Assembly (NCBI GenBank): GCA_947462105.1
Contig: CANHNJ010000016.1
Coordinates: 1 to 57,317, forward strand
Source of the DNA: Alphaproteobacteria bacterium
Lineage (GTDB): Bacteria > Pseudomonadota > Alphaproteobacteria > Micropepsales > Micropepsaceae
Reading direction: 5' to 3'
DNA: 57,317 bases
Under the pieces are notes generated by a model. That model saw nothing but the letters and a program-made list of their open reading frames with translations. It made no database searches and had not been told where the DNA came from. Within the stretch, counting starts at the first letter, position 1. Each line of letters starts with the position of its first letter. Below are positions 1 to 57,317 of the stretch, one piece after another. Position numbers and translations under genes: made by a program.

Positions 1-112
1 CTTGCCACAAGCATAGCGCGGCCGATCTTGCGGCGTGGGCAGGAGCGTCGCGCGCAGCGGGCTTATGGCCCGTGAGCACGCGCGACGAACCCACGACGCA
101 AGAGAACCGCGC

Positions 113-742
113 CTAGAAACCGAAGAGCCTGGCCGCGATACGCGGGATCAGCGCACCGAACTTCAGCGGCGCGGTGGTAACAGCCAGGTTGATGCAGGGC
201 TCACCCGGGTCCGCGATGGGATTGTGCACCACATCCGGCGTCGCCACCGCAAAGTCGCCGGGCCCGTAGGAGCCGGTCTCGTCGGTAAAGCCGCCCTGCA
301 GCACCAGCGTATATTCGCAGCCATGATGGCTGTGGCTGCCGGTATCGGCACCCGGCAGGCCCCTGAGCAACCGCACCCGGGTCTGGCCGCGCCGGAACAG
401 GTTGAAGAAGCCCAGCTTCGGGCCCATCGCCCGCCAGCGCACGCCGGACAGGTCGCCGCCCAGCAAGGAACGCAGCGGCGATGGCGTGCCATCGCGCGAC
501 GGCACGGATGCTGCCACCGGGGCCGCGTCATCAAGCCGGGCCAAGGCCAGCGCCAGCGCATCGCCGCGCATGGGCGCGGCAGCATCCAGCAACGCGCCGC
601 CCATCGCCTCGGCCATTATCACCGTCTGGTGGCAGGCCGGGCAGAAGCACAGATGCGTCGCAACGATCAGGGCGAGGCCCTCGTCCGCGGCGCCGCTGGC
701 ATAATCCAGCAGCAGTGCTTCCTCGGGATGGTGGCGGATCAT
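113..742 (-). CDS. chrR: ChrR-type zinc anti-sigma factor with C-terminal cupin
   Basis: The 209-aa product should bind and inhibit the ECF sigma factor encoded just upstream and release it on singlet oxygen or organic peroxide stress. Residues 1-60 form a zinc anti-sigma domain: an early HHPEE segment and THLCFCPACH near residue 30 give the His/Cys zinc ligands. Residues 95-200 are a cupin, with GSHSHHGCEY and the closing VVHNP as likely metal ligands. The ATG overlaps the sigma stop by 4 bases, so the pair is translationally coupled. Length and order match the Rhodobacter RpoE-ChrR pair (family knowledge). The signal itself is inferred, not visible. Confidence 0.88.
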   Translation of the reverse strand: MIRHHPEEALLLDYASGAADEGLALIVATHLCFCPACHQTVIMAEAMGGALLDAAAPMRGDALALALARLDDAAPVAASVPSRDGTPSPLRSLLGGDLSGVRWRAMGPKLGFFNLFRRGQTRVRLLRGLPGADTGSHSHHGCEYTLVLQGGFTDETGSYGPGDFAVATPDVVHNPIADPGEPCINLAVTTAPLKFGALIPRIAARLFGF

Positions 743-1287
743 GTGCCGCCCCCCATCACGGCGCGCAGCCGCGCCATTGCCAGCCGCAGCCGCGACTTCA
801 CCGTGCCCAGCGGAATCTGCAGCTTGTCGGCGATCTCGCTGTGCGGGCAGTCGCCAAAGAAAGAGAGTTCGATCACCTGCGCCTGCTCCGGCGGCAGCGC
901 CGCCAGCGCCTGGCGCAATGGGGCTTCGTTCTGGCTCCAGGCCAGGCTGTCTTCGGCGCTGCGCGGCGCTTCGCAGAGCGGATCGTCGGCGTCGATTTCC
1001 GGGCGGCGCTCGCGCCGGATCTGGTCGATGCGCAGGTTGCGGGCGATGGTGAAGACCCAGGTGGACGCCGACGCCTTGGCGGGATCAAACAGGTGCGCCT
1101 TGCGCCACAGCGACAGCATCGCTTCCTGCGCCACATCCTCGGCCAGGTTGGGGGCCGCGCCCAGCCGGATCAGATAGGCTTTCACGCGCGGGGCGAAATG
1201 GGCGAACAGGGCGGCAAAGGCGGCGCGGTCGCGTTGCCCCGCCACCCGCGCCACCAGCAGCTCGAACTCGCCCCCCGCGCGCGACAT
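739..1287 (-). CDS. rpoE: ECF RNA polymerase sigma factor (ECF11/RpoE-like)
   Basis: A 182-aa sigma-70 family factor. Region 2 runs from about FAALFAHFAPRVKAYL through DVAQEAMLSLWRKA to the TFTIARN-like segment WVFTIARNLRID. Region 4 ends in LGTVKSRLRLAMARLR, the -35 recognition helix. The open frame extends to 1407, but that start lies inside the predicted promoter. Met at 1287 opens the usual ECF N-terminus (MSRAGGEFELL), so I chose it; 1368 is an alternative. It is followed by chrR with a 4-base overlap. Its likely targets include its own operon and the divergent DUF1365 gene. Assignment to ECF11 rests on the ChrR partner and on the TGATCC promoter motif. Confidence 0.88.
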   Translation of the reverse strand: MSRAGGEFELLVARVAGQRDRAAFAALFAHFAPRVKAYLIRLGAAPNLAEDVAQEAMLSLWRKAHLFDPAKASASTWVFTIARNLRIDQIRRERRPEIDADDPLCEAPRSAEDSLAWSQNEAPLRQALAALPPEQAQVIELSFFGDCPHSEIADKLQIPLGTVKSRLRLAMARLRAVMGGGT

Positions 1288-1376
1288 CAGGCGCAGCACG
1301 GGCGCGCGCCGGGCCAGCGGTGGCGGCAGACGGCGTGAAAAGGCGGCGGCGGCATGAGCATGACCCATCATAACCG

Positions 1377-1406
1377 CTTTTACGCGGGCGGGAGAGGCGT
1401 GGATCA
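1377..1406 (-). promoter_or_regulatory. Predicted ECF11-type promoter of the sigma/chrR operon
   Basis: Read on the minus strand this is TGATCC (1406-1401), an 18-base spacer, then TAAAAG (1382-1377). That matches the TGATCC-N18-TAA-type promoters known for RpoE/ChrR systems and implies autoregulation. The -35 shares a palindrome with the divergent promoter at 1408-1437. Confidence 0.6.
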
Positions 1407-1407
1407 T

Positions 1408-1437
1408 TGATCCGCCAGCGGTTTAAGGCCGTAATAT
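1408..1437 (+). promoter_or_regulatory. Predicted ECF11-type promoter facing DUF1365
   Basis: TGATCC at 1408-1413, an 18-base spacer, then TAATAT at 1432-1437. Same architecture as the divergent promoter; the two -35 boxes form the palindrome GGATCATTGATCC (1401-1413). It would drive the DUF1365 gene through a leader of more than 100 bases that contains a repeat hairpin. Confidence 0.6.
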
Positions 1438-1470
1438 GGAGGATGAAGCCGCCCGCTTCCCTTTGGTTGC

Positions 1471-1569
1471 CCCCTCCGGCCTTCGCACGCGGCGGGCGCC
1501 CTTGGTTCGGGCGCCCTGCGTGCTACGGCCACCTCCCCCGCCTGCGCGCTGACGCGCGCGCAGGGGAGG
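1471..1569 (+). repeat. Dispersed palindromic repeat, copy 1
   Basis: Begins CCCCTCCGGCCTTCGC and ends in a hairpin whose arms are CCTCCCC and GGGGAGG. A related copy lies at 6367-6458 with the same start and the same terminal arms. Here the right arm (GGGGAGG, 1563-1569) lies 7 bases before the DUF1365 ATG and would serve as its Shine-Dalgarno site, so hairpin folding could hide it. Confidence 0.6.
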
Positions 1570-1576
1570 AAGGCAC

Positions 1577-2335
1577 ATGACTCGCGCGGCCCTTTACGAA
1601 GGCTGGGTGATGCACCGGCGGCTGCAGCCGAAGGTTCACCGCTTCAAATACCGCGTCTTTTCGCTGCTCGTGGACCTGGACGCGCTGCCGGCGCTGGACC
1701 GGCGCCTGCGCCTGTTCGCCTGGAACCGCTGGGGCCTGTTCAGCTTCCATGACCGCGACCACGGCCCCGCCGGAACCACAGACCTGCGCGGATGGGTCGA
1801 TGCCCAACTGGAAGGGGCCGGGATCGCGCCGGGCGGCGCCAAGCGCGTGCTCTGCTATCCGCGCATCCTGGGCTACACCTTCAATCCGCTCAGCGTCTGG
1901 TTCTGCGACGACGCGGCCGGCGTGCTGAAGGCCATCATCTATGAAGTGCACAACACCTATGATGAAGGCCATTGCTATGTCTTCCCGGTGACGGATGACA
2001 CGCTGGCGCGGCATGACTGTGCCAAGGATTTCTACGTCTCGCCCTTCCTGACCAAGGATCATCGCTATCATTTCCGGATTGCGCCGCCGGACGCCAGGGT
2101 CGCGGTGGCGATCAACGAAACCAAAAACGGCGAGACCATTCTCAATGCCAGCTTCGTGGGCAGCCGCCAGGCGCTGGACGATGCGGCGCTGCTGTCGGTG
2201 TTCTTCCGCTATCCGCTGATGACCCTGAAAGTGGTGGTGGCGATCCATTTCGAGGCCGTGCGGCTGATGCTGAAGGGCATCCGCCGCCAGCCCCACGCGC
2301 CGCTGGCGGAAAACGGCACCTGGAACCGGACCTGA
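1577..2335 (+). CDS. DUF1365 family protein
   Basis: A 252-aa cytoplasmic protein of the DUF1365 family. It is recognised by the N-terminal YEGWVMHRRLQPKVHRFKY, the central YPRILGYTFNPLSVWFC and the KDFYVSPFL motif. Its biochemical role is not settled. In alphaproteobacteria it commonly lies beside RpoE-ChrR with photolyase, flavin amine oxidase and cyclopropane-fatty-acid synthase genes, suggesting membrane-lipid modification under photo-oxidative stress (family knowledge). The start has a strong GGGGAGG seven bases upstream, contributed by a palindromic repeat. It diverges from the sigma gene behind a matching ECF promoter. Confidence 0.9.
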   Translation: MTRAALYEGWVMHRRLQPKVHRFKYRVFSLLVDLDALPALDRRLRLFAWNRWGLFSFHDRDHGPAGTTDLRGWVDAQLEGAGIAPGGAKRVLCYPRILGYTFNPLSVWFCDDAAGVLKAIIYEVHNTYDEGHCYVFPVTDDTLARHDCAKDFYVSPFLTKDHRYHFRIAPPDARVAVAINETKNGETILNASFVGSRQALDDAALLSVFFRYPLMTLKVVVAIHFEAVRLMLKGIRRQPHAPLAENGTWNRT

Positions 2336-2407
2336 CGGCCCCGCCCCTGCCCAGCCGTGGCGGGCCTGCGCAGAAAACCAGGCGGAACTTTTTGTCACCG
2401 ACTCGAC

Positions 2408-2608
2408 TTATGCTCCGGTGGTCCCGCGGCAATTCCCGCCGCCCTTGAGCAATGCGATGACAACCCTTGAATCCGCTGGTCCGGAGGCCTGGTTCCGGCT
2501 GGAACGGGGGACCACCAGGTTGAGGGCGGAAAAGGCGGCATCACAACCGGCCAGGAACAGGGCAGACGCCGCCATCAGGGCGGTCTGGAGGAAATTGCGG
2601 CGCACCAT
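2408..2608 (-). CDS. Small putative lipoprotein, possibly a truncated esterase leader
   Basis: A 66-aa frame starting MVRRNFLQTALMAASALF with a lipobox LAGC near residue 22 and a following ALNLVVP segment. From memory, similar leaders introduce sphingomonad alpha/beta-hydrolases, but no hydrolase domain follows and the tail looks random. It is divergent from the metallo-beta-lactamase-fold gene. It could be a genuine small lipoprotein, a gene remnant, or chance. An earlier in-frame start at 2683 would destroy the signal peptide, so I chose 2608. Confidence 0.35.
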   Translation of the reverse strand: MVRRNFLQTALMAASALFLAGCDAAFSALNLVVPRSSRNQASGPADSRVVIALLKGGGNCRGTTGA

Positions 2609-2700
2609 AGGTTTGTTACGCGCACGGGGCAGGTTTGGTTCAAAAGCGCCCCCGGCTAGGCTATAGTCGGACAAAATCAACAAAGCAGGGGGAATTGCCG

Positions 2701-3723
2701 ATGAAGCTTCGTCTCGGGGTGGCCGCAGCCGCCCTTCTCGCCACCGTAAGCGCCACAGAGGCCCAGGCCCCCGCGCCCGCCTCGGTCGATGCGCTGCTCG
2801 CGAGCGCCAAGCGGGCCTCAGGCCTGGATTATGCCGGCACCTTCCAGCGCATTTGCGTCGCGCCCGACAACCTCAACACTGGCCGGGGCGGCGGCGCCGG
2901 GCGCGGCGCAGCGGCGGCAACGCCTGCCGCCCGTGCCATTCCCGACCGCGCCACCTGGTATGCCGCACCCTACAAGGTGTTCGACAATCTCTATTTCATC
3001 GGCACCAAGATTCACTCCGCCTGGGCGCTGACCACCAGCCAGGGCATCATCGTCATCGACTCGCTCTACGACTACGCCATCGAGCCGGAGATGGTGGAAG
3101 GCCTGACCAAGCTGGGGCTCAATCCGCGCGATGTGAAATACATGCTGATCAGCCACGCCCATGGCGACCATGACCAAGGCGCGGCCCTGTTCCAGAGCCG
3201 CTTCGGCACAAAGATCGTGATGGGCGGGCCTGATTGGGATTCTACCGCCACCCGCCCCGCCACTGCCCCGGGCGGCGTTCCCAAGCGCGATATCTCGGTG
3301 GGACCGGACGGCACCAGGATCACGCTGGGCGACACCAGCGTGGATGTGATCTTCACTCCCGGCCACACGCCGGGCACCATCTCTTACATCTTCCCGGTGA
3401 AGGACAATGGCCGCACGCTCACCGTCGCCTATAATGGCGGCACGGCGTTCAACTTCCCGCGCACGACACAGGCTTTCGCCAACTATCGCGACGTCATGAA
3501 GAAGATGGGCGACGCGGTGGGAAAATCGGGCGCCAGCGTGCTGATGACTAATCACACCGAGTTCGACCGCGCCTATGACCGCGCCCGCCTGGCGCAGATA
3601 CCGCGCGCCGCCGGCGAGAAGCATATCTACGAAACCGACGCCGCGACGGTGCGGCGTTATTTTGAGCTGACCGAGACCTGCGCCGAAGCGCAGCGCATCG
3701 TCTCGGCAGTGGAAACACGATGA
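2701..3723 (+). CDS. Exported metallo-beta-lactamase-fold hydrolase (subclass B3-like)
   Basis: A 340-aa protein with a signal peptide (residues 1-22, ending TEAQA). The zinc motif HAHGDH is at residues 152-157, followed by GHTPG with His222 and TNHTE with His285, giving the B3-type ligand set His/His/His and Asp/His/His. Unlike short B3 lactamases it carries an N-terminal extension with a Gly-Arg-rich tract (residues 60-70) and a long C-terminal tail. The substrate is unknown: a lactone or ester is as likely as a beta-lactam. The frame opens at 2635, but the ATG at 2701 with GGGGG about 10 bases upstream starts the signal peptide. The stop overlaps the EF-hand gene by 4 bases. Confidence 0.85.
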   Translation: MKLRLGVAAAALLATVSATEAQAPAPASVDALLASAKRASGLDYAGTFQRICVAPDNLNTGRGGGAGRGAAAATPAARAIPDRATWYAAPYKVFDNLYFIGTKIHSAWALTTSQGIIVIDSLYDYAIEPEMVEGLTKLGLNPRDVKYMLISHAHGDHDQGAALFQSRFGTKIVMGGPDWDSTATRPATAPGGVPKRDISVGPDGTRITLGDTSVDVIFTPGHTPGTISYIFPVKDNGRTLTVAYNGGTAFNFPRTTQAFANYRDVMKKMGDAVGKSGASVLMTNHTEFDRAYDRARLAQIPRAAGEKHIYETDAATVRRYFELTETCAEAQRIVSAVETR

Positions 3724-3998
3724 AAAAACTGCTGCTGATTGGCCTGCTGTCCTGCGCCACGCCCGCTCTGGCGCAGGACATTCCGACACCCGAACAGGTT
3801 GTCGCCGAGAATGACAAGAATGGCGACAAGGCCGTGGATAAGACGGAGTGGGCCGCCTCGCCCGCGCCCATCCCGTTCCCGGAGGAGTTCGACGCCAACA
3901 AGGACGGCAAGGTCGATGTGGCAGAGATCACGGCCATGTTCGCCTCTTTCTTCGGCGGTGGCGCGCCGCCGCCAGCGCCTGCCCGGCAGGCGCCGTAG
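3720..3998 (+). CDS. Exported EF-hand calcium-binding protein
   Basis: A 92-aa protein with a clear signal peptide (MKKLLLIGLLSCATPALA, cut before QD). It has two EF-hand loops, DKNGDKAVDKTE near residue 36 and DANKDGKVDVAE near residue 58, each with acidic residues at the 1, 3, 5 and 12 positions. A Pro/Ala/Gly tail follows. The start overlaps the preceding hydrolase stop (ATGA), and the PQQ dehydrogenase follows after 29 bases. All three are probably one transcript. A role in calcium handling for the calcium-dependent PQQ enzyme is my inference only. Confidence 0.82.
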   Translation: MKKLLLIGLLSCATPALAQDIPTPEQVVAENDKNGDKAVDKTEWAASPAPIPFPEEFDANKDGKVDVAEITAMFASFFGGGAPPPAPARQAP

Positions 3999-4027
3999 TA
4001 GCTTTTCATGCCCTTGGGAGAAAAAAC

Positions 4028-5368
4028 GTGAAATCCAAATTGCTTCTGCTGGCTGCTGCCAGCACGCTTATCGGCACCATCGCCCCGGCCTTTGCCCAGC
4101 GCGGCCTTGACCCCGCCATCACCGCCCTGAAGCTGACGCCCAACATCACGCCGGGCTGCGGCGTGGCCGGGCGGCGCGTGCCCGACACCTTGCCGCCCGT
4201 GGGCAAGCCGCTGGAAATGCGCCCGCCGGTCAATCCGGCCGCCAAGCCCAACTTCCCCGGCCAGACCCGCGCCAATTACGTGAAAACGTCGGTCCCGATC
4301 ACCGAAACCGTCATTGCAAAGGGCCTGGAGCGCGCCTGGAAGATCCAGTTCCTGCCTGACGGCCGCATGATGATCACCGAGCGGCCGGGCCGCATCCGCA
4401 TCGTCACGCAACAGGGTGTGGTGGGCGAGCCCATCGCCGGCGTGCCGGTGTCGCGCAGCACCGCCAACCCGCAGGGGCCGGTGCTGAACTTCTCCGATGG
4501 CGGCTTCATGGATGTGGTGCTGGACCCGGATTATCGCACCAACCGCAAGGTCTACTGGTCCTTTGTCGAAATCCGCCCCAACGGCAACGGCACGACGCTG
4601 CAGAGCGCGGTGCTGTCGCCCGACGAGAAAAGCTTCAGCAACATCACCACCATCTTCACTTCGCCGTCCTGGGTGAATGCTGGTCATTATGGCGGCAAGC
4701 TGCTGATCACGCCGGATCGCAAGATCCTGCTGACGCTGGGCGAGCGCATCGACTGGGAGATGCGCATCCTGGCGCAGAGCATCCAGTCGCCGCTGGGCAA
4801 GATCCTGCGCATGAACCTGGACGGTTCGGCGCCGGCGGACAATCCGCTCGCCAAGCTGGCCGAATCCGAACCGCGCATCTATGCGATGGGCCTGCGCAAC
4901 AATCTGGGCCTGGCCTATGACGCGCGGGGCCGTCTCTGGGGCTCGGAAATCGGGCCGCTGACCGCCGACGAGATCAACATCATCGTCCCGGGCGGCAATT
5001 ATGGCTGGCCGCTGGCCAGCCACGGCCAGGATGCCTGCGGCCAGCACACCAATGGCGGCGCCAGCAGCTATCCGGGTACCATCCAGCCCATCTACTACTG
5101 GGATCCGACCATCGCGCCATCCGGCATCGCCTTCTACAATGGCAAGCTGGTCCCGGAATGGCAGGGCAACCTGTTCGTGGCGCATCTGGCGGGCGGGCAT
5201 GTCTCGCGCCTGGTGCTCAAGAATGATCGCGTCGTTGGCGAGGAACGCTTCCTGCTTTCCCAGAACCAGCGCGTGCGCGATGTGCAGATGGGCCCGGACG
5301 GGGCGATCTGGGCGCTGACCGACAATATCGATGGGCGGCTGGTCCGGCTGGCGCCGACAGGCAAGTAA
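4028..5368 (+). CDS. PQQ-dependent sugar dehydrogenase (YliI/soluble aldose dehydrogenase family)
   Basis: A 446-aa exported six-bladed propeller that should oxidise an aldose at C1 in the periplasm using PQQ and calcium. The signal peptide ends APAFAQ. Family motifs seen are the GLERAWKIQFLPDG strand, GGFMDVVLDPDY, YAMGLRNNLGLAYD, GSEIGPLTADEINII, GGNYGWP and IAPSGIAFYNG. Catalytic residues were not aligned. The start is GTG at 4028, behind GGGAG at 4016-4020; the upstream part of the open frame lies inside the EF-hand gene. It is followed by a hairpin terminator. Confidence 0.87.
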   Translation: MKSKLLLLAAASTLIGTIAPAFAQRGLDPAITALKLTPNITPGCGVAGRRVPDTLPPVGKPLEMRPPVNPAAKPNFPGQTRANYVKTSVPITETVIAKGLERAWKIQFLPDGRMMITERPGRIRIVTQQGVVGEPIAGVPVSRSTANPQGPVLNFSDGGFMDVVLDPDYRTNRKVYWSFVEIRPNGNGTTLQSAVLSPDEKSFSNITTIFTSPSWVNAGHYGGKLLITPDRKILLTLGERIDWEMRILAQSIQSPLGKILRMNLDGSAPADNPLAKLAESEPRIYAMGLRNNLGLAYDARGRLWGSEIGPLTADEINIIVPGGNYGWPLASHGQDACGQHTNGGASSYPGTIQPIYYWDPTIAPSGIAFYNGKLVPEWQGNLFVAHLAGGHVSRLVLKNDRVVGEERFLLSQNQRVRDVQMGPDGAIWALTDNIDGRLVRLAPTGK

Positions 5369-5384
5369 TTCAAGGGCTTGGCGA

Positions 5385-5420
5385 AGCGCCGCGCGGTTTG
5401 CCCCGCGCGGCGCTTTGCTT
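5385..5420 (+). terminator. Hairpin terminator after the PQQ sugar dehydrogenase
   Basis: A perfect 12-bp stem, AGCGCCGCGCGG at 5385-5396 and its complement at 5403-5414, with a 6-base loop and a short T-rich tail. It separates the dehydrogenase from the SMP-30-like gene. Confidence 0.7.
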
Positions 5421-5479
5421 CCAGCCACGAATTCGACAAAGATCGCACCGACAATCTTATGATTATTCAGGGGGACTTC

Positions 5480-6361
5480 ATGAAACGCTTCACTTTCGCG
5501 CTCGCCGCGCTCGGACTGATGGCCGCGCCCGCGCTGGCCCAAACCTCGGTATCACCCGTCACGCCGCAATCCCGGCCCGAGAACATGGCCGTGGGCCCGG
5601 ACGGCACGCTTTATATCGGCTCGCAGCTCGACGCCCGCGTCTATCGCGCCCGCGCCGGCCAGGCGACCGCCGAGCAGTTCCTCGACCTGCGCGCAGCGGC
5701 CAATCCGGCCGCCTTCATCCTGGGCGTCTATGCCGACGCCAGGAGCAGCACGCTCTATGTCTGCGAGATGCGCAGCCTGGGACGTGGCTCGCCGCTGCTG
5801 AAGGGCGATGGCGTGATGCGCAGCTATGAGCTGGCGACGGGCAAGCCCAAGCTCACCATCCCGCTGCCCGAGGCCGGCAATATCTGCAACGACTTCACCA
5901 CCGGCCCGGATGGCTCGATCTATCTCGCCGATACCTCCAACGCGCAGATCTTCCGCCTGCGGCCCGGCGCCACGACGCTGGAGAAAGTGATCCAGCACTC
6001 CGCGCTGTATGGCGTGGACGGCATCACCTTCCTGGACGGCGTGCTGTATGTGAACACGGTGTGGGCGGGCAATCTCTACCGCGTGCCCCTGGACGCCACC
6101 GGCAAGGCCAGTGCTCCGGTGCAGATTCACACGCCGCGCGTGCTGCAGTCGCCCGACGGCATGCGCGCCCACAATGGCCGCATCTATCTGGCCGAAAGCG
6201 GCAACGGCACGGTGAGCTATTTCACGGTGAAGAATGACGTCGCCACCTTCACCACCGTCGCCACCGGGCTCAATGGCCCCTGCGCAGTGGAGCCGCATGG
6301 CAACGTGGTCTGGGCGGTGGAACGCCCCGCCGACCGCGTGACAGCTTTGAAGATTCCTTGA
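5480..6361 (+). CDS. Exported SMP-30/gluconolactonase-like beta-propeller
   Basis: A 293-aa exported protein: signal peptide MKRFTFALAALGLMAAPALA followed by propeller repeats (ENMAVGPDGTLYIG, ICNDFTTGPDGSIYLAD, VDGITFLDGVLYVN, SPDGMRAHNGRIYLAE). The ICNDF and SPDGMR motifs correspond to SMP-30 metal-site regions, so a lactonase activity is plausible. A gluconolactonase would suit the adjacent sugar dehydrogenase, whose product is a lactone; that link is inference. The ATG at 5480 follows GGGGGA; the frame opens earlier at 5378 without a signal peptide. Confidence 0.8.
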   Translation: MKRFTFALAALGLMAAPALAQTSVSPVTPQSRPENMAVGPDGTLYIGSQLDARVYRARAGQATAEQFLDLRAAANPAAFILGVYADARSSTLYVCEMRSLGRGSPLLKGDGVMRSYELATGKPKLTIPLPEAGNICNDFTTGPDGSIYLADTSNAQIFRLRPGATTLEKVIQHSALYGVDGITFLDGVLYVNTVWAGNLYRVPLDATGKASAPVQIHTPRVLQSPDGMRAHNGRIYLAESGNGTVSYFTVKNDVATFTTVATGLNGPCAVEPHGNVVWAVERPADRVTALKIP

Positions 6362-6366
6362 TTCAA

Positions 6367-6458
6367 CCCCTCCGCCCTTCGCTGGCTTAACCGCCGCTAT
6401 GCGGCTGGCCAGCTACGGGCACCTCCCCTTCCTGCGTGCTTCGCACGCGAAGGGGAGG
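6367..6458 (+). repeat. Dispersed palindromic repeat, copy 2
   Basis: Starts CCCCTCCGCCCTTCGC and ends with CCTCCCC and GGGGAGG arms around TCCTGCGTGCTTCGCACGCG. It is related to the copy at 1471-1569 in both end segments while the middle differs. It lies just after the SMP-30-like gene. Confidence 0.55.
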
Positions 6459-6481
6459 CGGACTAGCGATCCTGTAACAAC

Positions 6482-6519
6482 AAAAAAGGCGCCGGGATTG
6501 CTCCCGGCGCCTTCTTTTT
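6482..6519. terminator. Bidirectional rho-independent terminator
   Basis: A 10-bp perfect stem (GGCGCCGGGA at 6488-6497, complement at 6502-6511) with a TTGC loop, flanked by AAAAAA on the left and TTCTTTTT on the right. It can end transcription of both the SMP-30-like gene (plus) and the aldolase gene (minus). Confidence 0.88.
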
Positions 6520-6531
6520 CAGGCTTCGTCC

Positions 6532-7608
6532 CTACTGCGCGGGAGCCGGAGCACCAGCGGCAGGCGCGGCGCCACGGGCGCCACGGCCACGACCGGCACC
6601 ACGGCCACCGGGGGCCGGCGGACCACCCTGGAAGCAGGTGAAGTCGTTGCGGTCGTTCCAGGCCGACGGGCCGCAGAGACGGACCTTGGCCTTCACCGTT
6701 GCGTCATGAACGATGTTGATCAGGCGTTCATAGTCGGGATCGCCCTGGCCATAGCCCGAGAAGTTGCCCAGGTCGGACGAGGCGGCGAACACGCCGGTCA
6801 CGCCCTTGGTCGCGGCGATCTGGTCGGCTTCGGAAATGCCTTCCAGGGTCTCGATCATCAGGATGAGCGTGACGTTGTCGTTGTAGGTGGCGCGATAGCC
6901 ACCCGGCGCGGCGCCCCACCAGATCGGCTGGCCGGCGACGTTCGAACCGGCCGAACGGCGGCCCATCGGCGGGAAGTAGGTCCACTTGACGCCTTCGGCG
7001 GCTTCGGCGGCGCTGTCGATGGTCGGGATGACGATGACCATCGCGCCCATGTCGGTGGCATGCTGCACGTCCATTTCATTGGTCGTGGGAATGCGCGCGC
7101 CGGGCATGGCGTGCGCCTTGCCTTCGCCCATGCCGGCAAGACCCGGGCAGGCCGTCCACATCAGCGCGGCGTTCTGGTAGGTGCCGGGCGAATGCTGCAT
7201 CTCGGTCCAGATGAAGTCATACTGGGGGTTCATGGCGGCGGCGCAATACTGCTCCGGCGTGCCATGCGCGTTGATGGTGGCGCTGTAGACCTTCTCGCCG
7301 GCGACCATCTTCTTCTTCACCGGGCTCCAGAGCGGCGTGCCGGGGGCAGGCGTCGAACGGGGACCGAACTTCCAGGTGTTCTTGTTGAAGGCACCGGTGT
7401 TGGTGCTGCCGGGAAGCGGCCGGGCCTTCGCGCCGGAATCCACGCCCTTGGCGGCCTGCAGCGGGAACGCCGCCGGAGCAGCGACACCGTCACCCGTCAG
7501 CGGAGCTTCGGAAAGCGCGGGGCCTCGGCCCGCCTGCTGCGCCAGGGCGACACCCGCCACCACCGGCAAGGCGACGCACATGGCGGCCGCCAGATAACGC
7601 AATTTCAT
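6532..7608 (-). CDS. Exported HpcH/HpaI-family aldolase/lyase
   Basis: A 358-aa protein with a signal peptide (ends GVALAQQ). The class II aldolase family normally cleaves 2-keto-3-deoxy or 4-hydroxy-2-keto acids to pyruvate and an aldehyde using a divalent metal. Conserved elements are DFIWTEMQHSPG (catalytic-type His), ARIPTTN (Arg), YFPPMGRRSAG, LILMIETLEG (metal-ligand Glu) and AASSDLGNFSGY (metal-ligand Asp), so it looks catalytically intact. Odd points are the export signal on a normally cytosolic enzyme, an N-terminal insert (residues 25-90), and a C-terminal Gly/Arg/Ala/Pro-rich tail. Terminators flank its 3' end. Confidence 0.8.
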   Translation of the reverse strand: MKLRYLAAAMCVALPVVAGVALAQQAGRGPALSEAPLTGDGVAAPAAFPLQAAKGVDSGAKARPLPGSTNTGAFNKNTWKFGPRSTPAPGTPLWSPVKKKMVAGEKVYSATINAHGTPEQYCAAAMNPQYDFIWTEMQHSPGTYQNAALMWTACPGLAGMGEGKAHAMPGARIPTTNEMDVQHATDMGAMVIVIPTIDSAAEAAEGVKWTYFPPMGRRSAGSNVAGQPIWWGAAPGGYRATYNDNVTLILMIETLEGISEADQIAATKGVTGVFAASSDLGNFSGYGQGDPDYERLINIVHDATVKAKVRLCGPSAWNDRNDFTCFQGGPPAPGGRGAGRGRGARGAAPAAGAPAPAQ

Positions 7609-7839
7609 AGTCTTTCCTCCCCTAGCGCGCGTCTTTTGACTCGCGTCGTTACAAGCACCGGAAATCTGTCAGGTTCGGCCCGGCAACACAATGTAATGCG
7701 TTTCGCAGGGACGCATTATATTTCGTATATTTCGTCATTTTCTGTCTCCGTTGCAGCGCAATAATGCCGGGCGCGGCGCGGCTTGCGGGCTTGGCAGGGT
7801 TGCCCTAAACGGAACACGGATTTTTTACACTCCCCCGCG

Positions 7840-8574
7840 ATGCTCGAAATAGACAGCCTGACCAAGCGCTTCGACGCCGTGACCGCCGTGGCCGGGCTTT
7901 GCCTGACCGTGCGGCCGGGCGAAGTGCTGGGTTTCCTGGGCCCCAATGGCGCGGGCAAGACCACCACTATGAAAATGGTGACAGGATTCCTGGTTCCCGA
8001 TGGCGGCGCGGCCCGCATCTGCGGCCACGACATCGTCACCGACACCCTCGCGGCGCAGAAGACGCTGGGCTACCTGCCCGAGGGCGCTCCCGCCTACGGG
8101 GAAATGACGCCGCGCGAATTCCTGGGCTTCATCGCCGATGTGCGTGGCCTCTCCGCCGTCGCCGCGTCCGCCGCCTGCGAACTGGCCGTGGCGCGTACCA
8201 GCCTGGAAAGCGTCTTCGACCGCCCGATCGAAACCCTGTCCAAGGGCTTTCGCCGCCGCGTCGGCCTGGCGCAGGCGATCCTGCACGATCCTGAAGTGCT
8301 GATCCTGGACGAACCCACCGACGGCCTCGATCCCAACCAGAAACATGCGGTGCGCGACCTGATCCGCCTGCTGTCGCCCGCCAAGACCATCGTGATCTCC
8401 ACCCACCTGCTGGAAGAAGTGGAAGCGATCTGCAGCCGCGCCATCATCATCGATAAGGGCCGCATCGTCGCTGACGGCACCCCTGCCGAACTGGCGGCGC
8501 GCGGCCCCAATGGCAAGCTGGACGATCTTTTCCGCGGCCTCACCTCCAGCGATGTGAGCGGAGCCGCCGCATGA
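7840..8574 (+). CDS. ABC transporter ATP-binding protein (GldA-like)
   Basis: A 244-aa ATPase with Walker A GPNGAGKTT near residue 37, signature LSKGFRRRVGLAQA, Walker B VLILDEPTDGLDPNQ and switch STHLLEEVE. It energises the exporter formed with the next three genes; this four-gene arrangement is the Gld-type ABC system, best known from gliding motility but widespread without it. The frame opens at 7783, but MLEIDSLTKRF at 7840 is the normal family start. The stop overlaps the permease ATG by 4 bases. Confidence 0.88.
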   Translation: MLEIDSLTKRFDAVTAVAGLCLTVRPGEVLGFLGPNGAGKTTTMKMVTGFLVPDGGAARICGHDIVTDTLAAQKTLGYLPEGAPAYGEMTPREFLGFIADVRGLSAVAASAACELAVARTSLESVFDRPIETLSKGFRRRVGLAQAILHDPEVLILDEPTDGLDPNQKHAVRDLIRLLSPAKTIVISTHLLEEVEAICSRAIIIDKGRIVADGTPAELAARGPNGKLDDLFRGLTSSDVSGAAA

Positions 8575-9305
8575 ATGCCGTCAGCGCCGTCTTCCGCCGC
8601 GAATTCGCCGCCTATTTCGCCACGCCGATCGCCTTTGTCTTCCTGGTGATCTTCCTGGTGGCGATGGGCGTCTTCACTTTCTATGTCGGGCATTATTTCG
8701 ACATGGGCGTCGCCGACCTCACCGTCTTCTTCAGCTACCATCCCTGGCTCTATCTCTTCCTGATGCCGGCGCTGGCGATGCGGCTCTGGGCCGAAGAGAA
8801 GCGCAGCGGCAGCATCGAGCTGCTGCTCACCCTGCCGCTGCCGGTCTGGGCCACGGTGCTGGGCAAGTTCCTCGCCGCCTGGGCCTTTGCCGGGCTGGCG
8901 CTGTTTCTCACCTTCCCGGTCTGGCTCACCACGCTCTATCTTGGCGCGCCCGACAATGGCGTGGTCCTGGCCTCCTATATCGGCAGTCTGCTGATGGCGG
9001 GCACGTACCTGGCCATCGGCGCGGCGGTGTCGGCCGCCACCACGAACCAGGTGATCGCCTTTGTCGCCGCCGTGGCGGTCTGTTTCCTCTTCACCGCTGC
9101 GGGCGCGCCCATCGTGATGGAATCGCTGTCGGGCTGGGCCCCGGCACCGCTGGTGGAGGCGGTCGCATCCTTCAGCTTCCTCACCCATTTTTCCGCCATC
9201 ACCGAAGGCGTCATCGACCTGCGCGACGCGATCTTCTTCCTGTCGCTGACCAGCCTGTTCCTGTTCGCCAACATGCTGATCGTCGAAAGCGGCAAGGGCG
9301 GCTGA
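8571..9305 (+). CDS. ABC transporter permease (GldF-like)
   Basis: A 244-aa integral membrane protein with about six hydrophobic segments, starting FRREFAAYFATPIAFVFLVIF as in ABC-2 permeases of the GldF/NosY type. The conserved WAEEKRSGSIELLLTLP segment follows the second transmembrane region. It is coupled by ATGA overlap to the ATPase upstream and by a 2-base gap to the GldG-like gene. Confidence 0.87.
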   Translation: MNAVSAVFRREFAAYFATPIAFVFLVIFLVAMGVFTFYVGHYFDMGVADLTVFFSYHPWLYLFLMPALAMRLWAEEKRSGSIELLLTLPLPVWATVLGKFLAAWAFAGLALFLTFPVWLTTLYLGAPDNGVVLASYIGSLLMAGTYLAIGAAVSAATTNQVIAFVAAVAVCFLFTAAGAPIVMESLSGWAPAPLVEAVASFSFLTHFSAITEGVIDLRDAIFFLSLTSLFLFANMLIVESGKGG

Positions 9306-9307
9306 CG

Positions 9308-11128
9308 ATGAAGCTTTCCACCCGCAGCTATTTCTGGTCCGCCCTGGGGCTCGCCACCCTCGCCTTTCTGGGGCTGAACATCTTCGCCAACAATTTCTTC
9401 ATCGACGCCCGGCTCGACCTCACCCAGAGCCGGCAATTCACGCTGTCATCGGGCACGCGCAGCATCATCGACCAGTTGCCGGAGCCGGTGACGCTGCGTT
9501 TCTATTTCTCGCGCAGCAACGCCGCCGACTATCCCGCCACCGCCGCCTATGCCAAGCGCGTGCGCGACCTGCTGGGCCATTACGCCGCCGTGAGCCACGG
9601 CAGGATCGTGCTGGAGGATATCGATCCCGCCCCGTTCACACCGGAAGAAGACCGCGCCACCGAGGCGGGCCTGCGCCCCATCCCGCTCGCCAACGGCACG
9701 GGCTCGATCTATTTCGGGCTGGAAGGCGTCAACACGGTCGACGACCGCAACACCATTCCCAACTTCGCGCCGGAACGGGAACCGTATCTGGAATACGACC
9801 TGACCTCGCTGCTGTTCCAGCTCTCGCATCCGGGCAAGCGCAAGATCGCGGTGCTGTCCTCGCTGCCTCTGACCCGCGCGCCGGACAGCGGCCAGCCGCT
9901 AGGCATCTATGCCGACCTGCAGCACGCTTATGATGTGCGGATGCTGCCCGACGAATTCCGCGAAATCCCGAAGGACACCAACCTGCTGCTGATCGCCCAT
10001 CCGCAGGAAATCACGCCGTCCAAGATGCGCGCCATCCTGCGCTATGTGCTGGGCGGCGGCCGCGCGCTGATATTCCTCGATCCAATGTCGGAACTGGTGC
10101 AGCAGGAGCAGACGCCCAGCGCGCCGCCATCCTCCGACCTGAACCTGCTGCTGCAGGCCTGGGGCGTGGCCTATAACCCGCGCGAACTGGTGCTGGATCG
10201 CGGCAACGCCCAGCGCATCCGCAATCCTGCCGATCCGCAGCGCGCGCCCGTGCCCTATCCGATGTGGCAGCACCTGACGGCGGAGAATTTCAGCAAGACC
10301 GACCCGGTCACCGCCAGCCTGACCGGCGTCAACCTGGCCAGCCCCGGTGCCCTGTCGCAGCGGGCCGGGGCGACCACGAAGTTCGAGCCGCTGCTGGTCT
10401 CCAGCGCCGACGCGATGCTGTATCCGCGCGACCAGGCGCTGCAGTTGAAAGACCCGGGCGCGCTGATGAGCGCGATCAAGCCGGGGGCCGCGCCGCTCAC
10501 CCTGGCCGCCCGCATCACTGGCCACGCCGCAGTTCCCGGCTTCGCATCGGGCAATATCAACATCGTGGTGGTGGCCGATACCGATGTGCTAGACGACCGC
10601 TTCTGGGCCCAGAACGATCCGCAGACCGGAACGCGCGCACCGTTCGCCGACAATGAAGGCCTGGTGCTGAACGCCATCGAGAGCCTGACAGGTTCGGACG
10701 AACTCATCACCCTGCGGGCACGCGGCAACACCGAGCGGCCTTTCACCGTGGTGCGCCGGATGCAGGCGGACGCGGAGGCGCGCTTCCGCGAAACCCTGGA
10801 TTCACTGCGCACGCGCCTGACCAATGCGCAGCAGCAATTTTCCCAACTGCAGCAAGGCGGCAGCGCCGCCACCCTGTCGGCCGAACAGCAGGCGGCGATG
10901 GACAGCCTGCAGCGCGAGATCACCGGCACACGGGCGCAGTTGCGCGACGTGCAGGCCAATCTGCGCGCCGGCATCGACCGGCTGGGCCGCATCCTGGCCT
11001 TCATGAACATCCTTTTGGTGCCGCTGCTGGTGGCGGGTTTCGCGCTGGTCTTCGGCGCCATCCGCCGCGCCCGCGCCAAGGGCAACCGCAGGAAGGCACG
11101 TCTTGAAGCTGAAGGGGGCGCAGCATGA
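9308..11128 (+). CDS. GldG-family ABC transporter auxiliary protein
   Basis: A 606-aa membrane-anchored protein. An N-terminal transmembrane helix (residues 12-30) is followed by LDLTQSRQFTLSSGTRSII, the GldG/ABC_transp_aux start, and a large periplasmic domain. Residues about 475-560 form a predicted coiled coil (RMQADAEARFRETLDSL then LRTRLTNAQQQFSQLQ). A second transmembrane helix (FMNILLVPLLVAGFALVF) and a basic tail close it. It probably couples the permease to a periplasmic substrate. The stop overlaps the DUF4340 gene by 4 bases. Confidence 0.87.
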   Translation: MKLSTRSYFWSALGLATLAFLGLNIFANNFFIDARLDLTQSRQFTLSSGTRSIIDQLPEPVTLRFYFSRSNAADYPATAAYAKRVRDLLGHYAAVSHGRIVLEDIDPAPFTPEEDRATEAGLRPIPLANGTGSIYFGLEGVNTVDDRNTIPNFAPEREPYLEYDLTSLLFQLSHPGKRKIAVLSSLPLTRAPDSGQPLGIYADLQHAYDVRMLPDEFREIPKDTNLLLIAHPQEITPSKMRAILRYVLGGGRALIFLDPMSELVQQEQTPSAPPSSDLNLLLQAWGVAYNPRELVLDRGNAQRIRNPADPQRAPVPYPMWQHLTAENFSKTDPVTASLTGVNLASPGALSQRAGATTKFEPLLVSSADAMLYPRDQALQLKDPGALMSAIKPGAAPLTLAARITGHAAVPGFASGNINIVVVADTDVLDDRFWAQNDPQTGTRAPFADNEGLVLNAIESLTGSDELITLRARGNTERPFTVVRRMQADAEARFRETLDSLRTRLTNAQQQFSQLQQGGSAATLSAEQQAAMDSLQREITGTRAQLRDVQANLRAGIDRLGRILAFMNILLVPLLVAGFALVFGAIRRARAKGNRRKARLEAEGGAA

Positions 11129-12180
11129 CCAACGCCCGCCGCCGCACGCTGCTGCTCCTGGGAAGTGCCGCGCTGATTTTTGGCCTGCTGTCCGGCTATG
11201 CCGTCTGGCGCCGCGCCGCCGAAGGCCTGCCCCGCTACACGCCGGAAGTCTTCCTGCCCGGCTTCACCGAGGCGGCTGGCAACGCCGCGCGGATCGAAAT
11301 CGCCGGGCCCGCCGGTACGTTCACGGTCATCCGGGAATCCGCCACCGGCTGGGTGCTGGACCGTGGCAACTTCCCCGCCGACTTCGATGAAATCCGCCGC
11401 ACGCTGATCAGCCTGGCGCAGCTCACCACCATCGCGCCCAAGACCGAGCGCCCCGACTGGCTGACCCATTTGTCGCTGGGCACGCCGCCCGCCGGCAATG
11501 GCACGCTGGTGACGGTGAAGAACGCCCAGGGTGCGATCCTGGCGCAGTTGATCGTGGGCACCCAGATCGATCTTGGCGACGTCAACGGCGCCAAGGGCCT
11601 GTTCGTGCGCCATCCCGGCGAGAACAGGGCCTATCTTGCCCGCGCCGTCTTCCCGGTGCGCGGCGATATCGGCTCGTGGATGAGCAAGCAGATGGCGCTG
11701 ATCGGGCCTGCCCGGCTGCAAGCGGTGGCGGTGACGCCGGCCACCGGCCCGGGCTTTACCGTCAGCCGCCCCACCGCCAACGACCCGGTGACGCTGCAGG
11801 GCCTGCCCGCCGGGGTGCAGCCCGATTTCCAGCTGGTCAACGAGATCGGCTTTGCCATCGCCACCTTTGCGCCGTCCGACGTCCGCGTGGCGAACGGCAT
11901 GGACTTCACCGGCGCCGCCCGCATCGTGGCGCGCAGCTTTGACGGCCTGGCCGTGACTTTCGATATCGTGCGCCGCCCCGACGGCATCTGGTCGCGCCTG
12001 AGCGCCGCCGGGACCGCCCAGGCGGCTGACATCAATGCCCGCGCCGGTGGCTTCGTCTTCCGGCTGCCGGAAGAAAAGGGCCGCGTGCTGCTGGTGGACC
12101 GCCAGCGCATGCTGACGCCGCCGCCCCAGCGCGCCCGTGAAGGCGTCATGCCCGGATCGGCACCGGCCGCCGCGCCGTGA
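11125..12180 (+). CDS. DUF4340 domain-containing membrane-anchored protein
   Basis: A 351-aa protein with one N-terminal transmembrane segment (RRTLLLLGSAALIFGLLSGY) and a periplasmic domain of the DUF4340 type: TFTVIRESATGWVL, FDEIRRTLISLAQLT and later WSRLSAAGTAQAADIN. DUF4340 proteins regularly follow GldG-like genes. It is the last gene of this exporter operon. Function within the transporter is unknown; a regulatory or substrate-gating role is inferred from constant linkage. Confidence 0.84.
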   Translation: MTNARRRTLLLLGSAALIFGLLSGYAVWRRAAEGLPRYTPEVFLPGFTEAAGNAARIEIAGPAGTFTVIRESATGWVLDRGNFPADFDEIRRTLISLAQLTTIAPKTERPDWLTHLSLGTPPAGNGTLVTVKNAQGAILAQLIVGTQIDLGDVNGAKGLFVRHPGENRAYLARAVFPVRGDIGSWMSKQMALIGPARLQAVAVTPATGPGFTVSRPTANDPVTLQGLPAGVQPDFQLVNEIGFAIATFAPSDVRVANGMDFTGAARIVARSFDGLAVTFDIVRRPDGIWSRLSAAGTAQAADINARAGGFVFRLPEEKGRVLLVDRQRMLTPPPQRAREGVMPGSAPAAAP

Positions 12181-12215
12181 TAGCGGCGCACGCCAGCGCC
12201 TGCTAGCCTTGTCCC

Positions 12216-12791
12216 ATGTGGGAAGGCATGACATTGGTGCCCGGGCGGACTTGCGGCGATTGCACCGTCTGCTGCACCTGGCCCACCATCGACAAGCCGG
12301 AAATCCAGAAGGCATCCGGTACGGCCTGCAAGCATTGCACGTCGCAAGGCTGTGACATCTACGAGACCCGCTATCCCATCTGCCGTGACTATCATTGCGC
12401 CTGGCGGGCGATGGAAATGTTCGATGAAAGCTGGCGGCCCGACAAATCCGGCGTGCTGCCTTATGTCGAGACCGACGGCATCGGCGAAGGCTTCGACTTC
12501 TCCATCGGCATCGGCCTGATGCTGCTGGACAACCCGCTGAAGCTCGTGCGCCAGCGCTGGTTCCATGATTTCGTGGTGACCGGGGTGATGAACTCCATTC
12601 CGATTTTCCTCGCCATTCCCGGGCCGCGCGGCCATGAGGCCGCCACCACCTCCCTCAATACCGAAGAGATGGTGGAAGCGATCCGGCGCGGCATGGTGAA
12701 GGAGCAGCTGGAAGCGGCGGTGAAGCTGCTGCGGGGCTGGGACTTCCAGCCCCAGACGCTGACCCACACGGGCAATGACGTCAGCAGCTAG
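12216..12791 (+). CDS. Cysteine-rich (YkgJ-like) protein, putative metal or Fe-S binding
   Basis: A 191-aa cytoplasmic protein. The N-terminal third holds CGDCTVCC (residues 13-20), CKHC, GCDIYETRYPICRDYHC, the Cys spacing of the YkgJ/UPF0153-like zinc or iron-sulfur binding family. The C-terminal two thirds show no recognised domain. It starts 35 bases after the DUF4340 stop and may share its transcript. Its 3' end overlaps the decayed urtE remnant by 4 bases. Confidence 0.7.
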   Translation: MWEGMTLVPGRTCGDCTVCCTWPTIDKPEIQKASGTACKHCTSQGCDIYETRYPICRDYHCAWRAMEMFDESWRPDKSGVLPYVETDGIGEGFDFSIGIGLMLLDNPLKLVRQRWFHDFVVTGVMNSIPIFLAIPGPRGHEAATTSLNTEEMVEAIRRGMVKEQLEAAVKLLRGWDFQPQTLTHTGNDVSS

Positions 12792-13310
12792 ACCGTCAGA
12801 TGCTTGCGCACATCGGGCTGGCGCAGGGCTTCCTGGTCGCCGGACGCCACCACCGAGCCACGATCCAGGATGACGAAATTGTCGGCCAGTTCGCAGGCAA
12901 AGTCGAAATACTGTTCCACCAGCAGGATGGCGATCTCGCCCTTGTCGCGCAGATAGGCGATGGCGCGGCCGATATCCTTGATGATGGATGGCTGGATGCC
13001 TTCGGTGGGCTCGTCCAGGATGATGAGCGAAGGCCGCATCACCAGCGCCCGGCCGATGGCGAGCTGCTGCTGCTGGCCGCCCGAAAGATCGCCGCCGCGA
13101 CGGTGCAGCATGGATTTCAGCACCGGGAACAGCTCGAAAACCTCGTCGGGAATGCCCGTGGCCCGGCCCCGAATGGCAGAGAAGCCGGATTCCAGATTCT
13201 CGCGCACCGTAAATCTCGCGCCCCTGCGGCACGAAGGCGATGCCGCGCCGGGCCCGCTCAAAGGACGGCATCTTGGAGATGTCATCGCCATCCCACTTGA
13301 TGCTGCCGCC
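12788..13310 (-). pseudogene. urtE: urtE remnant (urea ABC transporter ATPase), 5'-truncated and frameshifted
   Basis: The C-terminal part reads TVRENLESGFSA, LSGGQQQQLAIGRALV, LIILDEPTEGIQPSI and LLVEQYFDFACELAD, characteristic of UrtE. Upstream, in another frame, SIKWDGDDISKM and RRGIAFVPQGREI continue the same protein. The frames meet at 13210/13211, where GREI runs directly into TVRENL; the few residues expected between them are missing, consistent with a small deletion of 3n+2 bases. Everything before about codon 45, including Walker A, is absent. The 5' end joins a LuxR remnant on the other strand. Not functional. Confidence 0.85.
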
Positions 13311-13772
13311 CGCGATGGGCTGCTGGCCGCCAATGCCAGCGGCGCCGTGCTATGGGTGACGCCCAGGGGCGTCGAGCGGCTGGGCGGCGGCGATGACTGG
13401 CGCGCCGCAATCGCGCCAACGCTGGCACAGATCGTGGCCGGCAAGCTGGACGATGTGCAGTTGCCGGGCGCCAGCAGCCTCTTCGCCTCCTTCATCGGCG
13501 AAGCCCAGCCGGGCGAATATCTGCTGCGCCTGAAGGATGCGGGCGCGCCCAGCGAAAGCGCAGTGCTGAAAGAGGTCTTCGCGCTGACCGACCGCGAGGC
13601 CGAAGTGCTGGTCTGGATCGCCAAGGGAAAATCCAACCGCGACACTGCCGCGATCCTGGATTGCAGCCCACGCACCATCAACAAGCACCTGGAACAGATC
13701 TACCAGAAGCTGGATGTGTAGAACCGCACGGCCGCCGCCATGAAGGTGATCCAGGCGCTCTGCGAGCACTAA
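13310..13772 (+). pseudogene. LuxR-family regulator remnant, 5'-truncated with a premature stop
   Basis: The C-terminal part of a LuxR-type regulator: FALTDREAEVLVWIAKGKSN, then AAILDCSPRTINKHLEQIYQKLDV. A TAG at 13719-13721 interrupts it, yet the same frame continues with NRTAAAMKVIQALCEH and a natural stop at 13770-13772. NRTAAA is the usual continuation, so TAG probably replaced GAG. The N-terminal sensor domain is missing; the frame begins at the junction with the urtE remnant near 13310. The exact junction cannot be placed within about 15 bases. Confidence 0.82.
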
Positions 13773-13776
13773 CCGA

Positions 13777-14559
13777 TCAGAGGCCCAGGGCGGTCCGCAG
13801 TTCCGCCGCCGTCTTCACGCCGGATGCCGGTCCGCGCAACTCGAACTTGGCCGACGCAGCGAGACCGCCCGGAACCGGCACGGCATCGAAACCGATATCC
13901 GTCACCAGCCGTGTCGCAATCGCCAGTGCCGCCGCGTCGCTGGCCGCCAGCGGAATGCCCATCCAGGGGACCGGGCGCGCCGCCTGCTTGGCGAAGTCGG
14001 TATAGCCGGTGGCATTGAAGACGCGCACCAGCCGCACGCCCGGCAGATGGGCCGCCACGGCGGCGCCGGTACTGCCCGCCGCCTTGATCTCGGCTTCCGC
14101 CGCCGCGCCATCGCGCTGCAGGTTGAGATTGGTGGGCTCCATCACGATCTTGCCGCGCAGCGCCGCGCCATACTGCTTGGCGACGGCAGGCCAGGCGCCA
14201 TAGGGCACCGCGATGAAGATGGCTTCGCCATAGGCGATGGCCTCTTCACCCGTGCCAACGCGCGTGCCCGGCAGACGCTTGGCCTGGGCTTGTGCCAGGG
14301 CGGGATCACGATCCGAGAACATCACCTGGTGGCCGGCCTTGGCCCACAGCTCGCCCAGCGTGCCGCCGATATTGCCCGAACCGATGATGCCGATCCGCAT
14401 GGGCGCAGCGGTCTTCGGGATGGGATGGACAATGGGCTCGGCCACGAAAGGCCGCGCCGGGATCACGGCGTCCTGGGCGAAAGCCGGGGCGGCGATGAAA
14501 AGCGCGCCTGCCGCCAGCCCGGCGGCAATGACATGGCGACGCAAAAGCATGAAGGGCAT
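13777..14559 (-). CDS. Exported NADPH-dependent F420-reductase-like Rossmann oxidoreductase
   Basis: A 260-aa protein. A dinucleotide fold starts at MRIGIIGSGNIGGTLGELW near residue 54, with FSDRD at the end of strand 2 and later EAIFIAVPYGAWP, KIVMEPTNL and VRVFNATGY, as in the F420-dependent NADP oxidoreductase/NmrA-like group. It is preceded by an N-terminal signal peptide (LLRRHVIAAG then a hydrophobic stretch ending APAFAQ). The Arg pair suggests Tat export with cofactor already bound. The frame opens at 14649, but the start at 14559 begins the signal peptide. Substrate unknown. Confidence 0.78.
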   Translation of the reverse strand: MPFMLLRRHVIAAGLAAGALFIAAPAFAQDAVIPARPFVAEPIVHPIPKTAAPMRIGIIGSGNIGGTLGELWAKAGHQVMFSDRDPALAQAQAKRLPGTRVGTGEEAIAYGEAIFIAVPYGAWPAVAKQYGAALRGKIVMEPTNLNLQRDGAAAEAEIKAAGSTGAAVAAHLPGVRLVRVFNATGYTDFAKQAARPVPWMGIPLAASDAAALAIATRLVTDIGFDAVPVPGGLAASAKFELRGPASGVKTAAELRTALGL

Positions 14560-14608
14560 GGCGGTCTCCGTGGGTTGGGAATGCAACCGGAAGACCGCCA
14601 GCCTATCC

Positions 14609-16183
14609 CTACTCCTTGACCGGCACCAGACGCACCACCATGCCGACATTGCCGTTGGTCATGCCACTGGCGGGTGTATTGCCGGTGGGATTCTGCAGCA
14701 GGATGTAAAGCAGCCCGTCTGGCCCCTGCTTGATGTCGCGCACGCGGCCGACACGGTCGAGCAGCAATTCGCGCGACAGGATCTGGTCGTTCTTCACCAC
14801 CATGCGGAACAGCTTCATGCCGGTCATGCCGGTGATGAAGAGGTTGTTCTTCCAGCCCTTGTAATGGTTGCTGGTCAGGAAGGTGATGCCGCCCGGGCCG
14901 ATGGCGGGATTGAAGAAGGTCTTGGGCTGTTCCATGCCCGCCATCTCAACCTCGCTGATGCCCGGTTCCAGGCCACGGCTGATCTTGCCCCAGCCATAAT
15001 TGGCGCCGCGCTTGATGACATTGACCTCGTCGCCACCGGTGGGGCCATGCTCGGTTTCCCACAGATGGCCATCAACCGGATTCCAGGCCAGGCCTTCGGG
15101 ATTGCGGTGGCCATAGCTCCACACCGATTTCATCGCATCCGGCGTGTTGAGGAACGGATTGCCCGGCGCGGGCTTGCCCTCATCGGTGACGCGATGGATC
15201 TTGCCGAAAGGCTTGGAGAGATCCTGGGCGTCATAGAAGTAGTGACGGTCGCCCAGCGTCCAGTACAGGCGCTTCTGCTTGTCCCAAAGGAAGCGGATGC
15301 CGTAGTGATCGTTGGGCTGGGTGTATTGCTCGTTGGGAGCGCGGTAGATCTCCTGATTGTCCACCCACTCGCCGTCCTTGACGCGGCCGCGCACGATCAC
15401 CGTCATGGTCGGCGGCGCCGGATTGGGCGCGATGTTGGAGTTCGGGGCCGGCGTCACGCCGGGCCGCACATCGACATAGCCGAGATAGATCCAGCCATTC
15501 TTCGCGTAATCTGGGTGCAGGATGATGTCGAGGTTGCCGGCATCCTGGCGGACAAAGACCTTGGGCGTGTTGCGGATCGGCTCGGACGCCGTGTTCTTGA
15601 CGATATCGATGAAGCGGATCTTGCCGCCGCGCTCCGGCACGATGGCGGTCTTGCGGTCCGGCAGGAAGGCGATGCCCCAGGGCACATCCAGCCCCGCCGC
15701 CACGACTTCCATCTTGAAGCTGCCATTCTGGTGTTTCACCACCAGCCCGTTGGGATCGGGCATGACGGGCGCGGTGTTGTTCAGGCGGCCGCCGGTGATG
15801 CGCATGTAATAGACCAGCTGGTGCGCCAGGGCGTCGTTGATGCGGCCCTTGAAGGCGGGCATGCGCCCGGCCGGGAAGCCGGTCATGATCGAATTGACGA
15901 TTTCGTTGTCGGTGCGGTTGGCCAGGAAGGTGGCATCAAACAGGCTGCGCGCCCGGGGGGTGCCGACCAGGTTGGTGCCGTGGCAACCGGCGCAGGTGCT
16001 GCCGAAAGTGGTCGCCGCCGTGGACGGCGCGAAGGGCGACAGGCGGATATCCGGGTTGGGCGTCACTGGGCCACGACCGGCCTGTGGGCCACGGCCCGCC
16101 TCCGGCGCGGCCTGCTGCGCCACAGCGGCACCCATGATGGAAACGCCAGCCAGAAAAGCGGCGGCAACCAGAACTTTGCGCAT
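14609..16183 (-). CDS. Cytochrome c - PQQ sugar dehydrogenase fusion
   Basis: A 524-aa exported protein. A signal peptide (residues 1-22) is followed by a Gly-Arg-rich tract. A class I cytochrome c domain has CAGCH at 64-68 and a likely Met ligand in PAGRMPAFKG. The C-terminal 350 residues form a PQQ-dependent aldose dehydrogenase propeller (GLDVPWGIAFLPD, GNLDIILHPDYAKNGWIYLGY, YGHRNPEGLAWNP, LWETEHGPTGGDEVNVI, GANYGWG, GPGGITFLTS). The fusion lets electrons pass from PQQ to heme in one polypeptide. The frame reaches 16324, but Met at 16183 begins the signal peptide. A gap of 49 bases separates it from the upstream end of the oxidoreductase gene. Confidence 0.87.
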   Translation of the reverse strand: MRKVLVAAAFLAGVSIMGAAVAQQAAPEAGRGPQAGRGPVTPNPDIRLSPFAPSTAATTFGSTCAGCHGTNLVGTPRARSLFDATFLANRTDNEIVNSIMTGFPAGRMPAFKGRINDALAHQLVYYMRITGGRLNNTAPVMPDPNGLVVKHQNGSFKMEVVAAGLDVPWGIAFLPDRKTAIVPERGGKIRFIDIVKNTASEPIRNTPKVFVRQDAGNLDIILHPDYAKNGWIYLGYVDVRPGVTPAPNSNIAPNPAPPTMTVIVRGRVKDGEWVDNQEIYRAPNEQYTQPNDHYGIRFLWDKQKRLYWTLGDRHYFYDAQDLSKPFGKIHRVTDEGKPAPGNPFLNTPDAMKSVWSYGHRNPEGLAWNPVDGHLWETEHGPTGGDEVNVIKRGANYGWGKISRGLEPGISEVEMAGMEQPKTFFNPAIGPGGITFLTSNHYKGWKNNLFITGMTGMKLFRMVVKNDQILSRELLLDRVGRVRDIKQGPDGLLYILLQNPTGNTPASGMTNGNVGMVVRLVPVKE

Positions 16184-16324
16184 GCGTGTCCCCCCAGGAC
16201 GGTTTTTGTTGGGCAAACCATAGACTTTCCGCCGGGGTAAAAAAGCCCCGGGCGCGGCCGGAAATCTAAAAAAACCGGACAGAATCCGCCAAGCCAGCTT
16301 GTAAACACTGGCCACAAAAAGCAA

Positions 16325-16364
16325 ACGCCGCGCGGGCAGAGGGCCCGCGCGGCGTCTGTTTCTT
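16325..16364 (-). terminator. Hairpin terminator after the TonB receptor
   Basis: A 12-bp stem (ACGCCGCGCGGG at 16325-16336, complement at 16344-16355). On the minus strand it is followed by GTTTGCTTTTTG, typical of rho-independent termination of the receptor transcript. Confidence 0.8.
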
Positions 16365-16383
16365 GGCCTTGGCGACCCGGCGA

Positions 16384-19290
16384 TTAGAGCCGAACGCGCA
16401 TGCCCGCAGTGTAGAAGCGGCCGATTGTGTCATCAGTGCCGAAGGTTCCGGGGAACAGGCTTGGCACCGTGCCGCCGCCGCCAACCGAGGTGGGCTGACG
16501 ATCAAACACGTTCTCGACCGCGACAAAGAACTGGGTGGTGGTGCCCAGCGGGGCATTTTCCCAGTTATAGGTCAGGTTGAGGTTGGTGTAGAGCGCCGTG
16601 CCCGGGTTGCGGAACGAGTTGGCGAAGATTGGCGAGATGACGGGGCAGCTGCCGACGACGATGGCAGGGCAATAGCGGTCCGAGCTCAGCTTGGTACCAT
16701 TGCGGAAGCGCTCGCTAATCGCCAGCGTCCACTCGTTCCAGTTGTAGCGGGCGAACAGCGTGCCGCGGAAGCTCGCCAGGGGCGAAGCACCCGCTGCATT
16801 CAGCGTGTTGGCGCCGGGGAACTGGACCGTCTTCAACATGGGCTGATAGCTGGCCAGCATGCGCAGGTTCAGATTGCCGCCGAACAACGGCGCCGAGTAG
16901 TTCGTCTCAATATCGACGCCGTCAGTAATAACCGACTGCGCGTTGCGCGGCTGGGTGATAAAGGACGTCACCAGGTTGGCCAGCGAGCGGTCGGAGAAGG
17001 GCAGCGGGCGGATGATCAGGCCGCAATATTCCGACGTCCCGTTACTGACTTCGCAGATATCCTGAACGGTGGAATTTTGACCCGAGATGTTGGTAATCGC
17101 GTTGCCGATGTTGATGTGATAATAGTCAACCGACAGCGAGAATTCCGACAGCCATGACGGGCGATACACACCGCCGACTGTGGTGGTGTGCGCCACTTCC
17201 GGCTTCAGGGACGGGTTTGAGATCGTCACGAACGGCGCCTGCAGCTGGGTCGGTAGGCCGTTAGTCAGCACATGGCGGTCGGTGGTCCCCGCTGGATTAA
17301 CCAGCCTCGGCGAGTACAGCTCGTTCAGGTTTGGGGCACGAATGTCGCGGGACATGACGCCGCGCAGCGTCCACTCGTCGCTCAACATCCAGACCAGACC
17401 TGCCTTCCAGGTCATCACAGTGCCGCTGTTGTTGTAGTTGGTGTAGCGCACCGCGCCGTTGAAATCGACGGATTCGGCCAGGGGTGCGTCGCGGAACAGC
17501 GGGAACTGGACTTCCAGCGCGCCTTCGCCCACCGACTGGCTGAGCCCGCTGGCACTGTTCAAGATATTGGAGATGTGGCTCAGTGTATTGACGGTGCAGT
17601 TGTAGCGCAGGCCCGTGCAGTTGACGCGATTGCTCGGCTGCGCGTTGCTGACCACGTCCAGGTTGGTCTTGCGCCATTCGCCGGACAGGGCGAAGCCGAC
17701 CGGGCCGGCCCAGTTGTCAAAGGGCGAGCCGGTGATGCTGGCGCCGATATCGTCCATGACGGTAGCAGCGGTGAACTTGGTCTCTTCCAGGACGTAATTC
17801 AGCATCGCCGTGGTCTCGGAGCCCGGGCCGAACGGGTTCAGCGGCACGCAGCCTGGCAGCACGGTCGGGTCGGTGGTGGTAATACGACAAACGATATTGT
17901 TGGAACCGTCTCGCACCGCATCAAGAGCAGCATAAAGCTTCTGGTTGTTGATGTTGGCTTCATTGCGGGTTAGCTGGGTGTTCTCGTTGTGGGTGTACGA
18001 GACTTCCCAATTATAGCCGCCGACCGAGCCGGTCAGGCCGGTATTGATCAGGTAGGCCGTAGTCCAGCTGTTGGACGACAGCGGCGGCGCCTGCTCCATC
18101 GTCTTGCTCATGGTGAAGGTTCCGAGACCGCCGGTCGTAGTGGTCGCGGGCGCCAGAGCGGTATTCTGCGCAGCGGATAGGTACGGGTTGGCCGAGTTCA
18201 TCACCAAGTTGCGGAACTCGTTGGTCTGGTGATTGTTGCGGTTCTGCCCCTTGGTGTAGGTCGCATCGATATAGGCAGCGATCTCGTCGGTGAAGTTGTA
18301 GTCGAAGCGGCCATTGCCCTGGATCTGGTTGGTCGTGGCGACCAGCGAGGCTTCCTTGTAGTAGATGCCGTCGCCGCCGGTTTCGACGTTGCCGCTGCCG
18401 GTGGCCGCGCCATGAACAAAGGACCGCAGCGATCCATCCGCGTTGAACGTCATGTCGCGGAACGGATTGGAGGCGGAATTGCCGGCCGTGGTGATTAAGC
18501 CGCCATAGCTGGAGGACGCCAGGCGGGTGTCCAGGACCAACTTGTTCGGGTTGGTCGCGGTGCCAGCGCCTTGCGAGGTCTTAACCGCAGCGGCCCAGGG
18601 ACGCTGCAGCTTGTCGGCGCCAAGAATGCCGTCATTTTTGTAGTATTCGATGCTGCCCTGGATGTGGCCATAGCCGCCCAGGATGGTCATGCCGCCGGCA
18701 ACGCCGATGCGCTTGGTCATGCCGTCGCCATAGTCGGAGGCACCGAAGCTGGCTTCACCCTTGATGCCTTCCAGGCTGTGGTCGGAAATGAAGTTGACCA
18801 CGCCGGCCACGGCATCGGAGCCGTACACGGCCGAAACGCCGCCGGTGACGACGTCGACGCGCTGCAGCAGCATGTTGGGAATGATGTCGGCATTGACTTC
18901 GCCCGTGGGAGACGTCGGGGCGATGCGGCGGCCGTTATACAGCACCAGGGTACGGGTGATGCCGACATTGCGGATGTTGAACTGGTGCGAGGCGTTGTTC
19001 TGCGAGCTGTTGCCGACATTGGTGGTGGGGCTACGTCCGCCAGCAAAGATGGGGAGCTGCTGAAGGCCGTCCATCACGCTCTTCGGGACGTTGTCGGTGA
19101 TTTCCTGGGTGGAAATCACGGTCACCGGGGTCGGCATGTTGTTGCCGTTGGCGATGATGCGCGAACCGGTAATCACCACTTCTTCCGGCGCCTCGGTGGC
19201 CGGGGTCTGCGCCTGGACGGCGGAGGCGATGGCCAGAACGCTCACGCCAGCAAGAAGATTGGCGATCCGATATCTACGATTCATAAGCAC
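16384..19290 (-). CDS. TonB-dependent outer-membrane receptor
   Basis: A 968-aa receptor for active uptake across the outer membrane. The signal peptide ends SAVQAQ. The plug domain starts EEVVITGSRI, with TPVTVISTQEITDN, RVDVVTGGVSAVYGSDAVAGVVNF and the NIRNVGITRTLVLYNGRR segment. The remainder is a long beta-barrel rich in aromatic strands (WTLRGVMSRDIRAPNLNELY is the barrel TonB signature) ending TAGMRVRL. Size and style match sphingomonad/caulobacter receptors for plant sugars or oligosaccharides, but the ligand is not visible. It is the only uptake receptor in the block of exported enzymes. Confidence 0.93.
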   Translation of the reverse strand: MLMNRRYRIANLLAGVSVLAIASAVQAQTPATEAPEEVVITGSRIIANGNNMPTPVTVISTQEITDNVPKSVMDGLQQLPIFAGGRSPTTNVGNSSQNNASHQFNIRNVGITRTLVLYNGRRIAPTSPTGEVNADIIPNMLLQRVDVVTGGVSAVYGSDAVAGVVNFISDHSLEGIKGEASFGASDYGDGMTKRIGVAGGMTILGGYGHIQGSIEYYKNDGILGADKLQRPWAAAVKTSQGAGTATNPNKLVLDTRLASSSYGGLITTAGNSASNPFRDMTFNADGSLRSFVHGAATGSGNVETGGDGIYYKEASLVATTNQIQGNGRFDYNFTDEIAAYIDATYTKGQNRNNHQTNEFRNLVMNSANPYLSAAQNTALAPATTTTGGLGTFTMSKTMEQAPPLSSNSWTTAYLINTGLTGSVGGYNWEVSYTHNENTQLTRNEANINNQKLYAALDAVRDGSNNIVCRITTTDPTVLPGCVPLNPFGPGSETTAMLNYVLEETKFTAATVMDDIGASITGSPFDNWAGPVGFALSGEWRKTNLDVVSNAQPSNRVNCTGLRYNCTVNTLSHISNILNSASGLSQSVGEGALEVQFPLFRDAPLAESVDFNGAVRYTNYNNSGTVMTWKAGLVWMLSDEWTLRGVMSRDIRAPNLNELYSPRLVNPAGTTDRHVLTNGLPTQLQAPFVTISNPSLKPEVAHTTTVGGVYRPSWLSEFSLSVDYYHINIGNAITNISGQNSTVQDICEVSNGTSEYCGLIIRPLPFSDRSLANLVTSFITQPRNAQSVITDGVDIETNYSAPLFGGNLNLRMLASYQPMLKTVQFPGANTLNAAGASPLASFRGTLFARYNWNEWTLAISERFRNGTKLSSDRYCPAIVVGSCPVISPIFANSFRNPGTALYTNLNLTYNWENAPLGTTTQFFVAVENVFDRQPTSVGGGGTVPSLFPGTFGTDDTIGRFYTAGMRVRL

Positions 19291-19399
19291 AGCCCCTCTG
19301 AATAGGATATTTTATTCTACTGAAACATCAGTTTATGGATGACACACTCGCTCCACGCGGCGGTGTTTTGGCAAGTACGAGACAATTACGCAATGATCC

Positions 19400-19444
19400 A
19401 TTCTCATAGAATGAGAGAATGTCGAAAATTAACCTTACGTAAGG
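19400..19444. promoter_or_regulatory. Palindromes in the divergent intergenic region, candidate operator
   Basis: ATTCTCATAGAAT (19400-19412) is an imperfect palindrome and CCTTACGTAAGG (19433-19444) a perfect 12-bp one. Both lie in AT-rich DNA between the receptor (start 19290, minus) and the TPR gene (start 19554, plus). A regulator binding here could control both. No regulator gene is adjacent. Confidence 0.35.
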
Positions 19445-19553
19445 AAATTTTCAAACGTTTGCAGAAGCGGAAATTTCAATGTACGTGACAAAAAAGCAGC
19501 AAATACTCTTCGGACGACGCATCTCCAGCATCATTTTTTGCATGGAGGGTTTC

Positions 19554-20123
19554 ATGAAGCGATTTTTCCTGATGATCAGCATCATGCTCGTGGCAAATGC
19601 CGCGCAGGCGCAGGTGATAACTTCGCATGGCACGCTGCTGGGTGCGGACTGTTACCGCCAGGCGCGCTTCGACACAGACCTGTTGCGCGGTCTGGAAGTC
19701 TGCAATCTGGCGCTGGAACGCGACGTGATGGGCCACAACGACCGCGCCACCACCTTCGACAATCGCGGCGTCATCCTGTATCGGATGCAGCGCATCGACG
19801 AGGCCGAGGCCAATTTCAACAAGGCCATCGCGCTGCGCCCCGACCTGGGCGACGCCTATGTCAATCGCGGCGCCATCCTCATCAAGAAAAAGCGCTATGA
19901 CGAAGCCCTGGAGCAGATCGAACACGGCATCGCGCTGGACCCCAGCTTTCCGCCCATCGCCGAATATAACCGTGCCGTGGCGCTGGAATTGCTGGGCCGC
20001 ACCCGCAAGGCCTATGAGGGCTATCGCAAGGTGCTCCTGATGGATGGCAGCTTCGCCCAGGCGTCGGAGCGGTTGCGCAATTTCACCGTGCTCCGCCGGA
20101 CGACAACCCCTCCGGCGAATTAA
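19554..20123 (+). CDS. Exported tetratricopeptide-repeat protein
   Basis: A 189-aa protein with a signal peptide (MKRFFLMISIMLVANAAQA) and TPR motifs in tandem: RATTFDNRGVILYRMQRIDE, ANFNKAIALRPDLGDAYVNR, YDEALEQIEHGIALDPSF and YNRAVALELLGRTRKAY. Two Cys near residues 34 and 50 might pair in the periplasm. The ATG at 19554 lies behind GGAGGG; the earlier frame start at 19479 lacks these signals. It probably scaffolds protein interactions; partners are unknown. It diverges from the TonB receptor gene and lies upstream of a PQQ dehydrogenase gene. Confidence 0.8.
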   Translation: MKRFFLMISIMLVANAAQAQVITSHGTLLGADCYRQARFDTDLLRGLEVCNLALERDVMGHNDRATTFDNRGVILYRMQRIDEAEANFNKAIALRPDLGDAYVNRGAILIKKKRYDEALEQIEHGIALDPSFPPIAEYNRAVALELLGRTRKAYEGYRKVLLMDGSFAQASERLRNFTVLRRTTTPPAN

Positions 20124-20264
20124 TCTTCACCTTTCAAAGCGTGAGAGCAGCGTCCCGGCCGCGTGAAAACGCCTGCCGCGCGTGTGGCGGGACCGTGCAT
20201 TTCGTGTAAAAGCTGCAGCAACAATCGCCGGTACAACCGGCTTCACACGCACAAGGGGCGGAAC

Positions 20265-22097
20265 ATGAAGGCAAGGCATAAAGTGTCGATCCTCGCGCTG
20301 GGCGCGGTCGCCTCGCTGGCGATCGCGGCGGCGCAGGGCCAGCCCAGCAGCAACGCCAATCTGGACTGGGGCTTCCATGGCGGCAGCGCGTCCGACCGCT
20401 ATTCGCCCGCGACCCAGATCACGCCTGCCAATGTCAGCGGCCTGAGCGAAGCCTGGCGCTTCACGATGGAAGCGGGCGGCCTGGAAAGCCAGCCGATCAA
20501 GATCGGCAGCAGCGTCTATGTCGTCACCACCAGCCGCACCGTCGTGGCGCTGGATGCCGAGACCGGCAAGCCGAAATGGACCTTTGATCCGAAGCTGGAG
20601 GGCACCCAGCCCATTCGCGGCCTGGCCACCTGGAACGACAAGGGCAAGCTGCGGGTCGTCTTCGGGCGCGAACAATATGTCTACATGATCGACGCGGAGA
20701 CGGGCCAGCTTGTGCCGGGCTTCGGCGGCAATGGCCGCATCGATGCGCGCGAGAATCTGCGCGGGGCCGCCGAGGACAACAAGATCTACATCACCTCGCC
20801 GGTCTCGGTTTACCAGAACCTCGTCATCGTCAATGGCCGTCTGGCAGAGAACACGCCGGCCTCGCCCGGCGATGTGCGCGCGTTCGACGCCCGCAGCGGC
20901 AAGCTGGTCTGGACCTTCCACACCGTTCCGCATCCGGGCGAAGCCGGTGCCAATACCTGGCCCAAGGACGCGCACCTGACCCAGGGCGGCGCCAACGCCT
21001 GGTCGGGCGCGAGCGTCGACCAGGCTCGCGGTATCGTCTTCGTCAATACCGGTTCGGCCGCCGACGATTTCTATGGCGCCAGGCGCCTGGGCGACAACCG
21101 CTTCGCCAGTTCGACGATTGCGCTGAACGCCAAGACCGGCAAGCGCATCTGGGACTTCCAGCTCGTGCATCACGACATCTGGGACGTGGACCCGATCAAC
21201 GTGCCGGTGCTGACCACGATCACGCGCGGCGGTGCCAAGGTCGATATCGCCGTGGCCACCAACAAGACGGCGCAGATCTACGTCTTCAACCGCACCACCG
21301 GCAAACCGATCTTCCCGATTCCGGAAGTGCCGGTGCCGCCCAGCACCGTGCCGGGCGAAGTCGCAGCCAAGACCCAGCCGATTCCGACCCTGCCCCGCCC
21401 GATGGCGCGCAAGTGCTTCACCGAGAAGGACCTTACCAACGTCTCGCCCGCCGCCAATGCCGAGGCCAAGAAGCTTCTCGCCGGTGTTCTGGGCAACTGT
21501 GTGCCCTATACGCCGCTGGCGCTGGGCCAGGACACGCTGGTGGCGCCGGGCTTCGCCGGCACCTGGGGCGGCATGGCGGCCGACCGCAGGGGCGTTCTCT
21601 ATGCCAGCGCCCCCAATGGTTCGGGCATGACGCGCATGCTGGACAACAGCAAGGTGCGCGACATGATCGGCAAGCCGGGCGGGCCCACCGCCATCGGCGG
21701 GGCACAGAACGGCATTGGCGCGCTCGACTACAACTTTGCGGGCTATGGCCAGTTCCGGCTGCCTTCGGGCGGCTCGGCGCTGGACGAAGCCACGTCGCAG
21801 GGCACGCTGAATGCCATCGATCTCAACACCGGCTTCTACAAGTGGAGCATCTACCTGCCGGGCCGCGCCAACAGCAGCGGACCGCTGGTGACGGCGACCG
21901 GCCTGCTGTTCATCGCGGCAGGCAACGAGCTGCAGGCCTACAGCACCGAGAATGGCAAGCAGTTGTGGAAGACCACGCTGTCGGCCACGGGCGGAAACAG
22001 CGCTGGCTCCTACACGGTGAATGGCCGCCAGTTTGTGATGCTGGCCACCGGTGGCCGTGGCCAGGCGGCCTATGTCGCCTACGCCCTGCCGCGCTAA
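20265..22097 (+). CDS. PQQ-binding quinoprotein dehydrogenase (eight-bladed propeller)
   Basis: A 610-aa exported enzyme of the methanol/glucose dehydrogenase-type quinoprotein family. A signal peptide is followed by DWGFHGGSASDRYSPATQIT, the usual family opening, and repeated tryptophan-docking segments such as TVVALDAETGKPKWTFD, VRAFDARSGKLVWTFHTVP, TIALNAKTGKRIWDFQ, VHHDIWDVD and LQAYSTENGKQLWKT. There is no cytochrome domain and no transmembrane stretch beyond the leader, so it is a soluble periplasmic form. The substrate (alcohol or sugar) cannot be told. The start at 20265 follows AGGGGCGG; the earlier frame start at 20163 is not supported. A terminator follows. Confidence 0.87.
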   Translation: MKARHKVSILALGAVASLAIAAAQGQPSSNANLDWGFHGGSASDRYSPATQITPANVSGLSEAWRFTMEAGGLESQPIKIGSSVYVVTTSRTVVALDAETGKPKWTFDPKLEGTQPIRGLATWNDKGKLRVVFGREQYVYMIDAETGQLVPGFGGNGRIDARENLRGAAEDNKIYITSPVSVYQNLVIVNGRLAENTPASPGDVRAFDARSGKLVWTFHTVPHPGEAGANTWPKDAHLTQGGANAWSGASVDQARGIVFVNTGSAADDFYGARRLGDNRFASSTIALNAKTGKRIWDFQLVHHDIWDVDPINVPVLTTITRGGAKVDIAVATNKTAQIYVFNRTTGKPIFPIPEVPVPPSTVPGEVAAKTQPIPTLPRPMARKCFTEKDLTNVSPAANAEAKKLLAGVLGNCVPYTPLALGQDTLVAPGFAGTWGGMAADRRGVLYASAPNGSGMTRMLDNSKVRDMIGKPGGPTAIGGAQNGIGALDYNFAGYGQFRLPSGGSALDEATSQGTLNAIDLNTGFYKWSIYLPGRANSSGPLVTATGLLFIAAGNELQAYSTENGKQLWKTTLSATGGNSAGSYTVNGRQFVMLATGGRGQAAYVAYALPR

Positions 22098-22120
22098 CGC
22101 CTTCGCAGCTGCAACGACAA

Positions 22121-22158
22121 GCGCTTCCAGTCCTGAAAAGGGCTGGAAGCGTTTTTGT
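22121..22158 (+). terminator. Rho-independent terminator after the quinoprotein gene
   Basis: CGCTTCCAG (22122-22130) pairs with CTGGAAGCG, followed by TTTTTGTT. It lies 24 bases after the dehydrogenase stop. Confidence 0.8.
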
Positions 22159-22237
22159 TGCGGTTGACCGGCTGGTGACGGGCGATCTCAGCCTGCTGCG
22201 CGACGGCGCCCGGGTGACGGTAGAAGAATAAGGACCG

Positions 22238-22940
22238 TCAGCCCGCATTCCGGCTTTTGATGTAACGCCGCCACCCGCCCAGATGGGTGACTTCCTCCGC
22301 GCCTTCGGTGGCATAGGCCTCGCACAGGAAACCGCTCACCATCTCGCCATCGGACAGCATCACCTTGCCGATGCCCAGCGGCGCGGGAATACGCGCGACG
22401 AATCGGCGGGATCGAGCAGCCAGACTTCGCCCGCGATGCCAAGGCCATTGAAGCCCGGCTTGCGCAGCAACCCGGGCTTGGGCGGCGTGGTATCGGGCAG
22501 CACGAACAGCCGATAGTCATGCGCGGTCTGCACCGAGCCGCGCAGCTCGGCCTTCACATCGGTCAGTTCGCGGTTCAACGGCATGCCGCTCAAATGCGAG
22601 CCGACGACGAAAAGGGGTATGCGTTCGCTCATATCAGGTCTCCGTTGCAAATTGGCCGGCCAGCTTGCCCAGCGCAGCATCGTGAAAGGCGGGCGCGATC
22701 AACGTCGCGCCGAAGGCGCAGGCCATCATCCTTGAACCCGGCAGGCACGGCGATGGCGCAGCAATCGAGGAAATTGACGAAGTTTGTATAAAGGCCGTTG
22801 CGGGTGTTGGCCCCGATGGGGTCGGCGGCGACCTGCGCCACGGTGGGATGACCGGGCGTGGTCGGCACCAGCAGGATATCCATTGCGGCCCAGCCCGCAG
22901 TTGTGCCAGATCTGGCCGGCAGGGAAATCAAGCACATAGC
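22238..22940 (-). pseudogene. atzF: Allophanate hydrolase remnant (amidase C-terminus plus C-terminal domain)
   Basis: Minus-strand pieces in three frames add up to an allophanate hydrolase, which splits allophanate to ammonia and CO2 in the urea carboxylase route. MDILLVPTTPGHPTVAQVAA, then GLYTNFVNFLDCCAIAVPAG, come from the amidase end. After a frameshift near 22722, FGATLIAPAFHDAALGKLAG follows, with a stop at 22634-22636. The C-terminal domain restarts at 22632 (LFVVGSHLSGMPLN), shifts frame again near 22390, and ends IPAPLGIGKVML to LGGWRRYIKSRNAG. The catalytic Ser-Ser-Lys part is missing. The C-terminal domain can occur as a separate gene in some bacteria, but here it is also frameshifted. 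Confidence 0.82.
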
Positions 22941-23008
22941 AAAAGCGCAGCGAGTCGCTGCCGATTTGGCAGGCGCAGGTTCCGCTTTTGCGCGCGGCGA
23001 AAGAAGCT

Positions 23009-26000
23009 TCACCGCCGCGCGGAATACCGGTTCGGGGCCCCCGGCGTCGGCAGATCGGTGGTGACCTGCGCCCCCGCCCCATGCGCCCTGGTCAGCGGCG
23101 CCTGCAACGTGATGCCGCTGCCAGCGATCGGCACACCGGCCGGATGGGCAAAGCGTGTCGGCGCCGCGATGGTGATGCGCGCGCCGCCACGCCCGCCCTG
23201 TGCCGCCAGCAGGTTCACCGTCTCGGCATTGGCACCACTGTCGATGATGATGGCCTGCCCAGCGGTGAAGCCGGCCGCCGGCGCGGCCAGCGGGATGACG
23301 GTTTCGCCGGCCGCAACGGCGGCGCCGCTGGTCGTGGCGCCCGGGGTGCCCACCGCCGCGATGGTGGCGATTTCCGCGTTGGCGCCCGCATTGATGGTCA
23401 CGCTCTGGCCGGCAGCGAAATCTGCCACGCTCGTCACTTTGATATTGCCGGCACCGGCCGCTGCCGCCACCGACAAGGTCGTTGCCGGCTGGGCCATGAA
23501 GTCGTTGCAGTTGCTGTCGCTGTCACGGCCATCCGGCAGGCGTCCGGCGCTGCTGTTGACGGTGATGACCGCGCCACGGCCACCACGGCCACCGGCCGCT
23601 GGGGCGCGGCAGCCCGCCTGCCCCGTGCCGGAAACGCCGTGATAGCCTTCTGCGGCCCAGGGATCGACGACCAGGCCGTAATTCAGACTGTCAACGACAC
23701 GGTTGCCGGCATCGCGCAGCACCATGCTGCCACCGGCGGCGGACAATGCCGGACCGCCGAACCATTGCTGCGGCGCCGGGCCCTGATAGCCCACCACCGT
23801 GATGCCATCGCGCCGCACCACCGCGTTGATGGCGTGGTTCTGCACCAGCGGACGGTCCAGCGTGATGCCGGTGCCGAGCGGCAGCACCGGCTCGTTGGTG
23901 GCACGGGCAAAGGCCGTGGCCGGCATGAAGCGGATGCCGGTGCCGCGATTGGAGAAGGGCAGGTTGCCTGCATGGGTGAATTTCAGCGGCGCAGCCAGCT
24001 CCAGGCCCGTACCCGGTCCGACCACCGCTTCGGCGGCCACATGCGCCCGGGTCAGCCCGGGCGTGACCGTCACGCTGGCGCCGTTAACGGCGGTGATGGT
24101 GACCGTCTGCGTCTTGCCGGGGTTGCCGACCACCAGCTTCTGCCCCACCGCCAGTGCGGCCAGGCCGGGACCGGCATTGACGGCAGCGTTGTTGAACACG
24201 CCGGTGCCGGGCCGCACCTGGATGCTCGTCGTGCCCGCAGCCGCGTCGGCCTGGAGCGCCAGCAGGATCGCTTGCGTGCCGACCGACTTGACCCTGACGG
24301 TCTCGATGCCGTGACCGACACTGTCGATATCAAGCCGGATCCTGTCGCCCACCGAGATGTCGATGACATTGGTCACCGAGATGTTGGTGGCGCCGGCGGC
24401 GGCATCCGTCGCCAGATAGGGATAGGCGCCGGGCTTGCCGACACTGGTGACGGTGGCGATCTCGAAGCGTTCGGTCTCGCGATAGGTGGCGGGATAGGTG
24501 GCGCCATGACCCAGCGCGATCTTGTCGCCCACGGCGAAACCGACGACGCTGGCGACCGGCACATTGGTCGCGCCTTTTTCAACGGTCAGCATCGAGCGCC
24601 CGCCTTCGGGCATGGGCTGCCAGACGGTGGTCTCCGGGCCTGCTGCGGTGCCAAGCCGTGTGATGCGGCGGCTTTCACCATCGACCAGGATGGTGTCGCC
24701 CAGCTTGAGGCCCTCGACGCTGCGGACATGGATGGTGCTGTCGCCCGCGCGCGCCGGAATCGCCAGGCCCGAATTGGCAAGCCCCAGCAGGTAGAAGCTG
24801 CGCGGCGCCAGCCTTGTGTTCGCCGGAATGCGGATGGCGGAGTTTACTGTCTGCCAGACCTGGTGCTGGGTCAGGCTCCAGTTGGAGACATCCACCGTGT
24901 TGGTGCCGGCATTGTAGAGTTCGATGAAGCTGTTGCTGGCATTGGTGGCGTCGGCAATGCGGAATTCGTTGAGCTTGACCGGCGCGGCGTTGCGCAGGCC
25001 CTGCACCGCCTTCCAGCTTCCGCCAGTCCAGTTGGCGGTAGCGACCATGTCGCCATTGAAGCCGCTGGCACCGGCGGTGACGCGGAAGGTGGCGTTGACG
25101 CTGGCGCCCGGCGCGACCGGGCCGGCAATCGTCACGGCGGTCTGCATGGTGCCGGGCACAAGCGCCGTCCATCCCGGCGGCAACGACAGGCTGAGCCGCA
25201 CGCCGCGCACGGGGGCGCCCGTGCTGTTGGTGAAGGCCACCATCGTGTCCTGCGACAGGCCCGGAACAAAGGTCTGCAGGCCCGTCGGCATGGCGATGGC
25301 CGCAGCCGGCGCCACTGTCAGCATCGGCACCGCATAGCGCGCGGCCACGACATTGGCCTGCACGCGCTGGTCGGCTTCGTGCGACGGATAGGTGTTGGCC
25401 GCCGTCATCGCGCCTTCATAGAAGGTGCCCTGGCTGGCGATGCTGTTGTCGCCGCCATTGCCCAGCAGGATGGCGCCCTGCTTGCGCATCGGGTCATAGG
25501 TGACATCGACGCGCGGACCATCGAACTGCAGATGCAATTGTCCGTTCTGGGCATCGCCGACCTGCGAAGCCCAGCTTCCCGGCTTGCCCTTGGCGATGGC
25601 GGTGACGAAACGGTAGCTGATGCTGGGCAGGTTGGAGCAGAACTTGGACTCGCTGCCGGGATTGACGCAGCCGACCAGGTTGTTTTCCTGGTCGGTCATC
25701 GCCCAGGGACCGGGCGGCTGGCCGTGATACCAGGCCGTGGCGTTGCCGAAATGGGTACTCTCCATTGTCCCGTTGCCGTCATCGCGGCTGGTGATCTCGG
25801 CATTGCCATAATTGAAGCAGCAGCCGGAATTAAAGTGCTGGCCGTTGAGCACCCAGTATTGGCCCTGCGCCTGATCATCGACGGCAGTGCCGCGCGGATC
25901 GTTCAGGCGCAGGCCCATGCCCGGCACGATATAGACGCCATAGACCTTGTGACCCATCAGCATCACCGGCGCGGCATCGGCCAGTGGCAGAGTGTTGTAG

Positions 26001-26428
26001 CCGCCCATGCCCTGCCCCAGGAACGCGCCGCGCGGCGCCTGGTAGAGGTGATTTCGCTTCGGCGACTGGTCGTAGATGATGCTGATCCAGCATGTGGTGC
26101 CGGCGCAGAAGACATCCTGCATGGCGGCATTGGCATAGCCGCCGGCGTCGCCCATCGCGGGACGTGCCACGCCGATGTTCAGCGTGCGCCCGTCGGACTT
26201 GCGCAACACCTGGTAGAGCGGGCCGCTGTAAGAGGCATAGAGCGCGCGCGTCGTGCTGTGCGCGGCGGCGCAAGGCGCCCCGGCTGCCGCGTAGATATCG
26301 CAGGGGCCTTCCGGCCGGGACGGCAGCCTGGCGTCCTGCGCCATCGCCAGGGGCAGCGTGAGCGCGCCGCCCGCCAGCGCCATGCCCAACATGAGAAACG
26401 CGAGCTTCAGCGCGATGGACTTCTGCAT
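23009..26428 (-). CDS. Multidomain GH54 alpha-L-arabinofuranosidase with lamin-tail-like domain and surface repeats
   Basis: A 1139-aa exported protein. After the signal peptide, residues about 42-360 match the GH54 arabinofuranosidase B catalytic domain (PCDIYAAAGAPCAAAHSTTR, TCWISIIYDQS, NSGCCFNYGNAE, GGDNSIASQGTFYEG). The Glu of GNAE (about 211) should be the nucleophile and the Asp of GGDNS is an acid/base candidate. Residues 385-470 resemble a NEW3 domain and about 484-590 a lamin-tail domain (VKLNEFRIADATNASNSFIE). The rest contains repeated units of the form VGDxIxLxxG...TVTSVG with Gly-Arg tracts. It lacks the fungal arabinose-binding CBM42. Probable role: releasing arabinose from plant polymers outside the cell. 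No cell-wall anchor was seen. Confidence 0.82.
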   Translation of the reverse strand: MQKSIALKLAFLMLGMALAGGALTLPLAMAQDARLPSRPEGPCDIYAAAGAPCAAAHSTTRALYASYSGPLYQVLRKSDGRTLNIGVARPAMGDAGGYANAAMQDVFCAGTTCWISIIYDQSPKRNHLYQAPRGAFLGQGMGGYNTLPLADAAPVMLMGHKVYGVYIVPGMGLRLNDPRGTAVDDQAQGQYWVLNGQHFNSGCCFNYGNAEITSRDDGNGTMESTHFGNATAWYHGQPPGPWAMTDQENNLVGCVNPGSESKFCSNLPSISYRFVTAIAKGKPGSWASQVGDAQNGQLHLQFDGPRVDVTYDPMRKQGAILLGNGGDNSIASQGTFYEGAMTAANTYPSHEADQRVQANVVAARYAVPMLTVAPAAAIAMPTGLQTFVPGLSQDTMVAFTNSTGAPVRGVRLSLSLPPGWTALVPGTMQTAVTIAGPVAPGASVNATFRVTAGASGFNGDMVATANWTGGSWKAVQGLRNAAPVKLNEFRIADATNASNSFIELYNAGTNTVDVSNWSLTQHQVWQTVNSAIRIPANTRLAPRSFYLLGLANSGLAIPARAGDSTIHVRSVEGLKLGDTILVDGESRRITRLGTAAGPETTVWQPMPEGGRSMLTVEKGATNVPVASVVGFAVGDKIALGHGATYPATYRETERFEIATVTSVGKPGAYPYLATDAAAGATNISVTNVIDISVGDRIRLDIDSVGHGIETVRVKSVGTQAILLALQADAAAGTTSIQVRPGTGVFNNAAVNAGPGLAALAVGQKLVVGNPGKTQTVTITAVNGASVTVTPGLTRAHVAAEAVVGPGTGLELAAPLKFTHAGNLPFSNRGTGIRFMPATAFARATNEPVLPLGTGITLDRPLVQNHAINAVVRRDGITVVGYQGPAPQQWFGGPALSAAGGSMVLRDAGNRVVDSLNYGLVVDPWAAEGYHGVSGTGQAGCRAPAAGGRGGRGAVITVNSSAGRLPDGRDSDSNCNDFMAQPATTLSVAAAAGAGNIKVTSVADFAAGQSVTINAGANAEIATIAAVGTPGATTSGAAVAAGETVIPLAAPAAGFTAGQAIIIDSGANAETVNLLAAQGGRGGARITIAAPTRFAHPAGVPIAGSGITLQAPLTRAHGAGAQVTTDLPTPGAPNRYSARR

Positions 26429-26526
26429 GACATCTCTCCCGGCGGGCGGGACCTGGCCCGCTTGTCTTTATTTGTCTGACAATTTAGCGGGGGCGGCGGG
26501 AGAGGCAAGCCCCGCCAGGCCTGTCC

Positions 26527-27672
26527 CTAATGCGGCGTTCGCCTGTAGCGCGCCACCTGGCCGAAAGGCGCCACCTGCGAGACGAAGATGTTGCCTTGCG
26601 CATCGGCCACCACGCCCTCGGGCCCGGTCGTGCCCTTCAGCGGAAACCAGGGCGTGGGATTGCCCAGCACATCGGGGATGAAGCCTGTGACTGCGCCGGT
26701 GCGGGCGCTGCCGATATGCACGCCGCGGATAAAGGCATTGCCTTCCTGCACGCTGGAAACGGAGTCACCCGCATAGAGAACATCATTCTTGTCTATGTAG
26801 AGGCCGCTGGGCTTGCCGAACTGCTTCCATTCGGCGAGGCGCTTGCCGTCCTGGTCGTAAACCAGGACCAGGCTGTTGCCGCGATCGGCGACGAAGATGC
26901 GGCCCCGGCTGTCCATCGCCAGGCTGTGGCTGCAATCGAAGGGAACAACGCTCTTGCTGCACAGGTCCCAAGCCTTGAGGAACTTGCCCGTCTTGTCGAA
27001 CTTCATGATGCGCGGCGGCAGGTTCGTCAGTTCATGGCCGTCAGCGACGAAGATGTCGCCATTGGGCGCCGTGATGACATCCGAAGGCTGGTTGAAGCGG
27101 CTGTCGTCGGCGCCGTACTGGCCGGTCGTGCCAAGCTGCAGCAGCAGCTTGCCTGCCGGGCTGAACTTCAGGACGCGGTTGCCCGCAGGCCTGGCGCCCG
27201 CCGCCGCCGGATTCGGCGTGCCGTCATTGCGCTGGATGTTGGACTGGGTATCGGCCACCCAGACATTGCCGTCGCGATCCACCCACATGCCATGCGGATA
27301 GACCAGCAGCCCCGCGCCGAAGGAGCGGACAAGCTTGCCGTTGGCGTCAAACTTCATGATCGGGTCGGTTTTCACGGCGGTGCAGCCACCCACGCCCGCG
27401 CAACGCTCCACCAGCCAGACCGACTTGCCGTCCCGGTCTATGTCCAGGGCACTGGTGGCACCGAGCACCCGCCCCTTGGGAAACTTCAGCCAGGTTTCGT
27501 CGCGTTCGAAATTGTTCGGCAGCGCCATGTCTTCGGCAGAGCGCAGCGTCTTGCCGTAATCGCCCGGCGGAACGCCGGTGGAATTGAACTCGTTGCGGCG
27601 CGGCTGGGCCAGCGCAGCGGTGGCAACCAGGCATGTGACAGCCAGCAACAATCCTGCGCGACGCGAAACCAT
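26527..27672 (-). CDS. Exported NHL-repeat/six-bladed beta-propeller protein
   Basis: A 381-aa protein: signal peptide ending ATAALAQ, then NHL-type repeats (YPHGMWVDRDGNVWVADTQ, FNQPSDVITAPNGDIFVADG, CSHSLAMDSRGRIFVADRGN, FGKPSGLYIDKNDVLYAGDS, GPEGVVADAQGNIFVSQV). The fold is that of peptidylglycine alpha-amidating lyase-like and SMP-30-like propellers. Four Cys (near 91, 97, 233 and 240) may form disulfides. No catalytic assignment is possible. It lies 98 bases downstream of the GH54 start on the same strand side and diverges from two related propellers at 27891 and 29250. Confidence 0.8.
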   Translation of the reverse strand: MVSRRAGLLLAVTCLVATAALAQPRRNEFNSTGVPPGDYGKTLRSAEDMALPNNFERDETWLKFPKGRVLGATSALDIDRDGKSVWLVERCAGVGGCTAVKTDPIMKFDANGKLVRSFGAGLLVYPHGMWVDRDGNVWVADTQSNIQRNDGTPNPAAAGARPAGNRVLKFSPAGKLLLQLGTTGQYGADDSRFNQPSDVITAPNGDIFVADGHELTNLPPRIMKFDKTGKFLKAWDLCSKSVVPFDCSHSLAMDSRGRIFVADRGNSLVLVYDQDGKRLAEWKQFGKPSGLYIDKNDVLYAGDSVSSVQEGNAFIRGVHIGSARTGAVTGFIPDVLGNPTPWFPLKGTTGPEGVVADAQGNIFVSQVAPFGQVARYRRTPH

Positions 27673-27890
27673 GACATGTCCCTCCCAGGGTGCGGCCGGA
27701 TCGTTGCGAAACCCGCCAGGGGTTCGACCGCAACTGCGAAGACGGCAGGCACATTCTTGTTGTTGCGGCGAGTAGAATAGGCCTGTCCGCGCGGGTCAAG
27801 ATCGGGCGCAGCAGGCAGGCTCGCCGCAGCTTGCCTTTGGCCCGCGCTGCCGCATACTTCGCAAAACAAAAACAGCATCCGGGGGATTTG

Positions 27891-29207
27891 ATGCGCGTCG
27901 CGCGCCTTGCCGTCATTGCTCTGGTCACGGCAACAGCCGCCACGGCGCAGCCCGCCAGCGGCCCCGCTGCGGATGGATCGCCCGCCTGGTTCGTCACGCA
28001 TGACGCCAACCTGCCGTCACGCAACTACGCCATGATGTGCAGGGAGGATATTCCGAAATTCTGCGGCGGGCAGAGCGGCCAGGCGCTGCGCATCTGTCTT
28101 TCAACGAACAAGTCGAAAGTCAACCAGGCCTGCCAGGACTCGCTCAACTCGCCCGGACAGACGGCGGGGACCGATACCTCCAATACGACCAATTGCGAAC
28201 GCTCGGTGATCTGCGCCACGGCCGCCAACAATGCGGGTGGCGTGCGCCAGACGGGCGGCGTGCCGCGCGTGCAGTGGCGGTCAGAGCCGCTCAACATGGG
28301 ATATAGGCCGGCTTATCCCTATGAGCTTCCGCCGGGCGGTGACGGCGCCACATCGGTGGGCATGGATTCGCGCGACAATCTCTGGGTGCTGCAGCGCGTG
28401 ATGCCGGGCATGCCGCAACTGTTCAAGTTCGGTCCCGACCGCAAGCTGATCCTGTCGCTGGGCGTAAAAGAACTGGGCCATCACCTCGACAAGCCGCACG
28501 GCCTTGCCGTCGATGCGGACAACAATGTCTGGATCTGCGACACATCGGGCGCCACGGTGCAGAAGATCAGCGCCGAGGGAAAGCTGCTCTTCACCCTGGG
28601 CCAGCATGGCCGTCCCGGCGACTGGGATGAAGCCAAGGGCCAGCGCCTGTTGTGGCAGCCCATCTCCATCGCATTCGCGAAGGACGGATCGGCCTATATC
28701 GCCGAGGGCCACGCCAATGAAAGCCCCAACGATACCGGCAGCAGCGATGCCGCCAACCGTTCCGGCGCGGCACGCATCATCCATGTCGCAAAGGACGGCA
28801 AGTTCATCGCCCAGTGGTATGGCAACACCTTCGGACCGGGAAAATTCTTCCAGGCCCATGACGTCGCCGTGGACCCGCGCAATGGCGATGTCTGGATCGG
28901 CGACCGCGAGGAATACCGCCTTGTCGTCTACACGGCGGATGGGCAGTTCATCAAAACCATCCAGACGCGCAACCTGACCTGCAACATCGCCTTCGACAAG
29001 GCCGGCGAGCTGTGGCTGGGCACGGGACAGGACGGCCAGATCGTGAAGATCGACCGCAGCGGCAAGGTGCTTGGCGCACTCGGCAACGGGCGCGGCGCGG
29101 GCATCGGCCAGGTCGGCGAGACCGGCTACATCACCTGGGACAGCAAGGGCAATATCTATACCGGCTCCACCGGCCAGGACCGCGTCACCATGTGGGTGAA
29201 GCCGTAA
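27891..29207 (+). CDS. NHL propeller with N-terminal GLG1-type cysteine-rich repeat
   Basis: A 438-aa exported protein. A signal peptide (MRVARLAVIALVTATAATA) is followed by PASGPAADGSPAWF and then CREDIPKFCGGQ to RICLSTNKSKVNQACQDSL (residues about 50-85), which has the spacing of the Cys-rich GLG1 repeat family. The remaining residues form NHL blades (LDKPHGLAVDADNNVWICD, WQPISIAFAKDGSAYIAEG, AHDVAVDPRNGDVWIGDREE). The start is ATG at 27891 behind GGGGG; the frame opens at 27690 without a signal peptide. It is a tandem paralogue of the next gene, 42 bases downstream. Confidence 0.8.
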   Translation: MRVARLAVIALVTATAATAQPASGPAADGSPAWFVTHDANLPSRNYAMMCREDIPKFCGGQSGQALRICLSTNKSKVNQACQDSLNSPGQTAGTDTSNTTNCERSVICATAANNAGGVRQTGGVPRVQWRSEPLNMGYRPAYPYELPPGGDGATSVGMDSRDNLWVLQRVMPGMPQLFKFGPDRKLILSLGVKELGHHLDKPHGLAVDADNNVWICDTSGATVQKISAEGKLLFTLGQHGRPGDWDEAKGQRLLWQPISIAFAKDGSAYIAEGHANESPNDTGSSDAANRSGAARIIHVAKDGKFIAQWYGNTFGPGKFFQAHDVAVDPRNGDVWIGDREEYRLVVYTADGQFIKTIQTRNLTCNIAFDKAGELWLGTGQDGQIVKIDRSGKVLGALGNGRGAGIGQVGETGYITWDSKGNIYTGSTGQDRVTMWVKP

Positions 29208-29249
29208 GAACGATCATCTGCAAAAACAGAAAACAATGGGGGAAATTTC

Positions 29250-30461
29250 ATGCGTGTTGCATCACTGACGGTTATGGCTCTTTTGGCGGCGTCTGCCGTC
29301 GCGGCGCAACCCACCAGCGGCCCCGCCGCCAACGGTTCGCCCGGCTGGTTCCTGCAGGTGCCGCCGCCGCCGCGCATCGCCAATCCGCTGGCCTACCGGA
29401 CGCAACCGGCGACCACGCCCAACAACAAGGCCAATGTGCCGCTATGCGTGAAAGCCACGGTCTGCGATTCGATTTTTGTCGGCCTGGCCAATCGCAACAT
29501 GGTGCCGCGCGTGCAGTGGCGCCAGACCCTGGGCTACACCTTCTCCTACCCCATCAAGCTTTCCATCACTGACGACAACGGCCCCTATCACAGCGGCGTG
29601 CCGGCCGTCGGCATCGACTCCAAGGGCAATCTCTGGGTCTTCCAGCGCCACCTGCCCGGCAGCGCCCAGCTCACCAAGTTCGACTCCAGCTACAAGCAAA
29701 TCCTGACCGTGGGTGACGATGTGATCGGCCACCAGGAAAAGCCACACGGCCTGGCCGTGGATGGCGAAGACAATGTCTGGATCGTCGATGCCGATGCCGC
29801 CACCGTCATGAAGCTGTCGCCGGACGGCAAGCTACTGAAGACCTTCGGCAGCAAGCTGAAGCGCGGCGACTGGAACGAAGCCAAGGGCCAGCGCCTGCTG
29901 TGGCAGCCCATGGATATCGCCTTCGCGCCCAATGGCGATTTCTACATCGGCGAAGGCCATGCCAATGAAAGCCCCAACGATGTGGAGTCTGGCGATCCCG
30001 CCAATATGGTGGGCGCAGCCCGCGTGCTGCATTTCAACAGGAATGGCGATTTCATCAACCAGTGGCACGGAAACAGCGTCGGCCAGGGCAAGTTCAGCAT
30101 GGCGCATGGCGTGGCGGTGGACCCGCGCAATGGCGATGTCTGGATCGGTGACCGCGAGCAGTATCGCATCGTGGTCTATACCAAGGACGGCCACTTCGTG
30201 AAGACGCTGCAGATGCGCAACCTGATCTGCGCCATCGACTTTGACGCCGCCGGAAACCCCTGGATCGCCAGTGGCCAGGACGGACAGATCCTGCGCATTG
30301 ACCGCAACGGCAAGGTGCTGGGCGCGATGGGCAACGGTTATGGCCGCGAGCCCGGCCAGGCGATCGAGACCACCTACATGGCCTTCGACAAGCAGGGCAA
30401 CATCTTCACCGGCGACACCAGCGTCGGGCGCGTCACCAAATGGACCAAGCCCAAGCCGTAA
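29250..30461 (+). CDS. NHL propeller protein, tandem paralogue
   Basis: A 403-aa exported protein with the same leader style (MRVASLTVMALLAASAVAA) and the same PTSGPAANGSPGWF motif as the upstream gene. The blades are nearly superimposable (EKPHGLAVDGEDNVWIVDAD, WQPMDIAFAPNGDFYIGEG, AHGVAVDPRNGDVWIGDREQ). It lacks the Cys-rich repeat; only two Cys (CVKATVCD) remain there. The pair therefore arose by tandem duplication, followed by loss or gain of the Cys-rich module. Function unknown; a lyase or lactonase-type propeller is possible. Confidence 0.8.
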   Translation: MRVASLTVMALLAASAVAAQPTSGPAANGSPGWFLQVPPPPRIANPLAYRTQPATTPNNKANVPLCVKATVCDSIFVGLANRNMVPRVQWRQTLGYTFSYPIKLSITDDNGPYHSGVPAVGIDSKGNLWVFQRHLPGSAQLTKFDSSYKQILTVGDDVIGHQEKPHGLAVDGEDNVWIVDADAATVMKLSPDGKLLKTFGSKLKRGDWNEAKGQRLLWQPMDIAFAPNGDFYIGEGHANESPNDVESGDPANMVGAARVLHFNRNGDFINQWHGNSVGQGKFSMAHGVAVDPRNGDVWIGDREQYRIVVYTKDGHFVKTLQMRNLICAIDFDAAGNPWIASGQDGQILRIDRNGKVLGAMGNGYGREPGQAIETTYMAFDKQGNIFTGDTSVGRVTKWTKPKP

Positions 30462-30502
30462 CGCCAAGCAGCGGCGGTAATGGGAGTTCCAAGACAGCCA
30501 AC

Positions 30503-30534
30503 ATCATGATCGCGGAAAATGCCGCGATCATGAT
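30503..30534. terminator. Perfect 13-bp hairpin between converging genes
   Basis: ATCATGATCGCGG (30503-30515) pairs perfectly with 30522-30534 around AAAATG. There is no strong T-run on either side, so termination is plausible but not certain. It overlaps the stop of the nrtA-like remnant. Confidence 0.5.
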
Positions 30535-31097
30535 TCTACCTGACGCCAAGGCGCTCTGGGGTTGGTAGCAATATAATCTTCCAGACTCTTGTCGAGCCTG
30601 GGGCCGAACTTCAGCTGCACAGGATCGTCTGGGCCAAAGTAATTCTTCGGCCCCTGCGCCTTGGCATACAGATCAGGCCGGAACACTGCCGCCGCGGCTT
30701 GCATCTCCGGTGCCGTCGCAGGCTGGCCCAGCATCTGCTTGATCTCCGAATAGAGCCAACAGGCGCGGCGCGGATCGGGGCAGTTCACCTGATGGTCGTC
30801 CAGCATCATGAACGCAGCATCCCTGCGCGTCTCGGTACGGTTGACCGGCAGCACGCCACCGAGCGCATTCAGGATCGTCTTTGGCGAGACATTGATATAT
30901 TCGGATCGCGACAGGATATTGGCGAGATTGCCATGGTTGGCCGGGTCGCCACACCAGACCGCCGCTGACTTGTAGGCGCGCAGCAACCGCATGACCACGT
31001 CCGGATCATCCTCCACGGGGCCTTCCCGCAGCGCCAGCACCTTGTCCGGCGCGAAACGGTTCAGGTCCGAACCAAAGACCGCGATGCTGCCGGCGCT
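30528..31097 (-). pseudogene. NrtA-like ABC substrate-binding protein remnant (C-terminal part)
   Basis: The minus-strand frame reads IAVFGSDLNRFAPDKVLALR, then DDPDVVMRLLRAYKSAAVWCG and PDPRRACWLYSEIKQMLGQ, with a normal C-terminus at 30528. This resembles the C-terminal lobe of nitrate/taurine/urea-region NMT1-type binding proteins. The frame is closed by a stop at about 31099, where the sequence changes to AT-richer DNA of a GGDEF gene on the other strand, so the N-terminal half and signal peptide are lost. The ligand cannot be read from this fragment. Confidence 0.6.
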
Positions 31098-31988
31098 TTA
31101 TGGCGTTCCCGTTGCCTTCTTCCTATTTGCCAATATGTTTCTGGCGCATTCTAACCTTGACGAGCACTCAACTGGTCTCGTTACTGCTTACTACTATGCA
31201 CCATTTATCATGGCCGCCGGCATTGGCTTCTTTCCACTCACGCTCATAGAAAGTGGAATGGTCCTATTTCTGCTTTCTTTTGGCGCCGCTATCATTGGAG
31301 TGGTAGATGTAACGCACGGAAGTTTCTTCTCTTCAATTTCACATTTCTGGCTGCTCGTCCTGGTTGGTATCGTAGGGACATTCTCAGCCATGAGCCAACT
31401 GCAATTCCATGTGCAGACGATTGAGAAATCGACTCGCGACGCGCTCACAGGGCTGACAACACGGGGCACCGGCGCTGAAATTCTTGGGTCTCAGATTCAA
31501 ATAGCGCGCCGAAAATGCGCCCCCTAACGGTATTTTTTGTCGATCTGGACCATTTCAAGCACGTGAATGATGACTTTGGTCACGATTGCGGTGATTCCGT
31601 ATTGGCTACTGCGGCACGAAAACTTCGTGCCGCGTTCCGAAAGCAAGACGTTCTTATCCGATGGGGCGGTGAGGAATTTCTAATTATCTGTCCAGATACA
31701 GACGAGGCGGCTGTGATCCCGGCAATTGAGCGGTTGGCAAGTCTTGGTCTCGGCTCCCTGCCCGATGGATCTCTGCAAACGGCAAGCATCGGAATCGCTG
31801 AGTTGGATTTATCGAGTTCATCTCCTGACCCAATTGCACTGGTCGCGTCAGCCGACGCGCGCATGTATCAGGCAAAGCAGGCGGGTCGGAACCGCATTGC
31901 CATGTCAAATGGAGAACTGAGAGGATTTCTGGAACTGAAAAATGGAGTCACTAGGCGGCATATTGATAAGTCAGCTGAAAAACGCTGA
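31090..31988 (+). pseudogene. GGDEF diguanylate cyclase remnant, 5'-truncated and frameshifted
   Basis: The first part encodes membrane segments (VPVAFFLFANMFLA, FIMAAGIGFFPLTLI, FWLLVLVGIVGTFSA) and RDALTGL, the GGDEF entry motif. It then stops at 31525-31527. The next frame (from 31515) continues LTVFFVDLDHFKHVNDDFGH, RWGGEEFLII and ASIGIAEL to the end. One base is missing or extra near 31514. The GGEEF active-site motif is intact but separated from the membrane part. The 5' end runs into the nrtA-like remnant. Base composition is clearly less GC-rich than the neighbours. Confidence 0.82.
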
Positions 31989-32137
31989 CTGCTTAAATAT
32001 GGTTTTCCAGCCACTCATCGACCGTGCCAAGATTTGTGGAACATCGAGTGTTCCAGGTCCTTGAGTCTAGTGTCTTATGCGGGCAAGTGTGGCGAGGCCA
32101 TCTACCGGGTTGGTGCGCCGGTCGCGTAGACCTCGAA

Positions 32138-32163
32138 TGACCGCTTTTGACCCGAAGCGGACA
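32138..32163. repeat. Short palindromic repeat of the TGTCCGCTTT type
   Basis: TGACCGCTTTTGACCCGAAG then CGGACA: inverted arms around a short loop. It is related to copies at 41981-42010, 45934-45962 and 55111-55170. The 259 bases between 31988 and 32248 hold nothing else I can identify. Confidence 0.5.
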
Positions 32164-32247
32164 TGACTAGATGGGGCCTGCCCGGCATGTTGCCAGCAGT
32201 GCTGCCGTCTGGCTCAATGGTACCGATAACGACTTGGGGGCCTGATC

Positions 32248-33366
32248 ATGACGAGTTTCCTGTCCCGTCGGACATTATTGGATGGCTTGGCTGCGTGCGC
32301 TGTCACGTCTGGCACCGCCATAGCGCAGGGCGCGTGCCGTGATGGTTATGGCCAGGGCCGGTGCCCGCTGCCGGCGGCGCAGGCAACCGCTCCGATAAAA
32401 GAAGTGTTCGATCCCACCGGCTGGAATACGCTCGCCCTGGAGAGCTTCACCATGGATGTGGTGGATTACCGGAAAGAAGCAGCCTTCTACGAAGCCCTGA
32501 TGGGCTGGAAGCTCCGGGAGGATGACGGCAAACAAGCCGTGATGGATATCGGCGACTGGGGCAATTGCATTTTCCGCGGCGCCGCCTCGGAGTCTTTCGG
32601 CCCTGGCGCTCCCGGGAGGCCTGCTCCACGCGCGGTGGTCCGCAGTTTCGCGTGGGTAATCGACAAATGGGATGCCCGCAATGTGGAAGCGGCCCTTAAA
32701 CAGCGCGGCATGGCTCCGACTGCGGAAAATAAGGGCGCGTTCGAAAGCTTCCGGGTCAAGGATCCAGATGGCTGGGACTTGCAGATATGCAACGGCAAGG
32801 GACTTTCAAGCGCCCGCAAAAGACCGTCTTCCGCCCAAACGCTTGCGCCGGCTCCGTTCGCTCCTACGGGGTGGAAAACCGTTTGGCTGGACCATGTGTC
32901 TTTCCGCGTGAGCGATTACAAACGCAGCGTATCCTTTTATGCCAACCTCCTCGGCTGGCAGCCAAGCTATGATGAAGGCAGCCAGAACGAGCTGATGGTG
33001 GCCGACATTGGCGATGTGTTGTGCCGCGGCGGCAACCCCTTCATTCCCGAACAGGCGCGCGGACCGGCTGGCGCCAGCATCGACCATATCTCGTTCGGCA
33101 TCGCCCCTTGGGACGTGGAAGACGTGCGCGGGGTGCTGGAAGCGCGCGGTTTACGAGCACAGATCGACACATCCAGCGCGCATATGGGCCCTGACAGTAA
33201 AATCATCCAGGACGATATCTACCAGGCGGCATTTCAGAGCTATCACACCGACACGCCCAATGGCTTCAACTTGCAGATCAGCTGGAACACGATCGACAAG
33301 CGGCTGGCGCTGGCCAATGCCGTCAAGCCTCACGCCTTGCGCACCTTCCCCGCTCAGGCGAAATAG
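32248..33366 (+). CDS. Exported two-domain VOC (glyoxalase-fold) protein
   Basis: A 372-aa protein. The N-terminus FLSRRTLLDGLAAC with a hydrophobic stretch ending SGTAIAQG looks like a Tat signal. Two vicinal-oxygen-chelate modules follow: residues about 60-185 (LESFTMDVVDYRKEAAFYEA to VKDPDGWDLQICN) and about 210-350 (LDHVSFRVSDYKRSVSFYAN to TDTPNGFNLQISW). Only some of the usual His/Glu metal ligands are evident (LDHVSF His, IDHISF His). The enzyme type (dioxygenase, isomerase or resistance protein) is unclear. Tat export would fit a metal-loaded protein. Confidence 0.77.
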   Translation: MTSFLSRRTLLDGLAACAVTSGTAIAQGACRDGYGQGRCPLPAAQATAPIKEVFDPTGWNTLALESFTMDVVDYRKEAAFYEALMGWKLREDDGKQAVMDIGDWGNCIFRGAASESFGPGAPGRPAPRAVVRSFAWVIDKWDARNVEAALKQRGMAPTAENKGAFESFRVKDPDGWDLQICNGKGLSSARKRPSSAQTLAPAPFAPTGWKTVWLDHVSFRVSDYKRSVSFYANLLGWQPSYDEGSQNELMVADIGDVLCRGGNPFIPEQARGPAGASIDHISFGIAPWDVEDVRGVLEARGLRAQIDTSSAHMGPDSKIIQDDIYQAAFQSYHTDTPNGFNLQISWNTIDKRLALANAVKPHALRTFPAQAK

Positions 33367-33515
33367 CGGCGGCCGCTCCTATTTCGGGGCGGATTGTTTC
33401 GCATGCTTTCCACGCGCTGAATGGAGTTGGTGCGCTACGAATGACAGCTTTTGGCGGCGGGTTCAACGGGTCGGCGCAACACCTTCTAGTGTGAGCAGAT
33501 GAGGAGGTGTGGCGC

Positions 33516-33740
33516 ATGGAACAAGTATCGCGGGTCTGGTTTACGCCGCAGCAGAAGGCCGAGCTCTGGGAGCGCTGGAAGAGCGGGCAGTGCATTGCGG
33601 CGATTGCGCGGACGCTAGGAAGGCGAAACAAGAGCGGGGTTTATCGGGTTCTGGCGTGCAGTGGCGGCATCATGCCGACGCCGCGACGCCGGGCTCGGCC
33701 GACACTAAGGCTCGATGAACGCGAGGAAATCTCACGCGAG
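33516..33740 (+). mobile_element. IS30-family transposase N-terminal fragment
   Basis: MEQVSRVWFTPQQKAELWER then CIAAIARTLGRRNKSGVYRV and LRLDEREEISRE are the N-terminal helix-turn-helix part of an IS30-type transposase, with a good GAGGAGG site ahead of the ATG. Similarity stops after about 75 codons, where the 3' end of the esterase gene begins on the other strand. The DDE domain and right terminus are missing, so the element is dead. The left terminus could not be placed. Confidence 0.75.
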
Positions 33741-34652
33741 CGCGCGCATCCGGTCTGCAATCAGTCTTTCCGCCTTCGCTGCATCCTCGATCAGGCCACC
33801 CAAAGTGAAGAAGGGATGGATCATGCCGGCGAAGCAGACATACTGCGTCGCCACGCCGGCCTCGTTGAGTCTTTTGGCATAGGCCTCGTTCTCGTCCACC
33901 AGCGGATCGAACTCCGCGCTGATGATCAGCGCGGGCGGCAGGCCTTCCAGGCTTTCGCGCAGCATGGGCGAAGCGCGCGGATCCAGCCGGTCGCGATGGT
34001 CGGGAATGTAGGCGTCCATAAACCAATGCAGCGCCTTGCGCGTCAGCATGTAGCCGCTCGCGTTGCGTTCATAGGACGGATATTCGCGGCTCTGGTCGGT
34101 CATGGGATAAATGAGCAGCTGCAGCGCGACCTTGAACTCTCCCGAATCCTGCGCCAACTGCGCCACCACCGCCGACAGATTGCCGCCGGCGCTGTCGCCG
34201 CCCACGGCGATGCGTTTTGGATCGATGTTCAGCAGCCCGGCGTTGTCGGACGCCCAGCGCGTGGCGGCATAGGCATCCAGCACGGCGCCGGGAAAGATGG
34301 TCTCTGGCGCCATCCGGTAATCCACCGACAGCACAGCGCAATTGCCGGCAAGCGCCAGCCGCCGGCAGGTGGTGTCGTACAGGGCCAGCGTTCCCAGCAT
34401 GAAGCCGCCGCCATGGAAATAGACCAGCAACGCTGGGGGCGCCGTCCCGCGCGTGCCGCGATAGAAGCGCGCCGGAATGGGGCCATAGTCGCTGGGAATG
34501 GAAAGCTGATAGGTGACCGCGACCTGCGGCTTCTCGGGCAGCAGGATCAGCCTCTGCCGCTCATAGGCGACGCGGAGGTCGGCGGGGGACAGGTCGGTCG
34601 GCAAATCGCCGGCGCGCTGGATGGCCTGGGCGGCCTGGGGGTGAAGCGACAT
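33732..34652 (-). CDS. Alpha/beta-hydrolase esterase (hormone-sensitive lipase family)
   Basis: A 306-aa cytoplasmic esterase. The oxyanion motif HGGG is at residues 80-83, the nucleophile Ser154 is in GGDSAGGN, and the acid lies in SAEFDPLVDE near 249. The base His is in GMIHPF near 279. No signal peptide is present. It should act on short-chain acyl esters; the natural substrate is unknown. It starts 4 bases after the stop of the upstream membrane-protein gene on the same strand, so the two are probably an operon. Its last codons abut an IS30 fragment, but the C-terminus looks complete. Confidence 0.9.
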   Translation of the reverse strand: MSLHPQAAQAIQRAGDLPTDLSPADLRVAYERQRLILLPEKPQVAVTYQLSIPSDYGPIPARFYRGTRGTAPPALLVYFHGGGFMLGTLALYDTTCRRLALAGNCAVLSVDYRMAPETIFPGAVLDAYAATRWASDNAGLLNIDPKRIAVGGDSAGGNLSAVVAQLAQDSGEFKVALQLLIYPMTDQSREYPSYERNASGYMLTRKALHWFMDAYIPDHRDRLDPRASPMLRESLEGLPPALIISAEFDPLVDENEAYAKRLNEAGVATQYVCFAGMIHPFFTLGGLIEDAAKAERLIADRMRALA

Positions 34653-34656
34653 GGGC

Positions 34657-35454
34657 TCAGTCTAGTCCAGTCCGGTGGCGCCTGGACAGGGCACGGGGCA
34701 AGCGCTTCTTGAACAGGAGCCAGGTCAGGGCATGGACGGCGCAGGATGCCGTCAGCGCCAGGGCGAAGGCCGGCCAGATGTCCACTTGGCCCAGCAGCAC
34801 ATAGACAGTGAGGCAGAAGACGGCAACCGAGGGCAGGCCCGTCGACATGCCGGCGACCGTTTCGCGCACGGCATGGTGCCCATACTGGACATGGGTGGAT
34901 ATGGCGATGATTGATCCCATCACCGGGAAGGTGGTGAAGACGCCCGACCAGCGCGTGCCCATCAGGCTGGCAAACTGGGTGATCAGTAAGGTGAGGCCGG
35001 CGCCCGCCAGCATGCGCGCCGGCAGGCCCCACCAGACATGCTCGCGTTCCTCGTCCGACGGCTCGCCGCGCGGATAGAAGACGATGGCGCCGATCAGGAC
35101 CAGAAAGGGAAGCGCTTCCAGCCAGCGGGGCCCGCTCTGGAGCCAGAGGGCGACGAAAGCCATCGCAACCCACAGCGCCAAGCTCGCCAGCAGCGAAAGC
35201 AGCCAGTTCCAGGAATGGCTGCACCAGGCATAGCAGGCGGTGAAGGCGAGCCACGGCACCAGGCCGAAATAGGCCCCGAGGGCGGAGGCGGCAGTGAAGT
35301 CCGCGCCATGATCCATAGCAAGAAAGACCAGGATCGGACCCGCCACAATGGGAAAGCCAGCCATCCAGCCAGCCACGCGCGGTCCGTGCAGCCTTTCGAC
35401 TATGCCGAATACCAGAAGGGCAAGCGGCACCAAGGTCAATTTCAGGATCAGCAA
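34657..35454 (-). CDS. Conserved integral membrane protein, unknown function
   Basis: A 265-aa protein with about eight hydrophobic segments (LTLVPLALLVFGIV, VAGWMAGFPIVAGPILVFLA, WNWLLSLLASLALWVAMAFV, FPVMGSIIAISTHV and others) and a basic C-terminus. The FPIVAGPILVF and TTFPVMGSI segments repeat a similar FP-(V/I)-x-G pattern, hinting at an internal duplication, as seen in GlpM-like small transporters. No catalytic motif is seen. Translation is probably coupled to the downstream esterase. I do not recognise a specific substrate. Confidence 0.75.
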   Translation of the reverse strand: MLILKLTLVPLALLVFGIVERLHGPRVAGWMAGFPIVAGPILVFLAMDHGADFTAASALGAYFGLVPWLAFTACYAWCSHSWNWLLSLLASLALWVAMAFVALWLQSGPRWLEALPFLVLIGAIVFYPRGEPSDEEREHVWWGLPARMLAGAGLTLLITQFASLMGTRWSGVFTTFPVMGSIIAISTHVQYGHHAVRETVAGMSTGLPSVAVFCLTVYVLLGQVDIWPAFALALTASCAVHALTWLLFKKRLPRALSRRHRTGLD

Positions 35455-35538
35455 GCGAGTCCCCCGCTGCTTTTAAGCGCAAAGCCGCCCGCTTGCCAGT
35501 TCCGCCAAAAACGCGGAAAGTTGTTGGAAGGGGGCGCC

Positions 35539-37026
35539 ATGACTAGGATTTTCGTCGCAGGGATTTTCCACGAGACCCATTCATTCTCGGGCGAGAAGAC
35601 CGGGCTCGGGGGCTTCGCGATCCACCGCGGCAACGAGATTACCGGACGCCGGGGCGATGCCTCCCAGATCGACGGCTTTCTCAGCATCGCGGAGCGCCAG
35701 GGCTGGGAAGTGGTGCCGGGCGTGCTCTATACCGGCGGCGCATCGGGTACCGTCGATCATGCCGTGTTCGAACAATTCTGGGGCGAAGTGAAGCCGGCGC
35801 TCGAAAAGGCCCTGGCGCTGGGACTGGACGGCATTCACCTGTCGCTGCACGGCGCCATGGTGACCGATGCCTGCGACGATCCTGAAGGCGAATTGATGGC
35901 GCGTATCCGCGCGCTGCCGGGCGCGGAAAATCTGCCCATGTATGCCGTGGGCGATCTCCACGCCACGCTGACGCCGCGCATGGGCGAGCTCAGCGACGCC
36001 ATGATCTTCTACCAGGAATGTCCGCACACGGACCAGTTCGCCAGCGCCGCCCTCACCGCCGAGCTGCTGGCGCGCCGGCTCAAATCCGGCGTCAAGCCCA
36101 GGCACCTCGTCATGGTCACGCCCATCGTCTGGCCGCCCACCGGCACCGGCACCCGGGACGGACCGATGCGGGCGCTGGAAGATGCGGCGCGGCGGATGGA
36201 AAAGGACATCCCGGGCGTGCTGGCGGTCAACATTGTCGGCGGCTACGCATTCTCCGACGTGCCCCATGCCGGCGTCGCCTTCAGCATCATCACCGAGGGC
36301 AGCGAGGCTGACGCAAATGCGGGCCTGCGCAAATTGGCCCAAATCGCTTGGGACATGCGCCATGAAGGCATCCCGCCCGAAGACGATCTGGACGCGGTGG
36401 TGCGCAACTTCCAACCCGGCGGCAAGGGCCCCGTGTTGCTGGTCGAGCCTGCCGACAATATCGGCGGCGGCGCCCCCGGCGACGGCACCGAGGTGATGCG
36501 CGCCCTGCTGAAATACGACATCAGGGGCGCGGGCGTGGCGATTGCCGATCCGGAGGCGGTGGCGGCGTTGCAGTGCATCGCCATCGGCCAGACGATGACC
36601 CTGCCTATCGGCGGCAAGGGCAGTCCGCTCGATCCGGGACCGGTGACGCTGGAGGTCGAGCTGGTCTCGCGCAGCGATGGCGTGTTCGAACTGGAGGACC
36701 ACAACTCGCACCTGGTGGGTTCACTGGGCAAAATCATCAACATGGGCCCCACGGCGGTGGTAAAGCATCGCGGCCTCAAGATCCTTCTCACCAGCGCGAA
36801 ATTGCCGCCCTTTGATCTCGGCCAATGGCGCAGCCAGGGTATCAATCCCGAAGAGCTCTCCATGGTGGGCATCAAGGCGGCGGTAGGTCATCGCGTCGCC
36901 TGGGACCCGATTGCATCGGCCAGTCACACCGTCTCCACCGCCGGGCCCTGCATGTCCGACGTAACGCGCCTGCCCTACACAAGGCTGCGCCGGCCGGTCT
37001 ATCCACTGGACCGGCTGGAGGGCTGA
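35539..37026 (+). CDS. M81-family metallopeptidase (MlrC-like)
   Basis: A 495-aa protein of the MlrC family (microcystin pathway peptidase C and relatives). The N-terminal domain has FHETHSFS, HLSLHGAMV and the zinc-ligand pattern GDLHATLTPRM (Asp139, His141) with CPHTD (His163). The C-terminal domain has LLVEPADNIGGGAPGDGTEV. There is no signal peptide; activity would be in the cytoplasm on short or modified peptides. The ATG at 35539 follows GGAAGGGGG. The stop overlaps the binding-protein start by one base, and all five genes to 41975 are tightly packed. Peptide uptake followed by hydrolysis is the inferred job; nothing shows microcystin specificity. Confidence 0.9.
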   Translation: MTRIFVAGIFHETHSFSGEKTGLGGFAIHRGNEITGRRGDASQIDGFLSIAERQGWEVVPGVLYTGGASGTVDHAVFEQFWGEVKPALEKALALGLDGIHLSLHGAMVTDACDDPEGELMARIRALPGAENLPMYAVGDLHATLTPRMGELSDAMIFYQECPHTDQFASAALTAELLARRLKSGVKPRHLVMVTPIVWPPTGTGTRDGPMRALEDAARRMEKDIPGVLAVNIVGGYAFSDVPHAGVAFSIITEGSEADANAGLRKLAQIAWDMRHEGIPPEDDLDAVVRNFQPGGKGPVLLVEPADNIGGGAPGDGTEVMRALLKYDIRGAGVAIADPEAVAALQCIAIGQTMTLPIGGKGSPLDPGPVTLEVELVSRSDGVFELEDHNSHLVGSLGKIINMGPTAVVKHRGLKILLTSAKLPPFDLGQWRSQGINPEELSMVGIKAAVGHRVAWDPIASASHTVSTAGPCMSDVTRLPYTRLRRPVYPLDRLEG

Positions 37027-38591
37027 TGTTCGACCGCCGGACCGCAATGGGCGCAATGGCGGGATTCCTGTCGGCCCCCGCTGCGGCCCAGGGCCGCCGG
37101 ATCATCAACGCCATGATGACGGACGAGCCGCCGACGCTCTGCTATCCGCTCAACAACACGCGGGTGATCCAGCAGATATGTGGCAACATCAACGAATCCC
37201 TCCTGCGGTTCGATTGGCAGTTCCGCCCGCATCCCAACTTGGCGCGGTCCTTCACCATGTCGCCGGATGGGCTGACCTACAATTTCCGACTGCGTGACGA
37301 TGTGCTCTGGCATGACGGCGCGCCCTTCACCGCGCGCGACGTGGTCTTTTCCTGCGCCACCATGCTGCCGCAGCTCAATCCGCGCAGCCGCAATGCCTTC
37401 AGCCAGATCGACCGCATGGATGTGCCCGATCGCCACACGGTGGTGTTCCGCCTCAAGCGGCCCTTCAATGCCTTCCTTTTGTCCTTGATGGCCTCCAGCG
37501 CACCGATGATGCCGGCGCATGTCTATGAAGGCACCGACTTCCGTACCAATCCTTTCAACTTCAAGCCCATCGGAACCGGCCCTTACCGCTTCGCCGAGTG
37601 GAAGCGCGGCCAGTACATCCAGTTGGCCCGCAATGAACGCTACTGGAAGCCCGGCCAGCCGGGCATGGACGCGATCTATTTCCGGCTATGTCCTACGCCC
37701 GAGCAGCGCATGGTGGCGATGGAGACCGGGGCGGTGGATATCGCCATGGCAGATGACATCGACACGGTGGTGAATTCCCGCCTGGCAGCCAATCCCCGCT
37801 TGGTCGCCCGCACCGACGCCTATAACGGCACCGGCGAAATCGCGGTGATGGAGCTGAATCAGCGCCGCTGGCCCTTCAGCGACCGCCGCTTCCGCGCCGC
37901 CTTTATGCATGCGGTGGACCGGGAATTTCTGGTCAAGGCGATCAATTTCGGGCTGGGCAAGGTGGCGCACAGCCCCATTCCGTCCACCGCGCCCTATCAT
38001 GACGACAAGGTGCTCACGAAATATCCCTATGATCCGAACCGGGCGCGGGCCCTTCTGGACGAAATGGGACTCAAGCCGAAAGCAGGCGGCATGCGCCACC
38101 GTTTCGGCATTATGCTGATACCAGACGGCGGCGGCACCTGGACGCGCGTCGGGCAATACGTCAAACAGGCGCTGTCGGATGTGGGGCTCGATGCCTATCT
38201 GGAAGCCCCCGACTGGCCGACCCAGTTGCGGCGCAGCGGCAACTGGGAATTTGACTGCGACTGCAACATCTATGGCGCCTATGGCGATCCAGCCATCGGG
38301 ACCTCGCGCTTCTTCCTGACCTCCAATATCCGCAAGGGTGTGCCGCTGACCAACCTGCAGGGCTATAGTAATCCGGAAGTCGACGCCCTGTTCCCCCGCG
38401 CCGCCTCTGCCGTCAGCCCGGCGGAGGCACAGGTCTGCTACAGCCGGCTGCAGCAAATCCTGACCCATGATGTGGCGATGCTGTGGCTGTATGAACGCAA
38501 GCCGGCGCTGTTCCACAACAGGCGTCTCACCGATGTGGTGATGGGCCCCAACGGGCCGGCGGACGGCCTCGGCGCGGTAAGACCGGCATGA
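37026..38591 (+). CDS. Dpp-type ABC transporter substrate-binding protein
   Basis: A 521-aa SBP_bac_5 family protein that captures peptides or similar solutes in the periplasm. The N-terminus FDRRTAMGAMAGFLSAPAAA is a short, probably Tat-like leader. Family motifs are INESLLRFD, LTYNFRLRDDVLWHDGAPFT, FNFKPIGTGPYRFAEWKRGQ and later NPEVDALFPRA. It starts within the TGATG overlap of the peptidase gene and ends with an ATGA overlap to the permease. Confidence 0.9.
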   Translation: MFDRRTAMGAMAGFLSAPAAAQGRRIINAMMTDEPPTLCYPLNNTRVIQQICGNINESLLRFDWQFRPHPNLARSFTMSPDGLTYNFRLRDDVLWHDGAPFTARDVVFSCATMLPQLNPRSRNAFSQIDRMDVPDRHTVVFRLKRPFNAFLLSLMASSAPMMPAHVYEGTDFRTNPFNFKPIGTGPYRFAEWKRGQYIQLARNERYWKPGQPGMDAIYFRLCPTPEQRMVAMETGAVDIAMADDIDTVVNSRLAANPRLVARTDAYNGTGEIAVMELNQRRWPFSDRRFRAAFMHAVDREFLVKAINFGLGKVAHSPIPSTAPYHDDKVLTKYPYDPNRARALLDEMGLKPKAGGMRHRFGIMLIPDGGGTWTRVGQYVKQALSDVGLDAYLEAPDWPTQLRRSGNWEFDCDCNIYGAYGDPAIGTSRFFLTSNIRKGVPLTNLQGYSNPEVDALFPRAASAVSPAEAQVCYSRLQQILTHDVAMLWLYERKPALFHNRRLTDVVMGPNGPADGLGAVRPA

Positions 38592-39562
38592 ACCGCCTGC
38601 AGTATATTGGCAAGCGGCTGGTGATGACGGCGCTGGTCACGCTGGCGGTGGTCTTGCTCAGCTTCTTAATGATCCGGATGGCGCCGGGCGATGCCGCCAC
38701 CGTGATGGCGGGCCAGGCCGGTTACGCCGACGAGACCTTCATGAAAAACTTGCGCGCGGAATATGGCCTGGATCAGCCATTGCGGGTGCAGCTGTGGAAA
38801 TATCTTAGCGCGGTGGCGCAGGGCGATCTGGGCACCTCCTATGTACGGCGCCAGCCGGTGCTGTCGGTGATCCTGGAACGGCTGCCCAATACCCTGATGT
38901 TGGATGCCTTTGCGCTTGCCGTGGCGATAGCGGGCGGCATCTGGCTTGGCAGCATTGCGGCGCGGCGGCCGGGATCGGCCGGCGATGGGGCGGTGACGAC
39001 GCTCTCCATGCTGTTTTACGCCATTCCGCAATTCTGGCTGGGCATGATGGTGATGCTTGTTTTTGCGGTATGGCTGAACTGGTTGCCGCCTTTCGGGATC
39101 GAGACGATGGGAGCCGACTATACCGGCCTGGCGCGCGCCGGCGATGTGGCGCTGCATATGATCCTGCCGGGCCTGACGCTCGCACTCTATTATATGGCCA
39201 GTTATGCGCGGTTGACGAGGATCGCGATGATCGAGGTGGCGGAGCAGGAGTTCGTCAAGACCGCCCGCGCCAAGGGCATAACTGAGCGGCAGGTGGCGCG
39301 GCGTCACATACTGCGCAATGCGCTGATCCCGCTGGTGACCTATGCCGGGCTGCAAGCCTCGATCCTGGTCGGCGGCAGCGTGCTGGTGGAGAATGTCTTT
39401 TCCTGGCCGGGCGTCGGCACCCTGGCCTATGAGGCGGTGATAGGGCGCGACAATCCGTTGCTGCTGGGCATCTTCATTGTCACCTCCATCCTGGTCAGCC
39501 TATTCAACCTGGCGACGGACATTGCCTATTCCCTGGTCGATCCGCGGGTGGAGCTGGGATGA
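38588..39562 (+). CDS. Dpp-type ABC transporter permease (DppB-like)
   Basis: A 324-aa inner-membrane permease. An N-terminal helix is followed by RMAPGDAATVMAGQAG, the DppB/OppB periplasmic loop, about six transmembrane segments, and the EAA loop (FVKTARAKGITERQVARRHI LRNALIP region) that contacts the ATPase. Both ends overlap neighbouring genes by 4 bases. Confidence 0.92.
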   Translation: MNRLQYIGKRLVMTALVTLAVVLLSFLMIRMAPGDAATVMAGQAGYADETFMKNLRAEYGLDQPLRVQLWKYLSAVAQGDLGTSYVRRQPVLSVILERLPNTLMLDAFALAVAIAGGIWLGSIAARRPGSAGDGAVTTLSMLFYAIPQFWLGMMVMLVFAVWLNWLPPFGIETMGADYTGLARAGDVALHMILPGLTLALYYMASYARLTRIAMIEVAEQEFVKTARAKGITERQVARRHILRNALIPLVTYAGLQASILVGGSVLVENVFSWPGVGTLAYEAVIGRDNPLLLGIFIVTSILVSLFNLATDIAYSLVDPRVELG

Positions 39563-40386
39563 TGCGATCCGTCCGACTCTTCTTCGCAAAGCCCGCAACC
39601 ATCGTGGCGTTTGCCGTCTTCGTCGCCATTGTCGTGATAGCCCTGGCGGCGCCGCTGCTTTTTGCGCGCGGTCCCTTCACCATTGTGGGGATGCCATTGT
39701 TGCCGCCCGGTGCGCCGGGACTTCTGGCCGGCAGCGATGTTCTGGGCCGCGACATGGCGGTCGGACTGGCCTATGGCGCGCGCATCTCTCTTCTGGTGGG
39801 CATCGCTTCCTCCATCGGGGCGGTTGGGATCGGCATCCTTTTTGGCGCCGTGGCCGGCTATTATGGCGGCCTGGTGGATGAACTGCTCATGCGGGTGACG
39901 GAGTTCTTCCAGATCATTCCTAGTTTTGTGCTTCTGATGGTGCTGGTGGCGTTTCTGCAGCCCAGCCTGGGCGCGACCGTGATCGGCATTGCGCTGGTTT
40001 CCTGGCCGCAAGTGGCGCGGGTAGTGCGCGGGGAATTCCTGTCACTCAAGGCGCGTGAATTCGTCCAGGCGGCGCGGACGTTGGGAATGCGTGACAGCCG
40101 GATAATCCTTACCCAGATACTGCCCAATGCGCTGCCGCCCATCCTGGTGGTGGGCTCGATGATGGTGGGCAGCGCCATTCTGACTGAATCCGCGCTGAGC
40201 TTCCTTGGCCTGGGCGACCCCAATCTTCTCAGCTGGGGCAGCATGATCGGCGGGTCGCGCTCGGCCATGTGGGTGGCGTGGTGGACGACGGTGCTGCCGG
40301 GACTGGCCATCATGGCCACAGTTCTGTCGCTGAATTTCATCAGCGACAGGTTGAACGATGCCCTTAATCCCCGGCGGCAACGCTAA
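39559..40386 (+). CDS. Dpp-type ABC transporter permease (DppC-like)
   Basis: A 275-aa partner permease of the OppC/DppC group, with GSDVLGRDMAVGLAYGARIS after the first helix and the EAA loop FVQAARTLGMRDSRIILTQI. A family-typical SFLGLGDPNLLSWGSMI segment closes the barrel. The stop overlaps the next ATG (TAATG). Confidence 0.92.
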   Translation: MMRSVRLFFAKPATIVAFAVFVAIVVIALAAPLLFARGPFTIVGMPLLPPGAPGLLAGSDVLGRDMAVGLAYGARISLLVGIASSIGAVGIGILFGAVAGYYGGLVDELLMRVTEFFQIIPSFVLLMVLVAFLQPSLGATVIGIALVSWPQVARVVRGEFLSLKAREFVQAARTLGMRDSRIILTQILPNALPPILVVGSMMVGSAILTESALSFLGLGDPNLLSWGSMIGGSRSAMWVAWWTTVLPGLAIMATVLSLNFISDRLNDALNPRRQR

Positions 40387-41975
40387 TGCTGGTCTCCATC
40401 CAGGGGCTCACCGCAGCTTTGCCGCCGGGCGCCGACCGGCCGCTGGCGATCGAAGATCTCAGCCTGGACATCGCGCACAACGAGATTGTCTGCATCGTGG
40501 GGGAATCCGGATCCGGAAAATCGATGACGGCGCATGCGGTAATGGGTCTTTTGCCGCGCGGGGTGGGGGTGACAGGCGGGCGCATTCTGTTCGACGGCGT
40601 GGACCTGCTGCAGGAGCCACCGGAGGCGATGCGCAAGCGGCGTGGCCGTGAAATCGCCATGATTTTCCAAGACCCGATGGCGGCGCTGAACCCGGTGGTG
40701 GTCATCGGCAGGCAGGTCACCGAGCAGATCCGGGCTCATCGCGCCATTTCGGAACGCGAAGCGCTGCAACAGGCCGTGGATCTGCTCGGCCAGGTGGGCC
40801 TGAAGGACCCGGCGGCGCTGTTGGGCGCCTATCCGCATCAATTGTCGGGTGGCCAGCGCCAACGCGTGATGATAGCGATGGCCCTGTCGCTGTCGCCCAG
40901 GCTGCTGATCGCCGACGAACCGACGACGGCGCTGGATGTCACCACCCAGGCGCAGATTTTGAAGCTGATCAAGAAAATCCAGGCCCAGCGCCAGATGAGT
41001 GTGCTGTTCATAACCCATGACTTCGGCGTGGTGGCCGACATGGCGGACCGGGTGGCGGTGATGCGTCTGGGTCAAGTGGTGGAAAACGGCACGGTGGCCC
41101 AGATTCTGGACCGGCCGGCCCATCCCTATACGCTGGCGCTGATCGCGGCGGTACCGAAGGGTGCGTCCGCGCCCCTGGATCCGGCAGAGGGCACGCCGCT
41201 GCTGGAGGTCCGGGGGCTTTCCAAGACATTCCGCCGTGGAGGTCTGTTCTCATCGCGCGGGGCGGTGACCGCGGTGGATGATGTTTCGCTGACCCTCAAC
41301 CGGGGCGAGACGTTGGGCATTGTCGGGGAGTCCGGTTCCGGCAAATCGACCTTGGCACGTTGCGTGATCCGGCTGCTGGAGCCAGACAGCGGCGCCGTGC
41401 TGCTCGACGGCACCGATGTCGCCAAAATGAAATCCGGCCGGCTGCGTCCCTTGCGCCGGCGCATCCAGATGGTGTTCCAGGACCCTTATTCCTCACTTAA
41501 TCCTCGCCAGCGAATTGGCGACATCATCACCGCCGGTCCGCGCGCTTATGGCGAGGATACTGCAGCGGCGCTCGCCCGCGCCACGGAAATCCTCAGGCTG
41601 GTCGGCCTCAATCCCGAAATCCTGGATCGGTTCCCGCATGAATTCTCCGGCGGCCAGCGCCAGCGCATCGGTCTCGCCCGCGCTCTGATGCTGCAGCCGG
41701 ATGTCCTGATCGCCGACGAACCAGTCTCGGCGCTGGATGTGACCGTGCAGGCCCAGGTCCTTAAGCTGCTTGATGAAGTGCGCCGCACGATGAACCTCGC
41801 CATGCTCTTTATTACGCATGACATGCGTGTTGCGGCCGAGGTCTGCCACCGCGTAATGGTGATGCGCAACGGCAAGGTGGTGGAATCAGGACCCACACAC
41901 GCGCTCTTTTCCGCACCGGCTAGCGGCTATACGAAATCGCTATTAGCGGCCATTCCCGGCCGGGGTCGGCTTTAG
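40386..41975 (+). CDS. Fused dual-ATPase of a Dpp-type ABC transporter
   Basis: A 529-aa protein with two complete ABC ATPase modules in one chain (DppD-DppF/GsiA type). Module 1 has Walker A GESGSGKS near residue 40, signature LSGGQRQRV, and [14 protein letters not shown]. Module 2 has [13 protein letters not shown] near 310, signature [15 protein letters not shown], and [13 protein letters not shown]. Each ends with the peptide-transporter C-terminal extension ([27 protein letters not shown]). It completes the importer encoded by the three genes upstream. Confidence 0.93.
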
Positions 41976-41980
41976 CGGGC

Positions 41981-42010
41981 AATGTCCGCTTTTGGCGCAA
42001 AGCGGACGTT
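41981..42010. repeat. Palindromic repeat of the TGTCCGCTTT type
   Basis: AATGTCCGCTTTTGGCGCAA followed by AGCGGACGTT: inverted arms AATGTCCGCTTT and AAAGCGGACGTT. It sits 6 bases after the transporter operon and may also act as its terminator or 3' stabiliser. Confidence 0.6.
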
Positions 42011-42578
42011 GGTCATAACGCCGATCCACCCTTAGTCATCTTGACGCGAACGGCTGCCTTTTAAGCTTATAAACTTCGAGCAGCGAAAATTCGGAACCGG
42101 GGTCCGCTTCTTACTTCCGCGTATGCCGCAGGCATTGTTATTGCTGCATCGGTGGGGTTGCTAGGCGCAAGCCTCACCCCTGCTGCTCGCTGCAGTCGGC
42201 TGCTCATCACAAGACGTGATAGTTCCGCTACGCCAAACTCCTGCGCATGACCGCGACGAACCTAACAGTTCGTTCGGCCGCCCCGCGCCATCAACCGCAA
42301 GCTGATCTGCCCCCTTCCAAGGTTCCAATATGATAGTCTCTGGACCACTTGGAAGGTGGCAGATCGAGTTCGTCTTTCCACTCGGCAGTTTCAGGCAGAG
42401 GACAACCCGCCAGCAACGTCACCAAGCACTCAAACTTGGATGACAAACCTGTGACGCTGTTCCAGAAGAAGACAGTCATGTTGCGGCAGCGAAAAAAATT
42501 GCTCAACTGAAAGAAAATCCATCCGGATTTTCCCTCGTGTCTTGTTGCCCGCCATGCTAGAATGGTGTGGGGTTTTTG
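42011..42578. other. Intergenic region without a convincing gene
   Basis: 568 bases with mixed composition and no supported reading frame. It contains a 62-bp MITE-like palindrome (42304-42365). A 99-codon minus-strand frame (42291-42590) has no family features and is not accepted. The start of AT-richer accessory DNA lies here. Confidence 0.6.
42304..42365. mobile_element. 62-bp MITE-like palindrome related to an IS3-type end
   Basis: Terminal arms GATCTGCCCCCTTCCAAG (42304-42321) and CTTGGAAGGTGGCAGATC (42348-42365) are inverted repeats with one mismatch in 18. Read on the minus strand, CTGCCACCTTCCAAGTGG resembles CTGCCCCCTTTGAAGTGG at the IS end near 57173. It may be a solo derivative of such an element. 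Confidence 0.5.
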
Positions 42579-44318
42579 ATGATTCTGCAAATTCGGCGCG
42601 CAATCCTTGTCGCAGTCTGCTGTATCGTCACGGGCTGCGGCGACAGCAACAATTCCTCGTCGAAGTCCTCTTCGTCAGGTTCCTCCGGCACGACAACGAC
42701 CACAACCCCAAGCTTGACGTCAGCAGAGACCGGCCGGTTTCTGACCCAGGCAACATTTGGCCCCACGCAAGCGGACATCACCGCGCTGCAATCCTCAACC
42801 TTCGCCGCCTGGCTCACCTCCCAGACGGCGGCGCCGGTTTCGTCCCCCACCCACCGGGCCTGGGCTGAACAGAGGGTTGTGCAGCTCCAGGCCGCCTCTT
42901 CCACCGCAACCCTGAGCTCAAGCCAGTTCTACGAATCCTTCTGGATGCAGGCCGCGACAAGCCCCGATCAGCTGCGGCAGCGCGTGAAATATGCTTTGTC
43001 CCAGATTTTCGTCATTTCGCTAATCGACCCCGGCGTGGATGTCCGGGGCGCTGCGTCCTATTACGACATGCTGGGGGCAGATGCGTTCGGAAATTTCCGC
43101 ACCATGATGAACGATGTCACCTATCACCCCATGATGGGGGTGTATTTGACCTATATGTCCAACCAGAAAGAGTCGGGAACCCGGACGCCAGACCAGAATT
43201 ATGCGCGCGAGCTCATGCAGCTCATGTCAATCGGTCTGTTCAAGCTGAACACTGATGGTACTCGGCAGCTCGATTCCACAGGTAATCCGATACCGACCTA
43301 TTCGGAGACTGACATTCTAGGGCTGGCAAAGGTCTTCACCGGACTGGGATGGTATTCACCAACCCCGACGTCCACGACCTATACCGGCGGTAACAAGGAT
43401 CCGAATGCGACCGTCATCCCCATGACGATTTACAACCAGTTTCACAGCATATCCCAGAAGGACTTTCTGGGCGTATCGATACCGGCCTCGACCATCGCGG
43501 ACACAGCTGCAGACGTCAAGTTCGCACTTGATACAATCTTCAACCACCCCAATGTGGGACCCTTCATTGCCTATCGGCTGATCCAGCAGCTTGTCACGTC
43601 AAATCCCACCCCCGCATATGTTCAGCGGGTAGCGACCGTTTTCAACAACAACGGCAAGGGTGTTCGTGGTGACATGGCCGCCGTAATCACGGCAGTCCTG
43701 ACCGATACCGAGGCCCGTGACATGACAAGCGTGTCTTCGCCAAGTTTTGGCAAGCTGCGTGAACCGATCTTGCGGCTGGCGCACTGGATGCGCGCTTTTT
43801 CGGCGACTTCCCAGTCGGGAAACTGGCTGATGGGTTCAACATCGGCCAATACCTCCCTTGGGCAATCACCCTTGACCTCACCTTCGGTGTTCAACTTCTG
43901 GCCACCGGGATATGCACCGCCCAACACCCAGCTGGCGTCACACAATCTGCTGGCGCCTGAATTCCAGGGTGTCGGTGAAATTTCCGTCTCCGGCTATCTC
44001 AATACGATGCAGTCCACCATTGGTTCTGGGATTGGATCGGTCCCAACCGGCGGAACCGGAACCGACATACAATCAGCCTACGCGCAGGAAGTTGCGATAG
44101 CCAATGATGCAAACGCGCTGGCTGATCGCATGAATCTGCTACTGCTCTATGGGCAGATGACCGCGACACTTCGACAGCGGCTAGTAGATGCAATCAATGG
44201 CGTGACGATACCCGGGGGCACTGCGACACAGGCCCAGATCAATGCCGCATTGCTGAACCGCGCAAAAATTGCAGTCTTTTTGACAATGGCGTCGCCAGAT
44301 TATCTAGCGCAACGTTGA
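42579..44318 (+). CDS. DUF1800 family lipoprotein
   Basis: A 579-aa exported protein. The leader has a lipobox VTGC (Cys near residue 20), then a Ser/Thr-rich linker (about residues 22-45). The DUF1800 domain starts RFLTQATFGPTQADI, with QNYARELMQLMSIGLF, VFTGLGWY and FNHPNVGPFIAYRLIQQLV. The family has no established activity. It is almost always followed by a DUF1501 gene, as here 10 bases downstream, and both are exported. GTG at 42567 is an alternative start. Codon use is less GC-biased than to the left. Confidence 0.88.
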   Translation: MILQIRRAILVAVCCIVTGCGDSNNSSSKSSSSGSSGTTTTTTPSLTSAETGRFLTQATFGPTQADITALQSSTFAAWLTSQTAAPVSSPTHRAWAEQRVVQLQAASSTATLSSSQFYESFWMQAATSPDQLRQRVKYALSQIFVISLIDPGVDVRGAASYYDMLGADAFGNFRTMMNDVTYHPMMGVYLTYMSNQKESGTRTPDQNYARELMQLMSIGLFKLNTDGTRQLDSTGNPIPTYSETDILGLAKVFTGLGWYSPTPTSTTYTGGNKDPNATVIPMTIYNQFHSISQKDFLGVSIPASTIADTAADVKFALDTIFNHPNVGPFIAYRLIQQLVTSNPTPAYVQRVATVFNNNGKGVRGDMAAVITAVLTDTEARDMTSVSSPSFGKLREPILRLAHWMRAFSATSQSGNWLMGSTSANTSLGQSPLTSPSVFNFWPPGYAPPNTQLASHNLLAPEFQGVGEISVSGYLNTMQSTIGSGIGSVPTGGTGTDIQSAYAQEVAIANDANALADRMNLLLLYGQMTATLRQRLVDAINGVTIPGGTATQAQINAALLNRAKIAVFLTMASPDYLAQR

Positions 44319-44328
44319 GAGAAACTTT

Positions 44329-45879
44329 GTGATAAAAGGCAAGCACTCTCGCCGTGAATTTTCCCGATACCTGGCAGGAGTGGCCATGGGGGCTGGGACA
44401 GCGTCGCCATTTGCCATGCAACTGGCAGCCATGAGTGCCGCATCAGCCCAGACGGCGGGTTCCTACAAGGCACTGGTGTGCATATTCCTGTTCGGCGGCA
44501 ATGATGCGCACAACACAGTGCTCGCAACAGATGCCGACACCTTCGGGCGGTATTTCGTGGCCCGGAATGTGGGAACGGACCAGATTGCGCTCATGCCCGT
44601 CGGAACGGCTCCCCAGGCTGTGGGCGCTGTCTCGCCCTTCAATGGGCGGACGGTGACGCGCGCCACACCTGAATTTTGGGGTGGCGTCCTGCCGATCGTG
44701 CCCTCAACGGCCCAGGCCATTCCGGCAGGCACCAATGCGACGACCCGAACCTTTGCATTGCATCCGATGCTTTCGCCCCTTGTCCCGCTTTTCAATTCCA
44801 AGAGACTGGGAATACTGGCAAACGTCGGCACCCTTAACCAGCCGACCACAAAGGCGCAATACAACGCCAAATCAGTTTCCCTACCTGTCAATCTTTATTC
44901 CCACAATGACCAGCAGTCGGAATGGCAATCCGGCGGCCCGCTCGGTACGCGATATGGTTATGGCGGCTTGATGGCCGACTTGATCCTCTCGGGCAATACC
45001 AACAGCTTATTCACCGCGATTTCGGCAGCCGGCAACGCGGTTTTCATGTCCGGTCACACCGCGGTTCAGTATCAGGTTTCCACCGGCACCACGCCGGCTG
45101 TTGCTATTCCGGGCGCGGTTGCCAGCAGCCTGTTTGGCTCAAGTGTCGCGAGCACAAGTCTGGCCGCCATCATTCGAGATACCTCGTCTACAAGTTATTT
45201 CGCAAGTGACCATGCCACGGTTGTCAAGAGGTCGATGGATTCGGCCGCCATGTTGAATGCATCGTTCACAACCACGACGGTTCAGGGTGTGGCAACCGTT
45301 CCTGCCTATACCAACCCCATCACAAATGCCCTGCAAACCAACAGCCTTGCAGTACAGCTGCAAACCGTGGCCCGCCTGATCGCAGCTAGTTCGCAGCTAG
45401 GCGCAAAGCGCCAGATATTCTTTGTCAGCCTCGGCGGGTTCGATACGCATCAGTTCGAAAACACCACCCAACCCAACCTTCTTGCACAACTGGCCCAGGG
45501 GCTCAGCTATTTCGACACCGCTCTATCCAATGTCGGCGGCGTAGACATGCGGCCCTCCGTGACAGCCTTCACCGCTTCAGATTTCAGTCGCACCTTCACA
45601 TCAAATGGAAGCGGTACAGATCACGCTTGGGGCTCTCACCACTTCATCTGGGGTGGTGCGGTCAGGGGTGGGACGATCTACGGCCAGTATCCAACGCTTG
45701 GAGTCGATGCCGGAACGTTCAACAATCCCTACATGGTCGGCAATGCGCTCATCCCGACAACTTCGGTTGATCAGTATATTGCTACGATCGGCGCATGGTT
45801 CGGAACTTCAAACACTGATCTCGCGACGATCTTTCCGAACTTGGCAAATTTCTCGGTCAAGAATATCGGGTTTGTGTAA
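44329..45879 (+). CDS. DUF1501 family Tat-exported protein
   Basis: A 516-aa protein starting with GTG at 44329. The N-terminus SRREFSRYLAGVAMGAGTA is a twin-arginine signal. DUF1501 motifs are LVCIFLFGGNDAHNTV, NVGTLNQPTTK, LYSHNDQQSEWQSG, FVSLGGFDTHQF and TDHAWGSHHFIWGGAV, with Asp/His residues as in the alkaline phosphatase/sulfatase superfamily. The fold suggests a metal-dependent hydrolase or a structural relative, exported folded. Partner of the DUF1800 lipoprotein upstream. Confidence 0.9.
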   Translation: MIKGKHSRREFSRYLAGVAMGAGTASPFAMQLAAMSAASAQTAGSYKALVCIFLFGGNDAHNTVLATDADTFGRYFVARNVGTDQIALMPVGTAPQAVGAVSPFNGRTVTRATPEFWGGVLPIVPSTAQAIPAGTNATTRTFALHPMLSPLVPLFNSKRLGILANVGTLNQPTTKAQYNAKSVSLPVNLYSHNDQQSEWQSGGPLGTRYGYGGLMADLILSGNTNSLFTAISAAGNAVFMSGHTAVQYQVSTGTTPAVAIPGAVASSLFGSSVASTSLAAIIRDTSSTSYFASDHATVVKRSMDSAAMLNASFTTTTVQGVATVPAYTNPITNALQTNSLAVQLQTVARLIAASSQLGAKRQIFFVSLGGFDTHQFENTTQPNLLAQLAQGLSYFDTALSNVGGVDMRPSVTAFTASDFSRTFTSNGSGTDHAWGSHHFIWGGAVRGGTIYGQYPTLGVDAGTFNNPYMVGNALIPTTSVDQYIATIGAWFGTSNTDLATIFPNLANFSVKNIGFV

Positions 45880-45933
45880 TTTTGGTATAGTCGCTGGAGC
45901 GCACTGATCTCAATCGATATCGAGCGAGTGATC

Positions 45934-45962
45934 AATGTCCGCTTTCGGTGGTAAAGCAGCTG
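45934..45962. repeat. Palindromic repeat of the TGTCCGCTTT type, degenerate
   Basis: AATGTCCGCTTTCGGTGGTA then AAGCAGCTG. Read as protein it gives MSAFGGKAA, which from memory is a frequent mis-annotated start in alphaproteobacterial genomes. It overlaps the left edge of the XRE remnant. Confidence 0.5.
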
Positions 45963-45970
45963 TAGAACTG

Positions 45971-46341
45971 ACCAGGATTGACCTAGCGCAGAAAAATCAC
46001 AATCTGCTCGCGCTAAAACGCTTCTTCGGCATAGCCAGGTTCCTTTCCAAGTCAGTTTCTCTCAAACCGCTTGGTACAAAAAGACCCGGTCAGGTCAGTC
46101 TCAGATTCAAAAGCTTGAGTCGGGCGAGAGAAGGCTAACTTTGGCCTGGATGATCAGACTGGCTAGAGCATTAGATGTGCCGTTGGTGGACTTGTTGCCT
46201 CAAGACCCGAATGGAAAGTCTCACAATGCCTTTGATCAGGAGATCATCACTGTCATCTCCCTTTTGGACGACAGAGATAATAAAATCCTTTTTGATTTTG
46301 CTTCTAGTTTTCTAAAGAAACGTAACGAATCTTCTTCATAG
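45971..46341 (+). pseudogene. XRE-family regulator, probably frameshifted
   Basis: The C-terminal part SQIQKLESGERRLTLAWMIR then ARALDVPLVDLLPQ is a typical XRE helix-turn-helix end. It is in frame with the 46141-46341 reading frame, but its upstream N-terminal part makes better sense in another frame (HNLLALKRFFGIA). A one-base change near 46093 would explain this. The tail, with a KILFDFASSFL helix, is intact. It converges on and overlaps by 6 bases a second XRE gene. A real gene with an unusual start is the alternative. Confidence 0.5.
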
Positions 46342-46737
46342 ATTTTTTTTTCCTAGCATAATTACTAGCTTTTCGATCATGTACTTCGAGGCATGGTCTA
46401 GCTCTGCTATCGACATTGCCAGGTTCATCGTCGCATTGTTCGGGCTGGCAATTAAGTTCCATTCTTCCCAGCTGGCTCCGCCATAGAACCAGCCCGGATG
46501 GACTCCCAGCGCCCCTGCGATCTCTGCTAATTCAATAGAATCTACAGCAAGCAAGCCGTTTTCAATTTCCCACATCCTTTTGGGAAAGATCTGAAGCTGA
46601 CTCGCCAATAGGTCCATGCTTATGGGGCCTTGCTTCCGCATACCTGCGTTTTCACGTGCCAATGTGATCCGGCGCGCTATACGCCTCTTCACACTCGAAT
46701 ATCTCCTTTGGCGCGCAGACTGAGGGAAGGGTTGCAT
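46336..46737 (-). CDS. XRE-family HTH transcriptional regulator
   Basis: A 133-aa protein. The helix-turn-helix spans about residues 18-80 (RRIARRITLARENAG, SMDLLASQLQIFPKRMWEIE, then ELAEIAGALGVHPGWFYGG). The C-terminal 45 residues form a helical tail that may dimerise. Codon use is AT-richer than the core genome, suggesting transfer. Its 3' end overlaps the neighbouring XRE remnant. Targets unknown. Confidence 0.75.
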   Translation of the reverse strand: MQPFPQSARQRRYSSVKRRIARRITLARENAGMRKQGPISMDLLASQLQIFPKRMWEIENGLLAVDSIELAEIAGALGVHPGWFYGGASWEEWNLIASPNNATMNLAMSIAELDHASKYMIEKLVIMLGKKNL

Positions 46738-46825
46738 TGAATGCTCCGTGTATCCAATATGGGTACATCGGTAATAGTTTACAAAACTTTACCATATACA
46801 AAACAATTACATATGGGGTGTCTGC

Positions 46826-47440
46826 GTGTTCAAAACGTATACATTTAGTGGCAATTTTCATGTGCTACGCAAAAGGATGGGCTGGCTGCCAATCGCCCTT
46901 ATGGCTTCAGGATGTGTCCCCTCATCGCCCATTACCTATCTGGATTGGGGGCTCGATCGGCAGCCAGAGCAGGGGAGAATTGAAGTGGAAAAAGTGGAAA
47001 GGCCTGTTGGCGATTTACCCAAGGAGCGGTCGGCCAGCTGCATGCGAAATGCTAACTTTGAGTGGCCCGTAAAAGGCGCGTTGGTTCGGCGTTTTTCGCA
47101 GGGCTCAAAAGAAACATCCAACCCGGGTATTGATATTCTTGGTAGCGAAGAAGCCCAGGTAGTTTCCGCCTGGGATGGTCGAGTTACATATGCTGGTGAT
47201 CTGCGAGGTTATGGGAAGGTAGTTTTTATCGAGCATTGCGATAATCTGACCGGCGTGTATGCAAACTTGTTAGTCTTGTCAGTACAACGCGGTGACAGCG
47301 TTCTGAAAGGACAAAATCTTGGAGTTCTTGCTGTCCTGGAGGGGCGGTCTGAAGCAGTACTTCACTTTGAGCTCAGGGAGGGGACGCTTCCAATCGACCC
47401 AATGCGACACCTAAGAGCCGATAACTTTGGCGGAAGCTAG
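46826..47440 (+). CDS. NlpD-like lipoprotein with a degenerate M23/LytM domain
   Basis: A 204-aa protein (alternative start 46877). A leader with lipobox LMASGC is followed by a linker and an M23-type domain: FEWPVKGALVRRFSQG, NPGIDILGSEEAQVVSAWDG, VTYAGDLRGYGKVVFIEHCD, then GVYANL and VLHFELREGTLPIDPMRHL. The zinc His of the HxxxD motif is Asn (NPGID), the HxH motif keeps only its second His, and the usual YxHL is YANL. It is therefore probably not an active endopeptidase but, like NlpD/EnvC, an activator of cell-wall amidases. Located between the XRE genes and an IS. Confidence 0.78.
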   Translation: MFKTYTFSGNFHVLRKRMGWLPIALMASGCVPSSPITYLDWGLDRQPEQGRIEVEKVERPVGDLPKERSASCMRNANFEWPVKGALVRRFSQGSKETSNPGIDILGSEEAQVVSAWDGRVTYAGDLRGYGKVVFIEHCDNLTGVYANLLVLSVQRGDSVLKGQNLGVLAVLEGRSEAVLHFELREGTLPIDPMRHLRADNFGGS

Positions 47441-47555
47441 GGTGATATTTAATTGCAAATTGGCTTGATTTGTCCGCCGTCAGCGCCTATGGCCCAGAAT
47501 TGAGGTTGTGATTTAAGGAGGGTTTTGGTCTCGTCGTAGTGACGAAGGAACGCAG

Positions 47556-47954
47556 ATGAGACCAAAACACTTAATCGCGAAGAAGCCTGCGGAGCAGGTT
47601 GTGAAGGATATCCGCCGGGCGATCCGGCGGCACTTCTCAGCGGAAGACAAGATCCGGATTGTGCTGGATGGCCTTCGTGGAGAAGACAGCATAGCGGAGC
47701 TGTGCCGCAAAGAAGGCATAGCCCAGAGCCTTTATTACACGTGGTCGAAGGAGTTCATGGAGGCTGGCAAGCGCCGGCTGGCTGGCGACACGGCCCGTGC
47801 CGCCACTACAGGCGATGTGCAGGATCTGCGCCGCGAGACCTGTGCCCTGAAGGAGTGTGTGGCGGACCTGACCCTGGAAAACCGCCTGCTTAAAAAAGCA
47901 TGCTGGCGGATGGGGGCGACGAGGCATGAGGTATCCCCCTTCTCAAAAGCTTGA
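47556..47954 (+). CDS. IS3-family transposase OrfA (probably frameshifted near its end)
   Basis: A 132-aa protein with a helix-turn-helix (FSAEDKIRIVLDGLRGEDSI, ELCRKEGIAQSLYYTWSKEF) and a coiled-coil/leucine zipper tail (TLENRLLKK). After the A6 run at 47892-47897 the frame continues into 28 odd residues. In the -1 frame it would instead read SMLADGGDEA and stop within the orfB start ATG, which looks like the normal OrfA end. So a base has probably been lost in the A-run of this copy, or the A-run is a slippage site. Confidence 0.82.
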   Translation: MRPKHLIAKKPAEQVVKDIRRAIRRHFSAEDKIRIVLDGLRGEDSIAELCRKEGIAQSLYYTWSKEFMEAGKRRLAGDTARAATTGDVQDLRRETCALKECVADLTLENRLLKKACWRMGATRHEVSPFSKA

Positions 47955-48906
47955 GATCATCAGGCTCGTGGAGCAGTCGCACCTGCCTGCCGGGCGCACG
48001 CTGGAACATCTGGGCATCCCGCGGCGAACCTTCTGCCGCTGGTATGACCGTTATTGCAAAGGAGGTCCCGAGGCTCTGGAGGACCGGCCTTCGGTTCCGG
48101 GCCGGGTTTGGAATCGTATCCTGGCGGCTATCCATGACCAGATCATCGAGCTGGCTCTGGATCAGTGCGAACTGTCACCCCGGGAACTGGCTGTGCGCTT
48201 CACCGATGAGAAGCCCTATTTTGTGTCTGAAGCCACGGTTTACCGGCTGTTAAAGGCCCACGACCTGATCACCACCCCTGCCTTCATCGTGATGAAGGCA
48301 GCCAACGAGTTCCATACCAAGACGGCGCGGCCGAACGAGATGTGGCAGACCGACTTCACCTACTTCAAGATCATCGGCTGGGGCTGGATGTACCTGTCGA
48401 CCGTCCTTGATGACTTCTCGCGCTACATCATCGCCTGGAAGCTTTGCACGACCATGCGAGCCGGGGACGTCACCGACACGCTGGGCATGGCGCTCACGGC
48501 GTCGGGCTGCGATCAGGCCACTGTGCTGCATAAACCAAGGCTGCTCAGTGACAATGGCCCCAGCTACATCGCTGGTGAACTGGCCGAGTGGATCGAGGCG
48601 CATGGCATGAGCCATGTACGCGGCGCACCACTCCATCCCCAGACACAAGGCAAGATTGAGCGCTGGCACCAGACCCTGAAGAACCGCGTCCTCCTGGAGA
48701 ATTACTTCCTGCCCGGTGACCTGGAGCAGCAGATCGAGGCGTTCATCGAGTACTATAACCACCGGCGCTATCACGAGAGCCTGGAAAATGTAACGCCCGC
48801 CGATGCTTACTTCGGCAGAGCCACAGCCATCATCCAACGACGAGAAAGGATCAAGCGACAGACCATCGAACATCGACGCTTGCAACACCGCAAGCGCGCC
48901 GCTTAA
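47926..48906 (+). CDS. IS3-family transposase OrfB (integrase core)
   Basis: A 326-aa DDE recombinase. An N-terminal helix-turn-helix (RTLEHLGIPRRTFCRWYDRY) is followed by the rve core with all three acidic residues visible: WQTDFTYF, LLSDNGPSY and QGKIERWHQTLKNR, and the closing FIEYYNHRRYHESL. No damage is seen, so transposition competence depends on OrfA. It has its own ATG at 47926. Confidence 0.92.
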   Translation: MRYPPSQKLEIIRLVEQSHLPAGRTLEHLGIPRRTFCRWYDRYCKGGPEALEDRPSVPGRVWNRILAAIHDQIIELALDQCELSPRELAVRFTDEKPYFVSEATVYRLLKAHDLITTPAFIVMKAANEFHTKTARPNEMWQTDFTYFKIIGWGWMYLSTVLDDFSRYIIAWKLCTTMRAGDVTDTLGMALTASGCDQATVLHKPRLLSDNGPSYIAGELAEWIEAHGMSHVRGAPLHPQTQGKIERWHQTLKNRVLLENYFLPGDLEQQIEAFIEYYNHRRYHESLENVTPADAYFGRATAIIQRRERIKRQTIEHRRLQHRKRAA

Positions 48907-49050
48907 CATCAACCCCAAGACGAGGCCTATGCTCCACTAATCCAGCCCAGATGCTGTGCCAAATGTTCTGACGACGGACAGGCTAGGAAGTCTCTGCTGC
49001 CTGCAAGAAGACTTGCCAGTAGTGATGAGACATCGTTCAGGTGCCGAGCC

Positions 49051-50331
49051 TCATTCATCACCCAGCGACCAGATGCGGTGTGCATCGATCATCAGCTGCA
49101 GCACGGCGCTATGGGCCGAAGCCCGCGCGCGCAGCTCGGTGCGCCGCACCTCGAAATCCTGCCGCTGCGCCAGCAGCAGTTCGGTCAGACCAATTTCGCC
49201 CAACTCCACCGCACGCTGCATCCGCATCAGCATCTGCCGGCTGCTTTCGGCCGCCAGACGGCTTTGCTGCCAGCCTACCAGCCCCTGCTGTGCCGCGATT
49301 ACGTCACGGTCGGCGGCGATCTCGACATCCCGCAGCGCCTTGCGCGCGGCAATACCGGCGGCAGAGGCCTCCGCTACCGCCTGGTCGGCCGCAGCGCTGC
49401 GCAAGGCGCCTCCAAGGGGCATCGAGAAGCCGATACCAAATCCTGTCTCATGGCCGGAGCGTTCCTGAAAGGTGCGCATTTCTAACGTGGGATCGGCAAA
49501 ACGGTCCATGGCGGCACGCTTAGCCAGCCAGTCGCGTCGTTCGGCCTCGCTCTGCGCCATCTTGATCTCGTGATTATCGTCCAGCACAGCGGCGCGCCAC
49601 TCCTCCCACGCGCCCGGGGGTGCCTGCGGATCGGGCATGGGCTGAAACCTCAACGGCAGCACAAGACTGGGAAAAGTCCGCTGCAACGACACTTTGCTGC
49701 TTTGCTGCACCTGGCGCGCCTGGGCGGCCAGCGCGCGGGCCTGCGCCAGCGCGGCCTGCACCTGCTCGACCTGCAGGATGGCAGCCTGGCCCAGTTCGCG
49801 GCTGCGCGTGGTGGCGGCCAGCTGGCGTTCATAGCCTGCGACTTCTTCGGTGGCGAAAGTCGCCTCGGCCTCCGCCACCACCCATTCGATATAAAACGTC
49901 TTCAGAAGGGTCGCCGTCTCGTGTCGGGCGTCGCCGAAGCCATTCTCGGCCACCGCAACACCTGATGCCCCGATACGTTCATCAGCATTGGCCTTGCCCG
50001 GCAGGCGGAAACCGCGCGCTACGCCGATGCTCCATTCGTTCAGGCGACCCTCAATGTTGGTGGCGCGGCTGACATACTCGCCGCGCAAGGTGAACTCATG
50101 CGGTCCCGCCGCGCGCGCACGCGCCTCCGCCTCGGCGGCCTGCACCCGGGCGCGGGCCTGCAGCACGTCCGGGTCTTCCGCCATGATGCGGTCCACCATG
50201 TCGTGCGGCGGCATGAAATCCAGGCTTGGGGAATGCACATCGGTGTGCGCGACGGGTACGGCCGTCTGCGCCAACGCCATGGAGGAAAACGCTAGTAAGC
50301 TGGCCGCGATTAGCGGAGGCTTGATCTTCAT
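49051..50331 (-). CDS. czcC: CzcC-like outer-membrane efflux protein (TolC family)
   Basis: A 426-aa exported protein. A signal peptide (ending SSMALAQ) is followed by two OEP-type repeats of long helices: VLQARARVQAAEAEARARAA, LNEWSIGVARGFRLPGKANA, then LRDVEIAADRDVIAAQQG and RMQRAVELGEIGLTELLLAQ. It forms the trimeric exit duct of a heavy-metal RND pump. It is the last gene of the operon; its start overlaps the DUF3240 stop by 4 bases. CzcC at the 3' end is unusual: in most operons it precedes czcB. Confidence 0.86.
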   Translation of the reverse strand: MKIKPPLIAASLLAFSSMALAQTAVPVAHTDVHSPSLDFMPPHDMVDRIMAEDPDVLQARARVQAAEAEARARAAGPHEFTLRGEYVSRATNIEGRLNEWSIGVARGFRLPGKANADERIGASGVAVAENGFGDARHETATLLKTFYIEWVVAEAEATFATEEVAGYERQLAATTRSRELGQAAILQVEQVQAALAQARALAAQARQVQQSSKVSLQRTFPSLVLPLRFQPMPDPQAPPGAWEEWRAAVLDDNHEIKMAQSEAERRDWLAKRAAMDRFADPTLEMRTFQERSGHETGFGIGFSMPLGGALRSAAADQAVAEASAAGIAARKALRDVEIAADRDVIAAQQGLVGWQQSRLAAESSRQMLMRMQRAVELGEIGLTELLLAQRQDFEVRRTELRARASAHSAVLQLMIDAHRIWSLGDE

Positions 50332-50633
50332 GCGAAATCTCCGGCGTCATGGACCGGTTCGGTCCAGTAATGCATCTGTGGCGTGCGAAAGCGCTTCCGC
50401 AGTTCCGCCAGCAGCGGCGCTACATGCGCCGCCGGCAGGATCAGCATCATCAGCACGGTATCGACGCTGCCGCGCACTTTCTCCCGCAAGGTTGCGTTGA
50501 TGAAATCCGCCCCGTGTCCGGCGGCCTGAACCGTGGTAAAGCCGTGCGCGTCCCATTCGCTTTCCAGCAGGAACTCCACCACCGTGTCGGCCATGGCGCC
50601 GGGACAGGACAGGACAAGCTTGGTCAAGATCAT
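50328..50633 (-). CDS. DUF3240 family protein of a metal efflux operon
   Basis: A 101-aa cytoplasmic protein with a ferredoxin-like, P-II-style layout: KLVLSCPGAMADTVVEFLL at the start, HGADFINATLREKVRGSVDT in the middle, VLMMLILPAAHVAPLLAELR and MHYWTEPV at the end. DUF3240 genes are typically inserted in czc/cus operons and are thought to modulate the RND pump. Overlaps of 4 bases with both neighbours couple it to czcA and czcC. Confidence 0.82.
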   Translation of the reverse strand: MILTKLVLSCPGAMADTVVEFLLESEWDAHGFTTVQAAGHGADFINATLREKVRGSVDTVLMMLILPAAHVAPLLAELRKRFRTPQMHYWTEPVHDAGDFA

Positions 50634-53600
50634 ACCATATCCTCCTTCACGCGGGCCACGCCAAAGCGCTGGAACAGAATCGGCAGGAGGAAAAGCGTCA
50701 GCACAGTGGAAGTGATTAGCCCGCCGATCACGACGATGGCCAGCGGCTTCTGGATCTCCGATCCGGGACCGGTCGCGAATAGCAGCGGCACCAGGCCCAA
50801 TGCCGCGATCGCGGCCGTCATCACCACGGGGCGCAGGCGCCGCCGCGCGCCGTCATAGACCACCTCGCGCATGGGCAACCCCTGCGCCAGCAACTGGTTG
50901 AAATAGACGATCAGCACCAGGCCGTTCAGGACCGCGATCCCCAGCAGCGCGATGAAACCTACCGAGGCCGGCACAGACAGGTATTCGCCTGACAGCCACA
51001 GCAGCAGGATGCCACCAATCAGCGCCAGCGGAATGTTGGCCAGGATCAGCAGCGACTGGCGCACCGAGCCCAACGTGGCGAAAAGAACCAGGAAAATAAG
51101 CCCCAGCGCCAATGGCACCACGATCATCAGACGCTGCGCCGCGCGTCGCTGGTTCTCGAACTGGCCGCCCCATTCCAGCCGGTACCCAGAGGGCAGCTTG
51201 ACATCCTGGGTTACCACTGCCTGCGCGGCTTCCACGAAGCTGACAAGATCGCGGCCCGACACGTTGGCCTGAACGGTGGCGAAACGCGAGGCGTTCTCGC
51301 GGTTGATCCGCACCGGGCCTTCGGGCTGTGTGATCTTTGCCACGTCAGCGACATGCACTACCCTACCCTCATCGCCTACCATGGCAACATTGCCCAGCAG
51401 TTCGGGACGGCTGCGCAGGTCCGCGGCGCCCTTGATGACGATGGGCACGCGGCGCCCCTGCTGGATGACGACGCCGGCATCCAGCCCTTCCAGCCGGGCA
51501 CGCATTTCTTCCTGAAGAACCTCGGCGGAAACTCCGGCATCGCCGGCCGCCATGCGATCGATGTCGGTCTGCAGATAACGCACGGAATCGCCGGCCATGG
51601 TGAAAACCTCCGATGCGCCCTGAACCTTGGCCACCGCCGCGCGAATTTCTTCCGAAAGGCGGCCCAACGCCTGCAAGTCCGGTCCGAAGACCTTTATAGC
51701 AAGGTCGCCACGACTGCCGGTAAGCATTTCAGAGGTGCGCATCTCGATCGGCTGGGTGAAGACGTAGTCCACGCCTGGGAATTCCTGCATGACTACGCGT
51801 AGGGCTTCGACGATGTCCTCCTTGCTACCTGTTCGCCACTCCGAACGGGGTTTGAGCGTTAGGAAGAGGTCCGTTTCGTTAAGGCCCATCGGATCAAGGC
51901 CAATCTCATCGCTGCCCACCCGCGCCACGGCGCCACTGATTTCGGGAACCTGGGCCAGCACGGCCTGCTGCACTGCACGATCCACGGCAACAGACCGCTC
52001 CAGCGTGATCGAGGGCAGCTTCGCCAGCTGGATAATGATGGAGCCTTCATCCATGGTCGGCATGAAAGTCTTGCCGACCGAGATATAGGCCAACGCTGCT
52101 ACGGCGAATGCCAAGCCAACGCCGATATAGAGCCGTATAGGCTTTCGCAGGGCAGCCGCCAACGCCCCGGAGTAGAGCGGCATCAGCTTGCGCATCAGCC
52201 ATGGTTCGCCATGGACGCCCGGCTTCAGCACCAGCGAGGCGATAACGGGAATGAGCGTAAGCGACAGCAGCAGCGACCCCGACAAGGCAAAGATGATGGT
52301 CAACGCCACCGGCGCGAACAGCTTGCCTTCCAGCCCCTGCAGCGACAGCAGCGGCAGAAAGACCAGGCAGATAATGACGATGCCCGACGCCACGGGCACG
52401 GCCACTTCCGACGCGGCGCGGTAGATAACATGAAGATAGGGCACCTTGCCGTCCTGGCGATGATGGCCCAGCCGCTCCACCGTGTTCTCGACCACCACCA
52501 CGGCGGCATCCACCAGCATCCCGACGGCGATGGCCAGGCCGCCCAGACTCATCAGGTTGGCAGTCAGGCCGAACAGCATCATCATCAGGAAAGTAATCAG
52601 CGCGGCAAAGGGCAGCGTCAGCGCCACCACGATGGCGGCACGCAGGTTGCCCAGGAACAGCAGCAGCAGCACGACGATCAGCACGGTTGCTTCCAGCAGG
52701 GCATGCTCCACGGTGCTGACCGCACGGCTGATGAGATCGGCGCGATCATAGAAAACGTTGATGTGAACGCCCTCGGGCAGGTTTGCTTCCAGTTCCTGCA
52801 GGCGGGCGCGTACCCCAGCCACCACCGCGCCGGTATCAGCGCCGCGCAGGCCCAGCACCAGGCCCTGCACCGCCTCGCCCACGCCATCGCGGGTCACCGC
52901 GCCATAGCGGGTCAGAGTGCCAGTGCGTATCTGCGCCACGTCACCCAGCCGTACGCTGCCGCCACCGCGCGTTGGCACGATGACCTGCCGCAAATCTTCC
53001 AGCGTCTGGATTGCGCCCACGGCACGCACGATCAGGGCCTCTTCGCCTTCATTGACGCGGCCTGCGCCGTCATTGCGATTGGCAGCGGCGATGGCGTCGC
53101 GGATATCGGAGACGCGCAAGCCCGCCGAGATCAGCGCCGCATCATCGGGCACCACCTCGAAGCTGCTGACAAAACCACCCAGTGCGTTCACATCGGCGAC
53201 ACCGGCAATGGTGCGCAAGGCGGGACGGATGGTCCAGTCCAGCAGGGTGCGCCGCTCTGCCAGACTCAGCGTGCCACCCTCGATGGTGAACATGAAGATT
53301 TCCGACAAGGGCGTGGCAATGGGGGCAAGCCCGCCACTCACCGTATCTGGCAGACTGTCCATGGCCTGCGACAGCCGTTCGCCCACCTGCTGGCGCGCCC
53401 AATAGACATCTGTGCTGTCGGTGAAATCTATGGTGATGTCGGCGATGGCATATTTCGCCATGGACCGTAGGATCACCTGATCGGGGATACCCAGCAGCTC
53501 CAATTCGAGGGGCGCGATCACGCGCTGCTCGACCTCCTCCGGCGTCATCCCCGGAGCCTTCAGGATGATCTTCACCTGGGTGGTGGAAATGTCGGGATAT

Positions 53601-53713
53601 GCGTCGATCGGCAGGCGCGAGAAGGCATAGCCGCCCGCCGCCAGCAGCAAACCCGCAAGCACCAGCATCAGCATCCGCTGGCTCAGGGAAAGTTCGATGA
53701 TTCGGCGCAGCAT
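50630..53713 (-). CDS. czcA: Heavy-metal efflux RND pump (CzcA/CusA family)
   Basis: A 1027-aa inner-membrane proton-driven pump. It starts MLRRIIELSLSQRMLMLVLA, with GGYAFSRLPIDAYPDIS and an even pattern of about twelve transmembrane segments. The TM4 signature is GMLVDAAVVVVENTVERLG (about residues 397-415), keeping the proton-relay Asp and Glu. Its DAA spacing resembles HME4-type (copper/silver) more than the classic DG motif of CzcA, so metal choice is open; the czc name is by family only. Near the C-terminus, GIAVLNGLVLIVYFNQLL replaces the second repeat signature. It overlaps DUF3240 by 4 bases and follows czcB by 2. Confidence 0.92.
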   Translation of the reverse strand: MLRRIIELSLSQRMLMLVLAGLLLAAGGYAFSRLPIDAYPDISTTQVKIILKAPGMTPEEVEQRVIAPLELELLGIPDQVILRSMAKYAIADITIDFTDSTDVYWARQQVGERLSQAMDSLPDTVSGGLAPIATPLSEIFMFTIEGGTLSLAERRTLLDWTIRPALRTIAGVADVNALGGFVSSFEVVPDDAALISAGLRVSDIRDAIAAANRNDGAGRVNEGEEALIVRAVGAIQTLEDLRQVIVPTRGGGSVRLGDVAQIRTGTLTRYGAVTRDGVGEAVQGLVLGLRGADTGAVVAGVRARLQELEANLPEGVHINVFYDRADLISRAVSTVEHALLEATVLIVVLLLLFLGNLRAAIVVALTLPFAALITFLMMMLFGLTANLMSLGGLAIAVGMLVDAAVVVVENTVERLGHHRQDGKVPYLHVIYRAASEVAVPVASGIVIICLVFLPLLSLQGLEGKLFAPVALTIIFALSGSLLLSLTLIPVIASLVLKPGVHGEPWLMRKLMPLYSGALAAALRKPIRLYIGVGLAFAVAALAYISVGKTFMPTMDEGSIIIQLAKLPSITLERSVAVDRAVQQAVLAQVPEISGAVARVGSDEIGLDPMGLNETDLFLTLKPRSEWRTGSKEDIVEALRVVMQEFPGVDYVFTQPIEMRTSEMLTGSRGDLAIKVFGPDLQALGRLSEEIRAAVAKVQGASEVFTMAGDSVRYLQTDIDRMAAGDAGVSAEVLQEEMRARLEGLDAGVVIQQGRRVPIVIKGAADLRSRPELLGNVAMVGDEGRVVHVADVAKITQPEGPVRINRENASRFATVQANVSGRDLVSFVEAAQAVVTQDVKLPSGYRLEWGGQFENQRRAAQRLMIVVPLALGLIFLVLFATLGSVRQSLLILANIPLALIGGILLLWLSGEYLSVPASVGFIALLGIAVLNGLVLIVYFNQLLAQGLPMREVVYDGARRRLRPVVMTAAIAALGLVPLLFATGPGSEIQKPLAIVVIGGLITSTVLTLFLLPILFQRFGVARVKEDMV

Positions 53714-53715
53714 GG

Positions 53716-54759
53716 CTATTCCCGCACGCTCGCCGCTTTCAGTTCGCTCAGGCCAGATACCGCGACGCGGTCGCCGGCAGCAAGCCTGCCGCTAACGGTG
53801 GCATCCGCCGGCCCGCGCGCCAGTACCTTCACCGGCACCGCCTCGAAGCCGCCACTGCGCACCACAAACACCGCTGGGCCGCTCGACATTTCCATCACTG
53901 CATCACGCGGCACGGTCAGGCTGCCGGAGGCCGCCCGTTGCATCAGCGTCAGGCGTACCGTTTGCCCCCCAACCAGCCCGCCCGGCGATGTCAGCCGGGC
54001 GCGCATCGTCGCGGAACGGGTCTTGGGATCAATGAAGGTGCCCGCAGCAACCACTTCGCCAGCGACACCGGCCATCCCATCCACGCGCACACCATCGCCC
54101 GGCGCAATGCGGCCTACGGCGCTGGCGGGCAGCGCTCCTTCGACCCAAAGCTCAGAACGGGTATCGATGGTCATCAGTGTCTGCATGGCGGCCACCTGGT
54201 CACCCACATGCGCCTGCACAGACGTGATGCGACCACTCTGTGGCGCGGTCAGGCGATAGCCGCCTTCCGGCGTCCGGGTGGCGCGCGCCATAGCGCTGCG
54301 GCTGGCGGCAAGTTCGGCTGCGGCCGCCTGTTCGGCCGCCATCGCTTCCTCTGCGCGCGACGGGGGTGCGATGCCTTCCTTCACAAGGGCGCGTGCCCTG
54401 TCAGCAGCGGCCTTCGTGCTGCGATACTGCGCTTCCTGACCCTGCAGGCGCCCCAGCGCCGCGCCCGCGTCGCTGCTGGCGATCACGGCCAAGGCTTCGC
54501 CCTTCTTAACGTTCTCACCTTCGAGCCGGATCAAGCTCTGCACCGACCCTGCAAATGGAGCGGATACGGGAATGCGCGAGTCCGGTGCCGGCGTGACCCG
54601 CCCCAGCACGGAAACCGCGGGCTGGGATGTCGCAGGCTGTGCCGGCGCGGTGCGAATGCCCAGGCGCTGCATCTGCTGCTGCGTGACCGTAATGATGGCG
54701 GCCTGCGCCCCGTTGGTAAGCAGCAGCATTAGCGCCAAGAGAGCCATAATTTTATACAT
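53716..54759 (-). CDS. czcB: CzcB-like periplasmic membrane-fusion protein
   Basis: A 347-aa adaptor linking RND pump and outer-membrane duct. A signal peptide (ALLALMLLLTNGAQA) is followed by a lipoyl half-motif (RIPVSAPFAGSVQSLIRLEG), a helical hairpin (RLQGQEAQYRSTKAAADRAR, EEAMAAEQAAAAELAASRSA), a second lipoyl half (GYRLTAPQSGRITSVQAHVG) and beta-barrel/MP domains to the end. No His-rich metal-binding N-terminus is seen. First gene of the efflux operon; the promoter should lie in 54760-54880. No czcRS-type regulator is adjacent. Confidence 0.86.
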   Translation of the reverse strand: MYKIMALLALMLLLTNGAQAAIITVTQQQMQRLGIRTAPAQPATSQPAVSVLGRVTPAPDSRIPVSAPFAGSVQSLIRLEGENVKKGEALAVIASSDAGAALGRLQGQEAQYRSTKAAADRARALVKEGIAPPSRAEEAMAAEQAAAAELAASRSAMARATRTPEGGYRLTAPQSGRITSVQAHVGDQVAAMQTLMTIDTRSELWVEGALPASAVGRIAPGDGVRVDGMAGVAGEVVAAGTFIDPKTRSATMRARLTSPGGLVGGQTVRLTLMQRAASGSLTVPRDAVMEMSSGPAVFVVRSGGFEAVPVKVLARGPADATVSGRLAAGDRVAVSGLSELKAASVRE

Positions 54760-55465
54760 GGGCGAGGTTTCTCTGCTGAAGGGAAAGTTCTACGCCTACG
54801 ACGAAGCCGCCGCCCGCGTGATAGGAAATATGTAGTGCATGCCAAGAAGGTGCTCAAGGCAGGTTGGGCAAGTCTTCAGCCGACCTTCTGACAGAGGGGC
54901 AGATTGATATTAGCGACCCAAATGCCAGCCTGTGACTGCAAGCAGCGGTAGTTTCGGACGCGCTCAGCCAACGGCGCAGGGTTGCAGCATCGACAGCTTT
55001 TAACAGGCATGAGCCAATTCCAGAATTTTACGACTGAATTATGGAGAATTGACCTGGACCACATTGCACTGGATCAAGTCGCTATCGATGGGCAGGCAGG
55101 ATACCTTACTCAATGTCCGCTTTGGGTCATAGGCTGCCATGCCCGCTTTGCGCCAAAAGCAGACGTTCGCTTGCGCTATCTTTTGGGCCTTTCATCGCGG
55201 ATGAACCATCCGTTCATGCCTGGGTTGCCCGGAATTTTTCCGCATACCAATGATCACTACCCACGTCACTGCCTACCAGTATGGGGGCCGGACACGCGAC
55301 TCGCTCTCACTAGCGTACTGCTACTCACTCTTGGCTTGAGGCCCGAATGCAGCTGGCCTGCCGGATATTTTGTACCAGCGTAATTGAGACAGCTGCATAG
55401 CTGGCGCTCCATCCAGATGGGTTGGCACGGAAAAGCCTGTGGCGCTGGGATAGATTGTAGGAATA
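54760..55465. other. Intergenic region upstream of the efflux operon, no gene supported
   Basis: 706 bases that should hold the czcB promoter and contain the double palindromic repeat at 55111-55170. A 133-codon plus-strand frame (54982-55383) passes through that repeat, has no family features, and is rejected. Confidence 0.6.
55111..55170. repeat. Double palindromic repeat of the TGTCCGCTTT type
   Basis: CAATGTCCGCTTTGGGTCAT, then a second related unit CCCGCTTTGCGCCAAAAGCA ending GACGTTCGC. Two adjacent, partly inverted copies of the unit found at 41981-42010. Its translation (ARFAPKADVR) is another familiar mis-annotation motif. Confidence 0.55.
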
Positions 55466-55780
55466 ATGAATACTTCCTCAACATCTTACCCCCACCTCAT
55501 TCTAGCCTTCGCCTTGCTATCAGCTTGCACAGCCGTCGAACCGGCACCCGTACCGTCAGCCATCCACCGCGATGCCCGCGGGCGCATAGAGCGTAGCGAA
55601 GCCGCCAGAGCAGCCTTCAAGCGTGAGCATCCCTGCCCGGCCACGCATCTGCCGACAGGCCCATGCCCCGGCTACATCATCGACCATGTGATCGCCCTGA
55701 AGCGCGGCGGGCCGGATACCCCGGCTAATATGCAGTGGCAGACCGTCGACGAGGCTAAGGCGAAGGATCGCGTGGAGTAG
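55466..55780 (+). CDS. Small lipoprotein with an HNH nuclease-like domain
   Basis: A 104-aa protein. The N-terminus YPHLILAFALLSAC contains a lipobox LSAC. The rest is one HNH-like module: AFKREHPCPATHLPTGPCPG (two Cys), YIIDHVIALKRGGPDTPANM (Asp-His, the His of HNH) and QWQTVDEAKAKDRVE. That is the layout of small secreted HNH endonuclease-like proteins. Whether it cuts DNA in the periplasm is unproven. It is isolated, with about 700 bases of noncoding DNA before it. Confidence 0.7.
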   Translation: MNTSSTSYPHLILAFALLSACTAVEPAPVPSAIHRDARGRIERSEAARAAFKREHPCPATHLPTGPCPGYIIDHVIALKRGGPDTPANMQWQTVDEAKAKDRVE

Positions 55781-56271
55781 CCCGCCACAGACTCTACGGA
55801 CTCCGCTGACAGCCATTCGCCCTGGCTGAGTCCCTGCCTAGCCGGGCGGGCGGATGGCGCTGGGCGAGTCTGGGAATGGCTGTGGTGGGGCCGGCGCCCG
55901 CGGTCGGTGCCTATGCTTTCGGGTTGGCGGCGGGTGCGCGCCGGACGAAACCTGCCTAGCAGGTCGAGCTTATCGTGCGATGGGCGAGGCAGTGAGGCGG
56001 GGTCATCTTAAAACTTCGTTGCTAGAAATTGTTGCGCGGTGGCGGACGGCCAGCCAGCCTAGTGCTCCGTTACAAAACCCGTAAGGCGATTTTTCCACCA
56101 CCGACACTCCAAGCGCCTAACCAGCCGCCGCCCCACTAGGGGCCTTATTGAGCGCCTGAAAATGGACTATGCGGCGCCATCCCCTCCGGATGCGAGCCTG
56201 GCCCCAATATACCCGCCTAAGCGCGTGACTTAAACTTAATCTCGGCACTGATTCGAAATCCGTGGAGTGAT
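55781..56271. other. Intergenic region, nothing identified
   Basis: 491 bases. The frame 55854-56084 is a low-complexity Gly/Arg/Ala run without start signal or family motif, so it is not called. No hairpin or RNA gene was recognised. Confidence 0.5.
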
Positions 56272-57141
56272 ATGGCTGCCTTGAGTTCCCGCACGGCGCG
56301 CCAGCGCCTCGTCTGCTGTTTTGCGGCCTTACAGCTTCTCGGCCTGACGCCTGCCGCGGCCCAGTTGCTTCCGTCTCACACCCTCAGCATTCCCCGTACC
56401 TCCCCCAGTCATTTCGATTGGGGCCTTTCGACCGGGTTGAACGTCAGCGCCGGCAATTACGGCGCCAAATGTGAGGTGAAAATCAAGTCGGTCACCTGCA
56501 ATACCACCGGCACCACTTTGATCGAGCTGCCGATGACGGTTATGCTGCAGGCGGGTCGCCTGCGGATGGAAGTGACAGCGAGCTTTATAAATATCCAGGG
56601 ACCGGGGAAAATTTCCGACAATTACTTCTTTCCGGTAGTGATGGCGCCATCCGCCACCGAACCAAAGCACCGCTCGGGGCTGGGCGACTTCACCATCGGC
56701 GGGGCCTGGCTCCTGCACCGTGAGGACGCATTTGTTCCGGCCATTGAAATCGGTGGCATCGCGAAACTGCCGACCGCGAGCAGCGGCTTAGGGACCGGCA
56801 AAGGCGATTTCGGCGCCCAGTTGAATCTCTATCGCACCCTGACGCCCTGGCTCACTGCCTATGGCTCGCTGGGCTATTTGTGGATTGGCGATATCAATAC
56901 GGTCAAGTTGCACAGCGGCGCCCACGCTACCGCCGGCGTCGATGTCAGGATTGCCAGTTTCGGCGGCGGCGCCATGCTCGATCTCCAGCAAAGCACCTGG
57001 CAGGGAGCACCAGACTATGCATCGCTCAATCCCTATTTCACCTGGCATTTTCTTGGTGGCGTAGGTGTCACGCTCTACACCACCATCGGTCTGACCCGCG
57101 CCAGCCCCAGCCATGGCTTTGGCGTTCGTCTATCGCTGTGA
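56272..57141 (+). CDS. Outer-membrane protein of the MetA-pathway/transporter-like family
   Basis: A 289-aa exported beta-barrel candidate. After a signal peptide (ending TPAAAQ) come alternating strands with short turns: FDWGLSTGLNVSAGNY, ELPMTVMLQAGRLRMEVTAS, RSGLGDFTIGGAWLL, FVPAIEIGGIAKLPTASSGL, GTGKGDFGAQLNLYRTL and a final strand GFGVRLSL. The SGLGDFTIG and LPTASSGLGTGKGDF motifs are those of phenol MetA_deg/transporter-like porins. It could pass hydrophobic substrates. It has no operon partner in view. Confidence 0.72.
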   Translation: MAALSSRTARQRLVCCFAALQLLGLTPAAAQLLPSHTLSIPRTSPSHFDWGLSTGLNVSAGNYGAKCEVKIKSVTCNTTGTTLIELPMTVMLQAGRLRMEVTASFINIQGPGKISDNYFFPVVMAPSATEPKHRSGLGDFTIGGAWLLHREDAFVPAIEIGGIAKLPTASSGLGTGKGDFGAQLNLYRTLTPWLTAYGSLGYLWIGDINTVKLHSGAHATAGVDVRIASFGGGAMLDLQQSTWQGAPDYASLNPYFTWHFLGGVGVTLYTTIGLTRASPSHGFGVRLSL

Positions 57142-57164
57142 AGACGGCAGCGGCAGGGCCGCGC

Positions 57165-57317
57165 TGAGTGGCCTGCCCCCTTTGAAGTGGCCCGACCTGA
57201 AGTATGGTTTTGACCACGGAGGAGAAGAGGAATGGCTAGGAAACGGCATAGTGCTGAAGAGATAGTTGGGAAGCTACGGCAGGTTGATGTGCTGCTGGCA
57301 CAGGGCAAGCCTGTTGC
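57165..57317 (+). mobile_element. Left end of an IS3-type insertion sequence, cut by the window edge
   Basis: Starts TGAGTGGCCTGCCCCCTTTG, 24 bases after the porin-like gene, followed 68 bases later by an orfA start. The end sequence resembles the arm of the 62-bp palindrome at 42304-42365. The right end lies beyond the window. Confidence 0.65.
57232..57317 (+). CDS. IS3-family transposase OrfA, partial at window edge
   Basis: ATG at 57232 behind GGAGAAGAGG; the first 28 residues read MARKRHSAEEIVGKLRQVDV then LLAQGKPV, the usual helix-turn-helix start of IS3-family OrfA. The rest is outside the window. Confidence 0.85.
   Translation, partial: MARKRHSAEEIVGKLRQVDVLLAQGKPV

Follow-up and report, generated by a model that had tools for sequence, protein, structure and literature searches.

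The reverse strand of the window (the whole 57,317-nucleotide stretch of DNA analyzed) carries a gene that raises a question of arrangement: do the repeats in the tail of this glycosyl hydrolase family 54 (GH54) protein follow a lamin-tail domain (LTD), or do they lie within it? The gene, P0001, is genuine (Table 1). Its product would be an exported GH54 exo-alpha-L-arabinofuranosidase that probably clips arabinose sugars off plant polysaccharides. The C-terminal half would consist of a NEW3 domain and then an LTD with two stalks in its loops. No anchor motif was seen by eye in the protein. A ribosome-binding-like GGGAGAG lies directly upstream of the ATG, and tRNA and Rfam scans over the window gave zero matches each.

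Table 1. Coordinates of P0001 and of the elements assigned to its product.
Feature	Residues	Position (nt)	Strand	Basis
Whole gene P0001	1139 aa	23009..26428	-	open reading frame
Signal-peptide-like N-terminus, without lipobox cysteine	1-30	26339..26428	-	sequence by eye
GH54 catalytic domain	42-366	25331..26305	-	profile match (PF09206, 1-315/315)
Glu248, predicted nucleophile	248	25685..25687	-	aligned with AkAbfB residue (Gln in 6sxr)
Asp327, presumed acid/base	327	25448..25450	-	aligned through GGDNS motif
NEW3 / NPCBM_assoc domain	389-465	25034..25264	-	profile match
LTD segment 1	477-557	24758..25000	-	Pfam match and excision test
R1 N-half	559-594	24647..24754	-	motif profile
R2 N-half	617-664	24437..24580	-	motif profile
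R3 N-half	676-718	24275..24403	-	motif profile
R4 N-half (innermost)	729-781	24086..24244	-	motif profile; solved-barrel matches span 719-805
R4 C-hairpin (weak, 9.5 bits)	786-798	24035..24073	-	motif profile
C-hairpin assigned to R3	806-825	23954..24013	-	motif profile; putative pairing
C-hairpin assigned to R2	829-848	23885..23944	-	motif profile; putative pairing
C-hairpin assigned to R1	852-871	23816..23875	-	motif profile; putative pairing
LTD segment 2	873-984	23477..23812	-	excision test
R5 N-half	989-1028	23345..23464	-	motif profile and stalk 2 model
R6 N-half (innermost)	1039-1071	23216..23314	-	motif profile and model; solved-barrel matches span 1027-1107
R6 C-hairpin	1082-1101	23126..23185	-	motif profile
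R5 C-hairpin	1103-1122	23063..23122	-	motif profile and fold comparison
Proposed LTD end, TPGAPN motif	1123-1139	23012..23062	-	sequence; beyond Pfam profile

The catalytic domain and its relatives

The assignment of the N-terminal half to GH54 in the original prediction is borne out. The protein matches the whole PF09206 profile (E 9.5e-118, 393.3 bits against a cut-off of 25) and the AkAbfB structures at E 3.3e-101. It shares with AkAbfB, the GH54 alpha-L-arabinofuranosidase B (1wd3, 6sxr, 6sxt), the catalytic domain, the Glu248 and Asp327 positions, the vicinal cysteines, and the GGDNS motif. At the position aligned with Glu248, 1wd3 and 6sxt have Glu and 6sxr has Gln. This position is presumably the catalytic nucleophile of GH54, and the one aligned with Asp327 is taken to be the acid/base. 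In the alignment Glu248 is Glu in all eight rows that cover it (P0001 and seven relatives), Asp246 and Cys203-204 are identical in 8/8 covering rows, and Asp327 is identical in 9/9. Glu211, the residue named in the original prediction, is ruled out as the nucleophile; it is Ser in three of eight covering rows, whereas Glu248 is invariant. A GH54 domain with its presumed catalytic carboxylates conserved is clear from the sequence, and a retaining mechanism with Glu248 as nucleophile and Asp327 as acid/base can be assigned through homology.

It is highly improbable that P0001 is a decayed or inactive GH54 retained for its tail. A Novosphingobium plasmid does have a copy of the tail that lacks the GH54 and NEW3 parts and is located downstream of an IS element, but P0001 retains an open frame, the presumed catalytic residues, and the vicinal cysteines.

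Unlike AkAbfB, P0001 has no CBM42 (AbfB) family among its Pfam matches at E<=1; it has instead NEW3 and what appears to be an interrupted LTD. The original prediction knew of no such architecture, but at the Pfam level it is already known. The accessible text of a 2021 study gives the combination ArabFuran-catal, RICIN, LTD, NPCBM_assoc, and internal repeats (RPT1) for the GH54 group "Bacterium I", found in Acidobacteria, Verrucomicrobia, Proteobacteria, and Actinobacteria (PMC8155123). Apart from RICIN, which that combination also includes, these elements are the same, and that text makes no mention of repeats that are nested or inside the LTD. In the accessible part of another paper, LTD appears only as the name of a cellulosome module (PMC6083626). 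The tree includes 16 other genes with the domain order of P0001, among them one divided between two frames and one truncated where its contig stops; a single gene fragment at the edge of a contig shows this order as well. The tail-bearing GH54s in the tree, 17 in number, form one clade, drawn from Alphaproteobacteria and from the phylum to which an Acidobacteria MAG belongs.

The neighbors of these genes are mixed. When the 15 window neighbors were compared with 17 related loci, NHL matches appeared in L056 and one weak match, to GGDEF, in L017; beyond these no conserved neighborhood was found across the 17 loci. In viral contigs 116 stretches fitted a pattern of the tail and none was confirmed. 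The tail matched no PHROGs families, and the comparison with phage records (tail protein) gave no match.

Repeats inside the lamin-tail domain

The predicted NEW3-like and lamin-tail-like domains are both present. NEW3/NPCBM_assoc (PF10633) scores 33.6 bits against a cut-off of 24.4 (E 4.5e-8), and a partial LTD profile (PF00932) matches residues 482-552 with 35.2 bits against 34.3 (E 1.7e-8). The prediction that repeats are fused to the LTD was right about the repeats, as six N-half and six C-hairpin motifs were scored in the tail, but not about their position. Profile scores indicate that the repeats interrupt the LTD at two sites and are not placed after it, because removing the inserts raises the LTD score and completes the profile.

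With both inserts excised, the P0001 score rises from 35.2 bits (profile 6-71/109) to 40.5 (5-108), while a control join gives 34.5 (5-94) and segment 1 alone 35.3 (5-68). Excision raises the score of paralogue L015 from 48.8 bits (4-76) to 57.8 (4-108) and that of L020 from 43.8 (6-101) to 49.7 (6-108). For P0001 this amounts to a gain of just 5.3 bits, and the test covered three of the nine joins made. The construct for segment 2 took residues 868-985, and residues 1123-1139 entered only as part of excised constructs. The TPGAPN at the C-terminus is presumably a motif typical of bacterial LTDs. The second part of the LTD joined to the last 17 residues had no Pfam match when searched alone. 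The LTD fold is immunoglobulin-like; in the three-sequence model of residues 470-1139 (pLDDT 49.2, pTM 0.25) the pLDDT of this region is mostly below 50.

Order and pairing of the repeat halves

Each repeat unit is a two-part small beta-barrel, made up of an N-half and a C-hairpin. Eleven of the twelve P0001 motifs score 22-51 bits and the twelfth, C4, scores 9.5 bits, with profiles that were trained on the same sequences they scored, P0001 included. The best scores in 500 shuffled tails were 9.5 bits for N and 7.3 bits for C, and the same profiles find no motif of either kind in residues 1-470. Confidence is lowest for the innermost C, since its scores in L018 (2.0 bits) and L057 (0.8 bits) fall in the chance range of the shuffled tails. 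A prepilin-like protein has a lone N-then-C module, with 35.3 bits for N, 7.6 for C, and 11 residues between the two. The Gly-Arg tracts that had been described with the repeats are variable across the nine alignment rows (GGRGG-like in two at the first site, GGRGGA in four at the second), and they were rejected as conserved functional elements.

In P0001 the motifs of the first insert run NNNN-CCCC and those of the second NN-CC. Among the 18 sequences scored there is no case of an N following a C inside one insert. Of the 17 whole first inserts, 16 have equal counts in the order NNNNCCCC or NNNCCC (ten with 4/4 and six with 3/3), and the other, in L055, has 4/3. Second inserts are NNCC (2/2) in 14 sequences and 2/1 in L050; both L049 genes have NN without C, and the frame ends there. 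The Novosphingobium copy has counts of 4/3 and 2/1.

Similar N motifs readily look tandem, and Pfam gives the LTD as a single stretch ahead of the repeats, as would be expected if plain tandem beta-domains had been added after an intact LTD. Such an arrangement is very unlikely, as C-hairpins come after all the N-halves of their own insert in every scored sequence, with no alternation, and the LTD profile is completed only on insert removal in P0001 and L015. A simple tandem tail was rejected on this N/C motif order.

R4 and R6 are predicted to be small beta-barrels, each formed from a contiguous stretch of chain and resembling the barrels inserted in phage tail proteins. R6 (residues 49-129 of the stalk 2 model; pLDDT 85.6, pTM 0.60) matches 8vjh_B with Z 11.0 and an rmsd of 2.2 over 76 residues, LKA1 gp49 with Z 10.8, and K1 lyase with Z 10.6. 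R4 matches 9in6_M with Z 9.1 (73 aligned, 2.3 A). These top scores exceed those of the EF-Tu and ATPase matches, which are near 7. The fold matches come from the VIA listing, and families outside it may also match. Foldseek alone had no match in the PDB at E<=0.001, and K1-lyase_Rider (PF24149) stays below its cut-off of 27 (10.5 bits for the whole protein, 15.5 for the tail alone). A PDB profile search with A1 returned eight sequences, four of them GH54 and the other four at E 0.06-0.5.

In stalk 2, four of the 50 structure matches listed begin at residue 1-2 of the model and end at 149-152 yet align just 67-75 residues, although such ranges report alignment ends and not contacts. The best of them is 8rk3_D (72 residues at 1.6 A, chain 249..325). 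An R5 divided into two parts by R6 would be expected to give end-to-end matches with so few aligned residues, and these four seem to pass over the inner barrel of the modeled stalk. The N-halves and the C-hairpins could instead form two separate arrays that do not pair with each other, the C-hairpins for instance as a short solenoid. R1-R3 and the LTD fold have no confident model and the pairs proposed for the outer halves of stalk 1 are putative, which leaves some room for separate arrays. They are nevertheless unlikely, as N and C counts shift together (4/4 versus 3/3), the innermost N and C pairs model as complete barrels, and the NN-CC stalk is well modeled, with matches that span it end to end.

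Motif order, matched counts, the innermost barrel models, and the matches that skip the inner barrel together make it probable that the LTD carries two stalks of recursively nested barrels, one four deep and one two deep. Stalk 1 would be R1{R2{R3{R4}}} and stalk 2 R5{R6}, with six-stranded barrels. In each stalk the chain would go outward via the N-halves of all barrels and come back via the C-hairpins.

Precedents, growth, and significance

Recursive nesting itself has precedents. The accessible texts describe a six-level recursive insertion, largely of related hybrid motifs, in SI3 of cyanobacterial RNA polymerase (PMC13114784) and "Russian doll" domains in phage tail sheath proteins (PMC6088184, PMC3004832). 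Both have the A1-B1-C-B2-A2 topology proposed for the P0001 stalks, and motif scoring finds this segment order with matched halves in the P0001-family inserts. They differ from P0001 in fold, host, and function, and neither is carbohydrate-active. The K1-lyase rider, the LKA1 gp49 insertion barrel, and the P22 coat I-domain are likewise small beta-barrels inserted in another domain. As far as their accessible descriptions go, each is a single insertion, whereas in P0001 one barrel seems to serve as host to the next.

The stalks most likely lengthen the enzyme and may help to hold it on a polysaccharide or partner surface. That they are carbohydrate-binding modules rather than spacers is possible, at somewhat below even chances. 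In the same descriptions the rider barrel of K1 lyase adds to carbohydrate sites and to stability, and the LKA1 gp49 barrel deepens the substrate groove, but the fold is also given structural roles, as in P22, and no binding residues or ligand evidence were found for the P0001 stalks.

Three levels are found in all five clade B genes and in L049_4998, the first gene to split off within clade A, although that branch is weakly supported (81/51). Most simply, stalk 1 would have gone from three barrels to four when a whole barrel was inserted into the innermost loop. It is fairly likely that the family represents a homotypic recursive protein, in which a barrel is both insert and host of itself, a double-threaded stalk arises from the lamin-tail domain and grows at the innermost loop, the three-to-four step is seen among living relatives, and a second stalk arises from the same domain.

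The analysis outlines a subfamily of bacterial GH54 proteins that lack CBM42, and it cautions that insertion topology can be concealed when repeats are annotated with Pfam or by eye. Threading barrels one inside another is a rare mode of protein growth. If the nesting is true, the stalks would be a carbohydrate-active-enzyme counterpart of the recursive SI3 insertion, and the tail-bearing GH54 family would show recursive domain insertion caught in progress, with three- and four-level homologues, a second stalk of two levels within one protein, and free single modules elsewhere. The growth and folding of nested domains would then be testable in small proteins.

The GH54 gene and its catalytic domain

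The catalytic domain of P0001, the product of the GH54 gene, is an ordinary GH54 domain. The original prediction of this identity is borne out by a Pfam match and by a PDB match to AkAbfB, and the NEW3-like and lamin-tail-like domains that it named are also recognized by Pfam. The gene has the codon-position GC pattern of a coding frame (0.65, 0.55, 0.84). The antisense open frame that spans it has values (0.84, 0.55, 0.65) mirroring those of the GH54 gene, so a high-GC shadow is its most likely explanation.

In the PDB alignments, Glu248 of P0001 aligns with an AkAbfB residue, Glu in the 1wd3 and 6sxt entries and Gln in 6sxr. We take this residue to be the nucleophile Glu221 of AkAbfB, and Asp297 of that enzyme to be the acid/base. 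Glu248, Asp246, Cys203, and Cys204 are invariant across the eight rows that cover them (the related locus L004 lacks this stretch, hence eight rows and not nine), and Asp327 is identical in nine of nine. Glu211, previously proposed as the key catalytic glutamate, is replaced by Ser in three of eight rows, and the AkAbfB alignment points to Glu248 instead.

Features of the GH54 gene, its product, its surroundings, and related loci
Feature	Location	Strand	Remark
GH54 gene	window 23009-26428	-	ORF for 1139 aa
Antisense open frame	window 22988-26479	+	1163 aa, spans whole GH54 gene
GH54 catalytic domain	P0001 residues 42-366		Pfam
NEW3 domain	P0001 residues 389-465		Pfam
Lamin-tail domain (LTD)	P0001 residues 482-552		Pfam
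First-insert N-halves	P0001 559-594, 617-664, 676-718, 729-781		profile
First-insert C-hairpins	P0001 786-798, 806-825, 829-848, 852-871		profile
Second-insert N-halves	P0001 989-1028, 1039-1071		profile
Second-insert C-hairpins	P0001 1082-1101, 1103-1122		profile
Glucose/sorbosone dehydrogenase domain behind cbb3-type cytochrome c domain	window 14609-16324	-	adjoins TonB receptor
Three NHL-repeat genes	window 26527-30461
Integrase-core transposase-like gene	window 47926-48906	+
RND efflux set, three genes	window 49051-54759	-	beside integrase-core transposase-like gene
Single-module protein	L076 1261-2223	+	prepilin-like by eye
Single-module protein	L077 1-3174	-	prepilin-like by eye
Tail gene WP_052505932.1	L091 8022-9923	+	Novosphingobium sp. 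P6W plasmid

Repeat order and fold of the tail

The order of the repeat motifs is the same in all sequences scored. Each proposed small beta-barrel has an N-half (N) and a C-hairpin (C), with barrels R1-R4 in the first LTD insert (stalk 1) and R5-R6 in the second (stalk 2). Profiles were seeded with five P0001 motifs of each kind, iterated three times, and trained on the same 18 sequences that they later scored. An N following a C inside one insert was found in none of the 18; the scored rows are related, and no probability is given for this order. The whole first insert is present in 17 sequences (L058 has part only), with N/C counts of 4/4 in ten, 3/3 in six (five clade B genes and L049_4998), and 4/3 in L055, where a hairpin is visible by eye in place of the C missed by the profile. 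Second inserts have 2/2 in 14 sequences and 2/1 in L050. Both L049 genes have two N there, of which the second scores weakly at about 3 bits; no C follows, as their frames stop early, and the second insert of L056 is truncated by the contig end.

Across 500 shuffled tails scored at the same threshold there were 70 N hits (best 9.5 bits) and 37 C hits (best 7.3 bits), and residues 1-470 of P0001 had none. C4 of P0001 (9.5 bits) is barely over the shuffled C range, and C4 of L018 (2.0 bits) and of L057 (0.8 bits; same contig as L004) lie within it. Pfam matches of the repeats to FliMN_C and K1-lyase_Rider are below cut-off in whole P0001; FliMN_C barely passes when the tail is scanned by itself (24.0 versus 23.8).

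With both inserts cut out, the LTD score rose and the match extended to position 108 of the 109-position profile in all three proteins tested: from 35.2 to 40.5 bits in P0001, 48.8 to 57.8 in the paralogue L015, and 43.8 to 49.7 in L020, which uncut already reached position 101. In P0001, LTD segment 1 by itself scored 35.3 bits (to position 68), the control, joined to repeat sequence, 34.5 bits (to position 94), and segment 2 plus the final 17 residues had no LTD hit. The gain in P0001 is modest.

The model of residues 470-1139, built from three sequences, has an overall pLDDT of 49.2; its better parts, residues 719-805 (R4; model 250-336) and R6 (model 559-636), match small barrels. The stalk 2 model (residues 979-1130), with an input of nine rows that included other repeats of the same proteins, has a pLDDT of 85.6 and a pTM of 0.60. 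Foldseek found no PDB match to it at E<=0.001, the best rows being the depolymerase of a Klebsiella phage (4.8e-3), a baseplate protein of JBD30, and K1 lyase. The viral library gave nine matches at E<=0.001 (six phage-named, one Klosneuvirus, two nameless). Twelve of the entries that VIA-align listed had Z of 8.0-11.0, ten of them from phages or a gene transfer agent and two GH110, with EF-Tu and ATPase rows at about 7. Four of the 50 VIA-align rows, which print alignment ends only, start at model residue 1-2 and end at 149-152 with an aligned length of 67-75 residues, and this fits a barrel R5 split around R6. Accounts of K1 lyase and LKA1 gp49 describe the barrel as an insertion stabilising the enzyme or deepening its groove.

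Distribution and history of the tail

Tail-bearing GH54 genes occur in two phyla. Within the genus, 8 of 69 genomes have GH54. Among class genomes with completeness >=80 the count is 3 of 386, one of them marginal (69 positions, 27.4 bits), and in the phylum of L003, an Acidobacteria MAG locus, it is 13 of 396 (12 above cut-off). The window's genome has two copies. The tail is present in all eight genus genomes with GH54; in G840 the gene is broken over two frames. In the L003-phylum sample, four genomes (six genes) have GH54 with the tail, six have tail-less GH54 by the repeat profiles, and three have fragments only.

In a catalytic-domain tree of 23 rows (midpoint root, no fungal rows), 17 tail-bearing genes separate from six others with support of 100/99. 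Pieces under 250 bits (L057, L059 pieces, L060) are omitted, as are the marginal hits in G164 and G624. The 17 form clade A (12 rows including P0001, 100/100) and clade B (five rows including the paralogue, 96/96). Each clade mixes genus and L003-phylum members, suggestive of an ancient duplication and of gene transfer between the phyla. L049 4998-11660 (+) holds a tandem pair of tail-bearing genes, one from each clade, with a GH95 gene near.

N4 and C4 adjoin as a single block. Clade B and L049_4998 both lack it, so the simplest history of stalk 1 is that a fourth barrel was gained within clade A, inside the third; the branch placing L049_4998 first in this clade has weak support (81/51). A stalk 2 profile search, which scored at most 14 candidates per genome, found matches in at least 2 of 289 class genomes (7 of 7 matches inside GH54 genes) and at least 6 of 297 in the L003 phylum. 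These six are three GH54 genomes, G664 with a contig-edge tail piece beyond the GH54 sample, and two with prepilin-like proteins. In the latter, the C-hairpin lies closely behind the N-half; the C parts are weak (L076, N 35.3 and C 7.6 bits; L077, N 16.8 and C 3.0 bits).

The Novosphingobium plasmid copy reads NNNNCCC, then NNC; all N precede C, and each insert is one C short. It still has both stalks and most of the LTD, lacks GH54 and NEW3, and has an ISKra4 transposase upstream.

Gene neighbourhoods and precedents

The gene neighbourhoods fit plant polysaccharide use. On the GH54 strand, an NHL-repeat gene lies 98 bp upstream, with two further NHL genes divergent from it. The downstream side has a TonB receptor, the dehydrogenase-cytochrome fusion, and a PQQ quinoprotein. 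Neighbours in related loci include hexuronate catabolism genes (L019), GH95 (L049), and TonB receptors (L015, L020). Comparison of the window's neighbours with 17 related loci found no fixed operon around GH54. At its contig start, L056 matches the second and third NHL genes over a stretch with 54-55% identity, and L003 has a GH31-like neighbour by eye.

The architecture had been thought novel. At the Pfam level it is already in PMC8155123, where the Bacterium I group of bacterial GH54 combines ArabFuran-catal, RICIN, LTD, NPCBM_assoc, and RPT1; the likeness to P0001 is one of domain content. Recursive insertion also has precedents. SI3 of cyanobacterial RNA polymerase has six levels of it, with single hybrid motifs involved in 33 of 59 insertions (PMC13114784), and it is also known in tail sheath proteins (PMC6088184, PMC3004832). 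The P0001 tail would be a further case if nested. Among open-library titles on nested insertion and GH54, none describes a nested barrel tail on GH54. P0001 carries an ordinary GH54 catalytic domain on a known domain set; several lines of evidence support, and none proves, an unusual nested topology of its tail.
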